DNA of 64,000 nt from Actinopolymorpha singaporensis (GTDB lineage: Bacteria > Actinomycetota > Actinomycetes > Propionibacteriales > Actinopolymorphaceae). Position numbers and translations under genes: made by a program. A model generated the notes under the pieces. The model did not search any database, was not told the origin of the DNA, and worked only from the letters and a program-made list of their open reading frames with translations. Location: positions 1-64,000 of the forward strand of contig NZ_LT629732.1 of the NCBI RefSeq assembly GCF_900104745.1, read 5' to 3'. Of the stretch, positions 1 to 64,000 are shown one piece after another; position 1 is the first letter of the stretch, and each line of letters starts with the position of its first letter.

Positions 1-51
1 ACCCCGGGGCCGACCGCCACCCAGGCTCCGGCCGCCCCGCAGATGCCCTGA
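1..51 (+). pseudogene. 3' fragment of the SurA-like lipoprotein gene (left-arm copy)
   Basis: These bases encode the last residues (ending AAPQMP, stop 49-51) of the lipoprotein that is complete at 9413-10027. The copy is cut by the window edge. It is part of the inverted artefact, not a separate gene. Confidence 0.8.
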
Positions 52-69
52 CCCACCGTGGCCCCGCAG

Positions 70-1122
70 ATGACGGCCGGTCGGATCGCGCTGCTGCTGA
101 CCAGCCCGCGCGTGGCGGGGCTGCTCGCCTGGCCTGCCTGGGAGCTGCTGCACGGGCCGGCCAGGTGCTCACCGACGACGCCGACCACCCGCAACGCGCG
201 GCGGTGGAGGCCGCCGGGGTCCGCGTCCTCGTGGTCGAGGACGCGCCCGGGCCGGGGGAGCTGGCCGACCTCCTCGTGACCAGGGCGCGTGCCGGCGTCG
301 ACGTGGTGTGGCTGGCCGCCGACGACGGTGATCCGCGCTCGGCCGGGCGCTCGGTCACCTGCTGGCCACCGCCGCCGAGGCCGGTACGCGCGGCCTGCCC
401 ACCCTGGAGGTGGTGCCCGCCTCCTACGACCTGCCCGGCGCTCGGCTGCTCGACCTGGTGTCGGTGATGGACCAGCTGCGCGAACGCTGCCCGTGGTGCG
501 CGACCAGACGCACCGCTCGCTGGTGCGGTACCTCGTGGAGGAGTCGTACGAGACCGTCGAGGCGATCGAGACCGGCGGCCGGCAGCACCTGCGCGAGGAG
601 CTCGGCGACCTGCTGTTCCAGGTGGTGTTCCACGCCGGCTGGCCGAGGAGGACGCGGAGACGCCGTTCTCCATCGACGACGTCACCGCCGACCTGGTGGA
701 GAAGCTGATCAGGCGCAACCCGCACGTCTTCGGCCCTGCCGCGGGTGGCCCGTCGGGACTCCGGAGTCGACGGCGGCCGAGGTGGAGAACGTCTGGGACC
801 AGTTGAAGGCCGAGGAGAAGCGGCGGACTTCCGCGGTCGAGGGCGTGCCGCTGGCGCTGCCCGCGCTGACGCTCGCCGACAAGCTGCTCGGCGTACGAGA
901 AGGTCGGGCGTCCGGGTCGACGGGCCCGATCCGGGCGTACTCGCCGAGGTCGCCGGTCACACCCTCGGCGAGCCGGGACGCCTGGACGCCGACCGGCTCG
1001 GCGCGGCGTTGCTGGCCCTGGTGGACCGCGCGCGCTCCGCGGACCTCGATCCCGAACAGGCGTTACGGGACGCCTGCCGGCGCTACGTCGATGCCGTTCG
1101 CGCCGCCGAGAATCCCGGTTGA
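70..1122 (+). pseudogene. mazG: mazG, frameshifted left-arm copy
   Basis: This is the same gene as 8332-9393, read on the plus strand. Pieces of MazG appear in different frames: the N-terminal MTAGRIALLLTSPRV, the catalytic [11 protein letters not shown] region and the C-terminal DACRRYVDAVRAAENPG stretch. Indels separate them, for example a lost G in the CPW-VRDQTH stretch near 497 and a lost base near 640. No continuous reading frame survives. It is most likely sequencing or assembly error, because the other arm encodes an uninterrupted protein. Confidence 0.85.
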
Positions 1123-1187
1123 TCGCGAGTGATCCCGGCGGTGCGCGGGTCGGTTCGCGGTGCGCACAGGCGGCGCCGCTAGGGTGA

Positions 1188-2519
<1,332 letters not shown>

Positions 2520-2524
2520 GTCCG

Positions 2525-3297
2525 GTGAGCGACGCGCGAGGTGGTCGCAACGCCCGGCCCGCGGGGCGCGGGCGAGGGCCGGGACGCGCCAAGCCCGGGA
2601 CGTCCGGGCGTGGCACGTCCGGACGCGGTTCGCGAGGTGGTGCGGGCACTCCCCGGACCACCCGCCGCACCGCCGGCGCCGGCCCCACCCGCACGGCCGC
2701 CCGGGGCGAGGCCCGTCCGGAGGCGGTGCGGCCCGGTGTGGCCCGCCCCGCCGGACAGTGCCCGGTGCTCGTCGCGGCCCCGGCCGGTCCGACGCCACCA
2801 AGCCCGCTTCGCGGCGCAACGGCAACGTCACCGGCCGGGCGGCGATCCTGCCCTGGTGATCGCGGCGCTGGTCATCTCGTACGCGTCCAGCCTGCGGGCC
2901 TGGGTCGAACAACGCAGCCAGATCGCCGCGTTGCGCACCGAGGAGACCCAGCGCACCGAGCGCGTGGCCTCACTGGAGAAGGAGTTACGGCGCTGGCACG
3001 ATCCGGCGTACGTCGAGGCGCAGGCCCGCGAGCGCCTGCGCTGGGTGAAGCCGGGCGGACCGGATACGTCGTCGTCGGTGAGGACGGCTCGGTCGCGAAG
3101 GCGCCGGCCGCCGCCGGTGGCGCCGCCGTCCGCTCGGGGCCCCAGCAGGCCTGGTGGTCCAGCCTGTGGGGAGTGTCGAGCGCTCCGGTGTGCAGCCGAC
3201 GACGCCGCCCGTCGGCAAGACGCCCAGCACGCCGAAACACCAGCCGCCGAAGACCATCGACCCCAGCCCCACCCAGACGCCGCGACCGAACCGATGA
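2525..3297 (+). pseudogene. FtsB/DivIC-like gene, frameshifted left-arm copy
   Basis: This is the mirror copy of 6138-6917. It starts at GTG 2525 just after the enolase stop and ends at TGA 3295-3297. The basic N-terminal tail, the transmembrane stretch ([10 protein letters not shown]) and the coiled coil (about 2900-3050) are recognisable but lie in different frames because of indels near 2750, 2850 and 3055. Confidence 0.82.
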
Positions 3298-3835
3298 CCG
3301 CAGCACCTGACCCCCCCGACCCCGTGGATCCGGACGCCCCGGTGGACCCGGCCGACGTGTGGCGGTCAGCGCCCAGTTGGGCCGGCCGGCCCGCGGTGTG
3401 CACCGCGTCGCGCACCGGTGCCGGTGCGGACTGCCGGACGTCGTGGAGACCGAGCCGCGGCTGCCCGACGGTACGCCGTTCCCGACCACCTTCTACCTCA
3501 CCTGCCCGCGCCTGGCTGCCGAGATCGGGCGGCTGGAGGCGAGTGGGCTGATGCGGGAGTGGACCGAACGACTGGCCGCCGACCCCGACCTGGCCGCCGG
3601 CTACCGGCGCGCACACGAGCACTACCTCGCCGCGCGCGAGCGTCTCGGCCACGTACCCGAGATCGCCGGAATCTCCGCCGGCGGCATGCCCGACCGGGTG
3701 AAGTGCCTGCACTCTCTCGTCGGCCACGCGCTCGCGGCGGGACCGGGAGTGAACCCGCTCGGGGACGAGGCGCTGGCGCTGTTGCCGGACTGGGCGGCGG
3801 GGGGACGCCTGCGTCGAGGTGGCCCGCCGGTACGC
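3294..3835 (+). pseudogene. DUF501 gene, frameshifted left-arm copy
   Basis: This is the mirror copy of 5599-6141. The ATG at 3294 overlaps the preceding stop (ATGA). A base is missing near 3357 (GACGTGG becomes GACGTG). Near 3809 an extra C and a nearby missing G change the reading of the last residues relative to the other arm. The middle reads cleanly as DUF501. Confidence 0.8.
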
Positions 3836-4736
3836 GTGGCAGCCGTGGACTGCGGCACCAACTCCATCCGGCTGCTGGTCGCCGACATCACCACCGAGCC
3901 GGCGACGGGAACCCGCCATCTGCACGAACTGGACCGCCGGCTGGAGATCGTCCGGCTCGGGAGGGCGTCGACCGCACGGGCCGGTTGTCCGAGCAGGCGC
4001 TGGCCCGGACGTTCGCCGCCTGCGAGCGGTACGCCGAGCGGATCCGCGAACTGGGTGCCGACCAGGTGCGGTTCGTCGCCACGTCCGCCTCCCGCGACGC
4101 CGACAACCGAGCCGAGTTCGTGACGGGGATTCGGAGATCCTCGGTGTCGAACCCGAGGTGATCACCGGTGCCGAGGAGCCGACCTGTCCTTCGCCGGCGC
4201 GACCCGCGAGCTGGCCGGTCGCCGGATCCCGACGCCGTACCTCGTCGTCGACATCGGCGGCGGCTCCACCGAGTTCGTCCTCGGCGGCGCCCGGCCGGAG
4301 GCGGCGGTCTCGGTCGACATGGGCTGCGTACGACTGACCGAGCGGTACCTCACCGACGACCCGCCCACACCTGAGCAGTGGAGCGGGCCCGGGCGGAGGT
4401 CGAGCGCCGGCTGGACGAGGTGGCCGGGGAGGTCCCGCTGGGAGCCGCGCCTCGCACCCCTCGTCGGCCTGGCCGGCACGGTGACGACGGGTGGCGGCGA
4501 CGGCGATGGACCTGCCGGCGTACGACCGCGACCGGATCCACCACGGCCCGCATCGGCGCGGCCGACGGCACGCGCCGCGGCCGTTGCTGACGATGACCCA
4601 CGGAGCGGAAGGCCTGCCGTCATGCATCGGGCGGGGGACGTGACGGCCGGGCACTGATCCTGGACGCATCCTGCCGTCCACCGGGATGCTCGACGGCTCG
4701 CTGACCGTCCAGCTCCGGCGATCCGGGCGAGGCTGA
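3836..4736 (+). pseudogene. ppx: ppx (Ppx/GppA phosphatase), frameshifted left-arm copy carrying the true 3' end
   Basis: This is the mirror copy of the minus-strand gene at 4753-5598, but this arm continues to a stop codon (TGA 4734-4736). The last segment, about 4650-4736, reads LILDA, a lost base, then LPSTGMLDGSLTVQLRRS, the expected C-terminal end of a Ppx/GppA phosphatase. The right arm lacks this. Frames are broken near 3960, 4130, 4180, 4380 and 4450-4650. Near 4215 the left arm has the correct reading (RRIPTPY) where the right arm has lost a base. Each arm can therefore correct the other. Confidence 0.8.
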
Positions 4737-4752
4737 GGTGAGCCCGGCGAGG
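4669..4752. other. Unpaired centre (loop) of the inverted repeat
   Basis: These 84 bases have no partner in either arm. They contain the last codons of ppx on the plus strand (stop 4734-4736) and about 16 further bases before the right arm begins. A short non-palindromic centre of this kind is typical of fold-back reads or inverted amplification chimeras. The real chromosome should continue past ppx here, and its continuation is missing from the window. Confidence 0.75.
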
Positions 4753-5598
4753 TGCGTCCAGGATCAGTGCGCGCCGCGGCCGATCACAGTCCACCCGGCC
4801 CGGATGCATGAACGGCAGCGCCTTCCGCTCCGCGTGGGTCATCGTCAGCAACCGGCCGGCGGCCGCGTGCACGTCGGCCGCGCCGATGCGGGCGTGGTGG
4901 ATCCGGTCGCGGTCGTACGCCGGCAGGTCCATCGCCGTCGCCGCCACCGTCGTCACCGTGCCGGCCAGGCGACGAGGGTGCGAGCGCGCTCCAGCGGGAC
5001 CTCCCGGCCACCTCGTCCAGCCGGCGCTCGACCTCCGCCCGGGCCCGCTCCACCTGCTCAGGTGTGGGCGGGTCGTCGGTGAGGTACCGCTCGGTCAGTC
5101 GTACGCAGCCCATGTCGACCGAGACCGCCGCCTCCGGCCGGGCGCCGCCGAGGACGAACTCGGTGGAGCCGCCGCCGATGTCGACGACGAGGTACGGCGT
5201 CGGGATCCGGCGACCGCCAGCTCGCGGGTCGCGCCGGCGAAGGACAGGTCGGCCTCCTCGGCACCGGTGATCACCTCGGGTTCGACACCGAGGATCTCCC
5301 GAATCCCCGTCACGAACTCGGCTCGGTTGTCGGCGTCGCGGGAGGCGGACGTGGCGACGAACCGCACCTGGTCGGCACCCAGTTCGCGGATCCGCTCGGC
5401 GTACCGCTCGCAGGCGGCGAACGTCCGGGCCAGCGCCTGCTCGGACAACCGGCCCGTGCGGTCGACGCCCTCCCCGAGCCGGACGATCTCCAGCCGGCGG
5501 TCCAGTTCGTGCAGATGGCGGGTTCCCGTCGCCGGCTCGGTGGTGATGTCGGCGACCAGCAGCCGGATGGAGTTGGTGCCGCAGTCCACGGCTGCCAC
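4753..5598 (-). pseudogene. ppx: ppx, exopolyphosphatase/GppA family, truncated and frameshifted right-arm copy
   Basis: This belongs to the Ppx/GppA family of actin-fold phosphatases, which hydrolyse polyphosphate and/or pppGpp in the cytoplasm. The N-terminal nucleotide-binding motif VDCGTNSIRLLVAD follows a GTG at 5598. The second motif, VVDIGGGSTEFVLGG, is present but one frame away because a base is missing near 5215. A further shift near 4970-5010 moves the helical segment (AYDRDRIHHARIGAAD) to a third frame. The last roughly 25 codons lie in the loop, at 4669-4736. The gene is probably intact in the organism. There is no stop codon between it and DUF501 upstream in this arm, so the true start is uncertain. 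Its place after DUF501 is the usual actinobacterial order. Confidence 0.75.
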
Positions 5599-6141
5599 GC
5601 GTACCGGCGGGCCCACCTCGACGCAGCGTCCCCCCGCCGCCCAGTCCGGCAACAGCGCCAGCGCCTCGTCCCCGAGCGGGTTCACTCCCGGTCCCGCCGC
5701 GAGCGCGTGGCCGACGAGAGAGTGCAGGCACTTCACCCGGTCGGGCATGCCGCCGGCGGAGATTCCGGCGATCTCGGGTACGTGGCCGAGACGCTCGCGC
5801 GCGGCGAGGTAGTGCTCGTGTGCGCGCCGGTAGCCGGCGGCCAGGTCGGGGTCGGCGGCCAGTCGTTCGGTCCACTCCCGCATCAGCCCACTCGCCTCCA
5901 GCCGCCCGATCTCGGCAGCCAGGCGCGGGCAGGTGAGGTAGAAGGTGGTCGGGAACGGCGTACCGTCGGGCAGCCGCGGCTCGGTCTCCACGACGTCCGG
6001 CAGTCCGCACCGGCACCGGTGCGCGACGCGGTGCACACCGCGGGCCGGCCGGCCCAACTGGGCGCTGACCGCCACCACGTCGGCCGGGTCCACCGGGGCG
6101 TCCGGATCCACGGGGTCGGGGGGGTCAGGTGCTGCGGTCAT
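5599..6141 (-). CDS. DUF501 family protein
   Basis: This is a DUF501 protein of unknown function, widespread in Actinomycetota between the divIC/ftsB-like gene and ppx. The ATG at 6141 overlaps the stop of the FtsB-like gene (ATGA), so translation is coupled. The N-terminal 25 residues are Asp/Pro-rich. The conserved part contains a Cys pair (HRCRCGLPDVVET), the stretch TPFPTTFYLTCP and a C-terminal GGMPDRVKCLHSLVGHALA motif. The conserved Cys and His residues suggest metal or redox chemistry, but that is a guess. The frame runs on into ppx without a stop; the end given here is where the ppx start begins. Confidence 0.75.
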
Positions 6142-6917
6142 CGGTTCGGTCGCGGCGTCTGGGTGGGGCTGGGGTCGATGGTCTTCGGCGGCTGGTGTTT
6201 CGGCGTGCTGGGCGTCTTGCCGACGGGCGGCGTCGTCGGCTGCACACCGGAGCGCTCGACACTCCCCCACAGGCTGGACCACCAGGCCTGCTGGGGCCCC
6301 GAGCGGACGGCGGCGCCACCGGCGGCGGCCGGCGCCTTCGCGACCGAGCCGTCCTCACCGACGACGACGTATCCGGTCTCGCCCGGCTTCACCCAGCGCA
6401 GGCGCTCGCGGGCCTGCGCCTCGACGTACGCCGGATCGTGCCAGCGCCGTAACTCCTTCTCCAGTGAGGCCACGCGCTCGGTGCGCTGGGTCTCCTCGGT
6501 GCGCAACGCGGCGATCTGGCTGCGTTGTTCGACCCAGGCCCGCAGGCTGGACGCGTACGAGATGACCAGCGCCGCGATCACCAGGGCCAGGATCGCCGCC
6601 CGGCCGGTGACGTTGCCGTTGCGCCGCGAAGCGGGCTTGGTGGCGTCGGACCGGCCGGGGCCGCGACGAGCACCGGGCACTGTCCCGGCGGTGGCGCGGG
6701 CCACACCGGGCCGCACCGCCTCCGGACGGGCCTCGCCCCGGGCGGCCGTGCGGGTGGGGCCGGCGCCGGCGGTGCGGCGGGTGGTCCGGGGAGTGCCCGC
6801 ACCACCTCGCGAACCGCGTCCGGACGTGCCACGCCCGGACGTCCCGGGCTTGGCGCGTCCCGGCCCTCGCCCGCGCCCCGCGGGCCGGGCGTTGCGACCA
6901 CCTCGCGCGTCGCTCAC
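6138..6917 (-). CDS. FtsB/DivIC-like septum formation initiator
   Basis: This is a 259-residue bitopic membrane protein of the DivIC/FtsB family, which in other bacteria bridges FtsL and FtsQ in the divisome. A long Arg/Gly/Pro-rich cytoplasmic tail (residues 1-110) precedes one transmembrane helix ([18 protein letters not shown]). A coiled coil with heptads follows ([15 protein letters not shown]), then the conserved [22 protein letters not shown] motif region and a Pro/Thr-rich tail. The GTG start at 6917 lies five bases after the enolase stop, so the gene probably shares the enolase transcript. The N-terminal tail is long for the family, as is common in actinobacteria. Confidence 0.85.
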   Translation of the reverse strand: MSDARGGRNARPAGRGRGPGRAKPGTSGRGTSGRGSRGGAGTPRTTRRTAGAGPTRTAARGEARPEAVRPGVARATAGTVPGARRGPGRSDATKPASRRNGNVTGRAAILALVIAALVISYASSLRAWVEQRSQIAALRTEETQRTERVASLEKELRRWHDPAYVEAQARERLRWVKPGETGYVVVGEDGSVAKAPAAAGGAAVRSGPQQAWWSSLWGSVERSGVQPTTPPVGKTPSTPKHQPPKTIDPSPTQTPRPNR

Positions 6918-6922
6918 CGGAC

Positions 6923-8266
<1,344 letters not shown>

Positions 8267-8331
8267 TCACCCTAGCGGCGCCGCCTGTGCGCACCGCGAA
8301 CCGACCCGCGCACCGCCGGGATCACTCGCGA

Positions 8332-9393
8332 TCAACCGGGATTCTCGGCGGCGCGAACGGCATCGACGTAGCGCCGGCAGGCGTCCCGTAACGCCTGTTC
8401 GGGATCGAGGTCCGCGGAGCGCGCGCGGTCCACCAGGGCCAGCAACGCCGCGCCGAGCCGGTCGGCGTCCAGGCGTCCCGGCTCGCCGAGGGTGTGACCG
8501 GCGACCTCGGCGAGTACGCCCGGATCGGGCCCGTCGACCCGGACGCCCGACCTTCTCGTACGCCCGAGCAGCTTGTCGGCGAGCGTCAGCGCGGGCAGCG
8601 CCAGCGGCACGCCCTCGACCGCGGAAGTCCGCCGCTTCTCCTCGGCCTTCAACTGGTCCCAGACGTTCTCCACCTCGGCCGCCGTCGACTCCGGAGTCCC
8701 GGACGGGCCACCCGCGGCAGGGCCGAAGACGTGCGGGTTGCGCCTGATCAGCTTCTCCACCAGGTCGGCGGTGACGTCGTCGATGGAGAACGGCGTCTCC
8801 GCGTCCTCCTCGGCCAGCCGGGCGTGGAACACCACCTGGAACAGCAGGTCGCCGAGCTCCTCGCGCAGGTGCTGCCGGCCGCCGGTCTCGATCGCCTCGA
8901 CGGTCTCGTACGACTCCTCCACGAGGTACCGCACCAGCGAGCGGTGCGTCTGGTCGCGCACCCACGGGCAGCGTTCGCGCAGCTGGTCCATCACCGACAC
9001 CAGGTCGAGCAGCCGAGCGCCGGGCAGGTCGTAGGAGGCGGGCACCACCTCCAGGGTGGGCAGGCCGCGCGTACCGGCCTCGGCGGCGGTGGCCAGCAGG
9101 TGACCGAGCGCCCGGCCGAGCGCGGGATCACCGTCGTCGGCGGCCAGCCACACCACGTCGACGCCGGCACGCGCCCTGGTCACGAGGAGGTCGGCCAGCT
9201 CCCCCGGCCCGGGCGCGTCCTCGACCACGAGGACGCGGACCCCGGCGGCCTCCACCGCCGCGCGTTGCGGGTGGTCGGCGTCGTCGGTGAGCACCTGGCC
9301 GGCCGCGTGCAGCAGCTCCCAGGCAGGCCAGGCGAGCAGCCCCGGCGCCACGCGCGGGCTGGTCAGCAGCAGCGCGATCCGACCGGCCGTCAT
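8332..9393 (-). CDS. mazG: MazG-type nucleoside triphosphate pyrophosphohydrolase
   Basis: MazG hydrolyses NTPs to NMPs plus pyrophosphate and cleans aberrant nucleotides. The protein has 353 residues from the ATG at 9393; a GTG at 9405 is the alternative start. Residues 1-110 form an N-terminal domain (RIALLLTSPRVAPG) seen in actinobacterial MazG. The MazG core then has [10 protein letters not shown], the metal-binding [11 protein letters not shown] and [14 protein letters not shown], that is, paired E-x-x-E and E-x-x-D. The RRNPHVFG and VWDQLKAEEK motifs follow. It lies downstream of the SurA-like gene, whose stop is 19 bases before this start, and was probably co-transcribed with it. Confidence 0.93.
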   Translation of the reverse strand: MTAGRIALLLTSPRVAPGLLAWPAWELLHAAGQVLTDDADHPQRAAVEAAGVRVLVVEDAPGPGELADLLVTRARAGVDVVWLAADDGDPALGRALGHLLATAAEAGTRGLPTLEVVPASYDLPGARLLDLVSVMDQLRERCPWVRDQTHRSLVRYLVEESYETVEAIETGGRQHLREELGDLLFQVVFHARLAEEDAETPFSIDDVTADLVEKLIRRNPHVFGPAAGGPSGTPESTAAEVENVWDQLKAEEKRRTSAVEGVPLALPALTLADKLLGRTRRSGVRVDGPDPGVLAEVAGHTLGEPGRLDADRLGAALLALVDRARSADLDPEQALRDACRRYVDAVRAAENPG

Positions 9394-9412
9394 CTGCGGG
9401 GCCACGGTGGGG

Positions 9413-10027
9413 TCAGGGCATCTGCGGGGCGGCCGGAGCCTGGGTGGCGGTCGGCCCCGGGGTGACGAGCTGGCCGCCCGGCTTCACCGCTCCGCCGGAC
9501 CAGGTGCCGTAGCGGGGGTTGACCCGGACGCCGACCTGCTTGGCCGTCTTCGCCATCTCCCGCCCGACCAACTGGTCGGCCTTGGCCTGGTCCTGCTGGC
9601 TGGCCGGCTCCCTGCCGAGCAGCTTGGTGTTGAGTGCCCGCCGCAGGACGACCCACCGGGCGAAGCCGTCCAGCATGTCCGGCGGGATGACCACGCGCTG
9701 GGACTGGATCTGGGACTTCACCTGGTCGATGTCGGCCTGGCTGGCGCTCACCCCGGCACGCCTGGCGGTCGGCACGATCAGTGCGTCGTCGACGAGTTGC
9801 TGCAGCAGGTCGCTCTGCAGCTTCGTCGACTCGGAGTCGCTGAGATCGGACCGGCCGGCCTTGGCCAGGATGTCGCGCGACTGCTTCTGGAGGTAGGACA
9901 CCGAGATCGTCTCGTCGCCGACTGTGGCCGCGGCTCCGGGGTTGGAGACCGCGCCGCAGCCGGACAGCGCCAGCCCGGCGACCAGAGCGACAACGGCGAC
10001 TCGACCAGCGTGCCTTCGACCGACCAC
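9413..10027 (-). CDS. SurA-like N-terminal domain lipoprotein
   Basis: This is a 204-residue secreted lipoprotein. A positively charged N-terminus and hydrophobic helix end in the lipobox LALSGC (Cys about 24). The rest resembles the SurA/PrsA N-terminal chaperone domain, with an initial TVGDETISVSYLQKQ strand-helix segment and amphipathic helices. No parvulin isomerase domain is seen. It probably acts outside the membrane in folding or stabilising exported proteins. It precedes mazG in many actinobacteria. A Pro/Ala-rich C-terminal tail follows. Confidence 0.85.
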   Translation of the reverse strand: MVGRRHAGRVAVVALVAGLALSGCGAVSNPGAAATVGDETISVSYLQKQSRDILAKAGRSDLSDSESTKLQSDLLQQLVDDALIVPTARRAGVSASQADIDQVKSQIQSQRVVIPPDMLDGFARWVVLRRALNTKLLGREPASQQDQAKADQLVGREMAKTAKQVGVRVNPRYGTWSGGAVKPGGQLVTPGPTATQAPAAPQMP

Positions 10028-10112
10028 GGGACCTCTTCTCGTAACGGAAACCAGCCACGTCGCACCCGATCGTACGCAGGGCCTTCCGGCGGCGGGCCGA
10101 CGGGCCGGACCC

Positions 10113-10118
10113 TACTCT
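10113..10118 (+). promoter_or_regulatory. Candidate -10 element for a leaderless histidine kinase transcript
   Basis: TACTCT ends seven bases before the A of the ATG at 10125, with no ribosome site between. That spacing is typical of actinobacterial leaderless genes. No good -35 was found. Confidence 0.35.
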
Positions 10119-10124
10119 CGACCC

Positions 10125-11438
10125 ATGTCCGGCCCCATCTCCGAACGAACCGCACCCTCCGGAGCCTCCATGGTCCGGTTCCGGGCGGGCCTCGCCGCCG
10201 CCGGGCTGCTCGTCCTGGCCGGCTGCGTGGCGGCGTTCCTCGTCAGCCCGTTCGTCAGCGTTCCCGCGGGTGTGGCCGCCGGCGGCCTGGCCGGAGTACT
10301 GGTGGCCGGCCCGGCGCACCGGACCGCCCTGGTGCCTGTCGTGACCGTCGCAGCACTCGTCTCCCTCGCCGCCACGATTCTCGTCCCGGAGCCGCTGCCG
10401 CCGAGCGTGCAGTGGTTCGGGCTGTTCGAGCTGGCCGGGCTGCTGTGGCTGATCGTCCTGGTGGTCCGGCTTGCCCCGGCCCGGCAGGCGGTCGCCGTCG
10501 GCCTGCTCGCCTCGGCCGCGCAGGCGACGATGATCCTTCGTGCCGTACGCGGCTGGTCCCTGCTGGACCAGGTGGGGTCGGTCGGCTTCTGGGCGCTCGG
10601 CGCGGTGTGTGCCGCTCTCGGTGGGACCTACCTGCGGTCACTGGACAGCACCCGCGAGCGGGCCGTTCGCGAGGCACGCCGGACGCAGCGGCTGGCGCTG
10701 GCCCGGGACCTGCACGACTTCGTGGCGCACGACATCAGCGGCATCGTGGTCCAGGCGCAGGCCGCGCGCGCGGTGGCCGCGCAGCGGCCGGAGGCCGTTC
10801 TCGACGCGCTCGCCCGGATCGAGGAGGCCGGGCTGGCGGCGCTGTCCTCGATGGACCGGACCGTGCACATGTTGCACGACCCGGACGAGGACTCTGCGGA
10901 AGGCGGCGCGGAGCCGCCCGGCGCTGCGGACACCGGCCGGGCAGTCGCACCAGGTGTCGCCGACCTGCCCGAACTCCTCGACCGGTTCGCCGCCGGCGGG
11001 TCCGGGCCGGTCCGGCTGCACCTGCCCCCGGACCTGGCCGCCGCCATCCCCCGCGAGATCGGCTCCACCGTCCACCGGGTGGTGGTGGAGGCGCTGACGA
11101 ACGTACGCCGGCACGCACCGCTCGACTCCGCCGTCACCGTCCTGCTCACCCGCGGGGACGGCGACGCCTCGACACTGACCGTGGAGATCACCAACCAGCG
11201 GGTCGGCCCCGGCCGTACGGACGCTCCCGTCGACGGCGGCGAACGCCGGGGCGGCCTCGGTCTGGTCGGCCTGGCCGAACGCGTACAGGCGCTCGGTGGC
11301 ACCCTGTCCGCCGGTCCGTACGGCCGGGCGGGATGGCGTACGACCGCGGTCCTCCCCCTGTCCACCGGTCCGTCCACCGGTCGAGCCGGCCGGGGCGACG
11401 ACCGAGGTGACCACCCCGTGACACGAGGACGAGAATGA
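10125..11438 (+). CDS. NarL-type sensor histidine kinase
   Basis: This is a 437-residue membrane kinase, the partner of the response regulator that follows. Residues 15-165 contain about five hydrophobic helices. The DHp segment carries the HisKA_3 phospho-acceptor motif ARDLHDFVAHDISG (His about 196). A HATPase domain follows, with the N box in VVVEALTNVRRHA and the G box in RRGGLGLVGLAERVQALGG. The signal is unknown; there is no large extracellular domain, so it may sense the membrane itself. The start is the first ATG, seven bases after a TACTCT -10-like element. The stop overlaps the start of the regulator (ATGA). Confidence 0.9.
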   Translation: MSGPISERTAPSGASMVRFRAGLAAAGLLVLAGCVAAFLVSPFVSVPAGVAAGGLAGVLVAGPAHRTALVPVVTVAALVSLAATILVPEPLPPSVQWFGLFELAGLLWLIVLVVRLAPARQAVAVGLLASAAQATMILRAVRGWSLLDQVGSVGFWALGAVCAALGGTYLRSLDSTRERAVREARRTQRLALARDLHDFVAHDISGIVVQAQAARAVAAQRPEAVLDALARIEEAGLAALSSMDRTVHMLHDPDEDSAEGGAEPPGAADTGRAVAPGVADLPELLDRFAAGGSGPVRLHLPPDLAAAIPREIGSTVHRVVVEALTNVRRHAPLDSAVTVLLTRGDGDASTLTVEITNQRVGPGRTDAPVDGGERRGGLGLVGLAERVQALGGTLSAGPYGRAGWRTTAVLPLSTGPSTGRAGRGDDRGDHPVTRGRE

Positions 11439-12097
11439 CCGGCGTGGCCACCCGGATCCTCATCGCCGACGACCAGGAGAACATCCGCAGCGGCTTCCGG
11501 TTGGTCCTGGACTCCCAGCCGGACATGCACGTCGTCGCCGAGGCCGCGGACGGCGCCTCGGCGCTGGAGCAGGCCCGGCTCCTGCGGCCGGACGTCGTGA
11601 TCGCCGACATCCGGATGCCGCGGCTGGACGGCCTGGAACTCACCCGGGCGCTGGCCGGGCCGGACGTCCCCGACCCGCTGCGGGTGGTGGTGGTGACGAC
11701 GTTCGACCTGGACGAGTACGTCCACACCGCGCTGGCGTACGGCGCCTGCGGGTTCCTGCTCAAGCGTGCCGGTCCCACGCTGCTGGTGGAGGCGGTGCGC
11801 GCGGCGGTGGCCGGGGACACGTTGATCAGTCCGTCGGTCACCGTTCGCCTGCTGCGCCACGTCAGCGAGCGGCGGCGCACCCGCACTGCTTCCCCGGTCG
11901 AGCCGCTGACCGAGCGGGAGGTCGAGGTGGCCCGCCTGGTCGCCGCCGGCAAGACGAACGCCGAGATCGGCGCCGACCTGTTCATCTCGGCGGGTACGAC
12001 CAAGACGCACGTCGCGAACATCCAGCGGAAGCTGGGCGTACGCAATCGGGTGGGGATCGCCGCGTGGGTGTGGGCGTCAGGCGAGACGATCCCCTGA
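11435..12097 (+). CDS. NarL/FixJ-family response regulator
   Basis: This is a 220-residue DNA-binding regulator. The receiver domain has the acidic pair Asp12-Asp13, the phospho-acceptor Asp58 (VVIADIRMP) and a conserved Lys in GFLLKRAGP (about 111). The LuxR-type helix-turn-helix spans about 152-208 (LTEREVEVARLVAAGKTNAEI). It is translationally coupled to the kinase. Its last ten codons and stop form the first unit of a 44-bp tandem repeat that continues downstream. The targets are unknown; there is no efflux pump adjacent. Confidence 0.92.
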   Translation: MTGVATRILIADDQENIRSGFRLVLDSQPDMHVVAEAADGASALEQARLLRPDVVIADIRMPRLDGLELTRALAGPDVPDPLRVVVVTTFDLDEYVHTALAYGACGFLLKRAGPTLLVEAVRAAVAGDTLISPSVTVRLLRHVSERRRTRTASPVEPLTEREVEVARLVAAGKTNAEIGADLFISAGTTKTHVANIQRKLGVRNRVGIAAWVWASGETIP

Positions 12098-12229
12098 GAG
12101 CCACAAGTGCGGTGTGGGCGTCAGGCGAGACGATCCCCTGAGAGCCACAAGTGCGGTGTGGGCGTCAGGCGAGACGATCCCCTGAGAGCCACAGGTGCGG
12201 TGTGGGCGTCAGGCGAGACGATCCCCTGA
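12069..12229. repeat. 44-bp tandem repeat overlapping the response regulator 3' end
   Basis: There are three full units starting at 12069, 12113 and 12157 and a 29-base partial unit at 12201-12229. Copies are identical except for one A-to-G change in the third. The first unit encodes the last residues of the regulator (VWASGETIP, stop 12095-12097), so the coding end was duplicated outward. Each unit contains a short TCAGG...CCTGA inverted repeat, weak as a terminator. The repeat ends seven bases before the stop of the ArsR gene on the other strand. Confidence 0.9.
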
Positions 12230-12235
12230 TTCGCG

Positions 12236-12631
12236 TCAGGAGCGGCGCGGGTGCCGTGGCGTGGGCGGGTCCGGCGCCAGCGAGCCGTCCGGGGCGATGT
12301 GCTCGAAGATCTGGTCGACAAGGGTGAGGACGTGCGGGTCCTCCACGGCGTAGATCTGCCGCCGGCCCTCTCGCCGGGCCGTCACCAGCCCGGCCAGCCG
12401 GAGCTTGGCCAGGTGCTGGCTGACCGCGGCGACGTTGGCGCCGGTGCTCTCCGCGAGCGTGCCCACGTCGTACTCGTGCCGGGCGAGCAGCCACACGAGG
12501 TGCAGCCGGGTGGGCGAGGACAGCAGGTCGAACGTGTCCGCCGCCGCTCGCAGCTGCGGCCCGGACAGCATGGGCTGCCCGATCGGCTCAGGTGACCCGG
12601 TCGGCTGGGGCGGATCGGCTGGATTGACCAT
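12236..12631 (-). CDS. ArsR/SmtB-family transcriptional regulator
   Basis: This is a 131-residue winged-helix repressor. The core reads FDLLSSPTRLHLVWLLARHEYDVGTLAES, then the recognition helix GANVAAVSQHLAKLRLAGLV and the wing TARREGRRQIYAVED. There is no obvious CxC metal site of the ArsR type, but a C-terminal His/Asp region (DPHVLTLVDQIFEHIAPD) could form an alpha5-type metal site as in SmtB/CzrA. It is divergent from a GDT1-type cation transporter with its own riboswitch, so a metal-responsive role is plausible. The palindrome TTGCGCAA at 12707-12714 lies between the two genes and is a candidate operator. Confidence 0.88.
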   Translation of the reverse strand: MVNPADPPQPTGSPEPIGQPMLSGPQLRAAADTFDLLSSPTRLHLVWLLARHEYDVGTLAESTGANVAAVSQHLAKLRLAGLVTARREGRRQIYAVEDPHVLTLVDQIFEHIAPDGSLAPDPPTPRHPRRS

Positions 12632-12718
12632 GACGCCGCCGATTCTTCCGCATGCGCCAGGTGAGCGGAACGGCCGGATGTGAGCTGGCCCACAACAATT
12701 CGTCACTTGCGCAACTGG

Positions 12719-12747
12719 TTGACAATCCTGCCGGTCCGCGCCAGGCT
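12719..12747 (+). promoter_or_regulatory. Candidate promoter for the riboswitch-transporter transcript
   Basis: A perfect TTGACA (12719-12724), a 17-base spacer and CAGGCT (12742-12747) place the transcription start just before the riboswitch at about 12757. The TTGCGCAA palindrome directly upstream could let the divergent ArsR protein act here. Confidence 0.5.
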
Positions 12748-12756
12748 GTACGACGC

Positions 12757-12862
12757 GAAGGGGAGTAGCCCCCAATGCCGCGGTCGACACGCTGGCAGCC
12801 CCTGTGGCGCCCGGCCCGGCAGCCTCCACCAGGCGGGCGAGACCTTCGACCAGGCGGATACG
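12757..12862 (+). ncRNA. yybP-ykoY-type (Mn2+) riboswitch
   Basis: The conserved 5' element AAGGGGAGTAGCCCCC (12758-12773) and the 3' element GGCGAGACCTTCGACC (12836-12851) match the diagnostic strands of the yybP-ykoY family, which binds Mn2+. They are separated by GC-rich hairpins. The transporter start at 12919 is about 60 bases downstream, leaving room for an expression platform. The downstream gene belongs to the UPF0016/GDT1 family, a frequent yybP-ykoY target. No terminator U-tract is seen, so translational control is more likely. Confidence 0.75.
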
Positions 12863-12918
12863 CCCGGGTCGAGAGGTCGCATCCCTCGGTCCGGCCTGAT
12901 CGAGGAGCGACACTTCGC

Positions 12919-13506
12919 ATGGATGCCCTGACGGCCAGCTTCTTCCTCAGCTTCGGCGTCATCTTCGTGGCCGAGCTCGGCGACAAGTCTCAGCTGATGG
13001 CCCTGACCTTCGCCACCCGCTACCGCGCACTCCCCGTGCTCGTAGGGATCACCGTCGCGACGGCCGTGGTGCACGCGGTGTCGGTGGGCGTCGGCTACTT
13101 CCTCGGTGCCAACCTGCCCACCGGTTGGATCTCCCTGGTGGCCGCGCTGGCGTTCTTCGGGTTCGCCGGCTGGACCCTGCGTGGCGACAGCCTCTCCGAG
13201 GACGAGGAACAGAAGGCCCGCCGGGCCAAGCAGTCCGCGATCGTCGCGGTCTCCGTCGCGTTCTTCCTCGCCGAACTCGGCGACAAGACGATGCTGGCCA
13301 CCATCACCCTGGCCACCCAGCACGGCTGGCTGGGCACCTGGCTCGGGTCGACCGTCGGAATGGTGGTCGCGGACGCCATCGCCATCGTGATCGGCCAGCA
13401 GCTCGGCCGCCGGCTGCCCGAGCGTGCGATCAGGTACGGCGCCTCGGCCCTGTTCGCCGTCTTCGGCGTCTGGCTGCTCGTCGAGGCGATCACCCAACTG
13501 CGCTGA
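12919..13506 (+). CDS. GDT1/TMEM165 (UPF0016) family cation transporter
   Basis: This is a 195-residue integral membrane protein with six predicted helices in two homologous halves. Each half carries the family signature: AELGDKSQ (about residues 14-21) and AELGDKTM (about 120-127). Relatives such as MneA of Vibrio and the Synechocystis homologue export or move Mn2+. An upstream Mn2+-type riboswitch supports manganese export. The start was chosen as the ATG opening MDALTASFFLSFG just before the first helix, with a GAGGAGCG ribosome site. A strong hairpin follows the gene. Confidence 0.92.
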   Translation: MDALTASFFLSFGVIFVAELGDKSQLMALTFATRYRALPVLVGITVATAVVHAVSVGVGYFLGANLPTGWISLVAALAFFGFAGWTLRGDSLSEDEEQKARRAKQSAIVAVSVAFFLAELGDKTMLATITLATQHGWLGTWLGSTVGMVVADAIAIVIGQQLGRRLPERAIRYGASALFAVFGVWLLVEAITQLR

Positions 13507-13550
13507 CGCGTACGGCGCGTACGGCACGTACGACCAACACGGCGAACGAA

Positions 13551-13587
13551 AGGCGGCGGCCCGTCCTCACCGGACGGGCCGCCGCCT
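13551..13587. terminator. Bidirectional hairpin terminator
   Basis: There is a perfect 16-bp stem (13551-13566 with 13572-13587) and a five-base loop, followed by GTTTC on the plus strand. It lies between the convergent transporter and aldo/keto reductase genes. Confidence 0.75.
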
Positions 13588-13624
13588 GTTTCACGTCAGA
13601 GCGCCAGCGGGCCACGTCGAAGGG

Positions 13625-14455
13625 TCAGGAGCCCAGCGTGTCGGGGTCGCCGCCGGTCCGCTCGTCTCGGTTCAGGGCGGTGATCGCACCCAGGTCGCCG
13701 GCCGACAGCTCGAAGTCGAACAGGTCGAAGTTCTCCTTGATCCGCGACGGAGTGACCGACTTCGGGATGACCACGTTGCCGAGCTGGATGTGCCACCGCA
13801 GCACGATCTGGGCAGGCGTCTTGCCGTACTTCTCCGCCAGCCTGCCGATCTCGGGGTCCTTCAGCAGCTCGCCGCCCTGGGCCAGCGGGCTCCACGCCTC
13901 GGTGGCGATGTTGTGCTCGCTGTTGAACGCCCGCAGCTTCTCCTGGATGAGGTACGGGTGCAACTCGATCTGGTTGAGGACCGGGACGTCGGTGGCCTCG
14001 TCGAACAGCCGCTGGAGGTGGTGCGGGTTGAAGTTGGAAACGCCGATGGAGCGGACCCGCCCGTCGGCGTACAGCTTCTCGAACGCGCGCCAGGTGTCGA
14101 CGTACTTGTCCTGGCTCGGCACCGGCCAGTGGATGAGGTACAGGTCCACGTAGTCGAGCTTGAGCCTGCGCAGGCTCTCCTCGAACGCCGCGAGCGTGGA
14201 GTCGTAGCCCTGCTCGCCGTTCCACAGCTTGGTGGTGACGAACAGCTCCTCGCGGGGGACGCCGGACTCGGCGATCCCCTTGCCGGTGCCCTCCTCGTTG
14301 CCGTAGATCGCGGCCGTGTCGATGCTGCGGTAACCGACCTCGATCGCGGTGCGCACGGCGGCGGTGGCGTCCTCGTCGGGCACCTGCCAGACGCCGAAGC
14401 CGAGCTGCGGCATCTCCACACCGTTGTTCAGGGTGACGTTGGGTACTGCGGACAT
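13625..14455 (-). CDS. Aldo/keto reductase
   Basis: This is a 276-residue NADPH-dependent (beta/alpha)8-barrel reductase of the AKR5-like group (2,5-diketo-gluconate reductase type by overall appearance). The catalytic tetrad is visible: Asp and Tyr in SIDTAAIYGNE, Lys in VTTKLWN and His in LIHWPVPS. The cofactor region has SIGVSNFNPHHL and VIPKSVTPSRIKENFDLF. The start was chosen as the ATG at 14455 (MSAVPNVTLNNGVEMP), which begins exactly at the family's first beta strand; the open frame extends upstream without similarity. The physiological substrate is unknown. Confidence 0.92.
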   Translation of the reverse strand: MSAVPNVTLNNGVEMPQLGFGVWQVPDEDATAAVRTAIEVGYRSIDTAAIYGNEEGTGKGIAESGVPREELFVTTKLWNGEQGYDSTLAAFEESLRRLKLDYVDLYLIHWPVPSQDKYVDTWRAFEKLYADGRVRSIGVSNFNPHHLQRLFDEATDVPVLNQIELHPYLIQEKLRAFNSEHNIATEAWSPLAQGGELLKDPEIGRLAEKYGKTPAQIVLRWHIQLGNVVIPKSVTPSRIKENFDLFDFELSAGDLGAITALNRDERTGGDPDTLGS

Positions 14456-14574
14456 GCGCGTGAACCTCCATGGGAGTGCACTGGTGTGCCGGTCGTGTCG
14501 GCGACTCGTGAGGTCACGACCGGTCATCCCAAACATCAGACCACAGCGGCGGCCTTGCGGCGAGCGGGGGTCAG

Positions 14575-14630
14575 CGGGCCCGGCGACCCGGCGGTCGGTC
14601 AACGGGCCGGGCGACCCGGCGGTCGGTCAA
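14575..14630. repeat. Two tandem copies of a 28-bp GC-rich unit
   Basis: 14575-14602 and 14603-14630 differ by a single base. The repeat lies in the gap between the divergent aldo/keto reductase and GNAT genes, just upstream of the latter's promoter-like element. No function is evident. Confidence 0.8.
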
Positions 14631-14663
14631 CGGGGCCTCGGCGGCGGGCGTACGGGCGCCGGT

Positions 14664-14669
14664 TAGATT
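14664..14669 (+). promoter_or_regulatory. Candidate -10 element of a leaderless GNAT gene
   Basis: TAGATT ends eight bases before the GTG at 14677, with no ribosome site in between. This fits leaderless initiation. The -35 region lies in the 28-bp repeat. Confidence 0.35.
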
Positions 14670-14676
14670 TGCCCGC

Positions 14677-15189
14677 GTGGAGCTGCGCACGGTCGGCTTC
14701 GACCACCCCGATGCCCAGACGCTGACCGAGCAGGTGCAGCAGGAGTACGTCGTACGCTACGGCGGGATCGACCGCTCACCGATCGACCCGCGCGAGTTCG
14801 ACCCGCCGACAGGACTGTTCCTGGTCGGCTACCTCGACGGCCGGCCGGTCGGCTGCGCGGGCTGGCGTACTCCGCCGTACACCCTGCTGTGGCCCGGTGA
14901 CGCCGAGGTGAAGCGGATGTACGTCGCACCCGAGGCTCGCGGGCGGGGCCTGGCCCGCCGGATGCTCGCCGCCCTGGAACGCGACGCCGCCGCGGCCGGG
15001 AAGACCCGGATGGTTCTGGAGACCGGCCTCGGCCAGCCGGAGGCGATCACGCTCTACCTGTCCGCGGGTTACGCGCCGATCCCGTCGTTCGGCCTGCACC
15101 GCGACTCACCCGGCAACCGGTGCTACGCCAGGTCACTGGCGACCGGGACCGATCCGGCGCCGGAGCAGGTGGGCGGAGCTCAGCGGTAG
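14677..15189 (+). CDS. GNAT-family N-acetyltransferase
   Basis: This is a 170-residue acetyl-CoA-dependent acyltransferase. Motif A is clear: VKRMYVAPEARGRGLARRMLAALE (pyrophosphate-binding RGRGLA at about residues 87-92), followed by motif B-like LETGLGQPEAITLYLSAGY. The N-terminal part contains GLFLVGYLDGRPVGCAGWR. The acceptor substrate is unknown. The start is a GTG with a TAGATT element just upstream. The 3' end overlaps the convergent CAP-domain gene by ten bases. Confidence 0.9.
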   Translation: MELRTVGFDHPDAQTLTEQVQQEYVVRYGGIDRSPIDPREFDPPTGLFLVGYLDGRPVGCAGWRTPPYTLLWPGDAEVKRMYVAPEARGRGLARRMLAALERDAAAAGKTRMVLETGLGQPEAITLYLSAGYAPIPSFGLHRDSPGNRCYARSLATGTDPAPEQVGGAQR

Positions 15190-16142
15190 CCGAAGTCCTG
15201 CGTCCACCACGGTCCACCGGGCCCGATGTGGGCACCGACGCCGATCGCCTTGATCTTGCAGTTCAGCATGTTCTCGCGGTGGCCCCGGCTGTCCAGCCAG
15301 GCCCGGGTGACGTCCTGCGGTGTCTGCTGGCCGCGGGCGATGTTCTCCGCGGCGGGAGCGTCGTAGCCGGCGGCCCGGATGCGGTCCCAGGGAGTCCTGC
15401 CGTCCGGCGTGTTGTGCCCGAAGTAGTCGCGGGCGGCCATGTCGGCGGAGTGCGCGTGCGCGACGGATCGCAGCCGGTCGTCCACCCGCAGCGGTGCGCA
15501 GCCGACGCGCGCACGGGCGGCGTTGGTCAGCAGGACCACCTGGGTCTCGTACAAGGCCTCCTCGCGGGTACTGGTGGTTCCCGAATCGGTCTGCGGCCTG
15601 GCGGTGCGGGCGGGAGGCGCCGGCTCCCGAGTGTGCAGGGACGTACGCCGGGGGGCCGGCGAGTCGACCCTGGCCTTCGGCTGCTCGGCCTTCTCGGCCG
15701 CCTTCGGCTCGGGTGGGTCGGCGGCCTCGCGCTTCTTCGGCGCCGGACCAGCCGGCTTGTCCGCGGGGGCGGTGTTCTTCGGGGTGGCGGCGCGCTCCGG
15801 CGTGGCCGCGGGCGGCGCCGTCACCCTCTTGGCCGGGGTGGGGGCCGGCTTCGCGGCCGGGGCGTCGGCGGCCCGCTCGGGCGTACCGGCGTGAGGCGGA
15901 TCGGCCACCACGCGTTCCTGGCCGGCCCGGGGAGTCTGGTCGGCGGGCTGGAGGTAGCCGCTCAGCGCGAGCGCACCACCGCCGAGCCCGAGAACGCCGG
16001 TAGCCACCAGTGCCGGGACCATCAGGCGGCGCGACAGCGGGCGCCTGCCTCGGTGGCGCGGCCGGTCCGCCTCCTCGTCCCAGTAGCCGCGGTCGTGACG
16101 ACCGTCGTCGTGGTGGAGTACGTCTCGGTCCTCGCGCGCCAC
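15180..16142 (-). CDS. CAP-domain (SCP/PR-1-like) membrane-anchored protein
   Basis: This is a 320-residue protein with a charged cytoplasmic N-terminus, one transmembrane helix (about 40-62: LMVPALVATGVLGLGGGALAL), a long Ala/Pro/Lys-rich linker and a C-terminal extracellular CAP domain from about residue 200. CAP features include VVLLTNAARARVGC, HAHSADMAARDYFGHNTPDG, RIRAAGY, AENIARG and SRGHRENMLNCKIKAIGVG. The two conserved His residues and Glu of the CAP cavity are present. The function is unknown; bacterial CAP proteins are linked to the cell surface. The start is taken as GTG 16142. It is convergent with the GNAT gene. Confidence 0.88.
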   Translation of the reverse strand: MAREDRDVLHHDDGRHDRGYWDEEADRPRHRGRRPLSRRLMVPALVATGVLGLGGGALALSGYLQPADQTPRAGQERVVADPPHAGTPERAADAPAAKPAPTPAKRVTAPPAATPERAATPKNTAPADKPAGPAPKKREAADPPEPKAAEKAEQPKARVDSPAPRRTSLHTREPAPPARTARPQTDSGTTSTREEALYETQVVLLTNAARARVGCAPLRVDDRLRSVAHAHSADMAARDYFGHNTPDGRTPWDRIRAAGYDAPAAENIARGQQTPQDVTRAWLDSRGHRENMLNCKIKAIGVGAHIGPGGPWWTQDFGYR

Positions 16143-16226
16143 GGCTTCTCCCAGGTCTCGAGTGCTGGCGGTCGATGGTCGTTCGGTCTGTTTCGCCCCA
16201 TCGGCGGCACCTGTCGCGGATGTCGG

Positions 16227-17207
16227 TTACGGAAGATCCGGCACCGGAATATTAGGCGATGCCGGGAGCGGCAGCGGCAGCTTGGGCGACGGTTTCCGGG
16301 TGGGCGTCGGGTCGCTGGTCGGCGACCGCCTCGGCGAGGGATCCTTCGTCGGGGACTGCGTGGGTTTCGGCATCGCGGTGGGTTTCGGCGTCGCGGTGGG
16401 CGAGGGATCCTTCGTCGGCGACTGCGTGGGCTTCGGTGTGTCCGTCGGCGTCGGGCTGCTCGTGGGCGTCGGGTCCTTCGTCGGAGTCGCCGTCGGCTTC
16501 GGCGTGGCTGTGGGTGTCGGCTCGCCGGTCGGGGTGGGCGTACCCGTCGCCGTCGGGTCGCCGGTGGGCTCGCCGGGCTGTTCGGGTGTGCTCGTCCGGC
16601 CCGGCGTCGCGGTCTGGGGTGCGACGGCGCCGGGCCTGGCCACGCCCGCGGCCACCGGCGGGCCGGCGGCGAGCACGAACGGCGACTTCGCCGGCAGCAC
16701 CTCCTGGGGAGCCGGCGCGCCGGGAACCGCGTTCGGCTGCGCGCCCGGCTGGGCGTTCGGCAGGGCGTTCGTGAGCGTGGACGGCAGCCCCAGCAGCGCC
16801 AGGCTCACGGCGGCCGCACCGGGACGCTGGGTCATCGCCGGGAGGTACGGAGCCGGCAGCGACTGGGCGGATCCCGACCCCGCCGCGTGGGCGGTGGACC
16901 CGAGGGGGCCGCGCACCGCGCCCGCGGGCACCGGAGTCTCCGTCGCCCCGTCGGGGCGGAGAGTCGACGCGGCCAGCGTGCCCGGCTCGTCGTGTCCCCC
17001 GCCGAGGAGGTACCACCCCACGCCGGTCGCGGCGGCACCCGCGGCGACGACGCTGGACAGCACCGCGGCGACCACCAGGGTCGGTCGGGGCCGGCGGTGC
17101 CGGCCCGGGCGCCACCGGTCGGAGCCCTCCACCGCGGCGAGCTCACCCGCGCCGGACACCGGGTGGTCGTCGTGTGCCCGCGAGGCGGACGGAAGGTCGT
17201 CGGGCAT
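16227..17207 (-). CDS. Pro/Thr-rich membrane-anchored protein with degenerate repeats
   Basis: This is a 326-residue protein of unknown function. A 45-residue cytoplasmic segment precedes one transmembrane helix (TLVVAAVLSSVVAAGAAATGVGWYL, split by small residues). The extracellular part begins with a unique region, then from about residue 225 is almost only Pro, Thr, Lys, Ser and Asp in repeats such as PTQSPTKDPSP and PTATPKPTA. These are encoded by a tandemly repetitive stretch around 16320-16560. The tail looks like a cell-wall-spanning or O-mannosylated stalk. The start was chosen as ATG 17207, which has AGGAG eight bases upstream. It lies between the CAP gene and mfd in the same orientation. 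Confidence 0.75.
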   Translation of the reverse strand: MPDDLPSASRAHDDHPVSGAGELAAVEGSDRWRPGRHRRPRPTLVVAAVLSSVVAAGAAATGVGWYLLGGGHDEPGTLAASTLRPDGATETPVPAGAVRGPLGSTAHAAGSGSAQSLPAPYLPAMTQRPGAAAVSLALLGLPSTLTNALPNAQPGAQPNAVPGAPAPQEVLPAKSPFVLAAGPPVAAGVARPGAVAPQTATPGRTSTPEQPGEPTGDPTATGTPTPTGEPTPTATPKPTATPTKDPTPTSSPTPTDTPKPTQSPTKDPSPTATPKPTAMPKPTQSPTKDPSPRRSPTSDPTPTRKPSPKLPLPLPASPNIPVPDLP

Positions 17208-17347
17208 CGGCGCTACTCCTGGAAGGTATGGACACCCCGCGCCGTCCTCCCCACGGCCACGGGTCCAAAGCAGTCGCAACCATAACCGATTTCCGCAATG
17301 CCGCCTTTCGGGCACAGTGCGTCATACCCGCGGCAACTGGTCCGCCG

Positions 17348-20300
17348 TCAGCCGGACGACGCGCCCACGGGGGCGTCCAGCAGGACCGCGTCCACCAGGT
17401 CGTGCGCCCACTTCAGGAGCTCGACGTCCCGCAGCGGCTGCCCGCCGATCGGGGCGGTGGCCGGGCGGGGAACCAGGATGGTGTGCGCCGGCCGCTTCAC
17501 GATCGTGCGCGGGTAGAGCCGCATCAGCCGCAGTTCCTGGCTCTCCCGCAGGTCGACCGGCGCGAACCGTACCTGGCTTCCCTGCAGGGTCACGTCGGTC
17601 AGCCCGGCCCGTTTGGCGTGCAGCCGGAACCGCGCCACCTCCAGGAGGTTGACCACCGGCTCGGGCAGGGTGCCGTACCGGTCGGCGAGCTCCTCCCCCA
17701 CCTGGTCGACCTCGGCCTCGTCGCGGACGGCGGCCAGGCGTTGGTACATCTCCAGCCGCAGCCGCTGGCTGTCTACGTAGTCGTGCGGGAGGTGCGCGTC
17801 GATCGGCAACTCGACCTTGACGTCGTTCTCCTCCTCGGGGCTGTCGCCGCGGTACTCCGCGACCGCCTCGCCCACCAGCCGGACGTACAGGTCGAACCCG
17901 ACGTCGGCGATGTGCCCGGACTGCTCGCCGCCCAGCATGTTGCCCGCGCCCCGGATCTCCAGGTCCTTCATGGCCACCGCCATTCCGGCGCCGAGCTCGG
18001 TGTTCTGGGCGAGCGTGGCCAGCCGGTCGTGTGCGGTCTCGGTGAGCGGGCGCTCGGGCGGGTAGAGGAAGTAGGCGTACGCCCGCTCCCGGCCGCGGCC
18101 GACCCGCCCCCGCAGCTGGTGCAGCTGGGACAGCCCGAACAGGTCGGCGCGCTCGACGATCAGTGTGTTGGCGTTGGAGATGTCCAGGCCCGCCTCGACG
18201 ATCGTGGTGCACACCAGCACGTCGGCGCGCTTCTCCCAGAAGTCGGAGATGACCTCCTCGAGCTGGTGCTCGCCCATCTGGCCGTGCCCGACGCTGACCC
18301 GCGCCTCGGGCACCAGCTGCCGGATCCGGGCCGCCGCCTTCTCGATCGTGTTGACCCGGTTGTGCACGAAGAAGACCTGGCCCTCGCGCAGCAGCTCGCG
18401 GCGGATGGCGGCCACCACCTGGCGTTCGTCGTACGCCCCGACGAACGTCAGCACCGGGTGCCGCTCCTCCGGCGGCGTCATGATCGTGGACATCTCCCGG
18501 ATGCCGGTGATCGCCATCTCCAACGTGCGCGGGATCGGCGTCGCCGACATGGTGAGCACGTCGACGCTGGCCCTCAGCGCCTTTAGCTTCTCCTTGTGCT
18601 CGACGCCGAAGCGCTGCTCCTCGTCGACCACGATCAGCCCGACGTCCCTGAACGACACGTCCTGGCCGAGCAGCCGGTGGGTGCCGATGACCACGTCGAT
18701 CTCGCCGGTCGTCAGGCCGCGCAGCACCTCCTCGGCCTCCTTGTCGGTCTGGAAGCGCGACAGTGCCCGCACCGTCACCGGGAACGGCGCGAACCGCTCG
18801 GCGAAGGTGGAGTAGTGCTGCTGGACGAGCAGGGTGGTGGGGACGAGGACGCCGACCTGCTTACCGTCCTGCACCGCCTTGAACGCCGCCCGCACCGCGA
18901 TCTCGGTCTTGCCGTAGCCGACGTCGCCACAGATCAGCCGGTCCATCGGGACGGTCTTCTCCATGTCGAGCTTGACGTCCTCGATGGTGGCCAGCTGGTC
19001 CGGCGTCTCGACGTAGGGGAAGGCGTCCTCGAGCTCGCGCTGCCACGGGGTGTCGGGACCGAAGGCGTGCCCCTGAGTGGCCTGGCGCGCGGCGTACAGC
19101 TTGATGAGCTCGCCGGCGATCTGCTTCACGGCCTTGCGCGCCCGGCCCTTGCGCTTGGCCCAGTCCGAACCGCCCATCCGGTCCAGGCTCGGCTGCTCGC
19201 CGCCGACGTAACGGGTCACCTGGTCGAGCTGGTCGGTGGGCACGAACAGCCGGTCGCCGGGCTGGCCCCGCTTGGAGGGGGCGTACTCGACGACGAGGTA
19301 CTCCCGGGTGGTGCGGTGCTGGCCGGTGCCGACCGTGCGCTGCGCCATCTCGACGTAGCGGCCCACGCCGTGCTGCTCGTGCACGACGTAGTCGCCCGGG
19401 GTGAGCTCCAGGGGGTCGATGGTGCGCCGGCGCCTGGCGGGCATCCGCCGCATGTCCTTGGTGGACGCACCGGACCGGCCCGCCAGGTCGGCCTCGGTGA
19501 GCACGACGGCCTGCGCCGTGGACGCCACGAACCCGTGGTCGATCCGACCGCAGGTGACGTGGACGACCGACGGCTCGGGCGCGTGGTCGAGGTGCTCGTC
19601 CAGGCGGGCGGGCAGGTCGTTGCCGCGCAGCACCTCCACCATCCGGTTGGCCGGGCCGTGGCCCTCGGTGACGAACGCGATCCGCCAGCCGCGCGCGATC
19701 CAGTCGCGTACGTCGGCCAGCGCGCGTTCGGTGTCGCCCTGGTAGGTGTCGACCGCCCGTGCGGCGATCGCGTGCGACTCCACCGCGCCGGTGTCGACGT
19801 CGACGTCGAGCGCGACGATCTCGCCGGTCTCGGTGCGCAGCGGCGCCGTGGGCGGGGCGTCGTCGGGCTCCAGGGCGAACGGCGAGACGCTCCACCAGGC
19901 CAGGCCGGTGGCCAGGGAGTGCCGGCGTACGTCGGCCAGGGTGCGGTAGGCCGCCGGGCCGAGGTCGATCGGCGCCTCGCCGCCACCGGCGGCGGCCGCC
20001 CAGCTGGCCTCCAGGAACTCCTGGCTGGTCGCCACCAGATCGTGTGCCCGGCTGCGGACCCGCTCGGGCTCGGCCACCACGACGTGGGTGTGCTCGGGCA
20101 TCAGGTCGACCAGCAGCTCCATGTCGTCGACCAGGACCGGGGCCAGCGACTCCATCCCCTCCACCGCGTGGCCGTTCGCGAGCTTCTCGAACAGCTCGGC
20201 CAGCTCCGGGTGCGCCGCGGCGAGCTTGGCCGCCCGCTCGCGTACCTGGTCGGTGAGGAGCAGCTCGCGGCACGGCGGTGCGTACAGACGCTGCTGCTCG

Positions 20301-20989
20301 CCGCTGTCGAGCGAGCGCTGGTCGGCGACCTTGAAGGAACGGATCTCCTCCACCTCGTCGCCGAAGAACTCCACCCGCAGCGGGTGCTCCTCGGTGGGCG
20401 GGAAGACGTCGACGATGCCGCCGCGCACCGCGAACTCGCCGCGCCGCTCCACCAGGTCGACCCGGGTGTAGGCGGCGGCCGCCAGCCGGCGCACCAGGTC
20501 GTCGAGGTCGATCTCGTCGCCGACGTGCAGCCACACCGGCTCCAGGTCGGCGAGGCCCTTCACCTGCGGCTGGAGCACACTGCGTACCGGTGCCACCACG
20601 ACCTTCGGAGCCGGGGTCTCCTCCGTCGGGTGCACCAGCCGGCGCAGGACGGCCAGCCGGCGGCCCACGGTGTCCGACCGCGGGGACAGCCGCTCGTGCG
20701 GCAGCGTCTCCCACGCGGGGTAGTAGGCGGCGGCCTGCTCGTCACCGAGCAGGCTCTGCAACGTCTCGGTGAGGTCCTCGGCCTCCCGTCCGGTGGGGGT
20801 GACGGCGAGGACGGTGCGGCCGGCACCGCCGTGGTCGGGTGAGGCGGCCAGGGCGGCGATCGCGAACGGCTGCAGGGCCTTGGGTGCGGTCAGATCCAGC
20901 GGGGCGCCGGCGCCCGCCCGTGCGGTCTCCACGGCGGCGGCGAGCGCGGGATCGGCGACGACAAGCTCGACGAGTCCGGTGAGGCTCAT
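17348..20989 (-). CDS. mfd: Transcription-repair coupling factor Mfd
   Basis: Mfd removes RNA polymerase stalled at DNA damage and recruits UvrA. The protein has 1213 residues, normal for the family. The UvrB-like N-terminal region includes AWETLPHERLSPRSDTVGRR (about 100). The RNAP-interaction domain begins near 530 (LTPGDYVVHEQHGVGRY). The translocase motor has Walker A ICGDVGYGKTEIAVRAAF (about 690), VPTTLLVQQHY, the DEEQ box VVDEEQRFGVEHKEKL (about 790), TMSATPIPRTL and the TRG-type C-terminal helicase half (LRGRVGRG). The C-terminal domain follows from about 1060. The ATG at 20989 was chosen because upstream frame continuation lacks similarity and overlaps the divergent MFS region. It is on the same strand as mazG and eno but separated by about 7 kb of accessory genes. 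Confidence 0.96.
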   Translation of the reverse strand: MSLTGLVELVVADPALAAAVETARAGAGAPLDLTAPKALQPFAIAALAASPDHGGAGRTVLAVTPTGREAEDLTETLQSLLGDEQAAAYYPAWETLPHERLSPRSDTVGRRLAVLRRLVHPTEETPAPKVVVAPVRSVLQPQVKGLADLEPVWLHVGDEIDLDDLVRRLAAAAYTRVDLVERRGEFAVRGGIVDVFPPTEEHPLRVEFFGDEVEEIRSFKVADQRSLDSGEQQRLYAPPCRELLLTDQVRERAAKLAAAHPELAELFEKLANGHAVEGMESLAPVLVDDMELLVDLMPEHTHVVVAEPERVRSRAHDLVATSQEFLEASWAAAAGGGEAPIDLGPAAYRTLADVRRHSLATGLAWWSVSPFALEPDDAPPTAPLRTETGEIVALDVDVDTGAVESHAIAARAVDTYQGDTERALADVRDWIARGWRIAFVTEGHGPANRMVEVLRGNDLPARLDEHLDHAPEPSVVHVTCGRIDHGFVASTAQAVVLTEADLAGRSGASTKDMRRMPARRRRTIDPLELTPGDYVVHEQHGVGRYVEMAQRTVGTGQHRTTREYLVVEYAPSKRGQPGDRLFVPTDQLDQVTRYVGGEQPSLDRMGGSDWAKRKGRARKAVKQIAGELIKLYAARQATQGHAFGPDTPWQRELEDAFPYVETPDQLATIEDVKLDMEKTVPMDRLICGDVGYGKTEIAVRAAFKAVQDGKQVGVLVPTTLLVQQHYSTFAERFAPFPVTVRALSRFQTDKEAEEVLRGLTTGEIDVVIGTHRLLGQDVSFRDVGLIVVDEEQRFGVEHKEKLKALRASVDVLTMSATPIPRTLEMAITGIREMSTIMTPPEERHPVLTFVGAYDERQVVAAIRRELLREGQVFFVHNRVNTIEKAAARIRQLVPEARVSVGHGQMGEHQLEEVISDFWEKRADVLVCTTIVEAGLDISNANTLIVERADLFGLSQLHQLRGRVGRGRERAYAYFLYPPERPLTETAHDRLATLAQNTELGAGMAVAMKDLEIRGAGNMLGGEQSGHIADVGFDLYVRLVGEAVAEYRGDSPEEENDVKVELPIDAHLPHDYVDSQRLRLEMYQRLAAVRDEAEVDQVGEELADRYGTLPEPVVNLLEVARFRLHAKRAGLTDVTLQGSQVRFAPVDLRESQELRLMRLYPRTIVKRPAHTILVPRPATAPIGGQPLRDVELLKWAHDLVDAVLLDAPVGASSG

Positions 20990-21374
20990 GGGTTCCTTCG
21001 CGTGCGGAGGAGTGCGAATGAGGTGGAAGGCGCCACCGCGGGCGGCGCGAAACACCACGAACGCCCCGATTCGCGTGGCGAACCGGGGTTGCGTGTCCAG
21101 GCTAGCGCGACCCACCGACAGGCTCGGTCGCGGCGGAGCGGCCGTTGCTTGCGGGCTGGACGCGCCAAACTCTAGGGTCTGGCATAGCACTCGGGCGTAC
21201 GCCGCCGCATCACCGCGGCCCGCCGCTTCGCCGGCCACTTCCTCTGCCCGGGTCCTTCCTCCTCTCCGGTCCGCCGCTCCGTCACGCTGCCGTGGCGTAC
21301 CCCTCTGGCCGGCTCGGCCGACTCTCCCCCACTCCGTTCCGTACTCGCCAATCCGCACCGTGACCGGAGTCGTC
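20990..21374. other. Intergenic region between divergent mfd and MFS genes
   Basis: This 385-base gap has no supported gene. Promoters for both genes should lie here. TCTAGGGTCT near 21172 resembles a -10 for the plus strand, but the long distance to the MFS start leaves an untranslated leader of about 190 bases. No riboswitch motif was recognised. Confidence 0.5.
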
Positions 21375-22844
21375 ATGCCCTCGACATCCCTGCCGGGCGA
21401 GCCAGGCCCCCGCCGGCTGCTCGCACTGATCAGCGCCACCCAACTGCTGGCCGTGCTGGACGGGACCGCCGTCACCATCGCGCTGCCCCGGATCCAGCGC
21501 GACCTCGAACTGTCGTCCGCCGGCCTGGCCTGGGTGCTGAGCGCGTACGCCCTCGCGTTCGGGGCCCTGCTGCTCCCCTTCGGTCGCGCCGGGGACCTGC
21601 TCGGCCGGCGACGGGTGCTGGTCGCCGGAGCGGCGATGTGCACGGCCGCGTCGCTGGCCGGCGCGCTGGCACCGAGCGGTGCCTGGCTGATCGCCGCCCG
21701 GGTCGCCCAGGGCGCCGGGGCCGCCGTCGCCATGCCGGCCGCCCTCGCGCTGGTCACCACCGGCTTCGCGGCCGGGCCGGCACGCACCCGGGCGTTCACG
21801 CTGCTGGTCCTGGTGTCCGGACTGGGCGGCGTGCTCGGGATGGTGCTGGGCGGCGCGCTGACGGCGTACGGCTGGCGTTGGACGCTCCTGCTCACGGTGC
21901 CGCTCGGCCTTGCCACCGTGGCGCTCGTTCCCACCCGCCTTCCCGGCGAGGATCCCGCACCCGCCACCCGTCCGCGCGGACCGGCACCGAGCCACACGCT
22001 CTGGTCGACGCTGACATCGGCGTCCACCGCGGTCGGCGGGTTGGTCGCGCTGCTGCTCGCGCTGTCCCGGCTCACCACGCGCGGCTGGACCGACCCGGGA
22101 GCGTACGCCCTCCTCGGCCTGGCCGGCCTACTGCTGGCGGTGTTCGTCCGGGCCGACCCGCGGTCGCCGAGGTCGCTGCTGCCGTACGTCCCGCTGCGCG
22201 ACCGCGACCGGCTGGCGGTGTGCGGAACGATGTTCGCGATGGGTGCGGCCCTCCTGGCCACGACGTACGGGCTGACGCTGTTCGTGCAGGACGTGCTGGG
22301 GTACGGGCCGCTGCGCGCCGGGATCGCGTTCCTGCCGTCCAGCCTCGGGCTGCTGGCGGCGGCACCGCTGGCGGCGCATCTGTCCGGGAGGATGCCCGCG
22401 CGACTGCTGGGCGGATTCGGCGGGATCGGCTGTGCTGCCGGCATGGGCTGGCTCGCGCTGGCCGAACCGGGCACGCACTACGTCACCGGGCTGCTCGGCC
22501 CGATGACGCTGATCGCCGTGTGCCGCGAGCTCGCGTTCGTGCCCCTCACCCTGGCCGCCATGGACGGAGTGGAGTCCGGCGACGCCGGCGGGATGTCGGC
22601 CGTGCTCAACACCATGCTGCAGGTGGGCGGCGCGCTCGGAGTCGCGGTGCTGAGCGCCCTGCCGGCGCAGCCCGCGTTCGCCGCGGCCGCGGCCACCACC
22701 GCCGCGGCCGCCGGTTTGGTGCTGCTCTCCCGGCGCGGGCGAACTCCCCTACGCGGACGCGCGCTCGGCGAGCGTCAGCGCGCGGGTTCGCCCGGGTCGG
22801 CCGACCGCACCGAGGCGGCCGCTGACCGCCACACCGGCGGCTGA
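21375..22844 (+). CDS. MFS multidrug-type transporter (DHA2/EmrB-like)
   Basis: This is a 489-residue protein with about 14 transmembrane helices, as in proton-driven DHA2 drug exporters. Visible signatures are motif D1-like LDGTAVTIALPRIQRDL in helix 1, motif A in FGRAGDLLGRRRVL (loop 2-3), and motif C-like GGVLGMVLGGALTAYGWRW in helix 5. The substrate is unknown. The start is ATG 21375; an in-frame GTG at 21360 is possible. Its last 70 bases overlap the 3' end of the sulfotransferase gene on the other strand, so the final Arg-rich residues are coded on both strands. Confidence 0.9.
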   Translation: MPSTSLPGEPGPRRLLALISATQLLAVLDGTAVTIALPRIQRDLELSSAGLAWVLSAYALAFGALLLPFGRAGDLLGRRRVLVAGAAMCTAASLAGALAPSGAWLIAARVAQGAGAAVAMPAALALVTTGFAAGPARTRAFTLLVLVSGLGGVLGMVLGGALTAYGWRWTLLLTVPLGLATVALVPTRLPGEDPAPATRPRGPAPSHTLWSTLTSASTAVGGLVALLLALSRLTTRGWTDPGAYALLGLAGLLLAVFVRADPRSPRSLLPYVPLRDRDRLAVCGTMFAMGAALLATTYGLTLFVQDVLGYGPLRAGIAFLPSSLGLLAAAPLAAHLSGRMPARLLGGFGGIGCAAGMGWLALAEPGTHYVTGLLGPMTLIAVCRELAFVPLTLAAMDGVESGDAGGMSAVLNTMLQVGGALGVAVLSALPAQPAFAAAAATTAAAAGLVLLSRRGRTPLRGRALGERQRAGSPGSADRTEAAADRHTGG

Positions 22845-23746
22845 CCGAGCAGCTGCGCGAGCTCCTCGTCGTACGGCGCGAAGTAGTCGTCCAGGCGGCG
22901 GCGGAGCGGTTCGGGCAGCGGCTTGCCGGGGCGGGCGTTGTACCGCTCGAAGGACGCCGGTCGCCAGGCGGGCAGGCCGAGGAAGTCGAGGATGCCCGCG
23001 AAGACGGGTTCGGGCCGGGCGGAGAAGTCCTCGCTCGCGACCACGTGCACCTGCCCGGGGTCGAAGACGTCGTACAGCCGCCGCAACTGTTCGACGTAGC
23101 GCCCGCGGGTGAGGTAGGCGTGGTGACGATGGGAGTGACTGACGTAGCGCGGGTCGGTCCGCAGCCGCTCCTCCTCACCGGCGAGCCGGCTCTCCTCCAG
23201 CTCCAGCGCTCCCTCGAACGTCGGCTCGGTGTCGAAGCCCCGCGCCACCGCGTGCTTGTAGGCGGAGTAGGCGCGCTCGACCGGATCCCGCAGCATGACG
23301 ATCAGGCGTACGTCGGGCAGGTCCTGGCTGATCCTCGGCAGCGCCAGCGGGTGGTAGAGGTAGTAGCCGCTGGACTCCATCGCCTGGGGTTCGGGTGGCC
23401 CGGACGCACCACCCGTGAGCGGGAGACGCGCGCCGGCCGCGCGGCGGCGGGCGGTGGCCCGCAGCGGGAAATGCCCGCGGTACCACTCCGGGCCGTGGTG
23501 GTAGCCGAGGTCGAAGTAGTTGATCCCCTTGTGCAGCACGGGTCCGGCCACCACCGGATGGGCGATCAGCGCGCGGTGCAGCGCCGTGGTGCCGCACCGC
23601 TGACCGCCGATCACGAGGAACGAGGGCAGCAGCCGGTGGCTCGCGGTGAGCCGTCCGAACGTGACGCTCACCTTCCGGCCCGCTTCCTTCACCCACTGCG
23701 GCGCGGACGAACGCAACGGCTCCTTGCCCGTGCCGGTTCCCTGCAT
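22775..23746 (-). CDS. PAPS-dependent sulfotransferase
   Basis: This is a 323-residue cytoplasmic enzyme of the Sulfotransfer family, resembling heparan/carbohydrate sulfotransferases. The 5'-phosphosulfate loop is FLVIGGQRCGTTALHRALIA (about residues 40-60), with the conserved Thr pair. The 3'-phosphate site is VMLRDPVERAYSAYKHAV (about 150-167, with Arg and Ser). A typical HYxHL-like pairing is seen in DLGYHHGPEWYRGHF. It lies at the edge of the polysaccharide locus and probably sulfates a surface glycan. The start, ATG 23746, is 14 bases after the upstream lipoprotein stop. The 3' end overlaps the MFS gene by 70 bases. Confidence 0.9.
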   Translation of the reverse strand: MQGTGTGKEPLRSSAPQWVKEAGRKVSVTFGRLTASHRLLPSFLVIGGQRCGTTALHRALIAHPVVAGPVLHKGINYFDLGYHHGPEWYRGHFPLRATARRRAAGARLPLTGGASGPPEPQAMESSGYYLYHPLALPRISQDLPDVRLIVMLRDPVERAYSAYKHAVARGFDTEPTFEGALELEESRLAGEEERLRTDPRYVSHSHRHHAYLTRGRYVEQLRRLYDVFDPGQVHVVASEDFSARPEPVFAGILDFLGLPAWRPASFERYNARPGKPLPEPLRRRLDDYFAPYDEELAQLLGQPPVWRSAAASVRSADPGEPAR

Positions 23747-23760
23747 GCTCACGGGCCTGC

Positions 23761-24546
23761 TCACCGGTCGCGTACCTCCAGCACCAGGCTGGCCTGTCCC
23801 TTGGTCTCGTGCAGCCGGAACTGCGCGCGGCGGGTCACGCCGACGCCGAACTTCAGGCTGCCCGCGACGTTGTGCACCAACAGGATCTCGCGCACCTGCG
23901 GCTGCCCGGGCGTGAGGTCCGGCGGCACGGCCAGCCGGCCCCGGACGTTGGGGTTGGTCAGCTTGAACGACACCTCGAGGTAGGCGTTCCCCTCCACCGC
24001 GATCGGGTCGTCCTCGGGGTGGGCACGTACTACGTCGACGTACCGGACCTCGTACTTCGGCACGACCTCGGTGCCGGCGAAGCGGAACGTCACCGTCTCC
24101 GACCCCTGCCCGCGCGCGGTGGTCAGCCCGACCAGGCGTGCCCGGGCCGTGCTGGTGTTGGTCCGCGGCTTCACGCTGAACACCTTGGCGGGTACGGGTA
24201 CGGGTGCGGGGCTGGGCGTCCTGGTCGGCACGGGAAGCTCCCGCTTCCGGGTGGGCGCCTTCGGCTCCGACCCGTCGTCGTCCCCGGAAACCTGGACGAC
24301 CTTCCTCGTGGGCGTCGAGGTCGCGGTGGGCTCGGCCGTGGCGGTCGGCGTGGCCGGAGGGGTCGTTCGCGAGGACCCGGCGGGCGCCCCCTGTGCGGCC
24401 GGGTGTCCGGACTCGTTGTCGCCGGTGGAGTTCGCGCACGCGCCGAGGCCGACGACGAGCACCGAGACGGCCAGCAGGGCACCTACCTTCCGGGCGGTGC
24501 TCCTGCCCCGGCTGGGCGGGTTCTCGATGGTGGCGTGGGAGGTCAC
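23761..24546 (-). CDS. AMIN-like domain lipoprotein
   Basis: This is a 261-residue exported lipoprotein. A hydrophobic signal segment ends in the lipobox VGLGAC (Cys about 38). A Thr/Pro-rich spacer follows. A C-terminal domain from about residue 145 resembles the AMIN-like fold, with strands such as ETVTFRFAGTEVVPKYEVRYVD, EGNAYLEVSFKL and VGVTRRAQFRLHETKGQASLVLEVRD. AMIN-type domains bind cell-envelope glycans in other proteins, so polysaccharide or peptidoglycan contact is plausible. GTG 24546 overlaps the stop of the beta-propeller gene (GTGA), indicating translational coupling. Confidence 0.8.
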   Translation of the reverse strand: MTSHATIENPPSRGRSTARKVGALLAVSVLVVGLGACANSTGDNESGHPAAQGAPAGSSRTTPPATPTATAEPTATSTPTRKVVQVSGDDDGSEPKAPTRKRELPVPTRTPSPAPVPVPAKVFSVKPRTNTSTARARLVGLTTARGQGSETVTFRFAGTEVVPKYEVRYVDVVRAHPEDDPIAVEGNAYLEVSFKLTNPNVRGRLAVPPDLTPGQPQVREILLVHNVAGSLKFGVGVTRRAQFRLHETKGQASLVLEVRDR

Positions 24547-27383
24547 GATCGGGCTCCGATCAGGAAGGACCACATGGTGGCCTGAGCGCTCGCTGAGTCG
24601 GCGGTCGCGGTCAGCCCGCCCGCCGTGGTCGTGCCGGCGGCGACGGTGCTCTCGGTCGCCAGCGTGGTGATGTGGCCACCGCCGGTGCCGGTCGCGCTGC
24701 GGCGCACCTCCTGCCCGGCCGGGCCGGTCAGCGCCGTGGTGGCCGAGGACTTCTCGGCCCAGTAGCTGACCAGCCGCGGCGCGGTGCCGGCCGGCACCGC
24801 GAGCGTCGGGGTGGTGTGGGTGGTCCCGGACGCGGTCTCCGACCTGCCCGCGGCACCGAGTATCACGAGGTTGTCACCGCGGTAGGCGAGCAGTGTCAGG
24901 TCGCCCTTGACATAGATGGAGGTGGTCACCGTCACCGACGTTCCGGCGTCACCGGCCGCGGCCACCTTCTGCCAGCCGCGGGTCACCATGCCGTTGGTCT
25001 GCTGGGGCGCGACGTCGGACCAGCCGGTGACACCGGTGGGCCCGGAGATGGTGGCCGTCACGTCGTTGAACGAGGCCAGGAGCAGCAACCGGTCACCGGA
25101 CTGCACGGAGGACGGAACGGTCACCTTGTGGGCCGTGGCGTTGCCGTTGGCTCCGGCCACCCCGACGAACTCCACCCCGGTCGGCACCGTCGTGGTCGTC
25201 ACCGTGTAGTTCGTCGTCGAGGTGGCGCCTTTGTCGTCGGTCACGGTGAGCCGGACGACCTGGTCGGCGGCGGTGGCGAAGGTGTGCGAGACCGTCGCGC
25301 CGTCGCCGGTGGTGCCGTCGCCGAAGTCCCAGGAGTACTTCGCGATCGTGCCGTCGGAGTCGTGCGACGCCGTACCGCTGAAGGTGCACACGAGGTACCG
25401 GCAGTCACCCGTGGCCACCGCCACGGGTGGGTCGTTGACCGCCGGGGCACCCTGGGTGGACACGAACATCGCCCGCGACCGCCAGTTGAGCCCGTCGATC
25501 GAGGGACCGCTGACGATGCGGACCGTGCCCGACACCAGCTGGTCGTTCAGGAAGTCCACCCGGCGCAGGTTGCCGTCGACCGAACTGCCCCAGTAGAGGC
25601 GGCCGTTGGAATAGAACATCCCCGTCACCTTGGAGAAGTCGATCTGCGGCGTGCTGGCCGAGGCGATGAACCGCTGGGCGCCCACCACGTAGCTCTCCAC
25701 CGTGAACCTGCGGTAGTACAGCGAGGTCGAGCCGGCGACGGTGTAGTAGAGCCGGCCGTCCTTCCAGAACATCCCGGTCGCCGCCGCGACGTCGTTGTGC
25801 CAGGCCGTGTCGTTGACGATCTGGTCGGCCAGGGTGATCGGCGTGGCGGTGCCGTAGCTCGTCCCGTCGAAGGTGCGCCGGTTGAACACTCCGTTGGACC
25901 AGCCGGTGTAGATCTGGTTGCCGAGCATGAAGGCTCCGCGCACGCTCGTCCAGTCGATGCCGCCACCGGGAACACTTCTACTGGGGCCGGAGGAGGTTTC
26001 GGTGACGGCCCGCACCACCGGGAGGTTGGCGGTCGTGGGTACGACGTACACGTCACCGGGAATCGTGCCGACCGCCGGCCGCGGCGGTGTGGTGCCGCCC
26101 GCGATCGGCAGGAAGCCGATCCGGGCGTGGTACTCCCAGTTGCCGAGCCGGTCGGTGTCGCTGCCCACCCACAACCCCGCCGAGGTGGCCAACATGTCGA
26201 ACACGCCGACGCCCTTGGTGCGGCCGGGGTTCCACTGGAACGGCAGGCCGGTCTGCGGGTCCAGGGCCGCGATGCCCTCCCTGCTCACCGCGCCCGGACC
26301 TGCCTTGTCGGCGGCCCACGGGTTGTTGTGCCAGCGGAAGTGGCCACCGACGTAGACCGCGGCGCCGGTCACCGCCACCGCGTAGGTCGTGTCGCCGCCG
26401 GTGTACTCGGCCCAGGTCGGGGTGATGCCGGTACCACGGGTGCGGGTCTCGAACCGGCTGTTGGTGTCGCAGGCCTTGGGTGGCCCACCCGAGTACGCCC
26501 CGGTCGTGGTGACGACGAAGTAGGTGCCGTCGGGTGAGATGTCGATGTCACGCATGTAGGAGTCGAACGACGGCGAACAGACCGACGTGAAGAAGTCCGT
26601 CCGCCAGTTGGCGACCGACGCCGAGGCGCCGCCGATGTCCAGCATCGCGATCTGCGTGCGGGACTGCCCGCCGACGACGGTGAAGTTGCCGATGGCGACC
26701 AACGTGGAACGATCCGGAGTGACGTCCATCTTCATGACCTGGAGCACGCCGCCGTTCTGCGGGCCGGCGAACTGCACCTGGTCGAAGGGGTCGTACGCGC
26801 CGGTGGTCGCGTTGATCGTCGCCAGACCCGGCTGGACGTGCCCGTTGACGCGGGTGAACGTGCCGGCGATCCACAACCGGCTGCCCACAAGACGCATGTC
26901 CTTGATCCGGCCGTCGAGCACCGGGCTGGTGAAGCCCGCTGTCAACTGGCCGTTGGCAACGTTGATCTTCGCGGTGCTCTTCGCCGGCTGACCGTTGATC
27001 GTGTTGAAGAAGCCGCCGGCGAACACCGTCGAACCGTCGGCCGACACGATCAGTGTCGTCACCTCGCCGTCGGCTCTGGGATTGAACGTCGTACTGACGA
27101 CTCCGGTCGTGGCACTGAAGGCGACGAGGTTGGAGCGGTTGTAGATGGTCGTTCCGTCGGCGGAACTCACCTGGGAGAACTCCCCGCCCAGAATGATCAT
27201 GCCGCCGACCTGGACGATCGACATGACCCGCCCGTCGAGCACGTGCGGTGTCCAGTTGACCGGGTTGTCGCTGACGACCTTCGACTGCGGAACCTGGACC
27301 GCCGAGGCCTGGGACGGCAACACGACCGTCGCCAGCGCGACCAGCACGAGGGCAGCGGCGACACGCATGCGGCGCAGCAACAC
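24543..27383 (-). CDS. Secreted beta-propeller and PKD-domain protein
   Basis: This is a 946-residue exported protein. A signal peptide (VLVALATVVLPSQASA, cleaved after ASA near residue 28) leads into about 600 residues of repeated blades with motifs such as VLDGRVMSIVQVGGMIILGG, FNPRADGEVTTLIVSADGS and LDGRIKDMRLVGSRLWIAG, that is, DUF5122-type propeller repeats. A PKD domain follows at about 650-730 (PPVAVA, FSGTASHDSDGTIAKYSWDF, GDGTT). A C-terminal beta-sandwich (about 735-946) has no named family. There is no catalytic motif; it is probably an extracellular structural or binding protein. GTG 27383 is given as the start; ATG 27368 is equally possible. It is divergent from the polymerase gene. 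Confidence 0.85.
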   Translation of the reverse strand: MLLRRMRVAAALVLVALATVVLPSQASAVQVPQSKVVSDNPVNWTPHVLDGRVMSIVQVGGMIILGGEFSQVSSADGTTIYNRSNLVAFSATTGVVSTTFNPRADGEVTTLIVSADGSTVFAGGFFNTINGQPAKSTAKINVANGQLTAGFTSPVLDGRIKDMRLVGSRLWIAGTFTRVNGHVQPGLATINATTGAYDPFDQVQFAGPQNGGVLQVMKMDVTPDRSTLVAIGNFTVVGGQSRTQIAMLDIGGASASVANWRTDFFTSVCSPSFDSYMRDIDISPDGTYFVVTTTGAYSGGPPKACDTNSRFETRTRGTGITPTWAEYTGGDTTYAVAVTGAAVYVGGHFRWHNNPWAADKAGPGAVSREGIAALDPQTGLPFQWNPGRTKGVGVFDMLATSAGLWVGSDTDRLGNWEYHARIGFLPIAGGTTPPRPAVGTIPGDVYVVPTTANLPVVRAVTETSSGPSRSVPGGGIDWTSVRGAFMLGNQIYTGWSNGVFNRRTFDGTSYGTATPITLADQIVNDTAWHNDVAAATGMFWKDGRLYYTVAGSTSLYYRRFTVESYVVGAQRFIASASTPQIDFSKVTGMFYSNGRLYWGSSVDGNLRRVDFLNDQLVSGTVRIVSGPSIDGLNWRSRAMFVSTQGAPAVNDPPVAVATGDCRYLVCTFSGTASHDSDGTIAKYSWDFGDGTTGDGATVSHTFATAADQVVRLTVTDDKGATSTTNYTVTTTTVPTGVEFVGVAGANGNATAHKVTVPSSVQSGDRLLLLASFNDVTATISGPTGVTGWSDVAPQQTNGMVTRGWQKVAAAGDAGTSVTVTTSIYVKGDLTLLAYRGDNLVILGAAGRSETASGTTHTTPTLAVPAGTAPRLVSYWAEKSSATTALTGPAGQEVRRSATGTGGGHITTLATESTVAAGTTTAGGLTATADSASAQATMWSFLIGARS

Positions 27384-27673
27384 GAGTTCCCCCCAAGGAA
27401 CGAAACCCCGCCGGCACCTCAGGGTTGGAGGTGAGATGTCGGCCAGCGCGGCAAGATGCCGCGTATGCGTGAATGGTGCCAGTCCAAGTCCCCCAGGACC
27501 ACAAAAGTAACCATATCTTTCTGAACGACACCGATGGCCGGACTCGTCTCGTATCCTCGGGGATGGTCAGGGGCAGATCGGTGCAGGTCACACAGTCCGG
27601 CGACGGTGCAACTTCCCTGCCCCGAACGACGGCCCGGTCGGCCTTCGCACAACCCACCCTGGGAGGCCACCCG
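27384..27673. promoter_or_regulatory. Divergent promoter region, AT-richer than its surroundings
   Basis: This separates the beta-propeller gene (minus) from the polymerase gene (plus). The AT-rich core 27501-27526 contains AACCATATCTTTCTGAAC, which shares 13 of 18 positions with 34064-34081 in the other divergent region of the locus. A common regulator site or promoter element is possible. Confidence 0.35.
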
Positions 27674-29167
27674 GTGCGGGACGAGCAGCGCGAGAGTGCG
27701 CGGAACGCCATGCTCACAACGCGCCCGGCGACAACTCCTCCGTCGACGGATCCAGCAGCGACGTCCGCGACGCCACCGGCTGCGACGACACGGGCCACGA
27801 CGGTGACGCCTCCGGTGGGCACCGGGTCGGCCGGTTCGTGGACCACCCCGAGGGTGTTCAGGCCCGGGTGGCCGCTGACGGCGTTGTTCCTGCTGTTCCC
27901 GTTGTGGTGGGTACTCGGCCTCACGTCGTTCGCGTTCGTCATCTTCGCTGTGCCGCTCGCCGTCGAACTCCTTCGCCGGCGGGGACTGCGCGTACCCCGC
28001 GGCTTCGGCACCTGGCTGCTGTTCCTGGCCTGGATGCTGGCCGGCGCGACCATGCTGTGGAGCGACGCACCCACCGGCGAACCCGGTGGCGGGGGCGCCG
28101 GGCGGCTGATGGTGTTCGGCTTCCGCGCCGCGATGTACCTCGCCGCGACCGTCTTCCTGCTCTACGTGGTGAACGCCGACGAGCGCCGGCTGCCGACCCG
28201 TCGGGTGCTGCGGCTACTGGGGTTCATGTTCGTCGTCACCACGTGTGGCGGGCTGCTCGGCGTCGTGGCGCCAGGGTTCGAGTTTCGCTCGGTGCTGGAG
28301 TTGGTGCTGCCGCACGCGGTGGCCGCCAACTCGTTCATCAACCCGATGATCCATCCGGCTGCGGCCGAGACGCAGAACATCCTCGGGTACGCAGAGGGCC
28401 GGCCGATCGCGCCGTTCGCGTTCGCCAACTCCTGGGGCGCCAACTATTCGCTGTACCTGCCGTTCTTCCTGCTGGCGTGGTTCGGTCCCGACGCGGGGTG
28501 GCGGCGCAGGCTGGCGCCGATCGTCCTGTTGCTCAGTCTGGTGCCGGTGGTCTACTCGCTGAACCGCGGACTGTGGGGGGCACTCGGCGTCGGCATCCTC
28601 TACCTCGCGCTGCGGCTGGCCGCGATGGGCAGGGTGTGGGCGTTGCAGGCCGTGGTGGCGGCGCTCCTGCTCGGCGCCATCGCGTTCGTCGCCAGCCCGC
28701 TCGGCACGATGGTGCAGGCCCGGCTCAACGCACCGCACTCCAACGAACGCCGGTCCCAGCTCGCCACCGACACCGTACGCAACGTGGTGGAGGGATCGCC
28801 GGCCCTCGGCTTCGGATCGACCCGGAAGGTACGCGGCAGCTACTTCTCCATCGCCGGCGGATCGACACCGGACTGTCCGGCCTGCGGTGTGCCGCCGCTC
28901 GGCACGCAGGGCCAGCTGTGGATGGTCGTCTTCTCCCAGGGGCTGGTGGGCCTCGCGCTGTTCCTGTACTTCTTCGCCCGGCGGTTCATCGCGCACTGCC
29001 GAGATCGTGCGGCGCTGTGCATCGCGGGGTGCGTCACGCTCATCTTCTGGGCCATCGAGCTGTTTGTCTACGACACTCTCGACGCCCCGCTGATCACGGT
29101 GATGATCGCGGTGGGGCTGATGGCGCGGATGCCGCGGACGGAACGAAGGGCAGAGGGGGCGCGATGA
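27674..29167 (+). CDS. Wzy/O-antigen-ligase-like polysaccharide polymerase
   Basis: This is a 497-residue integral membrane protein. After a 60-residue Thr/Pro-rich cytoplasmic start come about ten hydrophobic helices (LTALFLLFPLWWVLGLTSFA onward) and a large extracellular loop between late helices containing NERRSQLATDTVRNVVEGSP and GFGSTRKV. This layout, with a periplasmic-side loop near the C-terminus, is that of O-antigen polymerases and ligases (WaaL/Wzy). It would join repeat units outside the membrane. GTG 27674 was chosen because GGGAGG lies seven bases upstream; ATG 27710 is an alternative. The stop overlaps the next start (ATGA). Confidence 0.8.
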   Translation: MRDEQRESARNAMLTTRPATTPPSTDPAATSATPPAATTRATTVTPPVGTGSAGSWTTPRVFRPGWPLTALFLLFPLWWVLGLTSFAFVIFAVPLAVELLRRRGLRVPRGFGTWLLFLAWMLAGATMLWSDAPTGEPGGGGAGRLMVFGFRAAMYLAATVFLLYVVNADERRLPTRRVLRLLGFMFVVTTCGGLLGVVAPGFEFRSVLELVLPHAVAANSFINPMIHPAAAETQNILGYAEGRPIAPFAFANSWGANYSLYLPFFLLAWFGPDAGWRRRLAPIVLLLSLVPVVYSLNRGLWGALGVGILYLALRLAAMGRVWALQAVVAALLLGAIAFVASPLGTMVQARLNAPHSNERRSQLATDTVRNVVEGSPALGFGSTRKVRGSYFSIAGGSTPDCPACGVPPLGTQGQLWMVVFSQGLVGLALFLYFFARRFIAHCRDRAALCIAGCVTLIFWAIELFVYDTLDAPLITVMIAVGLMARMPRTERRAEGAR

Positions 29168-30444
29168 GCGAGCTGCCGTGGCCGGCCACCGAGGACCGCC
29201 ACCAGACCACGCTGGAGGCGCTGCTGGAGACCATCCGGCTGTTGTGGCCCGCACCCGCGTGCAGCCGGGCCGAGGGCCCGCTGCCCCAGGACCACCGGGT
29301 GGTACGCGAGTACGCCCTGCTGCCGGACCGGCGTCAACCCCGGCTTGCGCTTCCGGTGGGAACCCCGCGGGTCGCCGCGGAGCTGTTCCGGAAGTACAGC
29401 CAGGGGCTGTCCCGCCGCGAGCGGTACAGCCGGGCCGCGATGGCTCGGCTGGCCGGCACCCGCCTCGGCAACAGTGCCGTGGCCCGGTTCGCCCCGGACC
29501 GGCTCACCGTCAGCGTGCCGGCAGGCCGGCCGGTCGAGTCGATCGAGGACCACCTCTCGCAGCTCCTGGGCAGCGACGTACTGGTCACGGTCGGCGTCGG
29601 CCCGCCCCGGGCCAACCGCAAGCCGATCCTGCGAGCGCTCACACCGGACGGTCGCACTCTCGCCTTCGTGAAGGTGGGGTCGTCGCCGGTGACCACCGAA
29701 CTAGTCCGTGGTGAGGCCGAGGCGCTCGGGCTGTACTGGTCCGCCGGCCCGGCGGGGCAGCTCGTCCGTGCGCCCCGCGTCCTGCACCACGGGCGGTGGC
29801 GCTCGCTGGAGCTGCTGGTCCTCGAGCCCATGCTGCCCGGCCGCACCCGCTGGAGCCGCCCGGACGTACCGACCGCCGCGATGGCCGAGCTCGGCGGCCG
29901 GCTCGGTACGACCCGGCGCCCGCTCGACCGCAGCCTGGTGTGGGAGGGCGCTCGGGCCGGCCCGCCCGCGTTGACCGACCCGGACCAGGCGGCGGCACTC
30001 GCGCGGATCGTCGCCACCGTGGAGCGCCGCTTCGGGTCGACACCGTTGACGTTCGGCGCCTGGCACGGCGACTGGACCCCGTGGAACATGGCCTGGGACG
30101 ACGACCAGGTGTTGTTGTGGGACTTCGAACGCTTCGCCGTCGGCGTCCCGCTCGGGTTCGACCTGGCGCACTACCGCCTGCAGTCGATGCTGCGCTCGTA
30201 CGGGGAGGCGGCCGCGGCCGAGCGGGCGCGAGCAGGTCTGCTCACCGGCGGGGCCGCCCGGGGGTCGGCAGGGGAAGCGGCGGGCGACTGTGCGCCCGGT
30301 GACGATCCCGAGGCCGTCCAGGTGGTCTACCTCGTCGAGCTCGCCCGCCGGTACGCCGTTGCCAGCCAGCCCGTCGAGGGCACGCCGCTGCGTGCCCGCA
30401 CGGCCTGGCTGATCGCGTTGCTGAGGGGACTGGTGGACCGATGA
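29164..30444 (+). CDS. Phosphotransferase-fold (APH-like) protein in the polysaccharide locus
   Basis: This is a 426-residue protein whose C-terminal half has an aminoglycoside-phosphotransferase/kinase fold: Brenner-type loop GAWHGDWTPWNMAWDDD (about residues 296-312) and the metal motif VLLWDFERFA (about 314-323). A Lys in TLAFVKVGSS (about 165) could be the ATP lysine. The N-terminal 120 residues are not assignable. In this position it more likely phosphorylates a sugar, lipid carrier or polyol precursor than an antibiotic. It overlaps both neighbours by ATGA, so it belongs to the four-gene polymerase-Wzz-GT operon. Confidence 0.75.
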   Translation: MSELPWPATEDRHQTTLEALLETIRLLWPAPACSRAEGPLPQDHRVVREYALLPDRRQPRLALPVGTPRVAAELFRKYSQGLSRRERYSRAAMARLAGTRLGNSAVARFAPDRLTVSVPAGRPVESIEDHLSQLLGSDVLVTVGVGPPRANRKPILRALTPDGRTLAFVKVGSSPVTTELVRGEAEALGLYWSAGPAGQLVRAPRVLHHGRWRSLELLVLEPMLPGRTRWSRPDVPTAAMAELGGRLGTTRRPLDRSLVWEGARAGPPALTDPDQAAALARIVATVERRFGSTPLTFGAWHGDWTPWNMAWDDDQVLLWDFERFAVGVPLGFDLAHYRLQSMLRSYGEAAAAERARAGLLTGGAARGSAGEAAGDCAPGDDPEAVQVVYLVELARRYAVASQPVEGTPLRARTAWLIALLRGLVDR

Positions 30445-31868
30445 CCGGCACCACCCCGGCCGACACGGCGTCCGTCACCGCACCCGGCCCTGGTACGACG
30501 TCCGACACCATGGACACCCTCGAGGTGGCGGGGTACTCGCGGTTCGTTCGCCGGCACTGGCTGGTGTGCTGCCTGTTGGGCCTGGTGGGGTTGGCGATCG
30601 GCATGCTGGGGTCGCTGCGTACGCCACCGAACTACCAGTCGACGGTCGAGGTGTTCGCGCCGGCGACGCCTGCCTACCTCGCCATCTCGGTCGACCCGGC
30701 GGCACCGGCCGTCGACCCACGGGAGTGGACCCAGGACACCGAGGCCGCGTTGCTGCTTTCGGAGCCCGTGCTCACCGCGGTCGCCCGCCGGCTGCCCGGC
30801 CACCCCGATCCTGCGACTCTCGCCGACCGGACCGAGATCACCGTTCCCACGAGCACCCGGGTGTACCAGATCGGCTTCAGCGACCGCGACCCCCGGCGAG
30901 CTCAGCAGGGAGCGCAGGTGCTGGCCGAGGAGTTCACCCGCTACCGGACGAAGATGCTCACCGCACGCGCCGACCGGGTGGCCACGGCCCTCGACTCCCG
31001 CCGTACGTACCTCCAGGACCTGCTGGACGCCATTCCGGTACCCGGCAGCATGCAACCCGGCGACTCCGAAGCCGACACGGCTGCTCCCGGTCCCGCACCC
31101 GCCAACCTGGTGCCACGCGGGCAGATCCAGTCCCAGATCGGCCAGATCGACGATGCGCTGACCAAGACCGCGCTCACCGGGTCGAACACCGCCACGGTCG
31201 TGCATCCAGCCACCCTGCCGACACGGCCCGAACGCCACAACGCCGAGGTACCGCCGATGTCCGGGCTGATGGCCGGACTGCTGGCCGGACTGGCCGTCGG
31301 CGCGGCGCGCGAGTGGGCCCGTCCGGCAGTGCACGAGGTCGCGGAGGTCGCCGCCGCCACCGGCCTGGCGCCGGTCGCCCTCGTCGACGGGCGGGCCCTG
31401 CGCCGTCCCGCGGGGCACCGCGACGCCGCCGACCTGCATCCTCTCGCCGTACAGGTCCGGCTCATCCTCGCCGGGGAGTCCGCCGTCGGTTCGGCCTCTG
31501 GTTCCGCCACCGGTCCGGCCGGCCCTTCGATCGATGATCCCCCGGTCGTCCTCGTCACCGGGCCCTGTGCGGACGACCTGACCGCCGCCCTCGCCGACCA
31601 GTTGCGTACCGAACTGACCTCGGCGGCCCACACCGCCGGTGACCCGCTGCTGAACGTGCGCGTACCCACCAGCCGTCCCGACGCCAGGGACACCTTCGCG
31701 CTGGCCCGGGCCTCGGACGCCGTGCTGCTGGTCGCCGACCTCGCGCAGAGCACCCGGACCGAACTCGACCGTTGCGCCCGCCTGCTCACCCGGGCAGCGG
31801 GGCCGCGCGTCGCCACCGTCGCGATCGGCAACCGGTCGACCCGCGCCGAACGGAGCAGCTTCAGATGA
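30441..31868 (+). CDS. Wzz-like chain-length/export protein with a degenerate ATPase domain
   Basis: This is a 475-residue protein. Two transmembrane helices (about 38-58, HWLVCCLLGLVGLAIGMLG; about 272-292, MSGLMAGLLAGLAVGAA) flank an extracellular Wzz-type domain beginning NYQSTVEVFAP and including RDPRRAQQGAQVLAEEF. The C-terminal cytoplasmic part (about 300-475) has the strand order of a BY-kinase domain, but the P-loop position reads VLVTGPCADDLTAALADQL with no Gly-Lys-Ser/Thr. It is therefore unlikely to bind ATP in the usual way. It probably sets chain length with the adjacent polymerase. ATGA overlaps occur at both ends. Confidence 0.78.
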   Translation: MTGTTPADTASVTAPGPGTTSDTMDTLEVAGYSRFVRRHWLVCCLLGLVGLAIGMLGSLRTPPNYQSTVEVFAPATPAYLAISVDPAAPAVDPREWTQDTEAALLLSEPVLTAVARRLPGHPDPATLADRTEITVPTSTRVYQIGFSDRDPRRAQQGAQVLAEEFTRYRTKMLTARADRVATALDSRRTYLQDLLDAIPVPGSMQPGDSEADTAAPGPAPANLVPRGQIQSQIGQIDDALTKTALTGSNTATVVHPATLPTRPERHNAEVPPMSGLMAGLLAGLAVGAAREWARPAVHEVAEVAAATGLAPVALVDGRALRRPAGHRDAADLHPLAVQVRLILAGESAVGSASGSATGPAGPSIDDPPVVLVTGPCADDLTAALADQLRTELTSAAHTAGDPLLNVRVPTSRPDARDTFALARASDAVLLVADLAQSTRTELDRCARLLTRAAGPRVATVAIGNRSTRAERSSFR

Positions 31869-32860
31869 ACACCCACCCCACGTCGTCCACCAGCACTCCT
31901 TCGGCCGTACCACCGGGCATGCCGTTGGTCTCGGTCGTCATCGCAACCCGCGACCGGCCCGAACTCCTCCGCCGTGCCGTGCGCGCGGCCCTCGGCCAGG
32001 ACTACGCCGGCCCGGTCGAGTGCGTCGTGGTGTTCGACCAGACGCCACCGGACACCTCGCTCGCCACGGACAGGGGCCCCGGCACGAGCACCGGCGACCT
32101 CGCCCGCCGCCCGGCCAGGTCGATCCGGGTGATCGGCAACACCCGCACGCCCGGCCTGGCCGGTGCCCGCAACTCCGGCATCGACGCCGCCGCCGGGGAG
32201 CTGGTCGCGTTCTGCGACGACGACGACGAGTGGCTGCCGGACAAGCTGCGGCTGCAGGTTGCGCAACTGTCCGCGACGGGCGCCGACGTGGCCGTGTCCG
32301 GCATCGAGGTCCACTACGAGGACCGGGTGATCACCCGGGTCCCGTCCACCGCCGACGTCGTAGCCGTCGCGATCGCCCGGCACCGGGTGATGGAGGCGCA
32401 CCCGTCGACGGTGCTGGTGCGCGCCGAGGCGCTGCGCGACCGCATCGGACTGGTGGACGAGAAGATCCCCGGCAGCTACGGCGAGGACTTCGACTGGATA
32501 CTGCGCGCAGCGCAGTCCGGACCGATCGCTGTCGTCGAACGCCCACTGGTGAAGGTGTTGTGGGGCAGCCAGTCGTACTTCTCCGACCGCTGGGCGACCA
32601 TCATCGAGGCCATCGACTACGGTCTCGCGAAGCACCAGGTGTTGCGCACCGACCCCGTCGCGCAGGCACGGCAGCAGGGCAGGAAGGCATTCGCGTACGC
32701 GGCCATCGGTGACCGGCGGTCGGCGCTGCGCTGGGCCCGGCACACCCTTCGGCTCAACCCGCGCGACCCACGCGCCTACGCCGCGATCGCGGTCGCGCTG
32801 CGGTTCGTGTCCGCCGACCGGGCGATGCGGCTGGCGAACTCGGCCGGCCGCGGAATTTAG
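31865..32860 (+). CDS. Family 2 glycosyltransferase
   Basis: This is a 331-residue GT-A enzyme. After a short Thr/Ser/Pro start, the nucleotide-sugar fold begins PLVSVVIATRDRPELLRRAVRAAL. RNSGIDAAAGELVAFCDDDDEW carries the metal-binding DXD (about residues 118-123). The acceptor region has IPGSYGEDFDWILRAAQSGP, with the ED(F)D catalytic-base motif. It would transfer a sugar to the growing lipid-linked repeat unit in the cytoplasm. The C-terminal helices (about 270-331) resemble a TPR-like tail (ALRWARHTLRLNPRDPRAY). ATG 31865 overlaps the preceding stop. It is convergent with the Alg13-like gene, 13 bases away. Confidence 0.9.
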   Translation: MNTHPTSSTSTPSAVPPGMPLVSVVIATRDRPELLRRAVRAALGQDYAGPVECVVVFDQTPPDTSLATDRGPGTSTGDLARRPARSIRVIGNTRTPGLAGARNSGIDAAAGELVAFCDDDDEWLPDKLRLQVAQLSATGADVAVSGIEVHYEDRVITRVPSTADVVAVAIARHRVMEAHPSTVLVRAEALRDRIGLVDEKIPGSYGEDFDWILRAAQSGPIAVVERPLVKVLWGSQSYFSDRWATIIEAIDYGLAKHQVLRTDPVAQARQQGRKAFAYAAIGDRRSALRWARHTLRLNPRDPRAYAAIAVALRFVSADRAMRLANSAGRGI

Positions 32861-32873
32861 GGTCTGTCCTGCC

Positions 32874-33374
32874 CTAACTGAAGAGACCGGCCACCAGTGA
32901 GCCGAACCGCTGCACGGTCGCGGCCGTCTTCCGGTCGTCGTCGGTGTCGCCGCGCCGCACCATCACCGGATCGGCCAGCGCCGCGTCCAGCAGGAGCTCG
33001 AACTCGTGCTGGGTGGTCGCGGTGAGTACCTGGCCGGTCTGCGCGAGCCGGTCGGTGAAGAGGTACTGATGATCGTCCACGTGCTCGCCCCACCGCGACC
33101 GCCGCGGTACGACGATCGGGCGGCGGCCGAGACGCCGGGCCTCGACGATGGTGGTCGGCCCGCCGTGACACACGAGCACCTGGGCCTTGTCCATCCAGGC
33201 GTTGAGCTCGTCGGGTTCGACGTAGGCCAGGCCACGGGCGTGGCGGGGAGGCATGGACGTGCCGTACTGGATCATGCAGTCGTCGGCAGGGAACCGCCTG
33301 CTCCACTCGTCGACCCAGCGAACGAGGCGGTGGAACGGGTGGTGGTCTGTGCCCACCATGGTGAGGACTCGCAT
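32874..33374 (-). CDS. Alg13/PssE-like glycosyltransferase subunit (GT28 C-terminal fold)
   Basis: This is a 166-residue protein matching the UDP-sugar-binding half of a split GT-B enzyme. It begins RVLTMVGTDHHPFHRLVRWVDEW and has the GT28-type donor motif VLVCHGGPTTIVEARRLGRRPIVVPR and a following GEHVDDHQ. Alone it lacks the acceptor half, which the next gene supplies. Such pairs (PssD/PssE, EpsE/EpsF, Alg14/Alg13) add the second sugar to a lipid-linked intermediate at the membrane. It lies 15 bases after its partner on the minus strand, so the two are co-transcribed. Confidence 0.88.
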   Translation of the reverse strand: MRVLTMVGTDHHPFHRLVRWVDEWSRRFPADDCMIQYGTSMPPRHARGLAYVEPDELNAWMDKAQVLVCHGGPTTIVEARRLGRRPIVVPRRSRWGEHVDDHQYLFTDRLAQTGQVLTATTQHEFELLLDAALADPVMVRRGDTDDDRKTAATVQRFGSLVAGLFS

Positions 33375-33389
33375 GTTGCTCCGCCTGGT

Positions 33390-33893
33390 TCAGAGGAGGG
33401 TTCCCACCACGTGGGAGCCCTTGTAAAGCGTGGCTTGCTCTTCCCACTGGACGCAGAAAAGGGACGACAGCGGCCGGCACAGCCGCCCGGTGAGGGTGCG
33501 GCTGTCGAGCCGGTCGTACACCTCGAGGTAGACGGTCCGGATCCGCATCAGCCGGGCGACAAGGAAGAACGGGAACGCCACACCCGCACCGGTGGAGACG
33601 ACGAGGTCGGGGCGTTCACGACGGATGACGCGCACGGCCAGCACAAGGTTGCGTACGAGGTTGCGCAGACTGCGGGTCGTCGGGAAGTACGCCCACGCGA
33701 CCTGCTCGTCGCGGAGCCTCGCCTTGGCGTCCTGGGTGGCGAACGTGACCCAGGTTCTCTCCCGCCCCTCCCACCAGGGTTTCAGGGCGAGGAGCTGGGC
33801 GAGGTGACCGCCGCTGGAACCCACCAGGAGCAGGCGCTGCGGTGACGTGGTCACTGCCTCTTCGGCCGGTGCGGCCTCGTTGATCACGTGCAT
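33390..33893 (-). CDS. Alg14/PssD-like glycosyltransferase subunit (acceptor half)
   Basis: This is a 167-residue protein. LLLVGSSGGHLAQLLALKPWW (about residues 21-41) is the Alg14/PssD N-terminal GGH motif. VRVIRRERPDLVVSTGAGVAFPFFLVARLM and TVYLEVYDRLDSRTLTGRL are typical membrane-associated segments that recruit the Alg13-like partner. It forms the acceptor half of the split glycosyltransferase with the next gene. ATG 33893 was chosen because it fits the family length and has a G-rich ribosome site; the open frame extends to 34022 through AT-rich DNA without similarity. Confidence 0.87.
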   Translation of the reverse strand: MHVINEAAPAEEAVTTSPQRLLLVGSSGGHLAQLLALKPWWEGRERTWVTFATQDAKARLRDEQVAWAYFPTTRSLRNLVRNLVLAVRVIRRERPDLVVSTGAGVAFPFFLVARLMRIRTVYLEVYDRLDSRTLTGRLCRPLSSLFCVQWEEQATLYKGSHVVGTLL

Positions 33894-34205
33894 GTTCGCC
33901 CCCCCGACGATTCTGAGCACGGTGCGTGGTGGAAAGTGCCGAAATAGGTGATCTTTTGCCTTCGGAGGTGAGTGGTGGGGCTGCGATTGAACGTCGTGGT
34001 GGCGGAGAAGGTCCCAGAACACTTGCTGGAGCTAGGTACTACCCACCGCTTATGGGTCTCATAAACCAATTCTTGCTCAGAAGATAGGGGAAAGCACCCG
34101 GCGGCGCAGGACCGTTGCCGACCGGCAACAATCGTCCCAAACGGCACCGAAACACGGGCTGCTGGTCTACCGTCGGTCCAGCACGGCACGGGAGTTGGGG
34201 GGTTC
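33894..34205. promoter_or_regulatory. Divergent AT-rich promoter region in the polysaccharide locus
   Basis: This 312-base gap serves the Alg14-like gene (minus) and the second Wzz-like gene (plus). The core 34020-34095 is notably AT-rich for this genome. It holds the hairpin or operator-like inverted repeat TTATG-GGTCT-CATAA (34050-34064), followed at once by AACCAATTCTTGCTCAGA (34064-34081), which resembles 27509-27526. The plus-strand gene has GGGGGG just before its ATG. Confidence 0.45.
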
Positions 34206-35921
34206 ATGCGCGACGACGACAACGCGTCCGCGCTCACGTCGTTCGTACTCGACGCGCTCCGCCGTCATCTCGTTCTCCTGGTCGTCCTCGGCGTGGTGTT
34301 CGGAGCGGCCGGCGCCGGGGTGGCACTGCGCAATGGTCTGCACTACACCGCGAGCTCCTCGATCCTGTTGAGCCCTCTCCAGGGCAATCCGTACACCCCC
34401 GACGGCCGCGGCGACCAACTCGTGAACCTCCAGACCGAGGCCCAGCTCGTCGGCACCAACGGCGTGGCCTCCGACGTTCGCCGACGGCTGCACCTGTCGC
34501 AGAGCGTGGAGGAGATCCGCACTCACGTCGCGGTGGAGAACCCCACCAACACGCAGGTCCTGAAGGTGTCGTACACCGCCCGCTCCTCCCGCGACGCGGT
34601 CCGTGGTGCGCAGGCGTTCGCCGACTCCTATCTCTCCTATCGCGAACGGCGTGCGAACTCGATCATCAGTTCCCGGCTGAGCAAGATCCACCAGCAGCAG
34701 ACCAGAACCCAGCGGTCGCTGGACGAGCTGAGCGACGAGATGGGCCGGACGGACACGAGCGATTCCCGGCGGGCCTATCTCGCCGAACGCCTGAGCGCAC
34801 TGGCCTCCCAGCTGGCCAGCCTGGAGAGCGAGACCAGCACCCTTACCGCGAGCGACCAGTGGCCCGGCCAGGTGATCAGCTCCGCGGCACCGGACTCGGG
34901 CACCGGGCCCCGCGACGCGATCGTTCTCGGTGGCGCCGGCGCGGTCGCCGGCCTGTTGCTCGGTGTGGCTCTCGCGTTGCTCCGGACGCGGGTCGACCCG
35001 CGGCTGCACCACCCTTACGACGTCGAGCATCTGGGCGTCCAACTGCTCGGGCTGGTCGGCTCGGGCCGGCGGATGCGGCTGCGCCGATCCACCACCGACC
35101 CGATCGACCTGTCCGAGCCCTACCGCGCGCTGCGTACGTCGATCATCACCGGCACCGACGTCCCGCCGGTGACGCTCACGGTGACCGGGATGTCGGACGG
35201 AATCGGCGCGGCTCCCGAGGCCGCCGGGCTCGCGGTGGGTCTGGCCCGGGCAGGGTTCGGCGTCGCGGTCGTCGACACCACCGGCGAGGTGTCCCGGCTG
35301 CTCGTCGGCGGCGGTTCGCAGCTTCCCGGGTTGTCCGAACTCCTGGCCGGTATCGCCGACCTGACCGAACTGCTGGTCCAGCCCGAGGACAACCTCGCCG
35401 TGCTCCCTCTCGGCTATCCCGCCCGGCAGACCATGGACCAACTGCTTTCCGAGCCCATGCGGGCAACCCTGACCCGGCTTCGGGAGTGGTACGACTACGT
35501 GATTCTCTGCGGACCGCCGGCCGCCGGAGCCGACGGGCAGGCACTGGCCTCGCTGGCCGACGGCGTGGTGCTCGTCGGCGCGGTCGGCGTCACCACCCGT
35601 ACCGAGCTCACAGTCGCGACCGCGGCACTTGAGCACGTCCACGCCGTGCTGCTCGGCGCCGTGATGGTCGAGGGGGTGTCGGCGCGCCGCGGCGGAGGCG
35701 GGCACTCGCGCCGCCAGGAACGCCGGGAGGAACGCCGGGGACGCGAGGCGGGTGGCCGCCGGCCCGCCCACGGCCAGGCCGTACGGCCCCGCTCCCCCGA
35801 ATACACCCGGCAGGCCGGGCCCCCTCCGGCCGGAGCTCGTCCGACCAACGGCGGCCACTGGTCGTCCAACCCGACCGCGGACACCACGGTCGACGAACCA
35901 CTCGACCGGCCACGGTCCTAG
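34206..35921 (+). CDS. Wzz/BY-kinase-like protein with a degenerate P-loop
   Basis: This is a 571-residue polysaccharide co-polymerase. Helix 1 (about 22-43) and helix 2 (about 236-260, AIVLGGAGAVAGLLLGVALALL) enclose a Wzz domain with coiled-coil segments (RLSKIHQQQTRTQRSLDELS). The cytoplasmic domain (about 300-480) resembles a bacterial tyrosine kinase with SEPYRALRTSI and a Walker B-like YDYVILCGPPA. Where Walker A belongs it reads VTGMSDGIGAAPEAAGLA, without the P-loop Lys-Ser/Thr. The C-terminal tail is Arg/Gly/Pro-rich and lacks a Tyr cluster. It probably works as a scaffold rather than an active kinase. It is followed 13 bases later by the flippase fusion. Confidence 0.82.
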   Translation: MRDDDNASALTSFVLDALRRHLVLLVVLGVVFGAAGAGVALRNGLHYTASSSILLSPLQGNPYTPDGRGDQLVNLQTEAQLVGTNGVASDVRRRLHLSQSVEEIRTHVAVENPTNTQVLKVSYTARSSRDAVRGAQAFADSYLSYRERRANSIISSRLSKIHQQQTRTQRSLDELSDEMGRTDTSDSRRAYLAERLSALASQLASLESETSTLTASDQWPGQVISSAAPDSGTGPRDAIVLGGAGAVAGLLLGVALALLRTRVDPRLHHPYDVEHLGVQLLGLVGSGRRMRLRRSTTDPIDLSEPYRALRTSIITGTDVPPVTLTVTGMSDGIGAAPEAAGLAVGLARAGFGVAVVDTTGEVSRLLVGGGSQLPGLSELLAGIADLTELLVQPEDNLAVLPLGYPARQTMDQLLSEPMRATLTRLREWYDYVILCGPPAAGADGQALASLADGVVLVGAVGVTTRTELTVATAALEHVHAVLLGAVMVEGVSARRGGGGHSRRQERREERRGREAGGRRPAHGQAVRPRSPEYTRQAGPPPAGARPTNGGHWSSNPTADTTVDEPLDRPRS

Positions 35922-35934
35922 GGAGATACACGCG

Positions 35935-38900
35935 GTGAGTTCGGTGACTGCGGCTGCTACGTCGAGTACAGCGAGTACGCCATCCATCCAACGGCTGGCA
36001 CGCAACGGAATCCTCAACCTGGCCGGCACGCTCGTCGGCGGGGCGGCGAGCATCGCCCTGGTCGTGGTGGTCGCCAACGGCGTCCCCCAGGACGTCGCCG
36101 GGATGCTGTTCGCGGCCACGTCGTTCTTCCTCATCGTCACCGCGATCTCCGGCCTGGGGACCGACGTCGGCCTGGCGCACACCATCCAGCGCCAGCTCGC
36201 CGCCGGCAGTCTCGCCGGCGCGGTGCGCACGGTGTGGATCGCCCTGCGTCCCGTCCTCGGGCTGAGTGCCGCCGCCGCGGTGGTGGTGTGGCTGGTCGCG
36301 CCGTGGCTCGCGACCGTGCTGGGCACCGGTGAGAGCGGCGGCGTCACGAGCGCGGAGCACGGCGCCACGATGACGGCGATGCTGCGCGTGCTCGCGGTGA
36401 GCCTGCCGGTTGCCACGGCGTACGACACGATCCTCGCCGCCACCCAGGCACACCAGACGATGCGGCCCAACGTCATCGTGGAGAAGCTCGGCCGGCTGCC
36501 CGGGCAGATTCTCTGCATCGTGGTCGTGCTGCTCGTCGGCGCCGGCCCGGTGTGGCTGGCGGTCGCCTGGGTCGCGCCGTACGCCGTCGGCCTGCTCGGC
36601 GTAGCGTGGTGGTACCGCTCGCTCGTGGCCAGGCTGCAGGCCGACCCGGCCGGCGACCCCCTCGGCCCGACGCCGGGAGACGTCGCGCCGCCGGCCACCC
36701 TCGCCCGTGACTTCTGGGGATTCACCGCCCCCCGTGCGCTGGGCCGGATCTGCCAGGTCGCGCTGCAGCGCTCCGACATCGTCCTGGTCGCCGCGCTGCT
36801 GTCCCCGCGGCACGCGGCCGTCTACACCGCCGCGACCCGCTTCCTCGTCCTCGGCCAGCTCGGTGTCCAGGCCATCCAGCAGGTGCTGCAGCCGCAGCTC
36901 GCGGGGTTGTTCGCCCGCGGGGACCTGGCGGGGGTTCGCGAGGCGTTCTCGGCGTCGACCGCGTGGCTGATGGCGCTCGCGTGGCCGATCTACCTCTGCA
37001 GTGCGGTCGCCGCACCGGTGCTGCTGAAGGTGTTCGGCGGTGGGTACGAAGCCGGCCGGGCCACGGTCGTCATCCTGGCCCTCGCCATGCTGGCCACCAC
37101 CGCCACGGGTTCGGTGGACGTCGTCCTGCTCATGGCCGGGCGCAGTCGGCAGAGCCTGGTCAACAACGCCGCCGCCCTCGTCGTCGACGTCGTGCTCGTC
37201 GTCCTCCTGGTTCCCCGGCTCGGCATCACCGGTGCGGCGATCGCGTGGGCGGCCGCGCTCGCGGTCCGCAACACGCTGCCGATGGTGCAGGTGCGGCGGG
37301 CGTACGGCGTGATGTCGTTCGGCCCGCCCGTGCTGTGGGTCGCCGCATCAGCGGGTCTGTGCTTCGGTGTGGTTCCGCTGCTGGTGCACCTCGTCGCACC
37401 GATGAACGTCGGTGTGGTGATCGGCTGGCTGGTCCCGATGTGTGCGGTGTACGCCGCGCTGTTGTGGAAGGGCCGAAACCACCTGCAGCTCGCGGCGTTC
37501 AAAACGGCGCTGGCGGGCATACCCATGGGCCGGATCGGCGCTCCGGTGCGGCGCCTGCACGGCCGGGCCCGGCAGACCGCCGGGGAGACCCTGCTGGCCG
37601 GCGTGAACGCGCTGCGCCGGTTACCGCTTCCTCAGGGCGCCCGGGTGGCGTTGTCCACGCTGGTGCTCCGCAGGCCCGGGCTGGCACGGGTGCCGCTGGA
37701 CCGGCTGCTGCTCGGCATCCAGGACGGCGTACCAGCGGCCCCCTACGCGGCGGAGTTCGACGACCTGCTGTGGGCATCCACGCCGATCACCCGCGGGCCG
37801 CACGCCGACCTGCTCCGCCTGGCGGCCGAGCACGGTGAGCTGACCGACGAGGCCATCCTCGCCTCGCCGTACGCCGAACACGCCCGCCGCTGCCTGCTGC
37901 TGACCGGACGCTACTTCTGGGCCACCGACGAACGCGGTGTCGTCGAGGTCGCCCGGTCGTTCCTTGCCCGGGCAGCAGCCGCCGGCCCGCCCGGGGGCGT
38001 GCCGTCGCCGATCGCGGTCGGTACGGCGGTGGGAACCGCCGTCGCCGGCGCGGCCGGCCCCGATCGAGCGACGGGCACCGTGCAGACGACCGGCGCGACG
38101 AATGGCCCGACGAACGGTCCGGGTACCGGCCCTGCGACCGCATCGACACCTGACAGCGGCGGGGAGCTGGTGCGGGCCGGGCAGAGCGGCCCGTCCGACC
38201 CGATCCTGGTGGCACCGATCCGCGACTCCGACTGCTTCCAGGTGCTCGACGGCCACCACCGCCTGGCCCTGCTCGCGCACCGCGGCGCGGAGTCCGCCTC
38301 GGTGAAGGTGAAGCGCGTTGCGGTGACGACGCCGCTGCAGGACCTGCTGGGGCAGATGAGCTGGATCGGCGGGAAGAAGGAGCTGTACCAGCCGATCGAC
38401 GCACCCGAACTGCAGCGCAGCTGGACGACCGTACGCCGTTGCACCGACCGGCTGTCGATGATGGAACGCCGGCTGGCGACCGAGGGCATCGACGGGCCCG
38501 GCCACAGCTACCTCGACGTGGCCTGCTGCTACGGGTGGTTCGTCCACCGGATGGAAGAGCGCGGGTTCGCGGCCGAGGGCATCGAACGCGACCCCCTGGC
38601 ACCGCGGCTCGCCGCCGGCGTCTACGGGCTGGACCCGGCCAGGATCACCGTGGGCGACGCCGTGGAGTTCCTCCGCGCGGCCCGGGACGCCGGCCGGAAG
38701 TGGGACGTGGTGTCCTGCTTCAGCCTGCTGCACCACTTCGTCCTCGGCCGGGCCAGCGTGTCCGCGGAGGAGTTGGCCGGACTCCTGGATTCGGTGACCG
38801 GGCGAGTGCTGTTCCTCGACACCGGCCAGGAGCACGAGGCGTGGTTCGCCCGGTCGCTGCGCGGCTGGGACACCGAGCACGTCCACCGCTTCCTCACCAC

Positions 38901-39030
38901 TCACACGAGCTTCGACCGGGTGGTCGACCTCGGACCGGACGAGGACGCGGTGGCGCCGTACGCCGACAACTACGGCCGGCACCTGTTCGCCGGGATCCGC
39001 TCCGCACGTCCGGACGACCCACCGCTCTAG
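35935..39030 (+). CDS. Flippase (Wzx-like) fused to a ParB-like domain and a SAM methyltransferase
   Basis: This is a 1031-residue fusion. Residues about 20-530 form a MATE/Wzx-type lipid-linked oligosaccharide flippase with about 14 helices (NGILNLAGTLVGGAASIALVVVV onward; FTAPRALGRICQVALQRSDIVLVAALLS). Residues about 610-790 are soluble and include VLDGHHRLALLAHRGAESASVKV (about 771-793), a ParB/Srx-like motif, split by a low-complexity Ala/Gly/Thr linker. Residues about 830-1025 are a class I methyltransferase: YLDVACCYGWFVHRME (motif I), GIERDPLAPRLAAG, ITVGDAVEFLRAA and VVSCFSLLHHFVLG. GTG 35935 has AGGGAG ten bases upstream. It could couple methylation of the glycan precursor to flipping. 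No internal stop or frame break is present, and no second ribosome site was seen at the domain joints. Confidence 0.85.
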   Translation: MSSVTAAATSSTASTPSIQRLARNGILNLAGTLVGGAASIALVVVVANGVPQDVAGMLFAATSFFLIVTAISGLGTDVGLAHTIQRQLAAGSLAGAVRTVWIALRPVLGLSAAAAVVVWLVAPWLATVLGTGESGGVTSAEHGATMTAMLRVLAVSLPVATAYDTILAATQAHQTMRPNVIVEKLGRLPGQILCIVVVLLVGAGPVWLAVAWVAPYAVGLLGVAWWYRSLVARLQADPAGDPLGPTPGDVAPPATLARDFWGFTAPRALGRICQVALQRSDIVLVAALLSPRHAAVYTAATRFLVLGQLGVQAIQQVLQPQLAGLFARGDLAGVREAFSASTAWLMALAWPIYLCSAVAAPVLLKVFGGGYEAGRATVVILALAMLATTATGSVDVVLLMAGRSRQSLVNNAAALVVDVVLVVLLVPRLGITGAAIAWAAALAVRNTLPMVQVRRAYGVMSFGPPVLWVAASAGLCFGVVPLLVHLVAPMNVGVVIGWLVPMCAVYAALLWKGRNHLQLAAFKTALAGIPMGRIGAPVRRLHGRARQTAGETLLAGVNALRRLPLPQGARVALSTLVLRRPGLARVPLDRLLLGIQDGVPAAPYAAEFDDLLWASTPITRGPHADLLRLAAEHGELTDEAILASPYAEHARRCLLLTGRYFWATDERGVVEVARSFLARAAAAGPPGGVPSPIAVGTAVGTAVAGAAGPDRATGTVQTTGATNGPTNGPGTGPATASTPDSGGELVRAGQSGPSDPILVAPIRDSDCFQVLDGHHRLALLAHRGAESASVKVKRVAVTTPLQDLLGQMSWIGGKKELYQPIDAPELQRSWTTVRRCTDRLSMMERRLATEGIDGPGHSYLDVACCYGWFVHRMEERGFAAEGIERDPLAPRLAAGVYGLDPARITVGDAVEFLRAARDAGRKWDVVSCFSLLHHFVLGRASVSAEELAGLLDSVTGRVLFLDTGQEHEAWFARSLRGWDTEHVHRFLTTHTSFDRVVDLGPDEDAVAPYADNYGRHLFAGIRSARPDDPPL

Positions 39031-39035
39031 GGAAA

Positions 39036-39084
39036 CCACCGCTGGCCGGCACGCCTGGCGTAAGGGCCAGTCGGTGGTGGTTCC
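39036..39084. terminator. Imperfect hairpin between convergent genes
   Basis: AAACCACCGCTGGCC and GGCCAGTCGGTGGTGGTT form an imperfect stem across the gap between the flippase fusion and the GH26-like gene. It is plausible as a weak bidirectional terminator. Confidence 0.4.
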
Positions 39085-39104
39085 GCAGCGCTCTCCTGAT
39101 CGGC

Positions 39105-40139
39105 CTAGGGGTTGAAGTACGGCAACAGCCCCGTGGTGCGATACGCCTGCAACGACGCCGTCGTGGAGTCGATGCGGGTCGCCCCGACCGTCCGGTCGGA
39201 CGCGGCGTTCCAGTACACCATCGCCTTCACCGCAGGCCAGTTCTTCGCCTGTGAACCCACGGCCTTGAAGAAATCCGGTTTTCCGGCCGGATTTCCTGGC
39301 TGCTCGGCGACTCCCCATTCGGCGAGCATCAGTGGCTTTCCGGGCGCGAACTGCGTGGCCCAGGTGTAGAAGCCGGGCCAATTCGGGTACTGCGAGAACT
39401 TCCGATTGAAGAGATCGGAAACGGGGCCCCAGTAATCGCCACTACCGAAGATGTACGGGTCATAGGCGATCCAGTCGACCACGTCGTTGCCGGGGTAGAG
39501 GTCCTCGAACCACGACTTCGAGCCCCACGTCGGCAACCCGATGTAGTTCATCACGGTGACGATCTGGGTGGCTCCGTTCCCGCGCAACCGCTGCACGACG
39601 TGGCGATACATCGCGCGGTAGTCCTGTGCGGAGTAGCCGGATCCCGACGTCTGAACGACCTCGTTCTCCGGTTCGTGGTGGATGACAAGGAAGAAGGGCT
39701 GGTTGAAGTGGGCCTTGACGTACGCCGCCAGCTCGTCCAGCCTCTGGTCCTGCGCACCGGCTGCCACCTGCGCCCAGGTCTTCCCGCCCTCGGGCTTGTA
39801 GTTGATCAACAGCAGGCGTCCCTTGCCTGCCTGGTTGGCCCGGGCTATCTCCGTCGCCGTCGGGAACAACTGCCCGGACGAGTGGTAGTAGTGCGCGATG
39901 TTCACCGGACGCTGAATCTGGTTCTCGAAATTCGTCAGCGCCTGGTCCCAGCTTTCCCCGGCAAGGGGATTGGCGGCAACGCCCCACCACGCGCCACATT
40001 TCGGCGTGAGCTTTGTGCCCACACCGCAGGTGCTCTTCACGACTTTCCCCGCCGGCGTCGACTTCTGGCCGGGCTGGCAGGCGGCACCGGCAATCAGCAC
40101 GACCACGAGTACTACTGCGAGAAAAAGTTTCCGAAACAC
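39105..40139 (-). CDS. GH26-like glycoside hydrolase lipoprotein
   Basis: This is a 344-residue exported lipoprotein. The signal helix ends in the lipobox IAGAAC (Cys21). The catalytic barrel resembles family GH26 (beta-mannanase/endo-glucanase clan A): the acid/base Glu lies in FFLVIHHEPENE (about residue 155) and the nucleophile Glu in PLMLAEWGVAEQ (about 273). Aromatic residues line the cleft (YDPYIFGSGDYWG, AMVYWNAASD). It probably trims or degrades the polysaccharide made by this locus or a related mannan. Codon ends are visibly more A/T-rich than in neighbours (for example 39270-39300), which may mark a separate origin. GTG 40139 has a GGGAGGGG site upstream. Confidence 0.82.
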   Translation of the reverse strand: MFRKLFLAVVLVVVLIAGAACQPGQKSTPAGKVVKSTCGVGTKLTPKCGAWWGVAANPLAGESWDQALTNFENQIQRPVNIAHYYHSSGQLFPTATEIARANQAGKGRLLLINYKPEGGKTWAQVAAGAQDQRLDELAAYVKAHFNQPFFLVIHHEPENEVVQTSGSGYSAQDYRAMYRHVVQRLRGNGATQIVTVMNYIGLPTWGSKSWFEDLYPGNDVVDWIAYDPYIFGSGDYWGPVSDLFNRKFSQYPNWPGFYTWATQFAPGKPLMLAEWGVAEQPGNPAGKPDFFKAVGSQAKNWPAVKAMVYWNAASDRTVGATRIDSTTASLQAYRTTGLLPYFNP

Positions 40140-40256
40140 GATGGCCCCTCCCGTCTGGCCAATTCATTCACCATAGGCAGGGGTCGTTGTCGGCCTCAGC
40201 CAAACGAAGCTGTGTGTCCGACAAAAAGGGGTTCCCAGTGGGCCGGAGGGTAAACA

Positions 40257-40299
40257 TTAAAATGCCGGCTCCACGCACCCCCCGGGCGCGAAGCCGGCA
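40257..40299 (-). terminator. Intrinsic terminator of the glmU-prs-rplY-pth block
   Basis: Read on the minus strand, an 8-bp stem (40292-40299 with 40263-40270), GC-rich loop and then TTTTAAT (40262-40256) form a classic hairpin plus U-tract. It lies about 115 bases after the pth stop and upstream of the GH26-like gene, isolating the two. Confidence 0.7.
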
Positions 40300-40414
40300 C
40301 CTACGTACCCACCGACTCCCCGGTGACGGAGAAAGTTGCATGCGAGATCGAACCGTGACCTGAACGTCGTGGTCAACCCTCACGGGCATCGAAGGGGCGG
40401 GCAGGCCCGGAAAG

Positions 40415-41011
40415 TCAGCCGTGCCAGGTGTTCTGCGCACGGTCGAGCCCCTCGGCGACCAGTGCCTCCACAGCGTCGGCGGCGTTGTCGACGAACAGCG
40501 GAACTTCCTTGCGCTCGGCCGCGGAGAAGCCGGACAGAACGAAGTCGGCCGGGTCCTGACGTCCGGGCGGGCGGCCGATGCCGCACCGGACCCGGTGGAA
40601 CTCTCCGGTGCCGAGAGAGCGGCGAATCGATCGGAGACCGTTGTGCCCGTTGTCGCCGCCACCGAGCTTGAGCCGCAGCGCGCCGAACGGGATGTCGAGC
40701 TCGTCGTGGACAGCTACCACGCGCTCGGGCGGAACCTTGTAGAAGGTGGCCAGACTCGCAACCGGGCCACCCGTCTCGTTCATGTAGGAGCGGGGCCGGG
40801 CCAGGACGACGCGTACGCCGGGAACGCCGCCGAGACGACCTTCGAGCACGTCCGCGCGGCCACGTGGGTGGGGCCTCATCTTTCCGCCCACCCGGGTGGC
40901 CAGCAGGTCGACGACCTGCTGGCCGATGTTGTGCCGATGGGCGGCGTACGTGGGCCCGGGGTTGCCCAGGCCCACGACCAGCCATGGGCTTTCGGACCTA
41001 CTGTCGGACAT
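40415..41011 (-). CDS. pth: Peptidyl-tRNA hydrolase
   Basis: Pth frees tRNA from peptidyl-tRNAs that drop off the ribosome. The 198-residue length is normal. The conserved start [20 protein letters not shown] contains the catalytic His (about 27) and Asn. [19 protein letters not shown] carries the second Asn, and [32 protein letters not shown] holds the catalytic Asp and GGxxGHNG motif. It lies 36 bases downstream of rplY on the same strand and ends the block before an intrinsic terminator. Confidence 0.96.
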
Positions 41012-41047
41012 GAAGGCTTACGCAGGTCGCGCCGGCGTACGGCTCGA

Positions 41048-41707
41048 CTACTCCTGCTCGCCGGAGGACTCCTCGCCGGCGCCTTCCTCGGTCGCCTCGG
41101 GCGCGGCAGCCTCGGCACCCTCGCCCTCGCCGACACCGGCCTCGGCCAGCTCGCCCTCGATCTGCTCGGCGGTCGGCGCGGCGGCGACGTTGACGACCAG
41201 CGTCTCCGGCTCCAGCTGCAGGGTCACGCCGCGCGGCAGCGGGATGTCCTTGGCCAGGATCTGCGTGCCGACCTCCGACCCCTCGATGGAGACCTCGATC
41301 CCCGCGGGGATGTGCGTGGCCTCGGCCTCGACGGACAGAGTGGTGTGCTCGGTGGAGACCAGGGAGCCCGGTGCGGCCTCGCCGGTCAGCGTCACCGGGA
41401 CCTCGACGACGACCTTCTCGCCGCGGCGGACGATCAGCAGGTCGACGTGCTCGAGGAAGCCCTTGATCGGGTCCCGCTGAACCTGCTTGGGGATCGCGAG
41501 CTCGCTGCGCTCACCCAGGTCCACGTCGAACAGCGCGTTGGCGGTCTTGAGCGCGAGCATCAGCTCGTGACCCGGCAGCGTGATGTGCACCGGAGCGCTG
41601 CCGTGGCCGTACAGGACGGCGGGCACGAGACCCGCGCGTCGGATCCGTCGTGCCGCACCCTTGCCGAACTCGGTGCGGGACTCGGCCTTGATCTTGACCT
41701 CGGACAC
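41048..41707 (-). CDS. rplY: 50S ribosomal protein L25/general stress protein Ctc
   Basis: This binds 5S rRNA in the large subunit. The 219-residue protein is of the long Ctc/TL5 type. The L25 core (about 1-90) has FGKGAARRIRRAGLVPAVLYG and DPIKGFLEHVDLLIV, followed by the C-terminal TL5 beta domain (about 95-185) and an acidic Glu/Ala/Gly tail. GTG 41707 is the start. It lies between prs and pth, the normal actinobacterial order. Confidence 0.95.
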   Translation of the reverse strand: MSEVKIKAESRTEFGKGAARRIRRAGLVPAVLYGHGSAPVHITLPGHELMLALKTANALFDVDLGERSELAIPKQVQRDPIKGFLEHVDLLIVRRGEKVVVEVPVTLTGEAAPGSLVSTEHTTLSVEAEATHIPAGIEVSIEGSEVGTQILAKDIPLPRGVTLQLEPETLVVNVAAAPTAEQIEGELAEAGVGEGEGAEAAAPEATEEGAGEESSGEQE

Positions 41708-41901
41708 GGGAACTACTCCTCAAGAACGTGCGACGTCGGCTGCGGTCGATGGCTGCTCGGCGGCGCACATGTCCGCAACCGCGTCGATCACGGAGCCGGA
41801 AACGGGCGTCCCTCGCCGAGGCAACCGGGAAAGAATACCTGTCGACCTGTCAGGGAACGCGCAGGGGTCCGCCGAGTCGCGGATGAGAAACCCGCAGGTG
41901 A

Positions 41902-42882
41902 TCAGCTTGCGCCGTTGAACAGGCTGGTCACCGAGCCGTCCTCGAACACCTCGCGGATCGCCCGGGCGATCAGCGGGGCGATGGACAGCACCGTCAGCGT
42001 GTCGAAGCGGTGCTCCTGCGGAATCGGCAGCGTGTTGGTGACCACGACCTCGCGGATGCGGGAGTTCTTCAGCCGGTCGACGGCGGGGTCGGACAGCACG
42101 CCGTGCGTCGCGGCGACGATCACGTCGGCGGCGCCGGCGTCGACCAGTGCCTCGGCGGCCTTCACCACGGTGCCGCCGGTGTCGATCATGTCGTCGACCA
42201 CCACTGCCGTACGGCCCTCGACCTCACCGACCACGCGGTTGGCCACCACGGAGTTGGGGACGTTGACGTCGCGGGTCTTGTGGATGAACGCGAGCGGGCA
42301 GCCGCCGAGCCGGTCGGCCCATTGTTCGGCGACCCGCACCCGGCCGGAGTCGGGCGCCACGACGGTGACCCGGGAGGTGTCCACACGGGTCTCGATGTAG
42401 CTCGCGAGTACGGGCAGGGCGAACAGGTGGTCGACCGGTCCGTCGAAGAAGCCCTGCGTCTGGGCGGTGTGCAGGTCGACCGCCATCAACCGGTCGGCGC
42501 CCGCCGTGCTGAGCAGGTCGGCCATCAGCCGGGCCGAGATCGGCTCCCGGCCGCGGTGTTTCTTGTCCTGCCGGGCGTAGCCGTAGAAGGGTGTCACCAC
42601 GGTGATCCGCTTGGCCGAGGCCCGCTTCAGCGCGTCGACCATGATCAGCTGTTCCATGATCCACTCGTTGATCGGCGCCGGGTGACTCTGGATCACGAAG
42701 GCGTCGCAGCCGCGCACGGACTCCTCGAACCGGACGTACGTCTCACCGTTGGCGAAGTTGTACGAGGTGGTCGGCACCAGGTCGACCTTGAGAAGCTCGG
42801 CGACCTCGTCGGCCAGCTCGGGATGAGCCCGACCCGAGAAGAGCATGAGGTTCTTCTGGGTGGTGAGTTTCATCCCGGTCAC
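41902..42882 (-). CDS. prs: Ribose-phosphate pyrophosphokinase
   Basis: This makes PRPP from ribose-5-phosphate and ATP for nucleotide, His and Trp synthesis. The 326 residues include the flexible-loop region [23 protein letters not shown]-binding segments ([16 protein letters not shown]) and the PRPP/ribose-5-phosphate loop [22 protein letters not shown] 42882 overlaps the glmU stop (GTGA) and has AGGAG at good spacing; ATG 42873 is an alternative. The frame ends in [10 protein letters not shown]. Coupling to glmU is typical. Confidence 0.96.
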
Positions 42883-44429
42883 TGCTCACTCCTCTTCGGC
42901 GCGTCATCGACATCGCCAGTGTCTCTCGTCCCGTTCGCGTGCGGTGCGCCGGTCTCCCCCGTCGCCTCCCGCCCGGATGGTGTAGCCGGCTCGCCGGACC
43001 GCGCCCGCTGCGCCGCCTCGGCGGCCTCGGCCGTCCGGGTGCCGGCACGCTTGCGGGCGACCCAGCCGCCGATGTTGCGCTGCTGGCCGCGGGCGACCGC
43101 CAGCTCGCCCGGCCCGACGTCCTTGACCACCGTGGAACCGGCGGCGACGTAGGCCCCGTCGCCGATCTGGCGGGGCGCGACCAGCACGGAGTCGCTGCCC
43201 ACGAAGGAGTGCCGGCCCACGTCGGTGTGGTGCTTGTGCACCCCGTCGTAGTTGGCGAAGATCGTCCCGGCGCCGATGTTGGTGCCCTCGCCGATGGTGG
43301 CGTCGCCCACATAGGTGAGGTGCGGCACCTTCGCGCCCGGGCCTATCTCGGCGTTCTTCGTCTCCACGAAGGTCCCGATCTTGCCGGATTCGCCCAGGTT
43401 GGTGCCGGGACGCAGATAGGCGTACGGACCGACGTTGGCGCCTGCGCCGATCACCGCGCGCTCGCCGTGGGTGCGGACCACCGCGGCGTCCGGGCCGACC
43501 GTGACGTCGGTCAGGGTGGTGTCGGGGCCGACCTCGGCACCGGAGGCGACGCTCGTCGCTCCCCTGAGCTGGGTCTGCGGGTGCAGCGTGACGTCGGGTT
43601 CGAGGCGTACCGTCGCCTCCACCCAGGTGGTCGCGGGGTCGACGACCGTGACGCCGGCCCGCATCCACTCGGTGAGGATCCGGTCGTTGAGCACCCGGCC
43701 GAGCTGGGCGAGCTGCACGCGGTCGTTGACGCCGAGAATCTCCGTCTCGTCCTCGGCGACGAACGCGCCCACCCGGTGCCCGTCGGCGGCCAGGATCGCG
43801 AGGACGTCGGTGAGGTACTCCTCACCCTGGCTGTTGTCGGAGTCGAGCCTGCCGAGCGCGTCGGCCAGCCGGGCGGCGTCGAAGGCGAACATGCCGGAGT
43901 TGATCTCGGCGATCGCCTGCTGGGCGGGGGTGGCGTCGCGGTGCTCGACGATGCCCCGCACAGCGCCGTCGGGTCCACGCACGATCCGGCCGTAACCGGT
44001 GGGGTCGGCGACCTGCGCGGTCAGTACGGTCGCGGCGGCTCCCTGCTCCTCGTGGGTGGCGAGCAGGGCGCGCAACGTCCCCGGCCGCAGCAGCGGGACG
44101 TCGCCGTTCGTGACCACCACCGTGCCGCGTAGTGGCGGAAGAGCTTGCAGGGCGGTGCGGACGGCGTGGCCGGTGCCGCGTTGTTCGGCCTGGACCACCG
44201 GCTGCGCACCCGGGTCGACGGCCTCCAGATGAGCCGCCACCTGTTCGCGGGCGTGTCCGACGACCACGACGAGGTGCTCGGGCTCCAGCGAGCGGCCGGC
44301 CCCGACCGCGTGGGCGAGCAGACTGCGGCCACCGAGCTGGTGGAGCATCTTGGGGGTCCGGGACTTCATCCGCTTGCCCTCGCCGGCGGCGAGCACGATG
44401 ACGGCGGCCGGCTTCACAGACGCGATCAC
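42879..44429 (-). CDS. glmU: Bifunctional UDP-GlcNAc pyrophosphorylase/GlcN-1-P acetyltransferase
   Basis: GlmU makes UDP-GlcNAc, the precursor of peptidoglycan and surface glycans. The N-terminal uridylyltransferase (about 1-240) has [30 protein letters not shown] and [10 protein letters not shown]. The C-terminal left-handed beta-helix acetyltransferase has repeated hexapeptides, [37 protein letters not shown] and [12 protein letters not shown]. The protein has 516 residues, with a disordered Ala/Glu/Thr tail of about 60 residues as in other actinobacteria. Its stop overlaps the prs start. It could also feed the polysaccharide locus. Confidence 0.96.
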
Positions 44430-44576
44430 TGGGGTGCTCCTCAGGCGTCGCGGGCAGGTTCGGGGCGAGCATATCCGTGACCGAACGCTCCCGTGGCCGG
44501 GCCCGGTCAGCGGGTCGGCCGGATGCCCTCAGGCCGGCATGCCGTCGGAATGCCCTCAGGTCGGAATGCCGCCGGG

Positions 44577-45659
44577 TCAGAGCAGGCGCTCGCGGCGGCG
44601 CCACGCGGTGGGCGGGCGGCCGGTGCGGTCGCGGAAGATCCGGGAGAAGTAGTTCGCGTCGGCGAACCCGCACCGCCGGGCGACCTGGGCCACCGTCAGC
44701 GGCGTGGTGCGCAGCAGCCCGCGGGCGCGCTCGATCCGCTGGTCGAGGACCCACCCCATCGGCGACCGGTGCAGATAGGTGTCGAACCGACGGCTCAGCG
44801 TCGCCCCGCTGCAGCCGGCGACCTCGGCCAGCCCGGCCACGGTGAGCCGGTCGGCCAGATGGTGTTCGACGTACGCCAGAACGCGGCGCAGCTCGTCCGG
44901 CACCACACAGGTGTCGGAGCTGCCGCCGCCGACGCCTCCCCCGAAGCCGGCCGGTCCGGCGTACCCCGCCTGGTCGCCGGTGCGCGCGGCGAGCTGGTAC
45001 GCCAGCCCGGTCAGCTCGTCGACCATCATCGTGCCGAGCGCCCGGATCGACGCCTCCGACGGCGTACCCCGCCGCCACACCTCCACCGCGTACGCGCTCA
45101 GCTGCGCCAGTCCCGGCGCGGCGTCCGCGGTCGTGGCCACCACCTGCGTACCCAGGTCGGGCTCGCCGTCGCGCCGCCAGCGGCAGCCGGCGTAGCGGTG
45201 GTTCGGGTCGTGCGGGACCGTCGGCTCCAGCGGGAACCCCTCGTCGTGCCGCGGTACGAGGTGCACACCGACCAGCAGGAACGGGTCCACCTCGGCCGCC
45301 GTGTAGTGGATCCGGTGTCCCCACGGCAGGACGAGCAGCACACCCGGGACCAGTGACCAGCGCACCCCGTTGACCCGAGCCTCGCCCCGGCCGGCCCGGC
45401 ACCAGGTCACCATGCGCGACTCCACGCGGGGAAAGCCGAAGCGTTCGCCGGGGCCGAACTGCACGGCGTTGGCCTGCAGCAGCGCAGGGAACGCGGGCGG
45501 CGCCGGCGGGGTGCGAACCGGATCGAGGGGCTGCACGAGAGCCTGACCGAGGGGCTGACCGAGGGGCCCGCCGAGAGGCTTCGGTGCCCGTGCCGGTTCG
45601 GTCACCGCGGTGGTTCCCGAGGCTGCCCGCGGCGCCACGTCCGGCAACGGACCTGTCAT
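44577..45659 (-). CDS. AraC-family transcriptional regulator
   Basis: This is a 360-residue regulator. An N-terminal cupin-like sensing domain (about 50-210) includes GVLLVLPWGHRIHYTAAEVDPFLLVGVHLVPRH. The C-terminal AraC DNA-binding domain (about 265-360) has two helix-turn-helices: LADRLTVAGLAEVAGCSGATLSRRF and LTVAQVARRCGFADANYFSRIFRDRTGRPP. ATG 45659 was chosen; it has GGAGG upstream. It is divergent from the dioxygenase-epimerase-dehydrogenase operon, 109 bases apart, and most likely controls it in response to a sugar-like ligand. Confidence 0.9.
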   Translation of the reverse strand: MTGPLPDVAPRAASGTTAVTEPARAPKPLGGPLGQPLGQALVQPLDPVRTPPAPPAFPALLQANAVQFGPGERFGFPRVESRMVTWCRAGRGEARVNGVRWSLVPGVLLVLPWGHRIHYTAAEVDPFLLVGVHLVPRHDEGFPLEPTVPHDPNHRYAGCRWRRDGEPDLGTQVVATTADAAPGLAQLSAYAVEVWRRGTPSEASIRALGTMMVDELTGLAYQLAARTGDQAGYAGPAGFGGGVGGGSSDTCVVPDELRRVLAYVEHHLADRLTVAGLAEVAGCSGATLSRRFDTYLHRSPMGWVLDQRIERARGLLRTTPLTVAQVARRCGFADANYFSRIFRDRTGRPPTAWRRRERLL

Positions 45660-45768
45660 GCGTGGATCCTCCAGTCTTCGACAGCCCAGACCATGTCGCG
45701 ACGGCCCCGGTGCGTGGTGGGCTGGACGCATCCGCCGATCGGGAGCGAACGCGCACTCGGGAGCGACC

Positions 45769-46785
45769 ATGACCACACCGGCGACGACACCGACGACACC
45801 GGCCACGCCGGCTACGGCGGCGCGCACCGCGGACTTCCTCGACTCCTCCGCACTCCTCGACGACCCCGCCGCGCTGCGGGCCCGCGCCGACGAGCACGGC
45901 TACCTGTTCTTCCGCGGACTGCTGCCCGTCGACGACGTGCTCGACCTGCGCCGGCGGTTCCTGCAGATTGTCCGCCGGTACGGCTGGCTGGTCGACGGAA
46001 CGCCGGTCTCGGACGGCATCGCCGACGTCGCGGCGTTCGACCGGGTGCCGCGTGAGGAGACGGCCTTCTGCGGCGTGGGCATCACCAGAGCGGCCTACGC
46101 CGACATCCAGCGGGTACGCGAGTTCCACGAACTCGCCCACCATCCACGGCTGCTCGCGGTCTACCGGAACCTGTTCGGCGAGGACGTACTCCCCCATCCG
46201 CGCAACATCGCCCGGGTGGTGATCCCGGGCGGGGTCACCCGGCCGACGCCACCGCACCAGGACTTCATCCACATCCAGGGAACGCCGCGGGTGTGGACGG
46301 CGTGGTTCCCGCTCGGCGACTGCCCGCGCGAGCTCGGCGGCCTGTCCGTGCTGGACGGCTCGCACCGCGAGGGCCTGATGTCCTACCACGCGGCCGAGGG
46401 CGCCGGCGGCCTGGAGGCGTATTTGTGCGACCTCGACCTGCCGTGGGCGCAGGGCGACTTCGCGGCCGGCGACGTACTGACCTTCTCCAGCCACACCGTC
46501 CACCGTGCGTTGCCGCACGCGGCCATCGACCGGGTGCGGCTGTCCTGCGACTTCCGTTACCAGCCGGCGGCGGATCCGCTGCACGAGGGATCGCTGCGGG
46601 TGCACTGCGACGTACTGGGCTGGGACGAGGTGTACGCGGACTGGCCGGACCCGTACGCGCCGGCCACGTCCGGCTCCGGCCGTAGCTGGTCCCCGGGCGA
46701 CGTGCGCTGGTACTGGCGCGACCTGAACCTGCGGCGCAGCGAGTGGGACGAGTCGATCCGCTGGCAGAAGGACCGCATCTGCTGA
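45769..46785 (+). CDS. Phytanoyl-CoA dioxygenase (PhyH)-family oxygenase
   Basis: This is a 338-residue Fe(II)/2-oxoglutarate-dependent oxygenase. After a Thr/Pro/Ala-rich start, the double-stranded beta-helix core carries the metal site H-x-D in TPPHQDFIHIQGTP (about residues 163-169) and the distal His in FSSHTVHRALPH (about 245-251), with an Arg (DRVRLSCDFRYQP) to hold 2-oxoglutarate. PhyH-type enzymes hydroxylate small molecules; the substrate here is unknown. It is the first gene of an operon opposite an AraC regulator. The start is ATG 45769 after GGGAGCG. Confidence 0.88.
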   Translation: MTTPATTPTTPATPATAARTADFLDSSALLDDPAALRARADEHGYLFFRGLLPVDDVLDLRRRFLQIVRRYGWLVDGTPVSDGIADVAAFDRVPREETAFCGVGITRAAYADIQRVREFHELAHHPRLLAVYRNLFGEDVLPHPRNIARVVIPGGVTRPTPPHQDFIHIQGTPRVWTAWFPLGDCPRELGGLSVLDGSHREGLMSYHAAEGAGGLEAYLCDLDLPWAQGDFAAGDVLTFSSHTVHRALPHAAIDRVRLSCDFRYQPAADPLHEGSLRVHCDVLGWDEVYADWPDPYAPATSGSGRSWSPGDVRWYWRDLNLRRSEWDESIRWQKDRIC

Positions 46786-46857
46786 ACCTGCCCAACCTGT
46801 TCGAACGTACGTGGCAGGCACGACAGTCACGACGAAACCCGAAAGAGAAGGTGACCT

Positions 46858-47649
46858 GTGAAGCTCGGATGCAACACGGTGCTGTTCGCCGGATTCGACG
46901 TGCAGGACGCGCTCGACCAGATCGCGTTCGCCGGTTACGAGTACGTCGAGCTCGCCGCGATCAAGGGCATGTGTGAGCACCTCTCCGTCGACCAGGGCAC
47001 CCGCGGCGCGGAGGTAGTCGGCAAGCGGGTCGAGGCGGCCGGGCTCACCGCCACCGCCGTCGAGGCCGCGACCACCGACCCCGAACGGCTGGCCCGGGTC
47101 TGCGAGCTCGCGGCGACGATCGGCATCGACATCGTGAACGTCGGGTCGGGTGGGAAGTCCGGCGACGAGGAGTCCACCAAGGAGGCGATCGCGAACGTCG
47201 TCCGGCTGGCCGACGTCGCCCGCGACCACGGCTGCCGGCTCGCGGTGAAGCCCCACGTCGGGCAGGCGATCTTCGACGCGGCGACCGCGTTGCGGCTGAC
47301 CGCCGAGGTCGACCACCCGGCACTCGGGCTGAACTTCGACCCGAGCCACCTCTACCGCGCCGACGAGGACCCCGACGACGTGGCCCGCCAGTGGGGTTCG
47401 CGCATCATCACCAGCCACTTCCGCGACTGCGCGTCCCGCGAACGCCTGGTCGGCCCGCCGCCCACCCAGGTGCCCGGCCGCGGCACCGTCGACATCCCGG
47501 CGACCCTGCGTGCGCTGAAGGAGGTCGGGTACGCCGGACCGCTCAACCTCGAGGTGATCGGCGCCGCGTCGTACACCCTGCCGCAGGCCACCTCGATCGC
47601 GGCGGAGACCCGCGGCTACCTCAACCGCTGCCTGCAGGAGCTCGGCTGA
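46858..47649 (+). CDS. Sugar phosphate isomerase/epimerase (xylose isomerase-like TIM barrel)
   Basis: This is a 263-residue AP_endonuc_2/IolE-like barrel. It starts KLGCNTVLFAGFDVQDALDQIAFAGYEYVELAA, continues with VNVGSGGKSGDEESTKEAI and LAVKPHVGQAIFDAATALRL, and holds metal-ligand candidates in LNFDPSHLYRADEDP, SHFRDCA and LNLEVIG. Such enzymes isomerise or epimerise sugars, keto-polyols or keto-inositols. The GTG start at 46858 has a GAGAAGG site. The next gene is a Gfo/Idh/MocA dehydrogenase, a frequent partner in polyol catabolism. Confidence 0.9.
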   Translation: MKLGCNTVLFAGFDVQDALDQIAFAGYEYVELAAIKGMCEHLSVDQGTRGAEVVGKRVEAAGLTATAVEAATTDPERLARVCELAATIGIDIVNVGSGGKSGDEESTKEAIANVVRLADVARDHGCRLAVKPHVGQAIFDAATALRLTAEVDHPALGLNFDPSHLYRADEDPDDVARQWGSRIITSHFRDCASRERLVGPPPTQVPGRGTVDIPATLRALKEVGYAGPLNLEVIGAASYTLPQATSIAAETRGYLNRCLQELG

Positions 47650-47695
47650 CCCGGCCGGACCCGACTCTGCTCCTACCCCTTCGAAAAGGAGACCC

Positions 47696-48682
47696 ATGTT
47701 GCGTGTCGCAGTCGTCGGCCTGGGCAACATCGGCAAGACGCACTCCCGCTACTACTCGGAGAACCCCGACGCCGAGCTCGTCGCCCTGTGCGACATCGAC
47801 GCCGGCCGGGTCGACCCGGTGGCCAAGACCTACGGCGTACCCGCCTATCACGACCTCGGTGAGATGCTCGCCGCCGAACGCCCGGACGCGGTGAGCATCG
47901 CCACCGCCGGACCGGAGAACGGCGGTCACCACCACGAGCCGACGATGCAGGCGATCGAGGCCGGCGTGCACGTCCTGGTGGAGAAGCCGATCTCCAACAA
48001 CATCGAGCACGCCCGGGAGATGGTGCGGGCGGCCAAGGAGCGCGGCGTCCTCATGGGCGTCAACCTCAACCACCGTTTCACCCCCGCGGCCGAACGCGCC
48101 AAGAAGCTGCAGGAGGACGGCACGCTCGGCGAGGTGCTGTTCCTGAACATGGCGCTGTGGATCAACAACCCGAACGAGAGCTCGCCGTGGTTCCACCTGC
48201 GGGCGCTGCACCCGCACTCGATCGACGTGATGCGCTACTTCGGCGGGCCGATCGCGAAGGTGCAGGCCTTCTGCCACAAGGGCCCGGGCCGCCAGATCTG
48301 GTCCAACGCGTCGGTCAACGTGCAGTTCGCCAGCGGTGCGGTCGGTCACCTGACCGGCAGCTACGACGCCAGCGGCCTGCACCCGATCGAGCGGTGCGAG
48401 GTCGGCGGCAGCGCGGGCCGGCTGGTGATCGAGAACGTCTACCAGAAGCTGGAGTTCTTCCCGCGTACGTCGCCGGAGAAGCTGGTGGTGGAGAACTCCA
48501 TCATGGGCGGGATGGGCAACTTCAACGAGACGTTCCGCAACCGGATCAACGCGTTCGTCTCGCAGGTCGCCGCCGGCGGTCCGCTGGACGCCTCCGGTGA
48601 GGACGGCCTGGCCGCGCAGGAAGTCATCGAGGCGGCGATCCGGTCCTTCGAGAACGGCACCATCGAGGAGGTGGCCGGATGA
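47696..48682 (+). CDS. Gfo/Idh/MocA-family oxidoreductase
   Basis: This is a 328-residue NAD(P)-dependent sugar or polyol dehydrogenase. The Rossmann motif is VAVVGLGNIGKTHSRYYSE (GxGxxG-like, about residues 5-12). The family signature VHVLVEKPISNNIEHAREMV carries the catalytic EKP Lys (about 100). The C-terminal alpha/beta domain has LRALHPHSIDVMRYFGGP with the substrate-side His pair. With the epimerase it would oxidise and rearrange a sugar-like compound. ATG 47696 has AAGGAG nearby. The stop overlaps the next start (ATGA). Confidence 0.92.
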   Translation: MLRVAVVGLGNIGKTHSRYYSENPDAELVALCDIDAGRVDPVAKTYGVPAYHDLGEMLAAERPDAVSIATAGPENGGHHHEPTMQAIEAGVHVLVEKPISNNIEHAREMVRAAKERGVLMGVNLNHRFTPAAERAKKLQEDGTLGEVLFLNMALWINNPNESSPWFHLRALHPHSIDVMRYFGGPIAKVQAFCHKGPGRQIWSNASVNVQFASGAVGHLTGSYDASGLHPIERCEVGGSAGRLVIENVYQKLEFFPRTSPEKLVVENSIMGGMGNFNETFRNRINAFVSQVAAGGPLDASGEDGLAAQEVIEAAIRSFENGTIEEVAG

Positions 48683-50118
48683 CCGACGACGCCGAGCGCA
48701 CGCCGTCCGCCGGCCGCAGGCGACCGAACATCGTCCTGATCGCGCTGGACACCCAGCGCGCGGACCACCTCGGCTGCTACGGCTACGGCCGCGACACCAG
48801 CCCCAACATCGACGCGATCGCCTCCGAGGGCGTGGTGTTCGAACGCTGCATCGCGCCCAACATCCCCACCCACCCGAGCTTCACCACGTTGTTCTCCGGC
48901 AAGGAGGCGATCACCCACGACATCGTCAACATCGGCGGCGGCGTGCCGGTCGCCGACGGTGTACGCCTGCTGCCGGAGATCCTGCGGGACAACGGATACG
49001 CCACCGCGGCGGTGGACAACATGGGCCGGCACTTCACCCGCGGCTACGAACGCTACGAGCAGTACCGATGGGATCGTTCCGACCCGACCGTGCTGCGCAA
49101 GGCCGAGACGGTGACCAACCTCGCGCTGCCGGTGCTGGACGACCTGGTCGCCGGCGAACGGCCGTTCTTCTGCTTCCTGCACTACTGGGACCCGCACACG
49201 CCCTACCTCCCGCCGCCCGGCTACGAGGACCTCTACACCGACAGCGGCCGGGACCCGTACGACCCGGACAACCACAGCATGGACGAGGCGTGGAGCTGGG
49301 AACCGTTCAAGTGGTACTTCCACGACTGGATGCCCGGCGTCACCGACGCCCAGCACGTGATCGACCTGTACGACGGTGAGATCCGCTACATGGACGACGA
49401 TCTCGCCCGCGTCTTCGCCGCGCTCGAACGCGTCCGCGAGGACACCATCGTGGTGATCACCGCCGACCACGGCGAGGTCCTCAACGAACAGCTCGGCTAC
49501 TTCGACCACCACGGGCTGTACGAGGGGAACGTCCACATCCCGCTGATCATCTCCTGGCCGGGGACGCTGCCCGCGGGCAGGCGGATACCCGGACTGGTGC
49601 AGAACCTCGACGTCGCGCAGACCCTGCTCGACGCCGTGGGCATTCCGCAGCGGGAGCACATGGAGGGGCTGAGCCTGTTCCCTGTGCTGTCCGGCGTACG
49701 CGACGGCAACTACGACACCGTCTACCTGTCCGAGGCGACCTGGGAAGTCAAGCGCGGGTTGCGCACCGACCGGTGGAAGTTCATCCGGGCGATCGAGCCG
49801 GACCCGCACGGGCGGCCGATGGTGGAGTTGTACGACCTGCACGCCGATCCGGGCGAGCAGGACAACATCGCCGAGAGCGAACCCGCCGTGGTGAAGGAGC
49901 TGTCGGACCGGCTGGACGCGTGGCTCGGTCGGCGGCTGACCGAGACGGGGAAGACCCGGGACCCGGTGGCCGAGCAGGGCGCGTGCGCGTCGGCGATCGG
50001 TCAGCCGAGGCCGGACGAGGTGGTCGGCGCGGGGGCGACGCCGTTGCGCGACCGCGTCGGTTCCGGGGGCGGCGCGGCCAACATCCCCGACCCGAGCGAA
50101 CTCAACGCCGGCCGCTGA
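48679..50118 (+). CDS. Sulfatase-like AlkP-superfamily hydrolase without the formylglycine motif (1)
   Basis: This is a 479-residue AlkP-superfamily protein. Metal ligands are visible: Asp24 in ALDTQRADHLGCYGYGRDTS, the DHGE and FDHHGLYEG motifs (about 270-290), and FCFLHYWDPHTPY. The nucleophile region reads NIPTHPSFTTLFSG. The position of the Cys/Ser that becomes formylglycine (C/S-x-P-x-R) is Thr64, and the Arg is Phe. Classical sulfatase chemistry is therefore unlikely. A Thr nucleophile, as in phosphodiesterases and phosphoglycerol transferases of the superfamily, is more likely. The cellular substrate may be a phosphorylated or sulfated sugar. It is coupled to the dehydrogenase by ATGA. 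Confidence 0.88.
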   Translation: MTDDAERTPSAGRRRPNIVLIALDTQRADHLGCYGYGRDTSPNIDAIASEGVVFERCIAPNIPTHPSFTTLFSGKEAITHDIVNIGGGVPVADGVRLLPEILRDNGYATAAVDNMGRHFTRGYERYEQYRWDRSDPTVLRKAETVTNLALPVLDDLVAGERPFFCFLHYWDPHTPYLPPPGYEDLYTDSGRDPYDPDNHSMDEAWSWEPFKWYFHDWMPGVTDAQHVIDLYDGEIRYMDDDLARVFAALERVREDTIVVITADHGEVLNEQLGYFDHHGLYEGNVHIPLIISWPGTLPAGRRIPGLVQNLDVAQTLLDAVGIPQREHMEGLSLFPVLSGVRDGNYDTVYLSEATWEVKRGLRTDRWKFIRAIEPDPHGRPMVELYDLHADPGEQDNIAESEPAVVKELSDRLDAWLGRRLTETGKTRDPVAEQGACASAIGQPRPDEVVGAGATPLRDRVGSGGGAANIPDPSELNAGR

Positions 50119-50183
50119 GATCGGCTCGGCCACCGCGCACCGAATCACCGCGCACCGAATCACCGAACGGAGCCGAACCCAAC

Positions 50184-51557
50184 GTGCGAAGGCGTCCGCA
50201 CATCGTCGTGGTGGGGATCGACACCCTGCGTCCGGACCATCTGGGGTGCTACGGCTACCGGCGCCCGACGTCTCCGGGCCTGGACGCGCTCGCCGCGCAG
50301 AGCGTCGTCTTCGACGCGTTCTGCGCGGCGGGCATTCCCACCACGCCGGCGTTCACCACGCTGCTCACCGGCCTGCACCCGCTGGTGCACCAGGTCGTCA
50401 CCCACCCGGCCCGGCACCGGATGGGTCCCCGGATCGCCAGCCTGCCCCAGCTCGCGCAGGACGCGGGCTACCACACCGCGGCGTGCGACAACCTCGTCGT
50501 GCAGGGATCCGGCCGGGGCAGCTGGTTCGCCCGTGGGTTCGAGCAGTACTCCGGCTTCGTCTACACGCCGTTCGGTGACCAGAGCGCCCGCATCACCGAC
50601 GCGGCGCTGTCGCTGGCGGCGGACGCCTCGGACGCTCCCGGGGACGACCCGCTGCTGCTGTTCGTGCACTACTGGGACCCGCACACGCCCTACGGTCCGC
50701 GGCCGCCGTACGACACCCTCCACTACGAACCGGGGTCCGGGCCGTTCGACCTCGCCGAGGTCCGGGCCCTGTCGCCCGGCTACTACGACGCGTTCCTCGC
50801 AGACATGCGGTTGCGGCACCCGGACGACTATGCGTACGTCCTCGCGCAGTACGACGGCGAGATCAGCCAGGTCGACGCGCAGGTGACCCGGCTCGTCGAG
50901 GGCCTCACGAGCTTCGGCCTGTGGGACGACACGGTGTTCGTCGTCCTGTCCGACCACGGCGAGTGCTTCGGCGAGGGCGACTTCCACTTCGACCACCACG
51001 GCCTGTACGACGCGGTGACCCGCACGGTCTTGATGATGCGCGTGCCCGGCCTGCCACCGGGCAGGCGCGGCGCCCTCGTCTCGCACGAGGACCTGCTGCC
51101 GACGCTGTGCGACCTGGGCGGGATCCCGTTGCCGGCGTACCCGCTGACCGGCACCAGCCTGCGGCCCGTACTGACCGATCCCGCCGCGCCGGGCCGGGAG
51201 CACGTGCTGTCGGTGGAGTCCACCCGGCAGGCCTCGGTGTCGGTGCGTACGCCTGACCACAAGCTGGTCCAGCCGGTCACCGCGCTCGCCGACGGCACGC
51301 CGTTGCCGGACTTCTACGGGCGCCCGCGCCGTCCGGACCCGCTGGTGTTCGACCTGCGCGCCGACCCGGGCGAGACCCGCGACCTGTCCGGGGAGACCCC
51401 CGAACTGACCGAGTGCCTCCAGGCCCTGCTGGAGCACGAGCGCTCCCGGCTGCTGGCGTACCACGGCGGTCCGGATCCCCTGCTCACCCAGGGACTCGGC
51501 CTGCCGTTCGAGCGCTTCCTCGCGCGGGTGCTCGCCCGCGCACCCGCAGGGCGGTGA
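50184..51557 (+). CDS. Sulfatase-like AlkP-superfamily hydrolase without the formylglycine motif (2)
   Basis: This is a 457-residue paralogue of the preceding gene. It begins RPHIVVVGIDTLRPDHLGCYGYRR (metal Asp13) and has GIPTTPAFTTLLTG, with Thr53 where Cys/Ser would be and Phe in place of Arg. Later motifs are LLFVHYWDPHTPYGP, VLSDHGECFGEGDFHFDHHGLYD and LLPTLCDLGGIPLP. As with its neighbour, a Thr nucleophile and phosphoester substrates are more likely than sulfate esters. The start is GTG 50184. A short ATCACCGCGCACCGA repeat lies in the 65-base gap before it. The tandem arrangement suggests gene duplication and substrate specialisation. Confidence 0.88.
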   Translation: MRRRPHIVVVGIDTLRPDHLGCYGYRRPTSPGLDALAAQSVVFDAFCAAGIPTTPAFTTLLTGLHPLVHQVVTHPARHRMGPRIASLPQLAQDAGYHTAACDNLVVQGSGRGSWFARGFEQYSGFVYTPFGDQSARITDAALSLAADASDAPGDDPLLLFVHYWDPHTPYGPRPPYDTLHYEPGSGPFDLAEVRALSPGYYDAFLADMRLRHPDDYAYVLAQYDGEISQVDAQVTRLVEGLTSFGLWDDTVFVVLSDHGECFGEGDFHFDHHGLYDAVTRTVLMMRVPGLPPGRRGALVSHEDLLPTLCDLGGIPLPAYPLTGTSLRPVLTDPAAPGREHVLSVESTRQASVSVRTPDHKLVQPVTALADGTPLPDFYGRPRRPDPLVFDLRADPGETRDLSGETPELTECLQALLEHERSRLLAYHGGPDPLLTQGLGLPFERFLARVLARAPAGR

Positions 51558-51609
51558 TCAGGGCGCACAATGGAGGCAGCCGCTTCGCTCGCCCCGCAGG
51601 AGGTCGCAG

Positions 51610-51804
51610 ATGACCGACACCACCGGCCCCCGGGAACGCTTCACCGACGAGGAACTCGCGTTCCTCCGGTACGTCCGGTTCGGCGAGCTGCCCGAGCGCG
51701 TTTCGCCGGCAGAGTGGGTCGAAACGGCCGAAACCGACCCGCCGGAGCCGTTCCCCAACCGCCGGGACGACCCGCGCCACTGGGGCGGCGTCAACCCCGT
51801 CTGA
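51610..51804 (+). CDS. Small acidic protein of unknown function
   Basis: This is a 64-residue protein with GGAGG nine bases before ATG 51610. The sequence is acidic and proline-rich, with a helical ERFTDEELAFLRYVRFGELP segment and a C-terminal RRDDPRHWGGVNP. No Cys pair, signal or membrane helix is seen. It lies in line after the second sulfatase-like gene and before an alpha/beta hydrolase, so it is probably translated from the same transcript. No family was recognised. Confidence 0.65.
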   Translation: MTDTTGPRERFTDEELAFLRYVRFGELPERVSPAEWVETAETDPPEPFPNRRDDPRHWGGVNPV

Positions 51805-51909
51805 CCAGCGGAAATCTTCCGGCGACCGACAATTTCCTCGGGGATCCATGGTCGGAGGCCTCGCGGACCGGGAAGACATGCCTGGGACCCGCGGGACGGA
51901 GGCACCACC

Positions 51910-52785
51910 ATGACCAACTCCACGACCACGGAGCCGCCCACGCCACCGGCGGGGCCGGACACATCGTCGGGCACACCGTCGGGAGTCGCCGCCACGAGCG
52001 GCTACGTGCCGGTGAACGGCCTGGAGCTGTACTACGAGGTGCACGGCGAGGGTCGTCCTCTCGTACTGCTGCACGGTGCGCTCACCACGATCGGCACGTC
52101 GTTCGGCGCAGTCCTACCCCTGCTGGCCGAGAGGCACCGGGTGGTCGCCGTCGAGCAGCAGGCGCACGGCCACACCGGCGACATCGAGCGCCCGCTCACC
52201 TACGAGCAGCTGGCCGACGACACCGCGGCCGCGCTGCGCCACCTGTCTGTACACGACGCGGACATCCTCGGCTTCAGCATGGGCAGTGGCATCGCCGTCT
52301 GTCTCGCCATCCGCCATCCCGAGCTCGTCCGCAAGCTGGTGCTGGCCACCCCCGCGTACGACCGGGACGGCTTCCACCCCGGCGTCGTCGAGGACATGGC
52401 CGCGCTCCAGCCCGAACACCTCGCGGGCAGCCCGTTCGAGGAGGACTACCTGCGGACCGCGCCCAGGCCGCAGGACTGGCCGGTGCTGATCGAACGCGTG
52501 AAGCGGCTCAACCTGGAGTTCGTCGGCTGGCCGGAGGAGGCGGTGGCGGCCATCAAGGCGCCGGCGCTGATCGTCGTGGGCGACTCCGACGTCGTGCGTA
52601 CCGAGCACGCGTTGTCGATGTTCCGGCTGCTCGGCGGCGGGGTCCCCGGTGACACCGCCGGCCTTCCGAACTCCCAGCTCGCCGTGCTTCCGGGCACCGG
52701 GCACCTCGCGCTGATGGAGCGCGCCGAGTGGCTGACGACCATGGTCGAGGCGTTCGTGGAGGCGCCGGTACGCGCGAAGCCGTGA
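51910..52785 (+). CDS. Alpha/beta-fold hydrolase
   Basis: This is a 291-residue enzyme. Thr/Pro/Ser-rich residues 1-35 precede the fold: VNGLELYYEVHGEGRPLVLLHG (oxyanion region), the nucleophile elbow ILGFSMGSGIAV (Ser about 121), the acid in ALIVVGDSDVV and the His in VLPGTGHLALMERAEWL (about 265). The substrate is unknown; in this operon an ester of the sugar-like substrate is possible. GGAGG lies upstream of ATG 51910. It ends seven bases before the convergent LuxR-type gene. Confidence 0.9.
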   Translation: MTNSTTTEPPTPPAGPDTSSGTPSGVAATSGYVPVNGLELYYEVHGEGRPLVLLHGALTTIGTSFGAVLPLLAERHRVVAVEQQAHGHTGDIERPLTYEQLADDTAAALRHLSVHDADILGFSMGSGIAVCLAIRHPELVRKLVLATPAYDRDGFHPGVVEDMAALQPEHLAGSPFEEDYLRTAPRPQDWPVLIERVKRLNLEFVGWPEEAVAAIKAPALIVVGDSDVVRTEHALSMFRLLGGGVPGDTAGLPNSQLAVLPGTGHLALMERAEWLTTMVEAFVEAPVRAKP

Positions 52786-52792
52786 GTGCCGG

Positions 52793-55633
52793 TCACCGCG
52801 TCGAGGCGGTCGGCAGGTCCGACGCGCCGGGCGCGCCGGGCGCGCCGATGAGGTCGCGGGTGTAGCGGAGCTCGTACGCGGCGCCGATACGCTCCCACCC
52901 GGCGGCCGACTCGGCGAGCAGAGCGGGATCTCCGGATGCTCGTCCCCGCGCACGGGCGAGGCACGCCGCCGCCCAGGCGTTCTGCTCGACCCAGGTCGCC
53001 GCCTCCGCCAGCCGGCCGGCGGCATCCGGCAGGTCCGCCACCACCGCCAGCTCCGCACCGGCCGCGTGGGCGTACGCCTCGTGCCGGCTCAGCGGATAGG
53101 CCCCGAACGCGCGCCGCACCACCTCCGCCGCGTCGTCCAGACGCCCGGTGTGCACCGCGATCCGCGCGTCGACGAAGGCAGCGAACGACGCGACGCCGGG
53201 CGCGTCGTCCATGGTGGCCGGGCCGGCCGGGTCGGTCGCGCCGCCGGTCCCGCCGACCCCGCTCACCCGCTGGGCCCGGGCTCGCCAGTCCGCGAACCTC
53301 TCCTGGTCGCCGCGCAGGCCGTGGACCAGCGCGACCGAGAGGACGGCCGGCGCCAGGGGGGTCGACACCGGTCGCCCGGCGCGCAGCCAGCCGTCCCACA
53401 TCTCGTCGGCGTGGTCCAGCGCCTCGCCGAACGCCCCACACAACGCGAGGACGGTGATCAGCTTTCCGGCGGAGGCGTACGGGTGGTTGCCGACGAGCTC
53501 GTCGGCGTGCAGCCGGACCGCCGCGGGCCTGGCGGCGGGCAGGTCACCGGCCGCGACGGCGTACGTCACCGCCATGTGGAGCGCGTCGGCGATCTCCGCG
53601 CCCGCCGCAGGGTCGTCCCGCGCCATCTCGTCCACCAGCGGGAGCCGCTCCCCCGACACGTGGTGGGCCTCGCGCAGCCGGCCGGCCCGGATCGCCGCCG
53701 CGCTCACCGCGTCCAGGCAGGCGCTGACCAGGACCGGATCGTCGTCGGCTGCACGGGCCGCCGTCACCGCCTGCCGCGCCGTCTCGGGATCCGGCGCCCG
53801 CCGGGTGTACCCACCCGCCCACGCGGCCGCCGCCGCCAGCGCTGCGGCCGTCACCGGGTTGCCCGGATCGGCGCAGGCCCGCGCGTCGGCCAGCAGCCGG
53901 GTCAGCCGCTCGCGGGGAACCGCCGTCGGATCGGCGGTGAATCTGCAGGCCGCCTCCACGGCCCGGGCCAGTAGCCTCGCCCGGACGTCGGCTTCGCCGG
54001 CCTCGCCGGCCCGCTGCGCACCGGCGACGAGCAGGTCGAACGCCTCGGTGCCCGGGTTGAGGCCGGCCAGTGTGGTCTCGGCCGCGCCGCGCAGGTCCCG
54101 GGCGGCGTCACCCGGTGCGGGAGCGAGGTCGGCCGCCTGCCTGAAGTGCAGGGTCGCCTCGCTGACGAACCTGCGGGCGTAGCTCAGCGCAGCGAGGGAC
54201 CGGGCCAGGCCGTGTGCACGCCCCGTCAGGGTCACCGGGAGACTCGATCTGTTCGCCCAGGCGTGCGACACGGCGGCTCGCAGGTCGTCTGCCACCACGT
54301 CGAAGTCGTCCTGCCACGGCTCGCCCGCGATCCGGCGCCGGTCCAGCTCGGCGGTGACGCCGGTCGCCCACTCCAGGTGACGGCCGCGCACCTCGGTCAG
54401 CTCTGCGCTCGCCCGGAGCTCGTCCGCAGCGAACGCGCGGACCGTCTCCAGCAGCCGCCAGCTGCACCGGGCACCGCGCTGCCGTACGACCATGCTCTTC
54501 TCCACCAGCCGCCCGAGCAGGTCGGCCGCCGCGCTCGCGTCTCCGCCGTGGACCATCGCCGACGCCGCGGCCAGGTCGAACGACCCGGCGAACACCGCCA
54601 GCCGCCGGAACAACCCGCGCTCGTCGGCGTCGAGCAGTCCGTAGCTCCAGCTGATCACGTCCCGCAGCGAACGATGCCGTACGTGGGCGCCCCGGCCGCC
54701 GGAGACGAGCCGGAGCGCGTCGTCCAGCCCGGCCCGCAACCCCTCTCCACCCAGCGCGGGTACCCGGGCCGCAGCCAGCTCGATCGCCAGCGGCATCCCG
54801 TCCAGCCGCCGGCACACCTCCCCTACGACCGGTGGGTCCAGCACGACGTCGGGATCGACCGCTGCCGCGCGTACCCGGAACAGCTCCTCCGCGTCAGACC
54901 CGAGCGGCAGCGGAGCCACCGGCAGGACCCGCTCACCGGGCACAGCCAGCCGCTCCCGGCTCGTCGTCAGGACCGTCAGCTCGGGACAGCCGGAGAGCAT
55001 CCGGTCGGCGAACGCGGCGACGGCCTCCACGAGGTGCTCGCAGTTGTCCAGCACCAGCAGCGAGCGGCCCACGCCGAGGCGGCGGACGATCCCCTCCATC
55101 AACGTCTGCCTGCCCGACTCGGTGACACCGAGGGCGGCCGCGACGGCCTGTACGACGAACTCCGCGCCCACCGGAACCAGGTCCACGAACGCACCGCCGG
55201 AAGGGAACGCCGGGCCCGCCACCCACGCCGCGCTCGCCGCCAACCGGGTCTTGCCGACCCCACCCGGGCCGAGCAGCGTGACCAGACGTTCGGTCCGCAG
55301 CGCGGACAGGATCGCGTCCCGCTCGGGTACCCGGCCGATGAAGGGAGTCCGGGGTACGGGCAGGCCGACGATCTGAGCAGGGGACGAACCCGCCGTCGCA
55401 CCATCCGGGCCGCTGCCGGTGGCGCCGTCCGGCGCGCCGGCGAGTGCTGCCAGGGCTGCCCGGTCGGGTACGCCGTACTTGCGCAGCAGGGAGGACACGT
55501 GGCTTTCCACCGTGCGGACCGAGATGTGCAGCCGGCCGGCGATCGCGGCGTTGGACAGCCGGGCACGCAACAGGCCGAGCACCTCGGCCTCCCGCTCGGA
55601 AACCGGGGCCGCGCCGGTCCTTGCCTCCCCCAC
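52793..55633 (-). CDS. LuxR-type regulator with NB-ARC/STAND ATPase
   Basis: This is a 946-residue regulator. The GerE-type helix-turn-helix is N-terminal (about 12-70: VSEREAEVLGLLRARLSNAAIAGRL, then SVRTVESHVSSLLRKYGV). It is followed by a STAND ATPase: Walker A VTLLGPGGVGKTRLAASAAW (about 121), Walker B SLLVLDNCEHLVEA (about 198), and the winged-helix part with DGMPLAIELAAARVP and LLDADERGLFRRLAVFAGSFD. The rest (about 430-946) is helical TPR-like. It probably oligomerises on ligand binding to activate transcription. The GTG start at 55633 was chosen at the HTH boundary. Direct repeats and a palindrome lie 47-97 bases upstream. Confidence 0.88.
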   Translation of the reverse strand: MGEARTGAAPVSEREAEVLGLLRARLSNAAIAGRLHISVRTVESHVSSLLRKYGVPDRAALAALAGAPDGATGSGPDGATAGSSPAQIVGLPVPRTPFIGRVPERDAILSALRTERLVTLLGPGGVGKTRLAASAAWVAGPAFPSGGAFVDLVPVGAEFVVQAVAAALGVTESGRQTLMEGIVRRLGVGRSLLVLDNCEHLVEAVAAFADRMLSGCPELTVLTTSRERLAVPGERVLPVAPLPLGSDAEELFRVRAAAVDPDVVLDPPVVGEVCRRLDGMPLAIELAAARVPALGGEGLRAGLDDALRLVSGGRGAHVRHRSLRDVISWSYGLLDADERGLFRRLAVFAGSFDLAAASAMVHGGDASAAADLLGRLVEKSMVVRQRGARCSWRLLETVRAFAADELRASAELTEVRGRHLEWATGVTAELDRRRIAGEPWQDDFDVVADDLRAAVSHAWANRSSLPVTLTGRAHGLARSLAALSYARRFVSEATLHFRQAADLAPAPGDAARDLRGAAETTLAGLNPGTEAFDLLVAGAQRAGEAGEADVRARLLARAVEAACRFTADPTAVPRERLTRLLADARACADPGNPVTAAALAAAAAWAGGYTRRAPDPETARQAVTAARAADDDPVLVSACLDAVSAAAIRAGRLREAHHVSGERLPLVDEMARDDPAAGAEIADALHMAVTYAVAAGDLPAARPAAVRLHADELVGNHPYASAGKLITVLALCGAFGEALDHADEMWDGWLRAGRPVSTPLAPAVLSVALVHGLRGDQERFADWRARAQRVSGVGGTGGATDPAGPATMDDAPGVASFAAFVDARIAVHTGRLDDAAEVVRRAFGAYPLSRHEAYAHAAGAELAVVADLPDAAGRLAEAATWVEQNAWAAACLARARGRASGDPALLAESAAGWERIGAAYELRYTRDLIGAPGAPGASDLPTASTR

Positions 55634-55679
55634 GAGTGCACCGTATCCGCCTGACGGTGCGCAGCGGTCCAGTGGTGAA

Positions 55680-55730
55680 TCCGTGGTGGGTCCGTGGCGG
55701 ATCCGTGGCGGATCCGTGGCGGCCACGGAT
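55680..55730. promoter_or_regulatory. Four 11-bp direct repeats ending in a 19-bp palindrome
   Basis: Units TCCGTGGTGGG (55680), TCCGTGGCGGA (55691 and 55702) and TCCGTGGCGGC (55713) follow with an 11-base period. The last merges into the perfect palindrome ATCCGTGGC-G-GCCACGGAT (55712-55730). It lies between the divergent LuxR-type and SRPBCC genes, about 47 bases upstream of the former's start. The 11-base spacing, one helical turn, suggests cooperative binding of an oligomeric regulator. Confidence 0.6.
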
Positions 55731-55861
55731 GCCTGGCCACGCCCGTCGGCCGACGATGGTGCTCGTCCGGAAGGCCGGGCAGCGGCAGTGGCCGTGGCTA
55801 CGACCACTCGACGGACACCACCGCATGCACCGCAGACCCCATGTGCAGAAGGAGATTCACG

Positions 55862-56278
55862 ATGACGGAGGGCTACACCTACAACCACACCCGCACGCTC
55901 GACGCGCCGGTCGCCAGGGTGTGGGAAGCGTGGACGACCCCCGAGCAGTACGCCCAGTGGGCGAACGCCGTCCCCGGCTCGGTCGAGATGGACGTCCGGC
56001 CGGGTGGCAGGTGGAAGGCCACCATGGTCACCCCCGGCGGGGAGTTCCCGCTCGCCGGCTCCTACCTCGAGGTCGCGGAGAACCGCCGCCTCGTCCTCGG
56101 TATGGAGGTCCCCGGCCGGCCCGACCCTGTGGTGATGTCCGCCGACTTCAACGACCGCGGCGAGCGATCCGAGATCACGGTGTCCCAGACCTGTGACACC
56201 CCGGAGGAGCGCGACGCCACCGAGCAGGGCAGCACGATCCTCGTGGACGGGCTGAGCAGGTTCGTCGCGAACTCCTGA
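55862..56278 (+). CDS. SRPBCC (AHSA1-like) domain protein
   Basis: This is a 138-residue START-fold protein: TYNHTRTLDAPVARVWEAWTTPEQYAQW at the N-terminus, SVEMDVRPGGRWKATM and EVAENRRLVLGM in the sheet, and a C-terminal helix (GSTILVDGLSRFVAN). AHSA1-type proteins bind hydrophobic ligands or act as stress-linked co-chaperones; the role here is unknown. ATG 55862 follows AGAAGGAG. It is divergent from the LuxR/NB-ARC regulator and shares its operator-like region, so it is a likely target. Confidence 0.88.
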   Translation: MTEGYTYNHTRTLDAPVARVWEAWTTPEQYAQWANAVPGSVEMDVRPGGRWKATMVTPGGEFPLAGSYLEVAENRRLVLGMEVPGRPDPVVMSADFNDRGERSEITVSQTCDTPEERDATEQGSTILVDGLSRFVANS

Positions 56279-56301
56279 GCCCCGAGCGCACCCGCCCCTC
56301 C

Positions 56302-56333
56302 GCGTGGCGGCCCGAGCCGTCGGGCCGCCACGC
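56302..56333. terminator. Strong bidirectional hairpin
   Basis: There is a perfect 14-bp GC-rich stem (56302-56315 with 56320-56333) and a GCCG loop. It lies exactly in the 58-base gap between the convergent SRPBCC and small membrane protein genes. There is no long U-tract. Confidence 0.7.
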
Positions 56334-56336
56334 ACC

Positions 56337-56777
56337 CTAGATCGGATCCAGGGTGTAGTGGCCCTGCGCGTCCTCGAAGTACACGATCACGGCCCAGTCG
56401 TCTCCGCTGATCGAACCGTGGCAGACCGCGACCACGCCCTGGGCCACCGAGGCGACGTCCGGGCACCTCATCGCCCCGACGTCGCCGCCGTCGTCGGTGA
56501 TCCGGTTCGTCACCACGTCCTCGAGGTCCGCACCCCGGACACCGGCCGACGAGGTGGCCAGCTTCCCGGTCAGCTTCCCGGTCAGCGGACCGCCTCCATC
56601 AGGGCCTCCGCCGAGGAACAACACCAGCACCGCGATCACGCCGATCAGGGCGATGCCGGAAAGGACGAGGCTCACGATCGCGAGCTTCGACGGCGAGCCC
56701 CGGTCGGCCCTGACAGGTTGGGGCGGCATCGCGGGCCAGACCGGTTGTGGGTTGTGTGCGTCCGTACCGTGCTGCAT
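56337..56777 (-). CDS. Small membrane-anchored protein with a DUF4333-like exported domain
   Basis: This is a 146-residue protein. A Pro/Gln-rich cytoplasmic start precedes one transmembrane helix (about 35-55: LAIVSLVLSGIALIGVIAVLVLFLGGG). The exported part contains two Cys residues in MRCPDVASVAQGVVAVCHG, followed by WAVIVYFEDAQGHYTL, which resembles DUF4333 domains (unknown function, Cys-linked, in actinobacterial envelopes). ATG 56777 was chosen because the upstream frame has no similarity and the N-terminal layout fits. It is divergent from the LtrA gene. Confidence 0.7.
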   Translation of the reverse strand: MQHGTDAHNPQPVWPAMPPQPVRADRGSPSKLAIVSLVLSGIALIGVIAVLVLFLGGGPDGGGPLTGKLTGKLATSSAGVRGADLEDVVTNRITDDGGDVGAMRCPDVASVAQGVVAVCHGSISGDDWAVIVYFEDAQGHYTLDPI

Positions 56778-56973
56778 CTGACCGCGCTCACCTTCGGAAG
56801 TTCCATGGTGCGTCGCAGAACGGTAGGCCCCGCTCGGTCGTACCGGCGCGGCGATCACCCAGGTTGGCCATTTCGGCCATTTCGGTGTGTACGACATCGC
56901 CGCAGCCGTCTCGGGCGCACGCCTACCCATCTCGCCGACGAGGTTCGAGTGAGCCCGAAGGGCGGCGAGGAGC

Positions 56974-58233
56974 ATGGCACCCTTGCCGGTACGCACAGAC
57001 GCTCGGCAACAGGATGGAACACCCAGCTTGAGCGAGATCCGGATCCACGTCCGCATGACCGCGCGGTCGGTCGACGAGCCGCACCGCGCCTCGAGTCAGC
57101 TCGAGTTGTTGTTCGACCTCACGTTCGTGGTCGCGGTCGCGAGCATCGTGGCCCAACTCGCGCACGGCATCGAAGCGGGCCACGCGGTCGCTGGGGTCAC
57201 GCCGTTCCTGGAGGTGTTCTTCGCGATCTGGTGGGCGTGGATGAACTTCACCTGGTTCGCCTCGTCCTACGACACCGACGACGTCTCGTTCCGGCTCCTG
57301 ACGCTGGTGCAGATGGCCGGGGTCCTCGTGCTCGCGGCGGGCGTGCCGGCGGCGGTGCACGACGGCAACCTCGGCGCGGTGACGCTCGGGTACCTGATCA
57401 TGCGGGTGGGTCTCGTCGCCCAGTGGCTGCGGGCGGGGATCGAGGATCCGCCAAGTCGTGGGACGGCCTTCCGTTATGCCGCGGGGATCTCGATCCTGCA
57501 GGTCGGCTGGGTGCTGCGCCTCCTCCTCGCCGAGGCCGGGGTACTCCCGGAAGGCTCACTGCTCCCGATCTTCCTGGTTCTCGTCGCGCTGGAGCTCACA
57601 GTGCCCGTTGTGGCGGAGCGGGCCGTGTCCACGACCTGGCACCCGCACCACATCGCCGAACGCTATGGCCTGTTCACCATCATCCTGCTCGGTGAGAGCG
57701 TGCTCGCCACCTCCGTCGGTGTCGCCGCGGCGATCAAGGGCGGCGTGAGCGGCTCGCTCGTGACGATCTCCGTGTCCGGGCTCGTCCTGCTCTTCGCGCT
57801 GTGGTGGCTGTATTTCCTCCAGCCCGCCGGAGAGGGGCTCAGCCGCAACCGCCAGCGTTCGTACCTGTGGGGCTACGGCCACTACTTCATCTTCGCGGCG
57901 CTCGCTGCTCTCGGTGCGGGACTTGAGGTCGCGGTCGCACAGACCGGGCGCCATGTCGGGACGTCGCACGTGTCGTCGCTGACGGTTTGTTACGCCGTGG
58001 CCATCCCGGTCAGCGTGTTCCTCGTACTGCTGACGGCGGCGCACGCACCGATCGCACCTCGGCGGGTCATCCACCCCGCGGTGACTATCGTCGGCGCCGG
58101 CCTCACCCTGCTGCTGCCAATCGCGTCGGTGGTGGCCGGCTCGGTCTTCGTGGTCGCGGCCATCGCGACCGTGTGCGTGCTGGCCGTCGCCGTGACGACT
58201 GTCCAGCGACGTGCGAGCGCGCCGTCGCAGTGA
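56974..58233 (+). CDS. Low-temperature requirement A (LtrA) family membrane protein
   Basis: This is a 419-residue protein with about 12 hydrophobic helices and the LtrA signatures SSQLELLFDLTFVVAVASI near the N-terminus, FFAIWWAWMNFTWFASSYDTDD and HHIAERYGLFTIILLGES. The family was named from a Listeria cold-growth gene, and the biochemical role is unknown. The start is given as ATG 56974; ATG 57055 (MTARSVDEPH) would match the family start more closely and may be the true one. It is divergent from the small membrane protein gene. Confidence 0.88.
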   Translation: MAPLPVRTDARQQDGTPSLSEIRIHVRMTARSVDEPHRASSQLELLFDLTFVVAVASIVAQLAHGIEAGHAVAGVTPFLEVFFAIWWAWMNFTWFASSYDTDDVSFRLLTLVQMAGVLVLAAGVPAAVHDGNLGAVTLGYLIMRVGLVAQWLRAGIEDPPSRGTAFRYAAGISILQVGWVLRLLLAEAGVLPEGSLLPIFLVLVALELTVPVVAERAVSTTWHPHHIAERYGLFTIILLGESVLATSVGVAAAIKGGVSGSLVTISVSGLVLLFALWWLYFLQPAGEGLSRNRQRSYLWGYGHYFIFAALAALGAGLEVAVAQTGRHVGTSHVSSLTVCYAVAIPVSVFLVLLTAAHAPIAPRRVIHPAVTIVGAGLTLLLPIASVVAGSVFVVAAIATVCVLAVAVTTVQRRASAPSQ

Positions 58234-58300
58234 AACTCACCTTGCCGGCGCTCGACGCCGGGTGCGATGCTTGGGCGGCGTACGACCTTGGGGGAACGCA

Positions 58301-58672
58301 ATGAGCGGCTGGATGTGGATCCTTCTCATCTTTGTCTGGCTCGGCGGCGCCAGCTGGATAGTCGAGACCACGCGGAAGGCGCTGAAGACCCGGCACAAGC
58401 GCCGGCTCGAACTCGAGCGGGAGACCACCCGCCGCACGCTCGCCCAGCAGGCCGCCGACCAGCCGCCGCAGCCCATCTGCGGCTGCACCCACCACCTCGC
58501 CAAGCACGACCGGTCCACCGGGAAGTGCCACGAGGAGGTACAGGCGCCAGTCGCCTGGGATGCCGACCGCAAGCCGGTGCAGTTCGAGGCTCGCCAGTGC
58601 AACTGCCAGCAGTACGTCGGGCCCGAGCCTCTCGGCACGGTGTACGCGCCCGAGATCATCGACCCTCGCTGA
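58301..58672 (+). CDS. Small membrane protein with a Cys-rich C-terminal domain
   Basis: This is a 123-residue protein of unknown function. One N-terminal helix (MSGWMWILLIFVWLGGASWI) is followed by a basic coiled segment (about 22-50, TRHKRRLELERETTRR) and a domain with spaced Cys and His: CGCTHHLAKHDRSTGKC (about 64-80) and CNCQQYVGPEPLG (about 104-116). The arrangement suggests a small zinc-binding cytoplasmic module. Similar short proteins occur in many actinobacteria. ATG 58301 follows GGGGGAA. Confidence 0.75.
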   Translation: MSGWMWILLIFVWLGGASWIVETTRKALKTRHKRRLELERETTRRTLAQQAADQPPQPICGCTHHLAKHDRSTGKCHEEVQAPVAWDADRKPVQFEARQCNCQQYVGPEPLGTVYAPEIIDPR

Positions 58673-58844
58673 GAGCTGCGAAAGCCGCACCTTCGGCCTG
58701 ACAGCGCGACGAGAAACCGGCCGGGAGTGAACCGCCCCCAGAGCGGGTACGCGCCGCTCGACTCGACGGTGTGCTCGCGTACGCTCACCGGCGTCGGCGC
58801 GCACTCACCCGCACGGTGCGCGAGCGATCAGCAGGAGGGAAGCT

Positions 58845-59699
58845 GTGGCCGGGCTGGACCTGGACGAACTCCTGCACGTCGCCCTGGGCGCCGCCGACAT
58901 CGCCCGGCGAATTCTGCGCGGCGAGTCCGGCGTGTCTCTCACCTCGGTGACCCAGAAGAGCGACCGGGACTTCGCCTCCAACCTCGACTTCACCGTCGAA
59001 CGCGAGCTTCGTGCCTACCTTCGCGAACACACACCCCGGTTCGGCTTCCTCGGCGAGGAGGAGGGCTCCGGTGCGACGGAAGGCGGCCGGCCGGAGCTGC
59101 CCGTGACCGACCCGGCTGCCGACGAGCGACCGTTCTGGGCACTGGACCCGGTGGACGGTACGTCGAACCTCATCCACGGCGTGCCCATGTGCGGGACGTC
59201 GCTCGGGCTGGTCCACCGCAGACGCCCGGTCCTCGGCGTGATCGACCTGCCGTTCCTGAACGAGCGGTACCACGCGCGTCGGGGCGGCGGCGCGTTCCTG
59301 AACGGCGACCCCATCCACGGCGGCAGGGCGACCAGCCTGCAGCGTGCGTTCGTCGCGGTCGGCGACTTCGCCACGGGCGCGGCGGCCGAGCGGCAGAACC
59401 CGCTCCGGCTGGCGATGGTCGAGCAACTCGCCCACCGGGTCGAACGCATCCGGATGCTCGGCTCGGCCGCCACCGACCTGGCATGGACGGCCGCCGGTCG
59501 CGTGGACGCCTGCGTCCTGCTCAGCAACAAGCCGTGGGACACCGCGGCGGGCGTGATCATCGCCCGCGAGGCCGGCGCCGACGTGGTGGACGTCGACGGC
59601 AGTCCGCACGACCTGGACTCCCAGGGGACCATCGCGGTGTCGGCTGCCGTCCGGGACGAACTGCTGGCCCTGCTCGCCGCCGCCGGGGTCGGCCACTAG
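58845..59699 (+). CDS. Inositol monophosphatase family phosphatase
   Basis: This is a 284-residue Mg2+-dependent phosphatase of the IMPase/FBPase/HisN fold. Metal motifs are FLGEEEGSG (Glu), ALDPVDGTSNLIHGVP (D-P-x-D-G-T-x-N) and LLSNKPWDTAAGVIIAREAG (W-D-x-A-A-G). Substrates of actinobacterial members include histidinol phosphate, inositol phosphates and sugar phosphates; HisN cannot be ruled out. The GTG start at 58845 has AGGAGG. The next gene is an alpha/beta hydrolase 88 bases downstream on the same strand. Confidence 0.88.
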   Translation: MAGLDLDELLHVALGAADIARRILRGESGVSLTSVTQKSDRDFASNLDFTVERELRAYLREHTPRFGFLGEEEGSGATEGGRPELPVTDPAADERPFWALDPVDGTSNLIHGVPMCGTSLGLVHRRRPVLGVIDLPFLNERYHARRGGGAFLNGDPIHGGRATSLQRAFVAVGDFATGAAAERQNPLRLAMVEQLAHRVERIRMLGSAATDLAWTAAGRVDACVLLSNKPWDTAAGVIIAREAGADVVDVDGSPHDLDSQGTIAVSAAVRDELLALLAAAGVGH

Positions 59700-59787
59700 C
59701 GCGTCTTCCGACCCGACCGATGAGTTCGCGGGCGAGCGCAGGTCTACCCCCGGAAGACAGCGGCCGAGTTGGAAAGGTGGCATCCAC

Positions 59788-60531
59788 ATGGCGACCTTCG
59801 TGTTGATCCACGGCGGCGGAGACGTGGGCTGGGCCTGGCATCTGGTGGAGGCCGAACTCCGGGCGCGCGGCCACGACACGGTCGCTCCCGACCTGCCGAG
59901 CGGCGACGACTCCGCGGATCTCGACGCGTACGCCGATGCCGTGGTCGATGCAGTCGGCGACCGGCGTGGTCCGGTCGAGCGGACCGGTCCGGATGACCGG
60001 GATGATCTGGTCGTGGTCGGCCACTCCTACGGCGCTTTCACCGCGCCACTTGTCGCCGACCGGCTCTCGGCCCACCTGTTGGTCCTCCTGGCCGGGATGG
60101 TCCCGTCCCCCGGCGAGCCCCCGGGTGACTGGTGGACCAACACCGGCTACTCCGAGGCGGCAGCGAAGCAAGCGGAGATTGATGGCGGGCTCACCGGCAA
60201 CGAGGATCCCTACATCCTCTTCTACGACGGGGTTCCACGCCCGCTGGCCGAGGAGGCGCTGGGGCGTGGGCGTAACGAGTCCCCCGCCGCGAGCGGCCAG
60301 CCGTGGCCGCTGGCTTCGTGGCCCGACGTACGGACGAAATTCGTGCTGTGCCAGGACGATCGGCTGTTCCCCGCCGACTTCTTCCGCCGGCTGGTGCCCG
60401 AACGCCTGGGCATCACACCGGACGAGCTGCCCGGCTGTCACTGCGCGATGCTAAGCCATCCCAAGGAACTGGCGAACCTTCTGGTCGGCTACCTGGGATC
60501 CGCGGAATCCTCGACGCCTTCCCCGGCGTGA
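59788..60531 (+). CDS. Alpha/beta hydrolase of the methylesterase/hydroxynitrile-lyase type
   Basis: This is a 247-residue enzyme. It begins ATFVLIHGGGDVGWAWHLVEAELRARGHD, typical of the plant salicylate-methylesterase/HNL-like group. The nucleophile elbow is VVVGHSYGAFTAP (Ser about 78). The acid is in KFVLCQDDRLFP and the catalytic His in LPGCHCAMLSHPKELANLL (about 220-229). The substrate is unknown. ATG 59788 follows GGAAAGG. It is convergent with the VOC gene. Confidence 0.88.
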   Translation: MATFVLIHGGGDVGWAWHLVEAELRARGHDTVAPDLPSGDDSADLDAYADAVVDAVGDRRGPVERTGPDDRDDLVVVGHSYGAFTAPLVADRLSAHLLVLLAGMVPSPGEPPGDWWTNTGYSEAAAKQAEIDGGLTGNEDPYILFYDGVPRPLAEEALGRGRNESPAASGQPWPLASWPDVRTKFVLCQDDRLFPADFFRRLVPERLGITPDELPGCHCAMLSHPKELANLLVGYLGSAESSTPSPA

Positions 60532-60585
60532 AGACCGAGTGACGGCTCCCGTGACAGAGCGGCTTCACTGCCGCCGGCCGGACGC

Positions 60586-60972
60586 TCAGCGCAGGGGGCC
60601 GGTGACGTACAACGCATTGCCGTCGGGATCGCGGAAACCGGCTTCGCGTACGCCCCATGGCGCGTCGGCCGGTTCGATGCTGATCTCGCAGCCGGCCGCG
60701 CGCACCTGGTCGACCAGCGCGTCGACATCGTCGGTCTCGAAGGTGCCGACATCGACCGACCGCGGGTCGTCGCTGTGGTGCAAGAGGATCTTGACAGTCG
60801 TCGTCGCGGTCGCCTCGCCGGCCGCAGCCGAGCCGCCTACCGAAACTGCGAGGCTGATGTCACCGTCGTCGACGGACTGCCGTAGGAATCCGAGCACCTG
60901 CTCGTAGAACCGCGCCGACTTCTCGACATCGGCACAGAAGATGCTCTGCCCCGTGAACGCCACCCTGTTCAT
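60586..60972 (-). CDS. VOC-family (glyoxalase/bleomycin-resistance fold) protein
   Basis: This is a 128-residue single-domain VOC protein with the paired beta-alpha-beta-beta-beta modules: GQSIFCADVEKSARFYEQVLGF, KILLHHSDD, DVDALVDQVRAAGCEISIEPADAPWGVREAGFRDPDGN and LYVTGPL. Some VOC metal ligands are conserved (the final Glu-like position is not obvious), so a binding rather than catalytic role is possible. It is divergent from an ArsR-type regulator with a palindrome between them, and is probably its target. Confidence 0.88.
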   Translation of the reverse strand: MNRVAFTGQSIFCADVEKSARFYEQVLGFLRQSVDDGDISLAVSVGGSAAAGEATATTTVKILLHHSDDPRSVDVGTFETDDVDALVDQVRAAGCEISIEPADAPWGVREAGFRDPDGNALYVTGPLR

Positions 60973-60998
60973 CGCGATCCTCGCCTTCCGTTGACACC

Positions 60999-61029
60999 GC
61001 ATTGCATGCGCCATGCGCAATGCACATAC
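60999..61029. promoter_or_regulatory. Candidate operator and promoters between the VOC and ArsR genes
   Basis: The inverted repeat GCATTGC (60999-61005) and GCAATGC (61017-61023) straddles 11 bases. On the plus strand CATACT (61024-61029) ends seven bases before ATG 61037, suggesting a leaderless transcript. On the minus strand the same bases (61030-61025) give TAGTAT. A TTGACA is at 60991-60996. Confidence 0.45.
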
Positions 61030-61036
61030 TAGGCAG

Positions 61037-62206
61037 ATGCGCCAGTCGTTGCCAGTGTTCGCAGAAGCAGGTCCGGCACCACAGCTGGAGATCGCACCTC
61101 CCACACTGGCCCTTGCGATGCCAACCGGCATGGTGCTGGTGGACTACGCCCTTGCAGGTATGGCGACTCCGACCCCCGAGCCGCAGCTCGTGGCCGAGGA
61201 GTTGCCGGCCGATCTCGTACGGGCGAGCCATCCGATCCGGGCGGTGCTCGCCCACGGCACGGTCCTCCGGGACGTACTTCTCGCCCAGCTTCCGCCCGAG
61301 CACGAGGGTCACACGTCCTGGCCCGCGCTTCGCGAATGGCTCGCCGACCTGGATGATGCGCACATCCTCGGCCTGGTCGAGTTCGGCGCGTACGCGTGTC
61401 TCACCTACGACCGGCCCACCGCGCACGATGATCCCGCTCACCGTCAACCCCGGGACGTGGCCGGCATGCTGGGCTCCCGCGCGGCACTGCGGCGCGACGT
61501 CACAGCCGTACTCGAATCGTGGCCGGTCCCCCGTGCCGGCAGGCGTTCGGCCGAGTTGCTCGACCCGTCGTCCGTACGCGACACGCTTCTGGAGTTGCTG
61601 GACGCGATCTGGGAGCTCTGGTTCGAACGCGTCTGGCACGACCAGCTGTCCGCACTGCGTGCCCAGGCCTCCATCGGGCCGCCGCCGGGTTGCGGAGGCG
61701 CACAGTGGGTCAGCGTCGTCACCGGACTGCGGCCGGAAGCGCAGTACGCGGAGGCGGCCGACCAGGCGCGCCGGCTCACCTTGGTGCCGTGCCCCGGACT
61801 CGGCAGAAGCCTGTCCCTGCTGCGGGACGAGCACGACATCTGGGTCCTCTACAGCCCGGCGTACGAACCGGCTCCCGAGCCCCGTCCCGGCGACAGCGCG
61901 ACGGAGGCGCCGTCTCAGCGCCGCCGCACCGGCATCTCAGTCGGACGGCTCGCCTCACTCGCCCCTGCGATGCGCGCCCTGGGCGACCGAACCCGGCTGG
62001 CGATCGTGCTGCAGCTCCTCGACGACGGACCGCTCACCATGCAACAACTCGTCGACGTACTGCAGGTCCACCAGAGCACGGTGTCCCGTCAGGTCGCCGC
62101 CCTGCGGGAGGCGGGCTTGGTGGAGGTCGACGAACAGCGGCGCATCGTGGTCGACCGCGATCCCGTTCGCCAGGCGTGCCACACTCTCCTGGATGCGCTC
62201 GAATAG
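61037..62206 (+). CDS. ArsR-type winged-helix regulator with a large N-terminal domain
   Basis: This is a 389-residue protein. The C-terminal 85 residues are an ArsR-type helix-turn-helix: MRALGDRTRLAIVLQLLDDGPLTMQQLVDVL, recognition helix HQSTVSRQVAALREAGLVEV and wing EQRRIVVDRDPV. The N-terminal 300 residues form a helical domain found in DUF5937/ArsR-like actinobacterial regulators, here with no obvious metal Cys. It probably binds a small molecule and represses the divergent VOC gene. ATG 61037 was preferred over ATG 61013, which lies inside the inverted repeat. Confidence 0.8.
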   Translation: MRQSLPVFAEAGPAPQLEIAPPTLALAMPTGMVLVDYALAGMATPTPEPQLVAEELPADLVRASHPIRAVLAHGTVLRDVLLAQLPPEHEGHTSWPALREWLADLDDAHILGLVEFGAYACLTYDRPTAHDDPAHRQPRDVAGMLGSRAALRRDVTAVLESWPVPRAGRRSAELLDPSSVRDTLLELLDAIWELWFERVWHDQLSALRAQASIGPPPGCGGAQWVSVVTGLRPEAQYAEAADQARRLTLVPCPGLGRSLSLLRDEHDIWVLYSPAYEPAPEPRPGDSATEAPSQRRRTGISVGRLASLAPAMRALGDRTRLAIVLQLLDDGPLTMQQLVDVLQVHQSTVSRQVAALREAGLVEVDEQRRIVVDRDPVRQACHTLLDALE

Positions 62207-62341
62207 CCGAGCCATCCGCCCCGCACGTACCGACCTAATTCCGTTGCCGAGGAATTCAAGCCTGGTTACGCTCACCGAGTCGTGTCCTACCGTTCGTCGG
62301 AACGCGACATCGAATTCGGCGACCCATTCAGGAGATCCGCC

Positions 62342-62557
62342 ATGGCTGGCGTGTGCGATATCTGCGACAAGCGCCCCGCGTTCGGAAACAAGGTTGCCCG
62401 GCTGGGACACCGCGCACTGAAGCGCAAGGTCAAGGGTCGTTCCCGCCGTCAGTTCAAGCCCAACATCCAGACTGTGCACGCAGTGGTCGACGGCAAGCCC
62501 AGGCGGCTGAACGTATGCACCGCCTGCATCAAGGCCGGCAAGGTGGAACGCCGATGA
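62342..62557 (+). CDS. rpmB: 50S ribosomal protein L28, zinc-binding type
   Basis: This is a 71-residue ribosomal protein. CDICDKRPAFGNKV (Cys5, Cys8) and LNVCTACIKAGKVERR (Cys59, Cys62) form a zinc ribbon, so this is the C+ form. The central KRKVKGRSRRQFKPNIQ stretch binds rRNA. AGGAG lies nine bases before ATG 62342. It stands alone, without rpmG or rpsN neighbours. Whether a second, Cys-free copy exists elsewhere cannot be seen here. Confidence 0.92.
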   Translation: MAGVCDICDKRPAFGNKVARLGHRALKRKVKGRSRRQFKPNIQTVHAVVDGKPRRLNVCTACIKAGKVERR

Positions 62558-63083
62558 TCGGCCGCTCTTTGCTCTGGTCTTCGAATTGATCGAGACAGAA
62601 ACGCGCTGATTCCGGCAACCTCAGTACGGCCTGCTTTCACCGAACCGAAGAACAGACCGATGACCTCCTCCTGATTTCCGAGGATCACCCAGTGAAGTTG
62701 GTTCAGCGCGGAGTGCGCCCAGTACATCCTCAACAACGCCGGCCCGATCAATTCCTGCAGTACTTCGTCGATCCGGTCGAACGCCGACCGCTGTACGCCG
62801 TACTGACCACCAGCTGGCCCGAGCCTGCTCCGCCACAGGTCGACGCAGATCCGTACGCAGCAGACGCCAGTCGGTCACCGGACACCACAGCCTCCCGCCC
62901 ATACCGACCCGCTCGCACCGGCCGAACTCGTTCGCAGAGACGACGCGGAGCGGGCCGGTGCCGCCCACCTGCAGCAGGTACGGGCCAACCGGGTCCGCGG
63001 CACAGAGGTGGCGCCGTCAAGAAATCCTTGACAAGAGTCGGACTGCCGCCAACCGGGCGCGAGGAAGCCGAAGACACCCGGGC
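62558..63083. other. 526-base gap, possibly with a gene remnant
   Basis: There is no convincing intact gene. On the minus strand at about 62640-62830 a frame reads CVDLWRSRLGPAGGQYGVQR, then FDRIDEVLQELIGPALLRMY and WAHSALNQLHWVILGNQEEV. It has high GC3 and natural composition, as in coding DNA. It lacks a sensible start (a stop precedes it near 62880) and runs into the rpmB antisense. It could be a decayed gene fragment. Confidence 0.3.
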
Positions 63084-64000
63084 CTACGCGTCCAGCAGCC
63101 GCGCCAGGGCAGGTCGTACATTCCATTGCTTGGTCATGTCGGCGTACTCCTCGCCGATGTTCTCGCCGGCCTCGGCGCCGGTACGGGTGGCGCGCAACAT
63201 GATGTTGCGGGGGGTGTGCTCGCTGCCGACGAACTGGATCGTGTCGACGCGGTAACCATGCTGGCGCAGGATCGAGGCGCGCAGCGCATCGGTCAGTACG
63301 TCCGCGAAACGCTCCCGCAGGATGCCGTGCCGGGTGATCATCGTGTACGGCTCGGGCGGCTCCACCTTGCTCAGCTGGGCCTGGATGTCGTGGTGGCAGC
63401 AGGGCGCCGCGAGGATCAACGGCGCCTGCCACCGCACCGCTCTGGCCAGCGCGTCGTCGGTCGCGGTGTCACAGGCGTGCAGGGACAGGACGAGGTCGGG
63501 AGCCTCCTCGAGTTCGGCGGCGGCGATGCTCGACGCTGCGAACGCCAGCTGGCCACCGAAGCCCAGATCCGTTGCCAGCTTGGTGTTCCGGTCGCGCGCC
63601 TGCGGACGCAGGTCGATCCCGGTCATCCGCAAGGGGAGCTTGCGGACGTTCGCGAGGTAGCTGGCGGCGGCGAAGGTGAGGTAGGCGTTGCCGCAGCCGA
63701 GGTCCACGACGCGCAGCGGCCGCTCGTCGGTCGGCAGCGGGACGAGTCCGGTGTCGAGCGCCCGGTCGAGCGCGGGCTCGAGCACCCGGAGGAACTCGTC
63801 CACCTGGCGGTACTTCGCCTGCCGGGTGGGCTTGATCCGCCCCTGGTGGTCGGCGATGCCGACGGCCTTCAGTACCGGGTCCTCCGCCGGCAGCAGGCGA
63901 GGCTTCTCCCGGTCGTGCTCACGGCTGACCGGCTGCTCGGCCACGCGCGGCCGGACGTGCAGCTGCGCGTCGCCCTTCTTGGTGACCCGAAGCTGCAGCG
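63084..64000 (-). CDS. Class I SAM-dependent methyltransferase (PF13679-like), cut by the window edge
   Basis: At least 305 residues are visible; the frame continues beyond 64000 (LQLRVTKKGDAQLHVRPR lies upstream of the internal GTG at 63944), so the N-terminus is missing. Motifs are RVVDLGCGNAYLTFAAASYL (SAM motif I), MTGIDLRPQARDRN (acidic motif II), LSLHACDTATDDALARAV and APCCHHDIQAQL. This is the METTL25/Methyltransf_32 group, thought to modify RNA or protein; the target is unknown. The C-terminus ends in ARLLDA. Confidence 0.85.
   Translation of the reverse strand, partial: LQLRVTKKGDAQLHVRPRVAEQPVSREHDREKPRLLPAEDPVLKAVGIADHQGRIKPTRQAKYRQVDEFLRVLEPALDRALDTGLVPLPTDERPLRVVDLGCGNAYLTFAAASYLANVRKLPLRMTGIDLRPQARDRNTKLATDLGFGGQLAFAASSIAAAELEEAPDLVLSLHACDTATDDALARAVRWQAPLILAAPCCHHDIQAQLSKVEPPEPYTMITRHGILRERFADVLTDALRASILRQHGYRVDTIQFVGSEHTPRNIMLRATRTGAEAGENIGEEYADMTKQWNVRPALARLLDA

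Follow-up and report, generated by a model that had tools for sequence, protein, structure and literature searches.

In Wzx-type pathways, the coordination between modification of a lipid-linked glycan and its flipping is usually studied with separate proteins. A described enzyme that modifies such a glycan is WbdD, the chain-capping kinase-methyltransferase of Escherichia coli O9a, which methylates a phosphate on a polyprenyl-linked glycan. WbdD serves an ABC transporter, which, and not a flippase, recognizes the mark; its methyltransferase domain is followed by a kinase of the eukaryotic type and by a coiled coil (PMC3482155). Proteins with the ParB/sulfiredoxin (Srx) fold form the other group relevant to this locus. 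ParB and Noc act as switches that respond to NTP. Bacterial fusions of a ParB-CTPase fold with a SAM-methyltransferase were reported to bind ATP, with no known catalytic role (Kaljevic et al. 2025, PMC12704722). Of the 28 ParB-fold proteins examined in the same survey, 17 showed no NTP binding; its SerK-like protein bound CTP. The protein described below resembles those fusions in carrying both kinds of domain in one polypeptide. Neither "flippase" nor "polysaccharide" occurs as a word in the main text of that paper.

We analyzed a stretch of 64,000 nucleotides from Actinopolymorpha singaporensis (NZ_LT629732.1 of GCF_900104745.1, positions 1 to 64,000, forward strand), hereafter the window. 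A gene at 35935–39030 on the forward strand encodes a protein of 1031 residues, in which a flippase, a ParB/Srx-fold domain, and a WbdD-like methyltransferase follow one another. No flippase-ParB-methyltransferase protein was found in the titles and opening parts of abstracts of the open-licence literature, and the literature on Actinopolymorpha yielded nothing on its glycan.

Reading frame of the fusion gene

The region 35935–39030 is confirmed as a single coding frame. The frame is open from the GTG at 35752 to 39030, and the probable start codon is the GTG at 35935, which follows a GGGAG stretch and is located 13 bases past the TAG of the upstream gene. GC3 is 0.83–0.96 across the entire gene, and the frame is constant throughout. 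The original prediction of one uninterrupted 1031-residue frame is thus borne out, and the identities and order that it gave for the domains, including the guess of a ParB/sulfiredoxin domain, were right. It had also considered a fusion error unlikely. This holds, because the genome is a single contig and the fusion occurs in seven genomes with a constant frame. The probability of an assembly or sequencing artefact is negligible, and we reject it as refuted by the orthologues. Pfam finds neither a DNA-binding domain nor a kinase domain in the window protein.

Flippase half

The first half of the fusion (35977–37470, forward strand) is a flippase of the MOP superfamily (Wzx/MurJ-type) as judged from its sequence profile and predicted model, with putative transport activity. 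In the N-terminal part, Pfam detects Polysacc_synt at 34.4 bits (cut-off 28.2) and MatE at 28.2 bits (cut-off 24.9). Fourteen membrane helices are counted, and the predicted fold matches MurJ (Z 30.6) and WzxE (Z 29.4) in the VIA comparison. Two features of an MOP flippase, a profile above cut-off and a multi-helix MOP fold, are therefore found. The likeness to Wzx/WzxE and MurJ consists of the fold (Z 29–31) and Polysacc_synt, but the matches span the membrane part alone, up to about residue 527 of the model. A helical, positively charged connector (37471–37683, forward strand) is predicted to lead from the last membrane helix to the soluble part.

ParB/sulfiredoxin-like middle domain

The middle domain (37684–38373, forward strand) matches none of the Pfam models at their cut-offs, and its assignment to the ParB/Srx fold is based on weak sequence matches and the predicted fold. 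The domain is modeled with a pLDDT of 86, and ParB, Noc, SerK, SbnI, KorB, PadC, and Srx occupy the top rows of the Foldseek and VIA comparisons. With a best Foldseek E of only 0.045 and a Z of 5.7, the core fold is weakly supported. The P motif GxxR is present as DGHHR (38248–38262, forward strand), which does not vary in either of two sequence sets (24 of 24 and 19 of 19). PHROGs gives weak ParB-like names, any one family matching no more than 4 of the 19 members. Taken as sequence and model, the domain looks like a ParB/Srx fold with putative NTP binding. A low-complexity insert (37972–38202, forward strand), mostly with low model confidence, interrupts the domain; its length between the flanking motifs is 36–77 residues in the seven fusion orthologues and shorter in the stand-alone proteins described later.

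The nearest solved sequence in the PDB is a free serine kinase, by a weak match. Such weak matches to SerK are observed in 14 of 14 members (best E 1.9e-5). The NCBIfam SerK model gives 18 bits on the window protein, below its curated cut-off of 380 bits. The model also gives a match below this cut-off at a second site of the genome, and 10 of 14 control genomes likewise contain such matches; weak matches to SerK are therefore common. The domain shares the DGHHR region and the core fold with the ParB/Srx-fold serine kinases SerK and SbnI, whereas only about 35 residues are matched by sequence (18 of 380 bits) and the fusion domain is joined to a methyltransferase. In SerK, the catalytic residue is Glu30, for which structure entries show E30A and E30Q mutants. 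No invariant Glu upstream of DGHHR is found in the alignment of members, leaving Glu30 of the serine kinase without an evident partner.

An HTH domain is represented among 14 members by one weak HTH_23 match (E 0.066), and a methyltransferase follows the ParB-like domain instead. A role in DNA segregation is rejected, because Pfam finds no DNA-binding domain. For the same reason, and since the nearest solved sequence is a serine kinase, the earlier suggestion of a DNA-like sensor is without support. A role of the fusion as a nucleotide sensor is possible.

WbdD-like methyltransferase domain

The C-terminal domain (38332–39018, forward strand) is a putative class I methyltransferase, closest to WbdD by profile. 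Pfam detects Methyltransf_23 at 29.1 bits (cut-off 27). In a search of the PDB with the methyltransferase profile, WbdD is found with E 7.8e-7 and the next family with E 0.0077. When scored against this profile as a control, the WbdD fragment reaches 34.0 bits, and no other methyltransferase seen in the six genomes of the genus exceeds 17.2. Among the best 50 matches listed in the VIA comparison, WbdD is the sole methyltransferase (Z 17.1, rmsd 3.4 over 203 residues, model residues 799–1027).

The positions of the conserved residues should be noted. In all 18 of 18 sequences, the residues aligned with Tyr16, Arg31, Cys33, Arg36, His132, and His133 of WbdD, including the pattern R31-x-C33-x-x-R36, are invariant. 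In the fusion gene, the codon corresponding to Tyr16 is at 38386–38388, RRCTDR (Arg31–Arg36 in WbdD) is at 38434–38451, and the HH pair (His132–His133) is at 38731–38736, all on the forward strand. The Y16F, H132A, and H133A mutants of WbdD lose methylation and keep phosphorylation (PMC3482155). The HH pair is unspecific, however, as NodS and RebM have His-His or Tyr-Tyr at both positions (PMC3482155). The sequence alignment ends before Arg203 of WbdD, which is likewise required for methylation of the phosphate, and the fold alignment spans this position without residue detail; the invariant Arg in NYGRHLF is a candidate for its counterpart.

Two observations are contrary to a particular closeness to WbdD. 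The WbdD fragment alone matches ordinary methyltransferases of the genus (E to 3.3e-8) far above the fusion (E 0.795, for the copy in genome G002), and WbdD is absent from the best 50 Foldseek matches to the whole model, which include two other methyltransferases, 3c0k and 3vse (E about 1e-4). The architecture also differs. A ParB/Srx-like domain precedes the methyltransferase in the fusion, the flippase is part of the same chain, and the chain ends at the methyltransferase.

Genes surrounding the fusion

The fusion is located in a glycan cluster. Directly upstream lies the gene for a putative Wzz/BY-kinase-like protein (34206–35921, forward strand), whose sole Pfam match, CBP_BcsQ, is below cut-off. 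It is preceded by the Alg14-like half of a split glycosyltransferase (33390–34022, reverse strand), its Alg13-like partner half with a GT28 C-terminal domain (32874–33374, reverse strand), a family 2 glycosyltransferase (31772–32860, forward strand), and a protein of 475 residues without a Pfam match (30441–31868, forward strand), which is distantly similar to the Wzz-like protein. Further upstream are an O-antigen-ligase/Wzy-like membrane protein with a Wzy_C match below the Pfam cut-off (27473–29167, forward strand), a PKD-domain protein that recurs in the cluster (24543–27383, reverse strand), and a sulfotransferase (22823–23716, reverse strand), a homologue of the one located between flippase and enzyme in Nocardioides. 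Downstream of the fusion, a putative lipoprotein without a Pfam match (39105–40139, reverse strand) shows weak similarity to proteins encoded at related loci, among them one with a GH5 match in Pfam.

A kinase-like protein of the APH family (29173–30444, forward strand; HGDWTPWN...WDFE) is also encoded in the cluster, with its start codon not fixed. The Pfam APH match belongs to its homologue at locus L088, and the window protein is assigned by 36% similarity to that homologue. Besides the window, 25 of the 27 related loci searched have an APH-family homologue, L088, the locus of the query itself, among them. The open reading frame at 29334–30089 on the reverse strand was rejected as a gene, as the APH-family homologue is coded on the opposite strand.

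Distribution of fused and stand-alone forms

All six Actinopolymorpha genomes, the present one included, carry the fusion as one open frame, as does G009, from another genus of the family. In G018, from a third genus, the flippase is 31% identical and the soluble half has no match. For G003, comparison of coordinates places a counted TAA one codon beyond the end of the reading frame.

The soluble half is found in 25 of 391 genomes, fused in seven of the same family and as a stand-alone enzyme in 18. We read 17 stand-alone loci, namely the wider surroundings of 13 of the 18 (including G330), three f92 genomes, and G647. In 16 of these, the enzyme gene lies just downstream of the gene for the same flippase, in the same orientation and within a conserved glycan cluster; a sulfotransferase separates the two in 12, and they are directly adjacent in four. 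G330 has the enzyme and no cluster flippase in the 19 kb read. The Nocardioides enzyme is not fused to the flippase, and in G647 the flippase and enzyme genes share a frame and are separated by one stop. Because the ParB-like and methyltransferase domains already share one gene in the stand-alone loci read, just two genes are joined in the fusion, and a fusion of three genes is rejected. Orthologues that were always split would have spoken against the original prediction; the two halves are encoded separately outside the family, but two of its genera have the fusion.

At E 1e-30 or below, a Nocardioides flippase has matches, not necessarily orthologous, in 75 of 382 genomes, including 24 of the 25 enzyme-positive ones. 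Eight loci were read from the 51 other flippase-positive genomes, and all eight contain a sulfotransferase. In G247, the flippase and a sulfotransferase form a separate fusion, joined at the same flippase end. The flippase and enzyme trees correlate with r 0.94 over 22 taxa, species history not removed, and none of 2000 permutations reaches this value. No relatives of the enzyme were found in plasmids or phages (tblastn with one Nocardioides-group query each, E 1e-5) or in viral contigs. Nine weak phylum-wide matches (L056–L064) were rejected as other DGHHR proteins, in which no methyltransferase motif was evident by eye.

Discussion

Our favored reading, to which we give a probability of about one half, is that the fusion belongs to a Wzx-type surface-glycan pathway as a modify-and-flip protein and couples cytosolic methylation of a lipid-linked unit to its flipping. 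Modification before or during flipping was part of the original prediction and is the best-supported reading, in view of the glycan cluster, the WbdD-like methyltransferase, and the flippase-sulfotransferase fusion. The charged tail after the last helix and the SAM requirement suggest that the soluble half lies on the cytosolic face. There, the methyltransferase would act on a polyprenyl-linked oligosaccharide, with a phosphate as the most likely site of methylation by analogy to WbdD. The ParB/Srx-fold domain would bind a nucleotide and probably add or hold that phosphate. The marked unit would pass at once to the fused flippase, by which modification and export would be tied together. The presence of a flippase and a WbdD-resembling enzyme in one chain suggests that the same molecule marks and then flips the unit, and the separate fusion in G247 supports such coupling. 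Several results speak against this reading, namely the search with the WbdD fragment alone, the Foldseek ranking, the commonness of weak SerK matches, the lack of an evident Glu30 partner, the reading of the WbdD mark by an ABC transporter, and G330, where the 19 kb around the enzyme gene show no cluster flippase. We know of no activity for any member of this fusion/enzyme group. In a more specific form, which we put forward only tentatively, the ParB/Srx domain phosphorylates the unit, the WbdD-like domain methylates the phosphate, and the flippase accepts the unit marked by methyl phosphate.

The explanations that compete with this scheme are not mutually exclusive. The ParB-like domain may be a nucleotide sensor or switch and not a kinase, with a nucleotide gating methylation or flipping and an ordinary O-methyl sugar or methyl ester as the product. 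The switch function of ParB and Noc, the ATP-binding methyltransferase fusions lacking a known catalytic role (PMC12704722), and the lack of an evident partner of Glu30 all agree with a sensor, but kinases, though by weak matches, come first among solved sequences, and the methyltransferase profile fits a phosphate methyltransferase best; we regard the sensor as somewhat doubtful. Alternatively, the functions of WbdD may be divided, with the APH-family protein of the cluster (29173–30444) adding the phosphate, the fusion methyltransferase methylating it, and the ParB-like domain merely binding the substrate. This is unlikely; the APH-family gene is as widespread as described above, but it is also present in loci without the ParB/methyltransferase protein, L088–L092 among them, and hence is not tied to that protein.

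It is likewise improbable that two neighboring cluster genes were fused by chance and that the parts work independently, the fusion merely fixing their ratio or location. The single stop between the genes in G647 and the unfused enzyme of Nocardioides speak for such an event, whereas retention of the fusion in two genera and the joining of a sulfotransferase at the same flippase end argue against it.

Under the modify-and-flip reading, this natural fusion would represent the coupling of modification and flipping within one chain, with a related flippase elsewhere fused to a sulfotransferase. It would also place a ParB/Srx-like domain in surface-glycan assembly, an unexpected setting. If the tentative phosphorylation scheme is true, the logic of WbdD would recur here with a kinase of unrelated fold, and with a flippase in the place of the ABC transporter.

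Reading frame and domain order

The likely GTG start codon at 35935 is preceded by a GGGAG stretch and lies 13 bases past the stop codon of the upstream gene, and the frame extends uninterrupted to 39030 with a GC3 of 0.83–0.96 along its full length. The gene is a single open frame in all six Actinopolymorpha genomes, including that of A. singaporensis, and likewise in G009, a genome of another genus in the family. The frame is real, and the uninterrupted 1031-residue protein of the original prediction is borne out. In G018, from a third genus of the family, a distant flippase is found and nothing more of the fusion.

In the AlphaFold2 model of the full-length protein (mean pLDDT 86, pTM 0.63, 36 sequences), 14 membrane helices by manual count lead through a charged helical connector to a ParB-like domain, which a low-confidence insert interrupts, and a methyltransferase comes last; this is the domain order originally proposed. 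The membrane part resembles MurJ (Z 30.6) and WzxE (Z 29.4).

Methyltransferase domain and its likeness to WbdD

For the METHYLTRANSFERASE part of the fusion, a profile built from 18 sequences matches WbdD in the PDB with an E value of 7.8e-7 (next family, 0.0077). As a control, the WbdD fragment was scored against the same domain profile and reached 34.0 bits; among the other methyltransferases noted in the six genus genomes, where some may have been missed, the highest score was 17.2 bits. WbdD is the sole methyltransferase among the 50 rows of the VIA structure comparison (Z 17.1, rmsd 3.4, 203 residues); Foldseek's own best 50 rows contain two other methyltransferases and lack WbdD. Tyr16, Arg31, Cys33, Arg36, His132, and His133 of WbdD (numbers in the alignment are the chain numbering minus 13) align to residues invariant in 18/18 sequences, and the profile alignment gives no placement for Arg203. 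According to PMC3482155, the WbdD mutations Y16F, H132A, H133A, and R203A abolish phosphate methylation and retain phosphorylation. In the reverse search, the lone WbdD fragment prefers ordinary methyltransferases of the genus (down to E 3.3e-8) to the fusion (G002 copy, 0.795), so the likeness is at the profile level.

ParB-like domain

Modeled alone from the A. alba fusion (pLDDT 86), the ParB-like domain has ParB, Noc, free serine kinase (SerK), SbnI, KorB, PadC, and sulfiredoxin as top structural matches, all with low scores (best Foldseek E 0.045, Z 5.7). SerK is the nearest solved sequence by profile search (E 0.005), and the NCBIfam SerK model weakly matches 14/14 members (best E 1.9e-5); this match is unspecific, since below-cut-off matches also arise in 10 of 14 control genomes. 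A low-complexity insert (37972–38202) is present in the domain in the seven fusion orthologues, and the stand-alone proteins have a shorter one.

The domain may be a kinase, a switch, or a scaffold. A nucleotide role is favored by the invariant DGHHR motif and by the ATP binding of bacterial ParB-fold/SAM-methyltransferase fusions described in PMC12704722. Two points count against catalysis: no partner for Glu30 of SerK is evident among the invariant residues compared, and in PMC12704722 17 of the 28 ParB-fold proteins bound no NTP.

Stand-alone enzyme and gene order

The original prediction raised orthologues with the same order or as three adjacent genes. The order is kept as a fusion in seven genomes, whereas outside the family both soluble domains share one free gene of 399–447 amino acids, a range resting on manually chosen start codons. 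The soluble half is matched in 25/391 genomes of the order, seven from the family itself and 18 stand-alone ones from one other genus (Nocardioides daeguensis and Pimelobacter simplex among them). The stand-alone enzyme also occurs in three genomes of another family, f92 (7/394 genomes matched in the class), and in G647, a member of another class.

The order Wzz-like protein, flippase, sulfotransferase, enzyme is found in 12 of the 13 Nocardioides-group loci read. The enzyme directly follows the flippase in f92 (n = 3), overlapping it by the chosen ATG starts, and in G647 (n = 1), where one stop separates the two in the same frame; this gene order is therefore a small change away from fusion. 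In L073 (G330), the stand-alone gene adjoins one for a protein of 1547 amino acids that has matches to Ig-like domains and DUF4962, and the glycan cluster is absent from the 19 kb read.

The Nocardioides flippase is matched in 75/382 genomes and the enzyme in 24 of these 75, so the enzyme is an optional cluster member. A sulfotransferase is present in all eight enzyme-less loci read. A CDP-glycerol glycerophosphotransferase (L089:6760–7848, − strand; Pfam E 4.7e-94) directly follows a flippase where the ParB/methyltransferase gene is absent, and in the same kind of cluster flippase and sulfotransferase form one 854-aa frame (L092:8004–10568, + strand; G247). In L091 (G046) the two are joined likewise, but the frame changes after the junction. 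The tree of the flippases closely matches that of the enzymes (r 0.94, 22 taxa), for which shared ancestry alone could suffice.

The surroundings of the fusion share the cluster parts: a ligase-like protein, a glycosyltransferase, an Alg13/14-like pair, a kinase-like APH-family protein (29173–30444, + strand), a PKD protein, and a sulfotransferase. An ORF at 29334–30089, opposite the APH-family gene, is probably spurious. Also nearby are a putative lipoprotein (39105–40139, − strand) with weak likeness to recurring proteins of related loci, a PhyH-type dioxygenase (45610–46785), and a sulfatase (48679–50118, + strand) about 10 kb from the fusion.

Proposed mechanism

No flippase-ParB-methyltransferase protein came up among the open-licence papers listed by literature searches. 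ParB-fold/methyltransferase fusions and WbdD are already known; the joining to a flippase is new, and so is the use of a ParB-like domain instead of WbdD's kinase. WbdD acts on the cytosolic side. This site of action, the need for SAM, and the charged stretch that follows the final membrane helix would place the soluble half inside the cell. There, it would methylate the unit linked to polyprenyl, with a phosphate as the probable target, and the fused flippase would move the unit afterwards.
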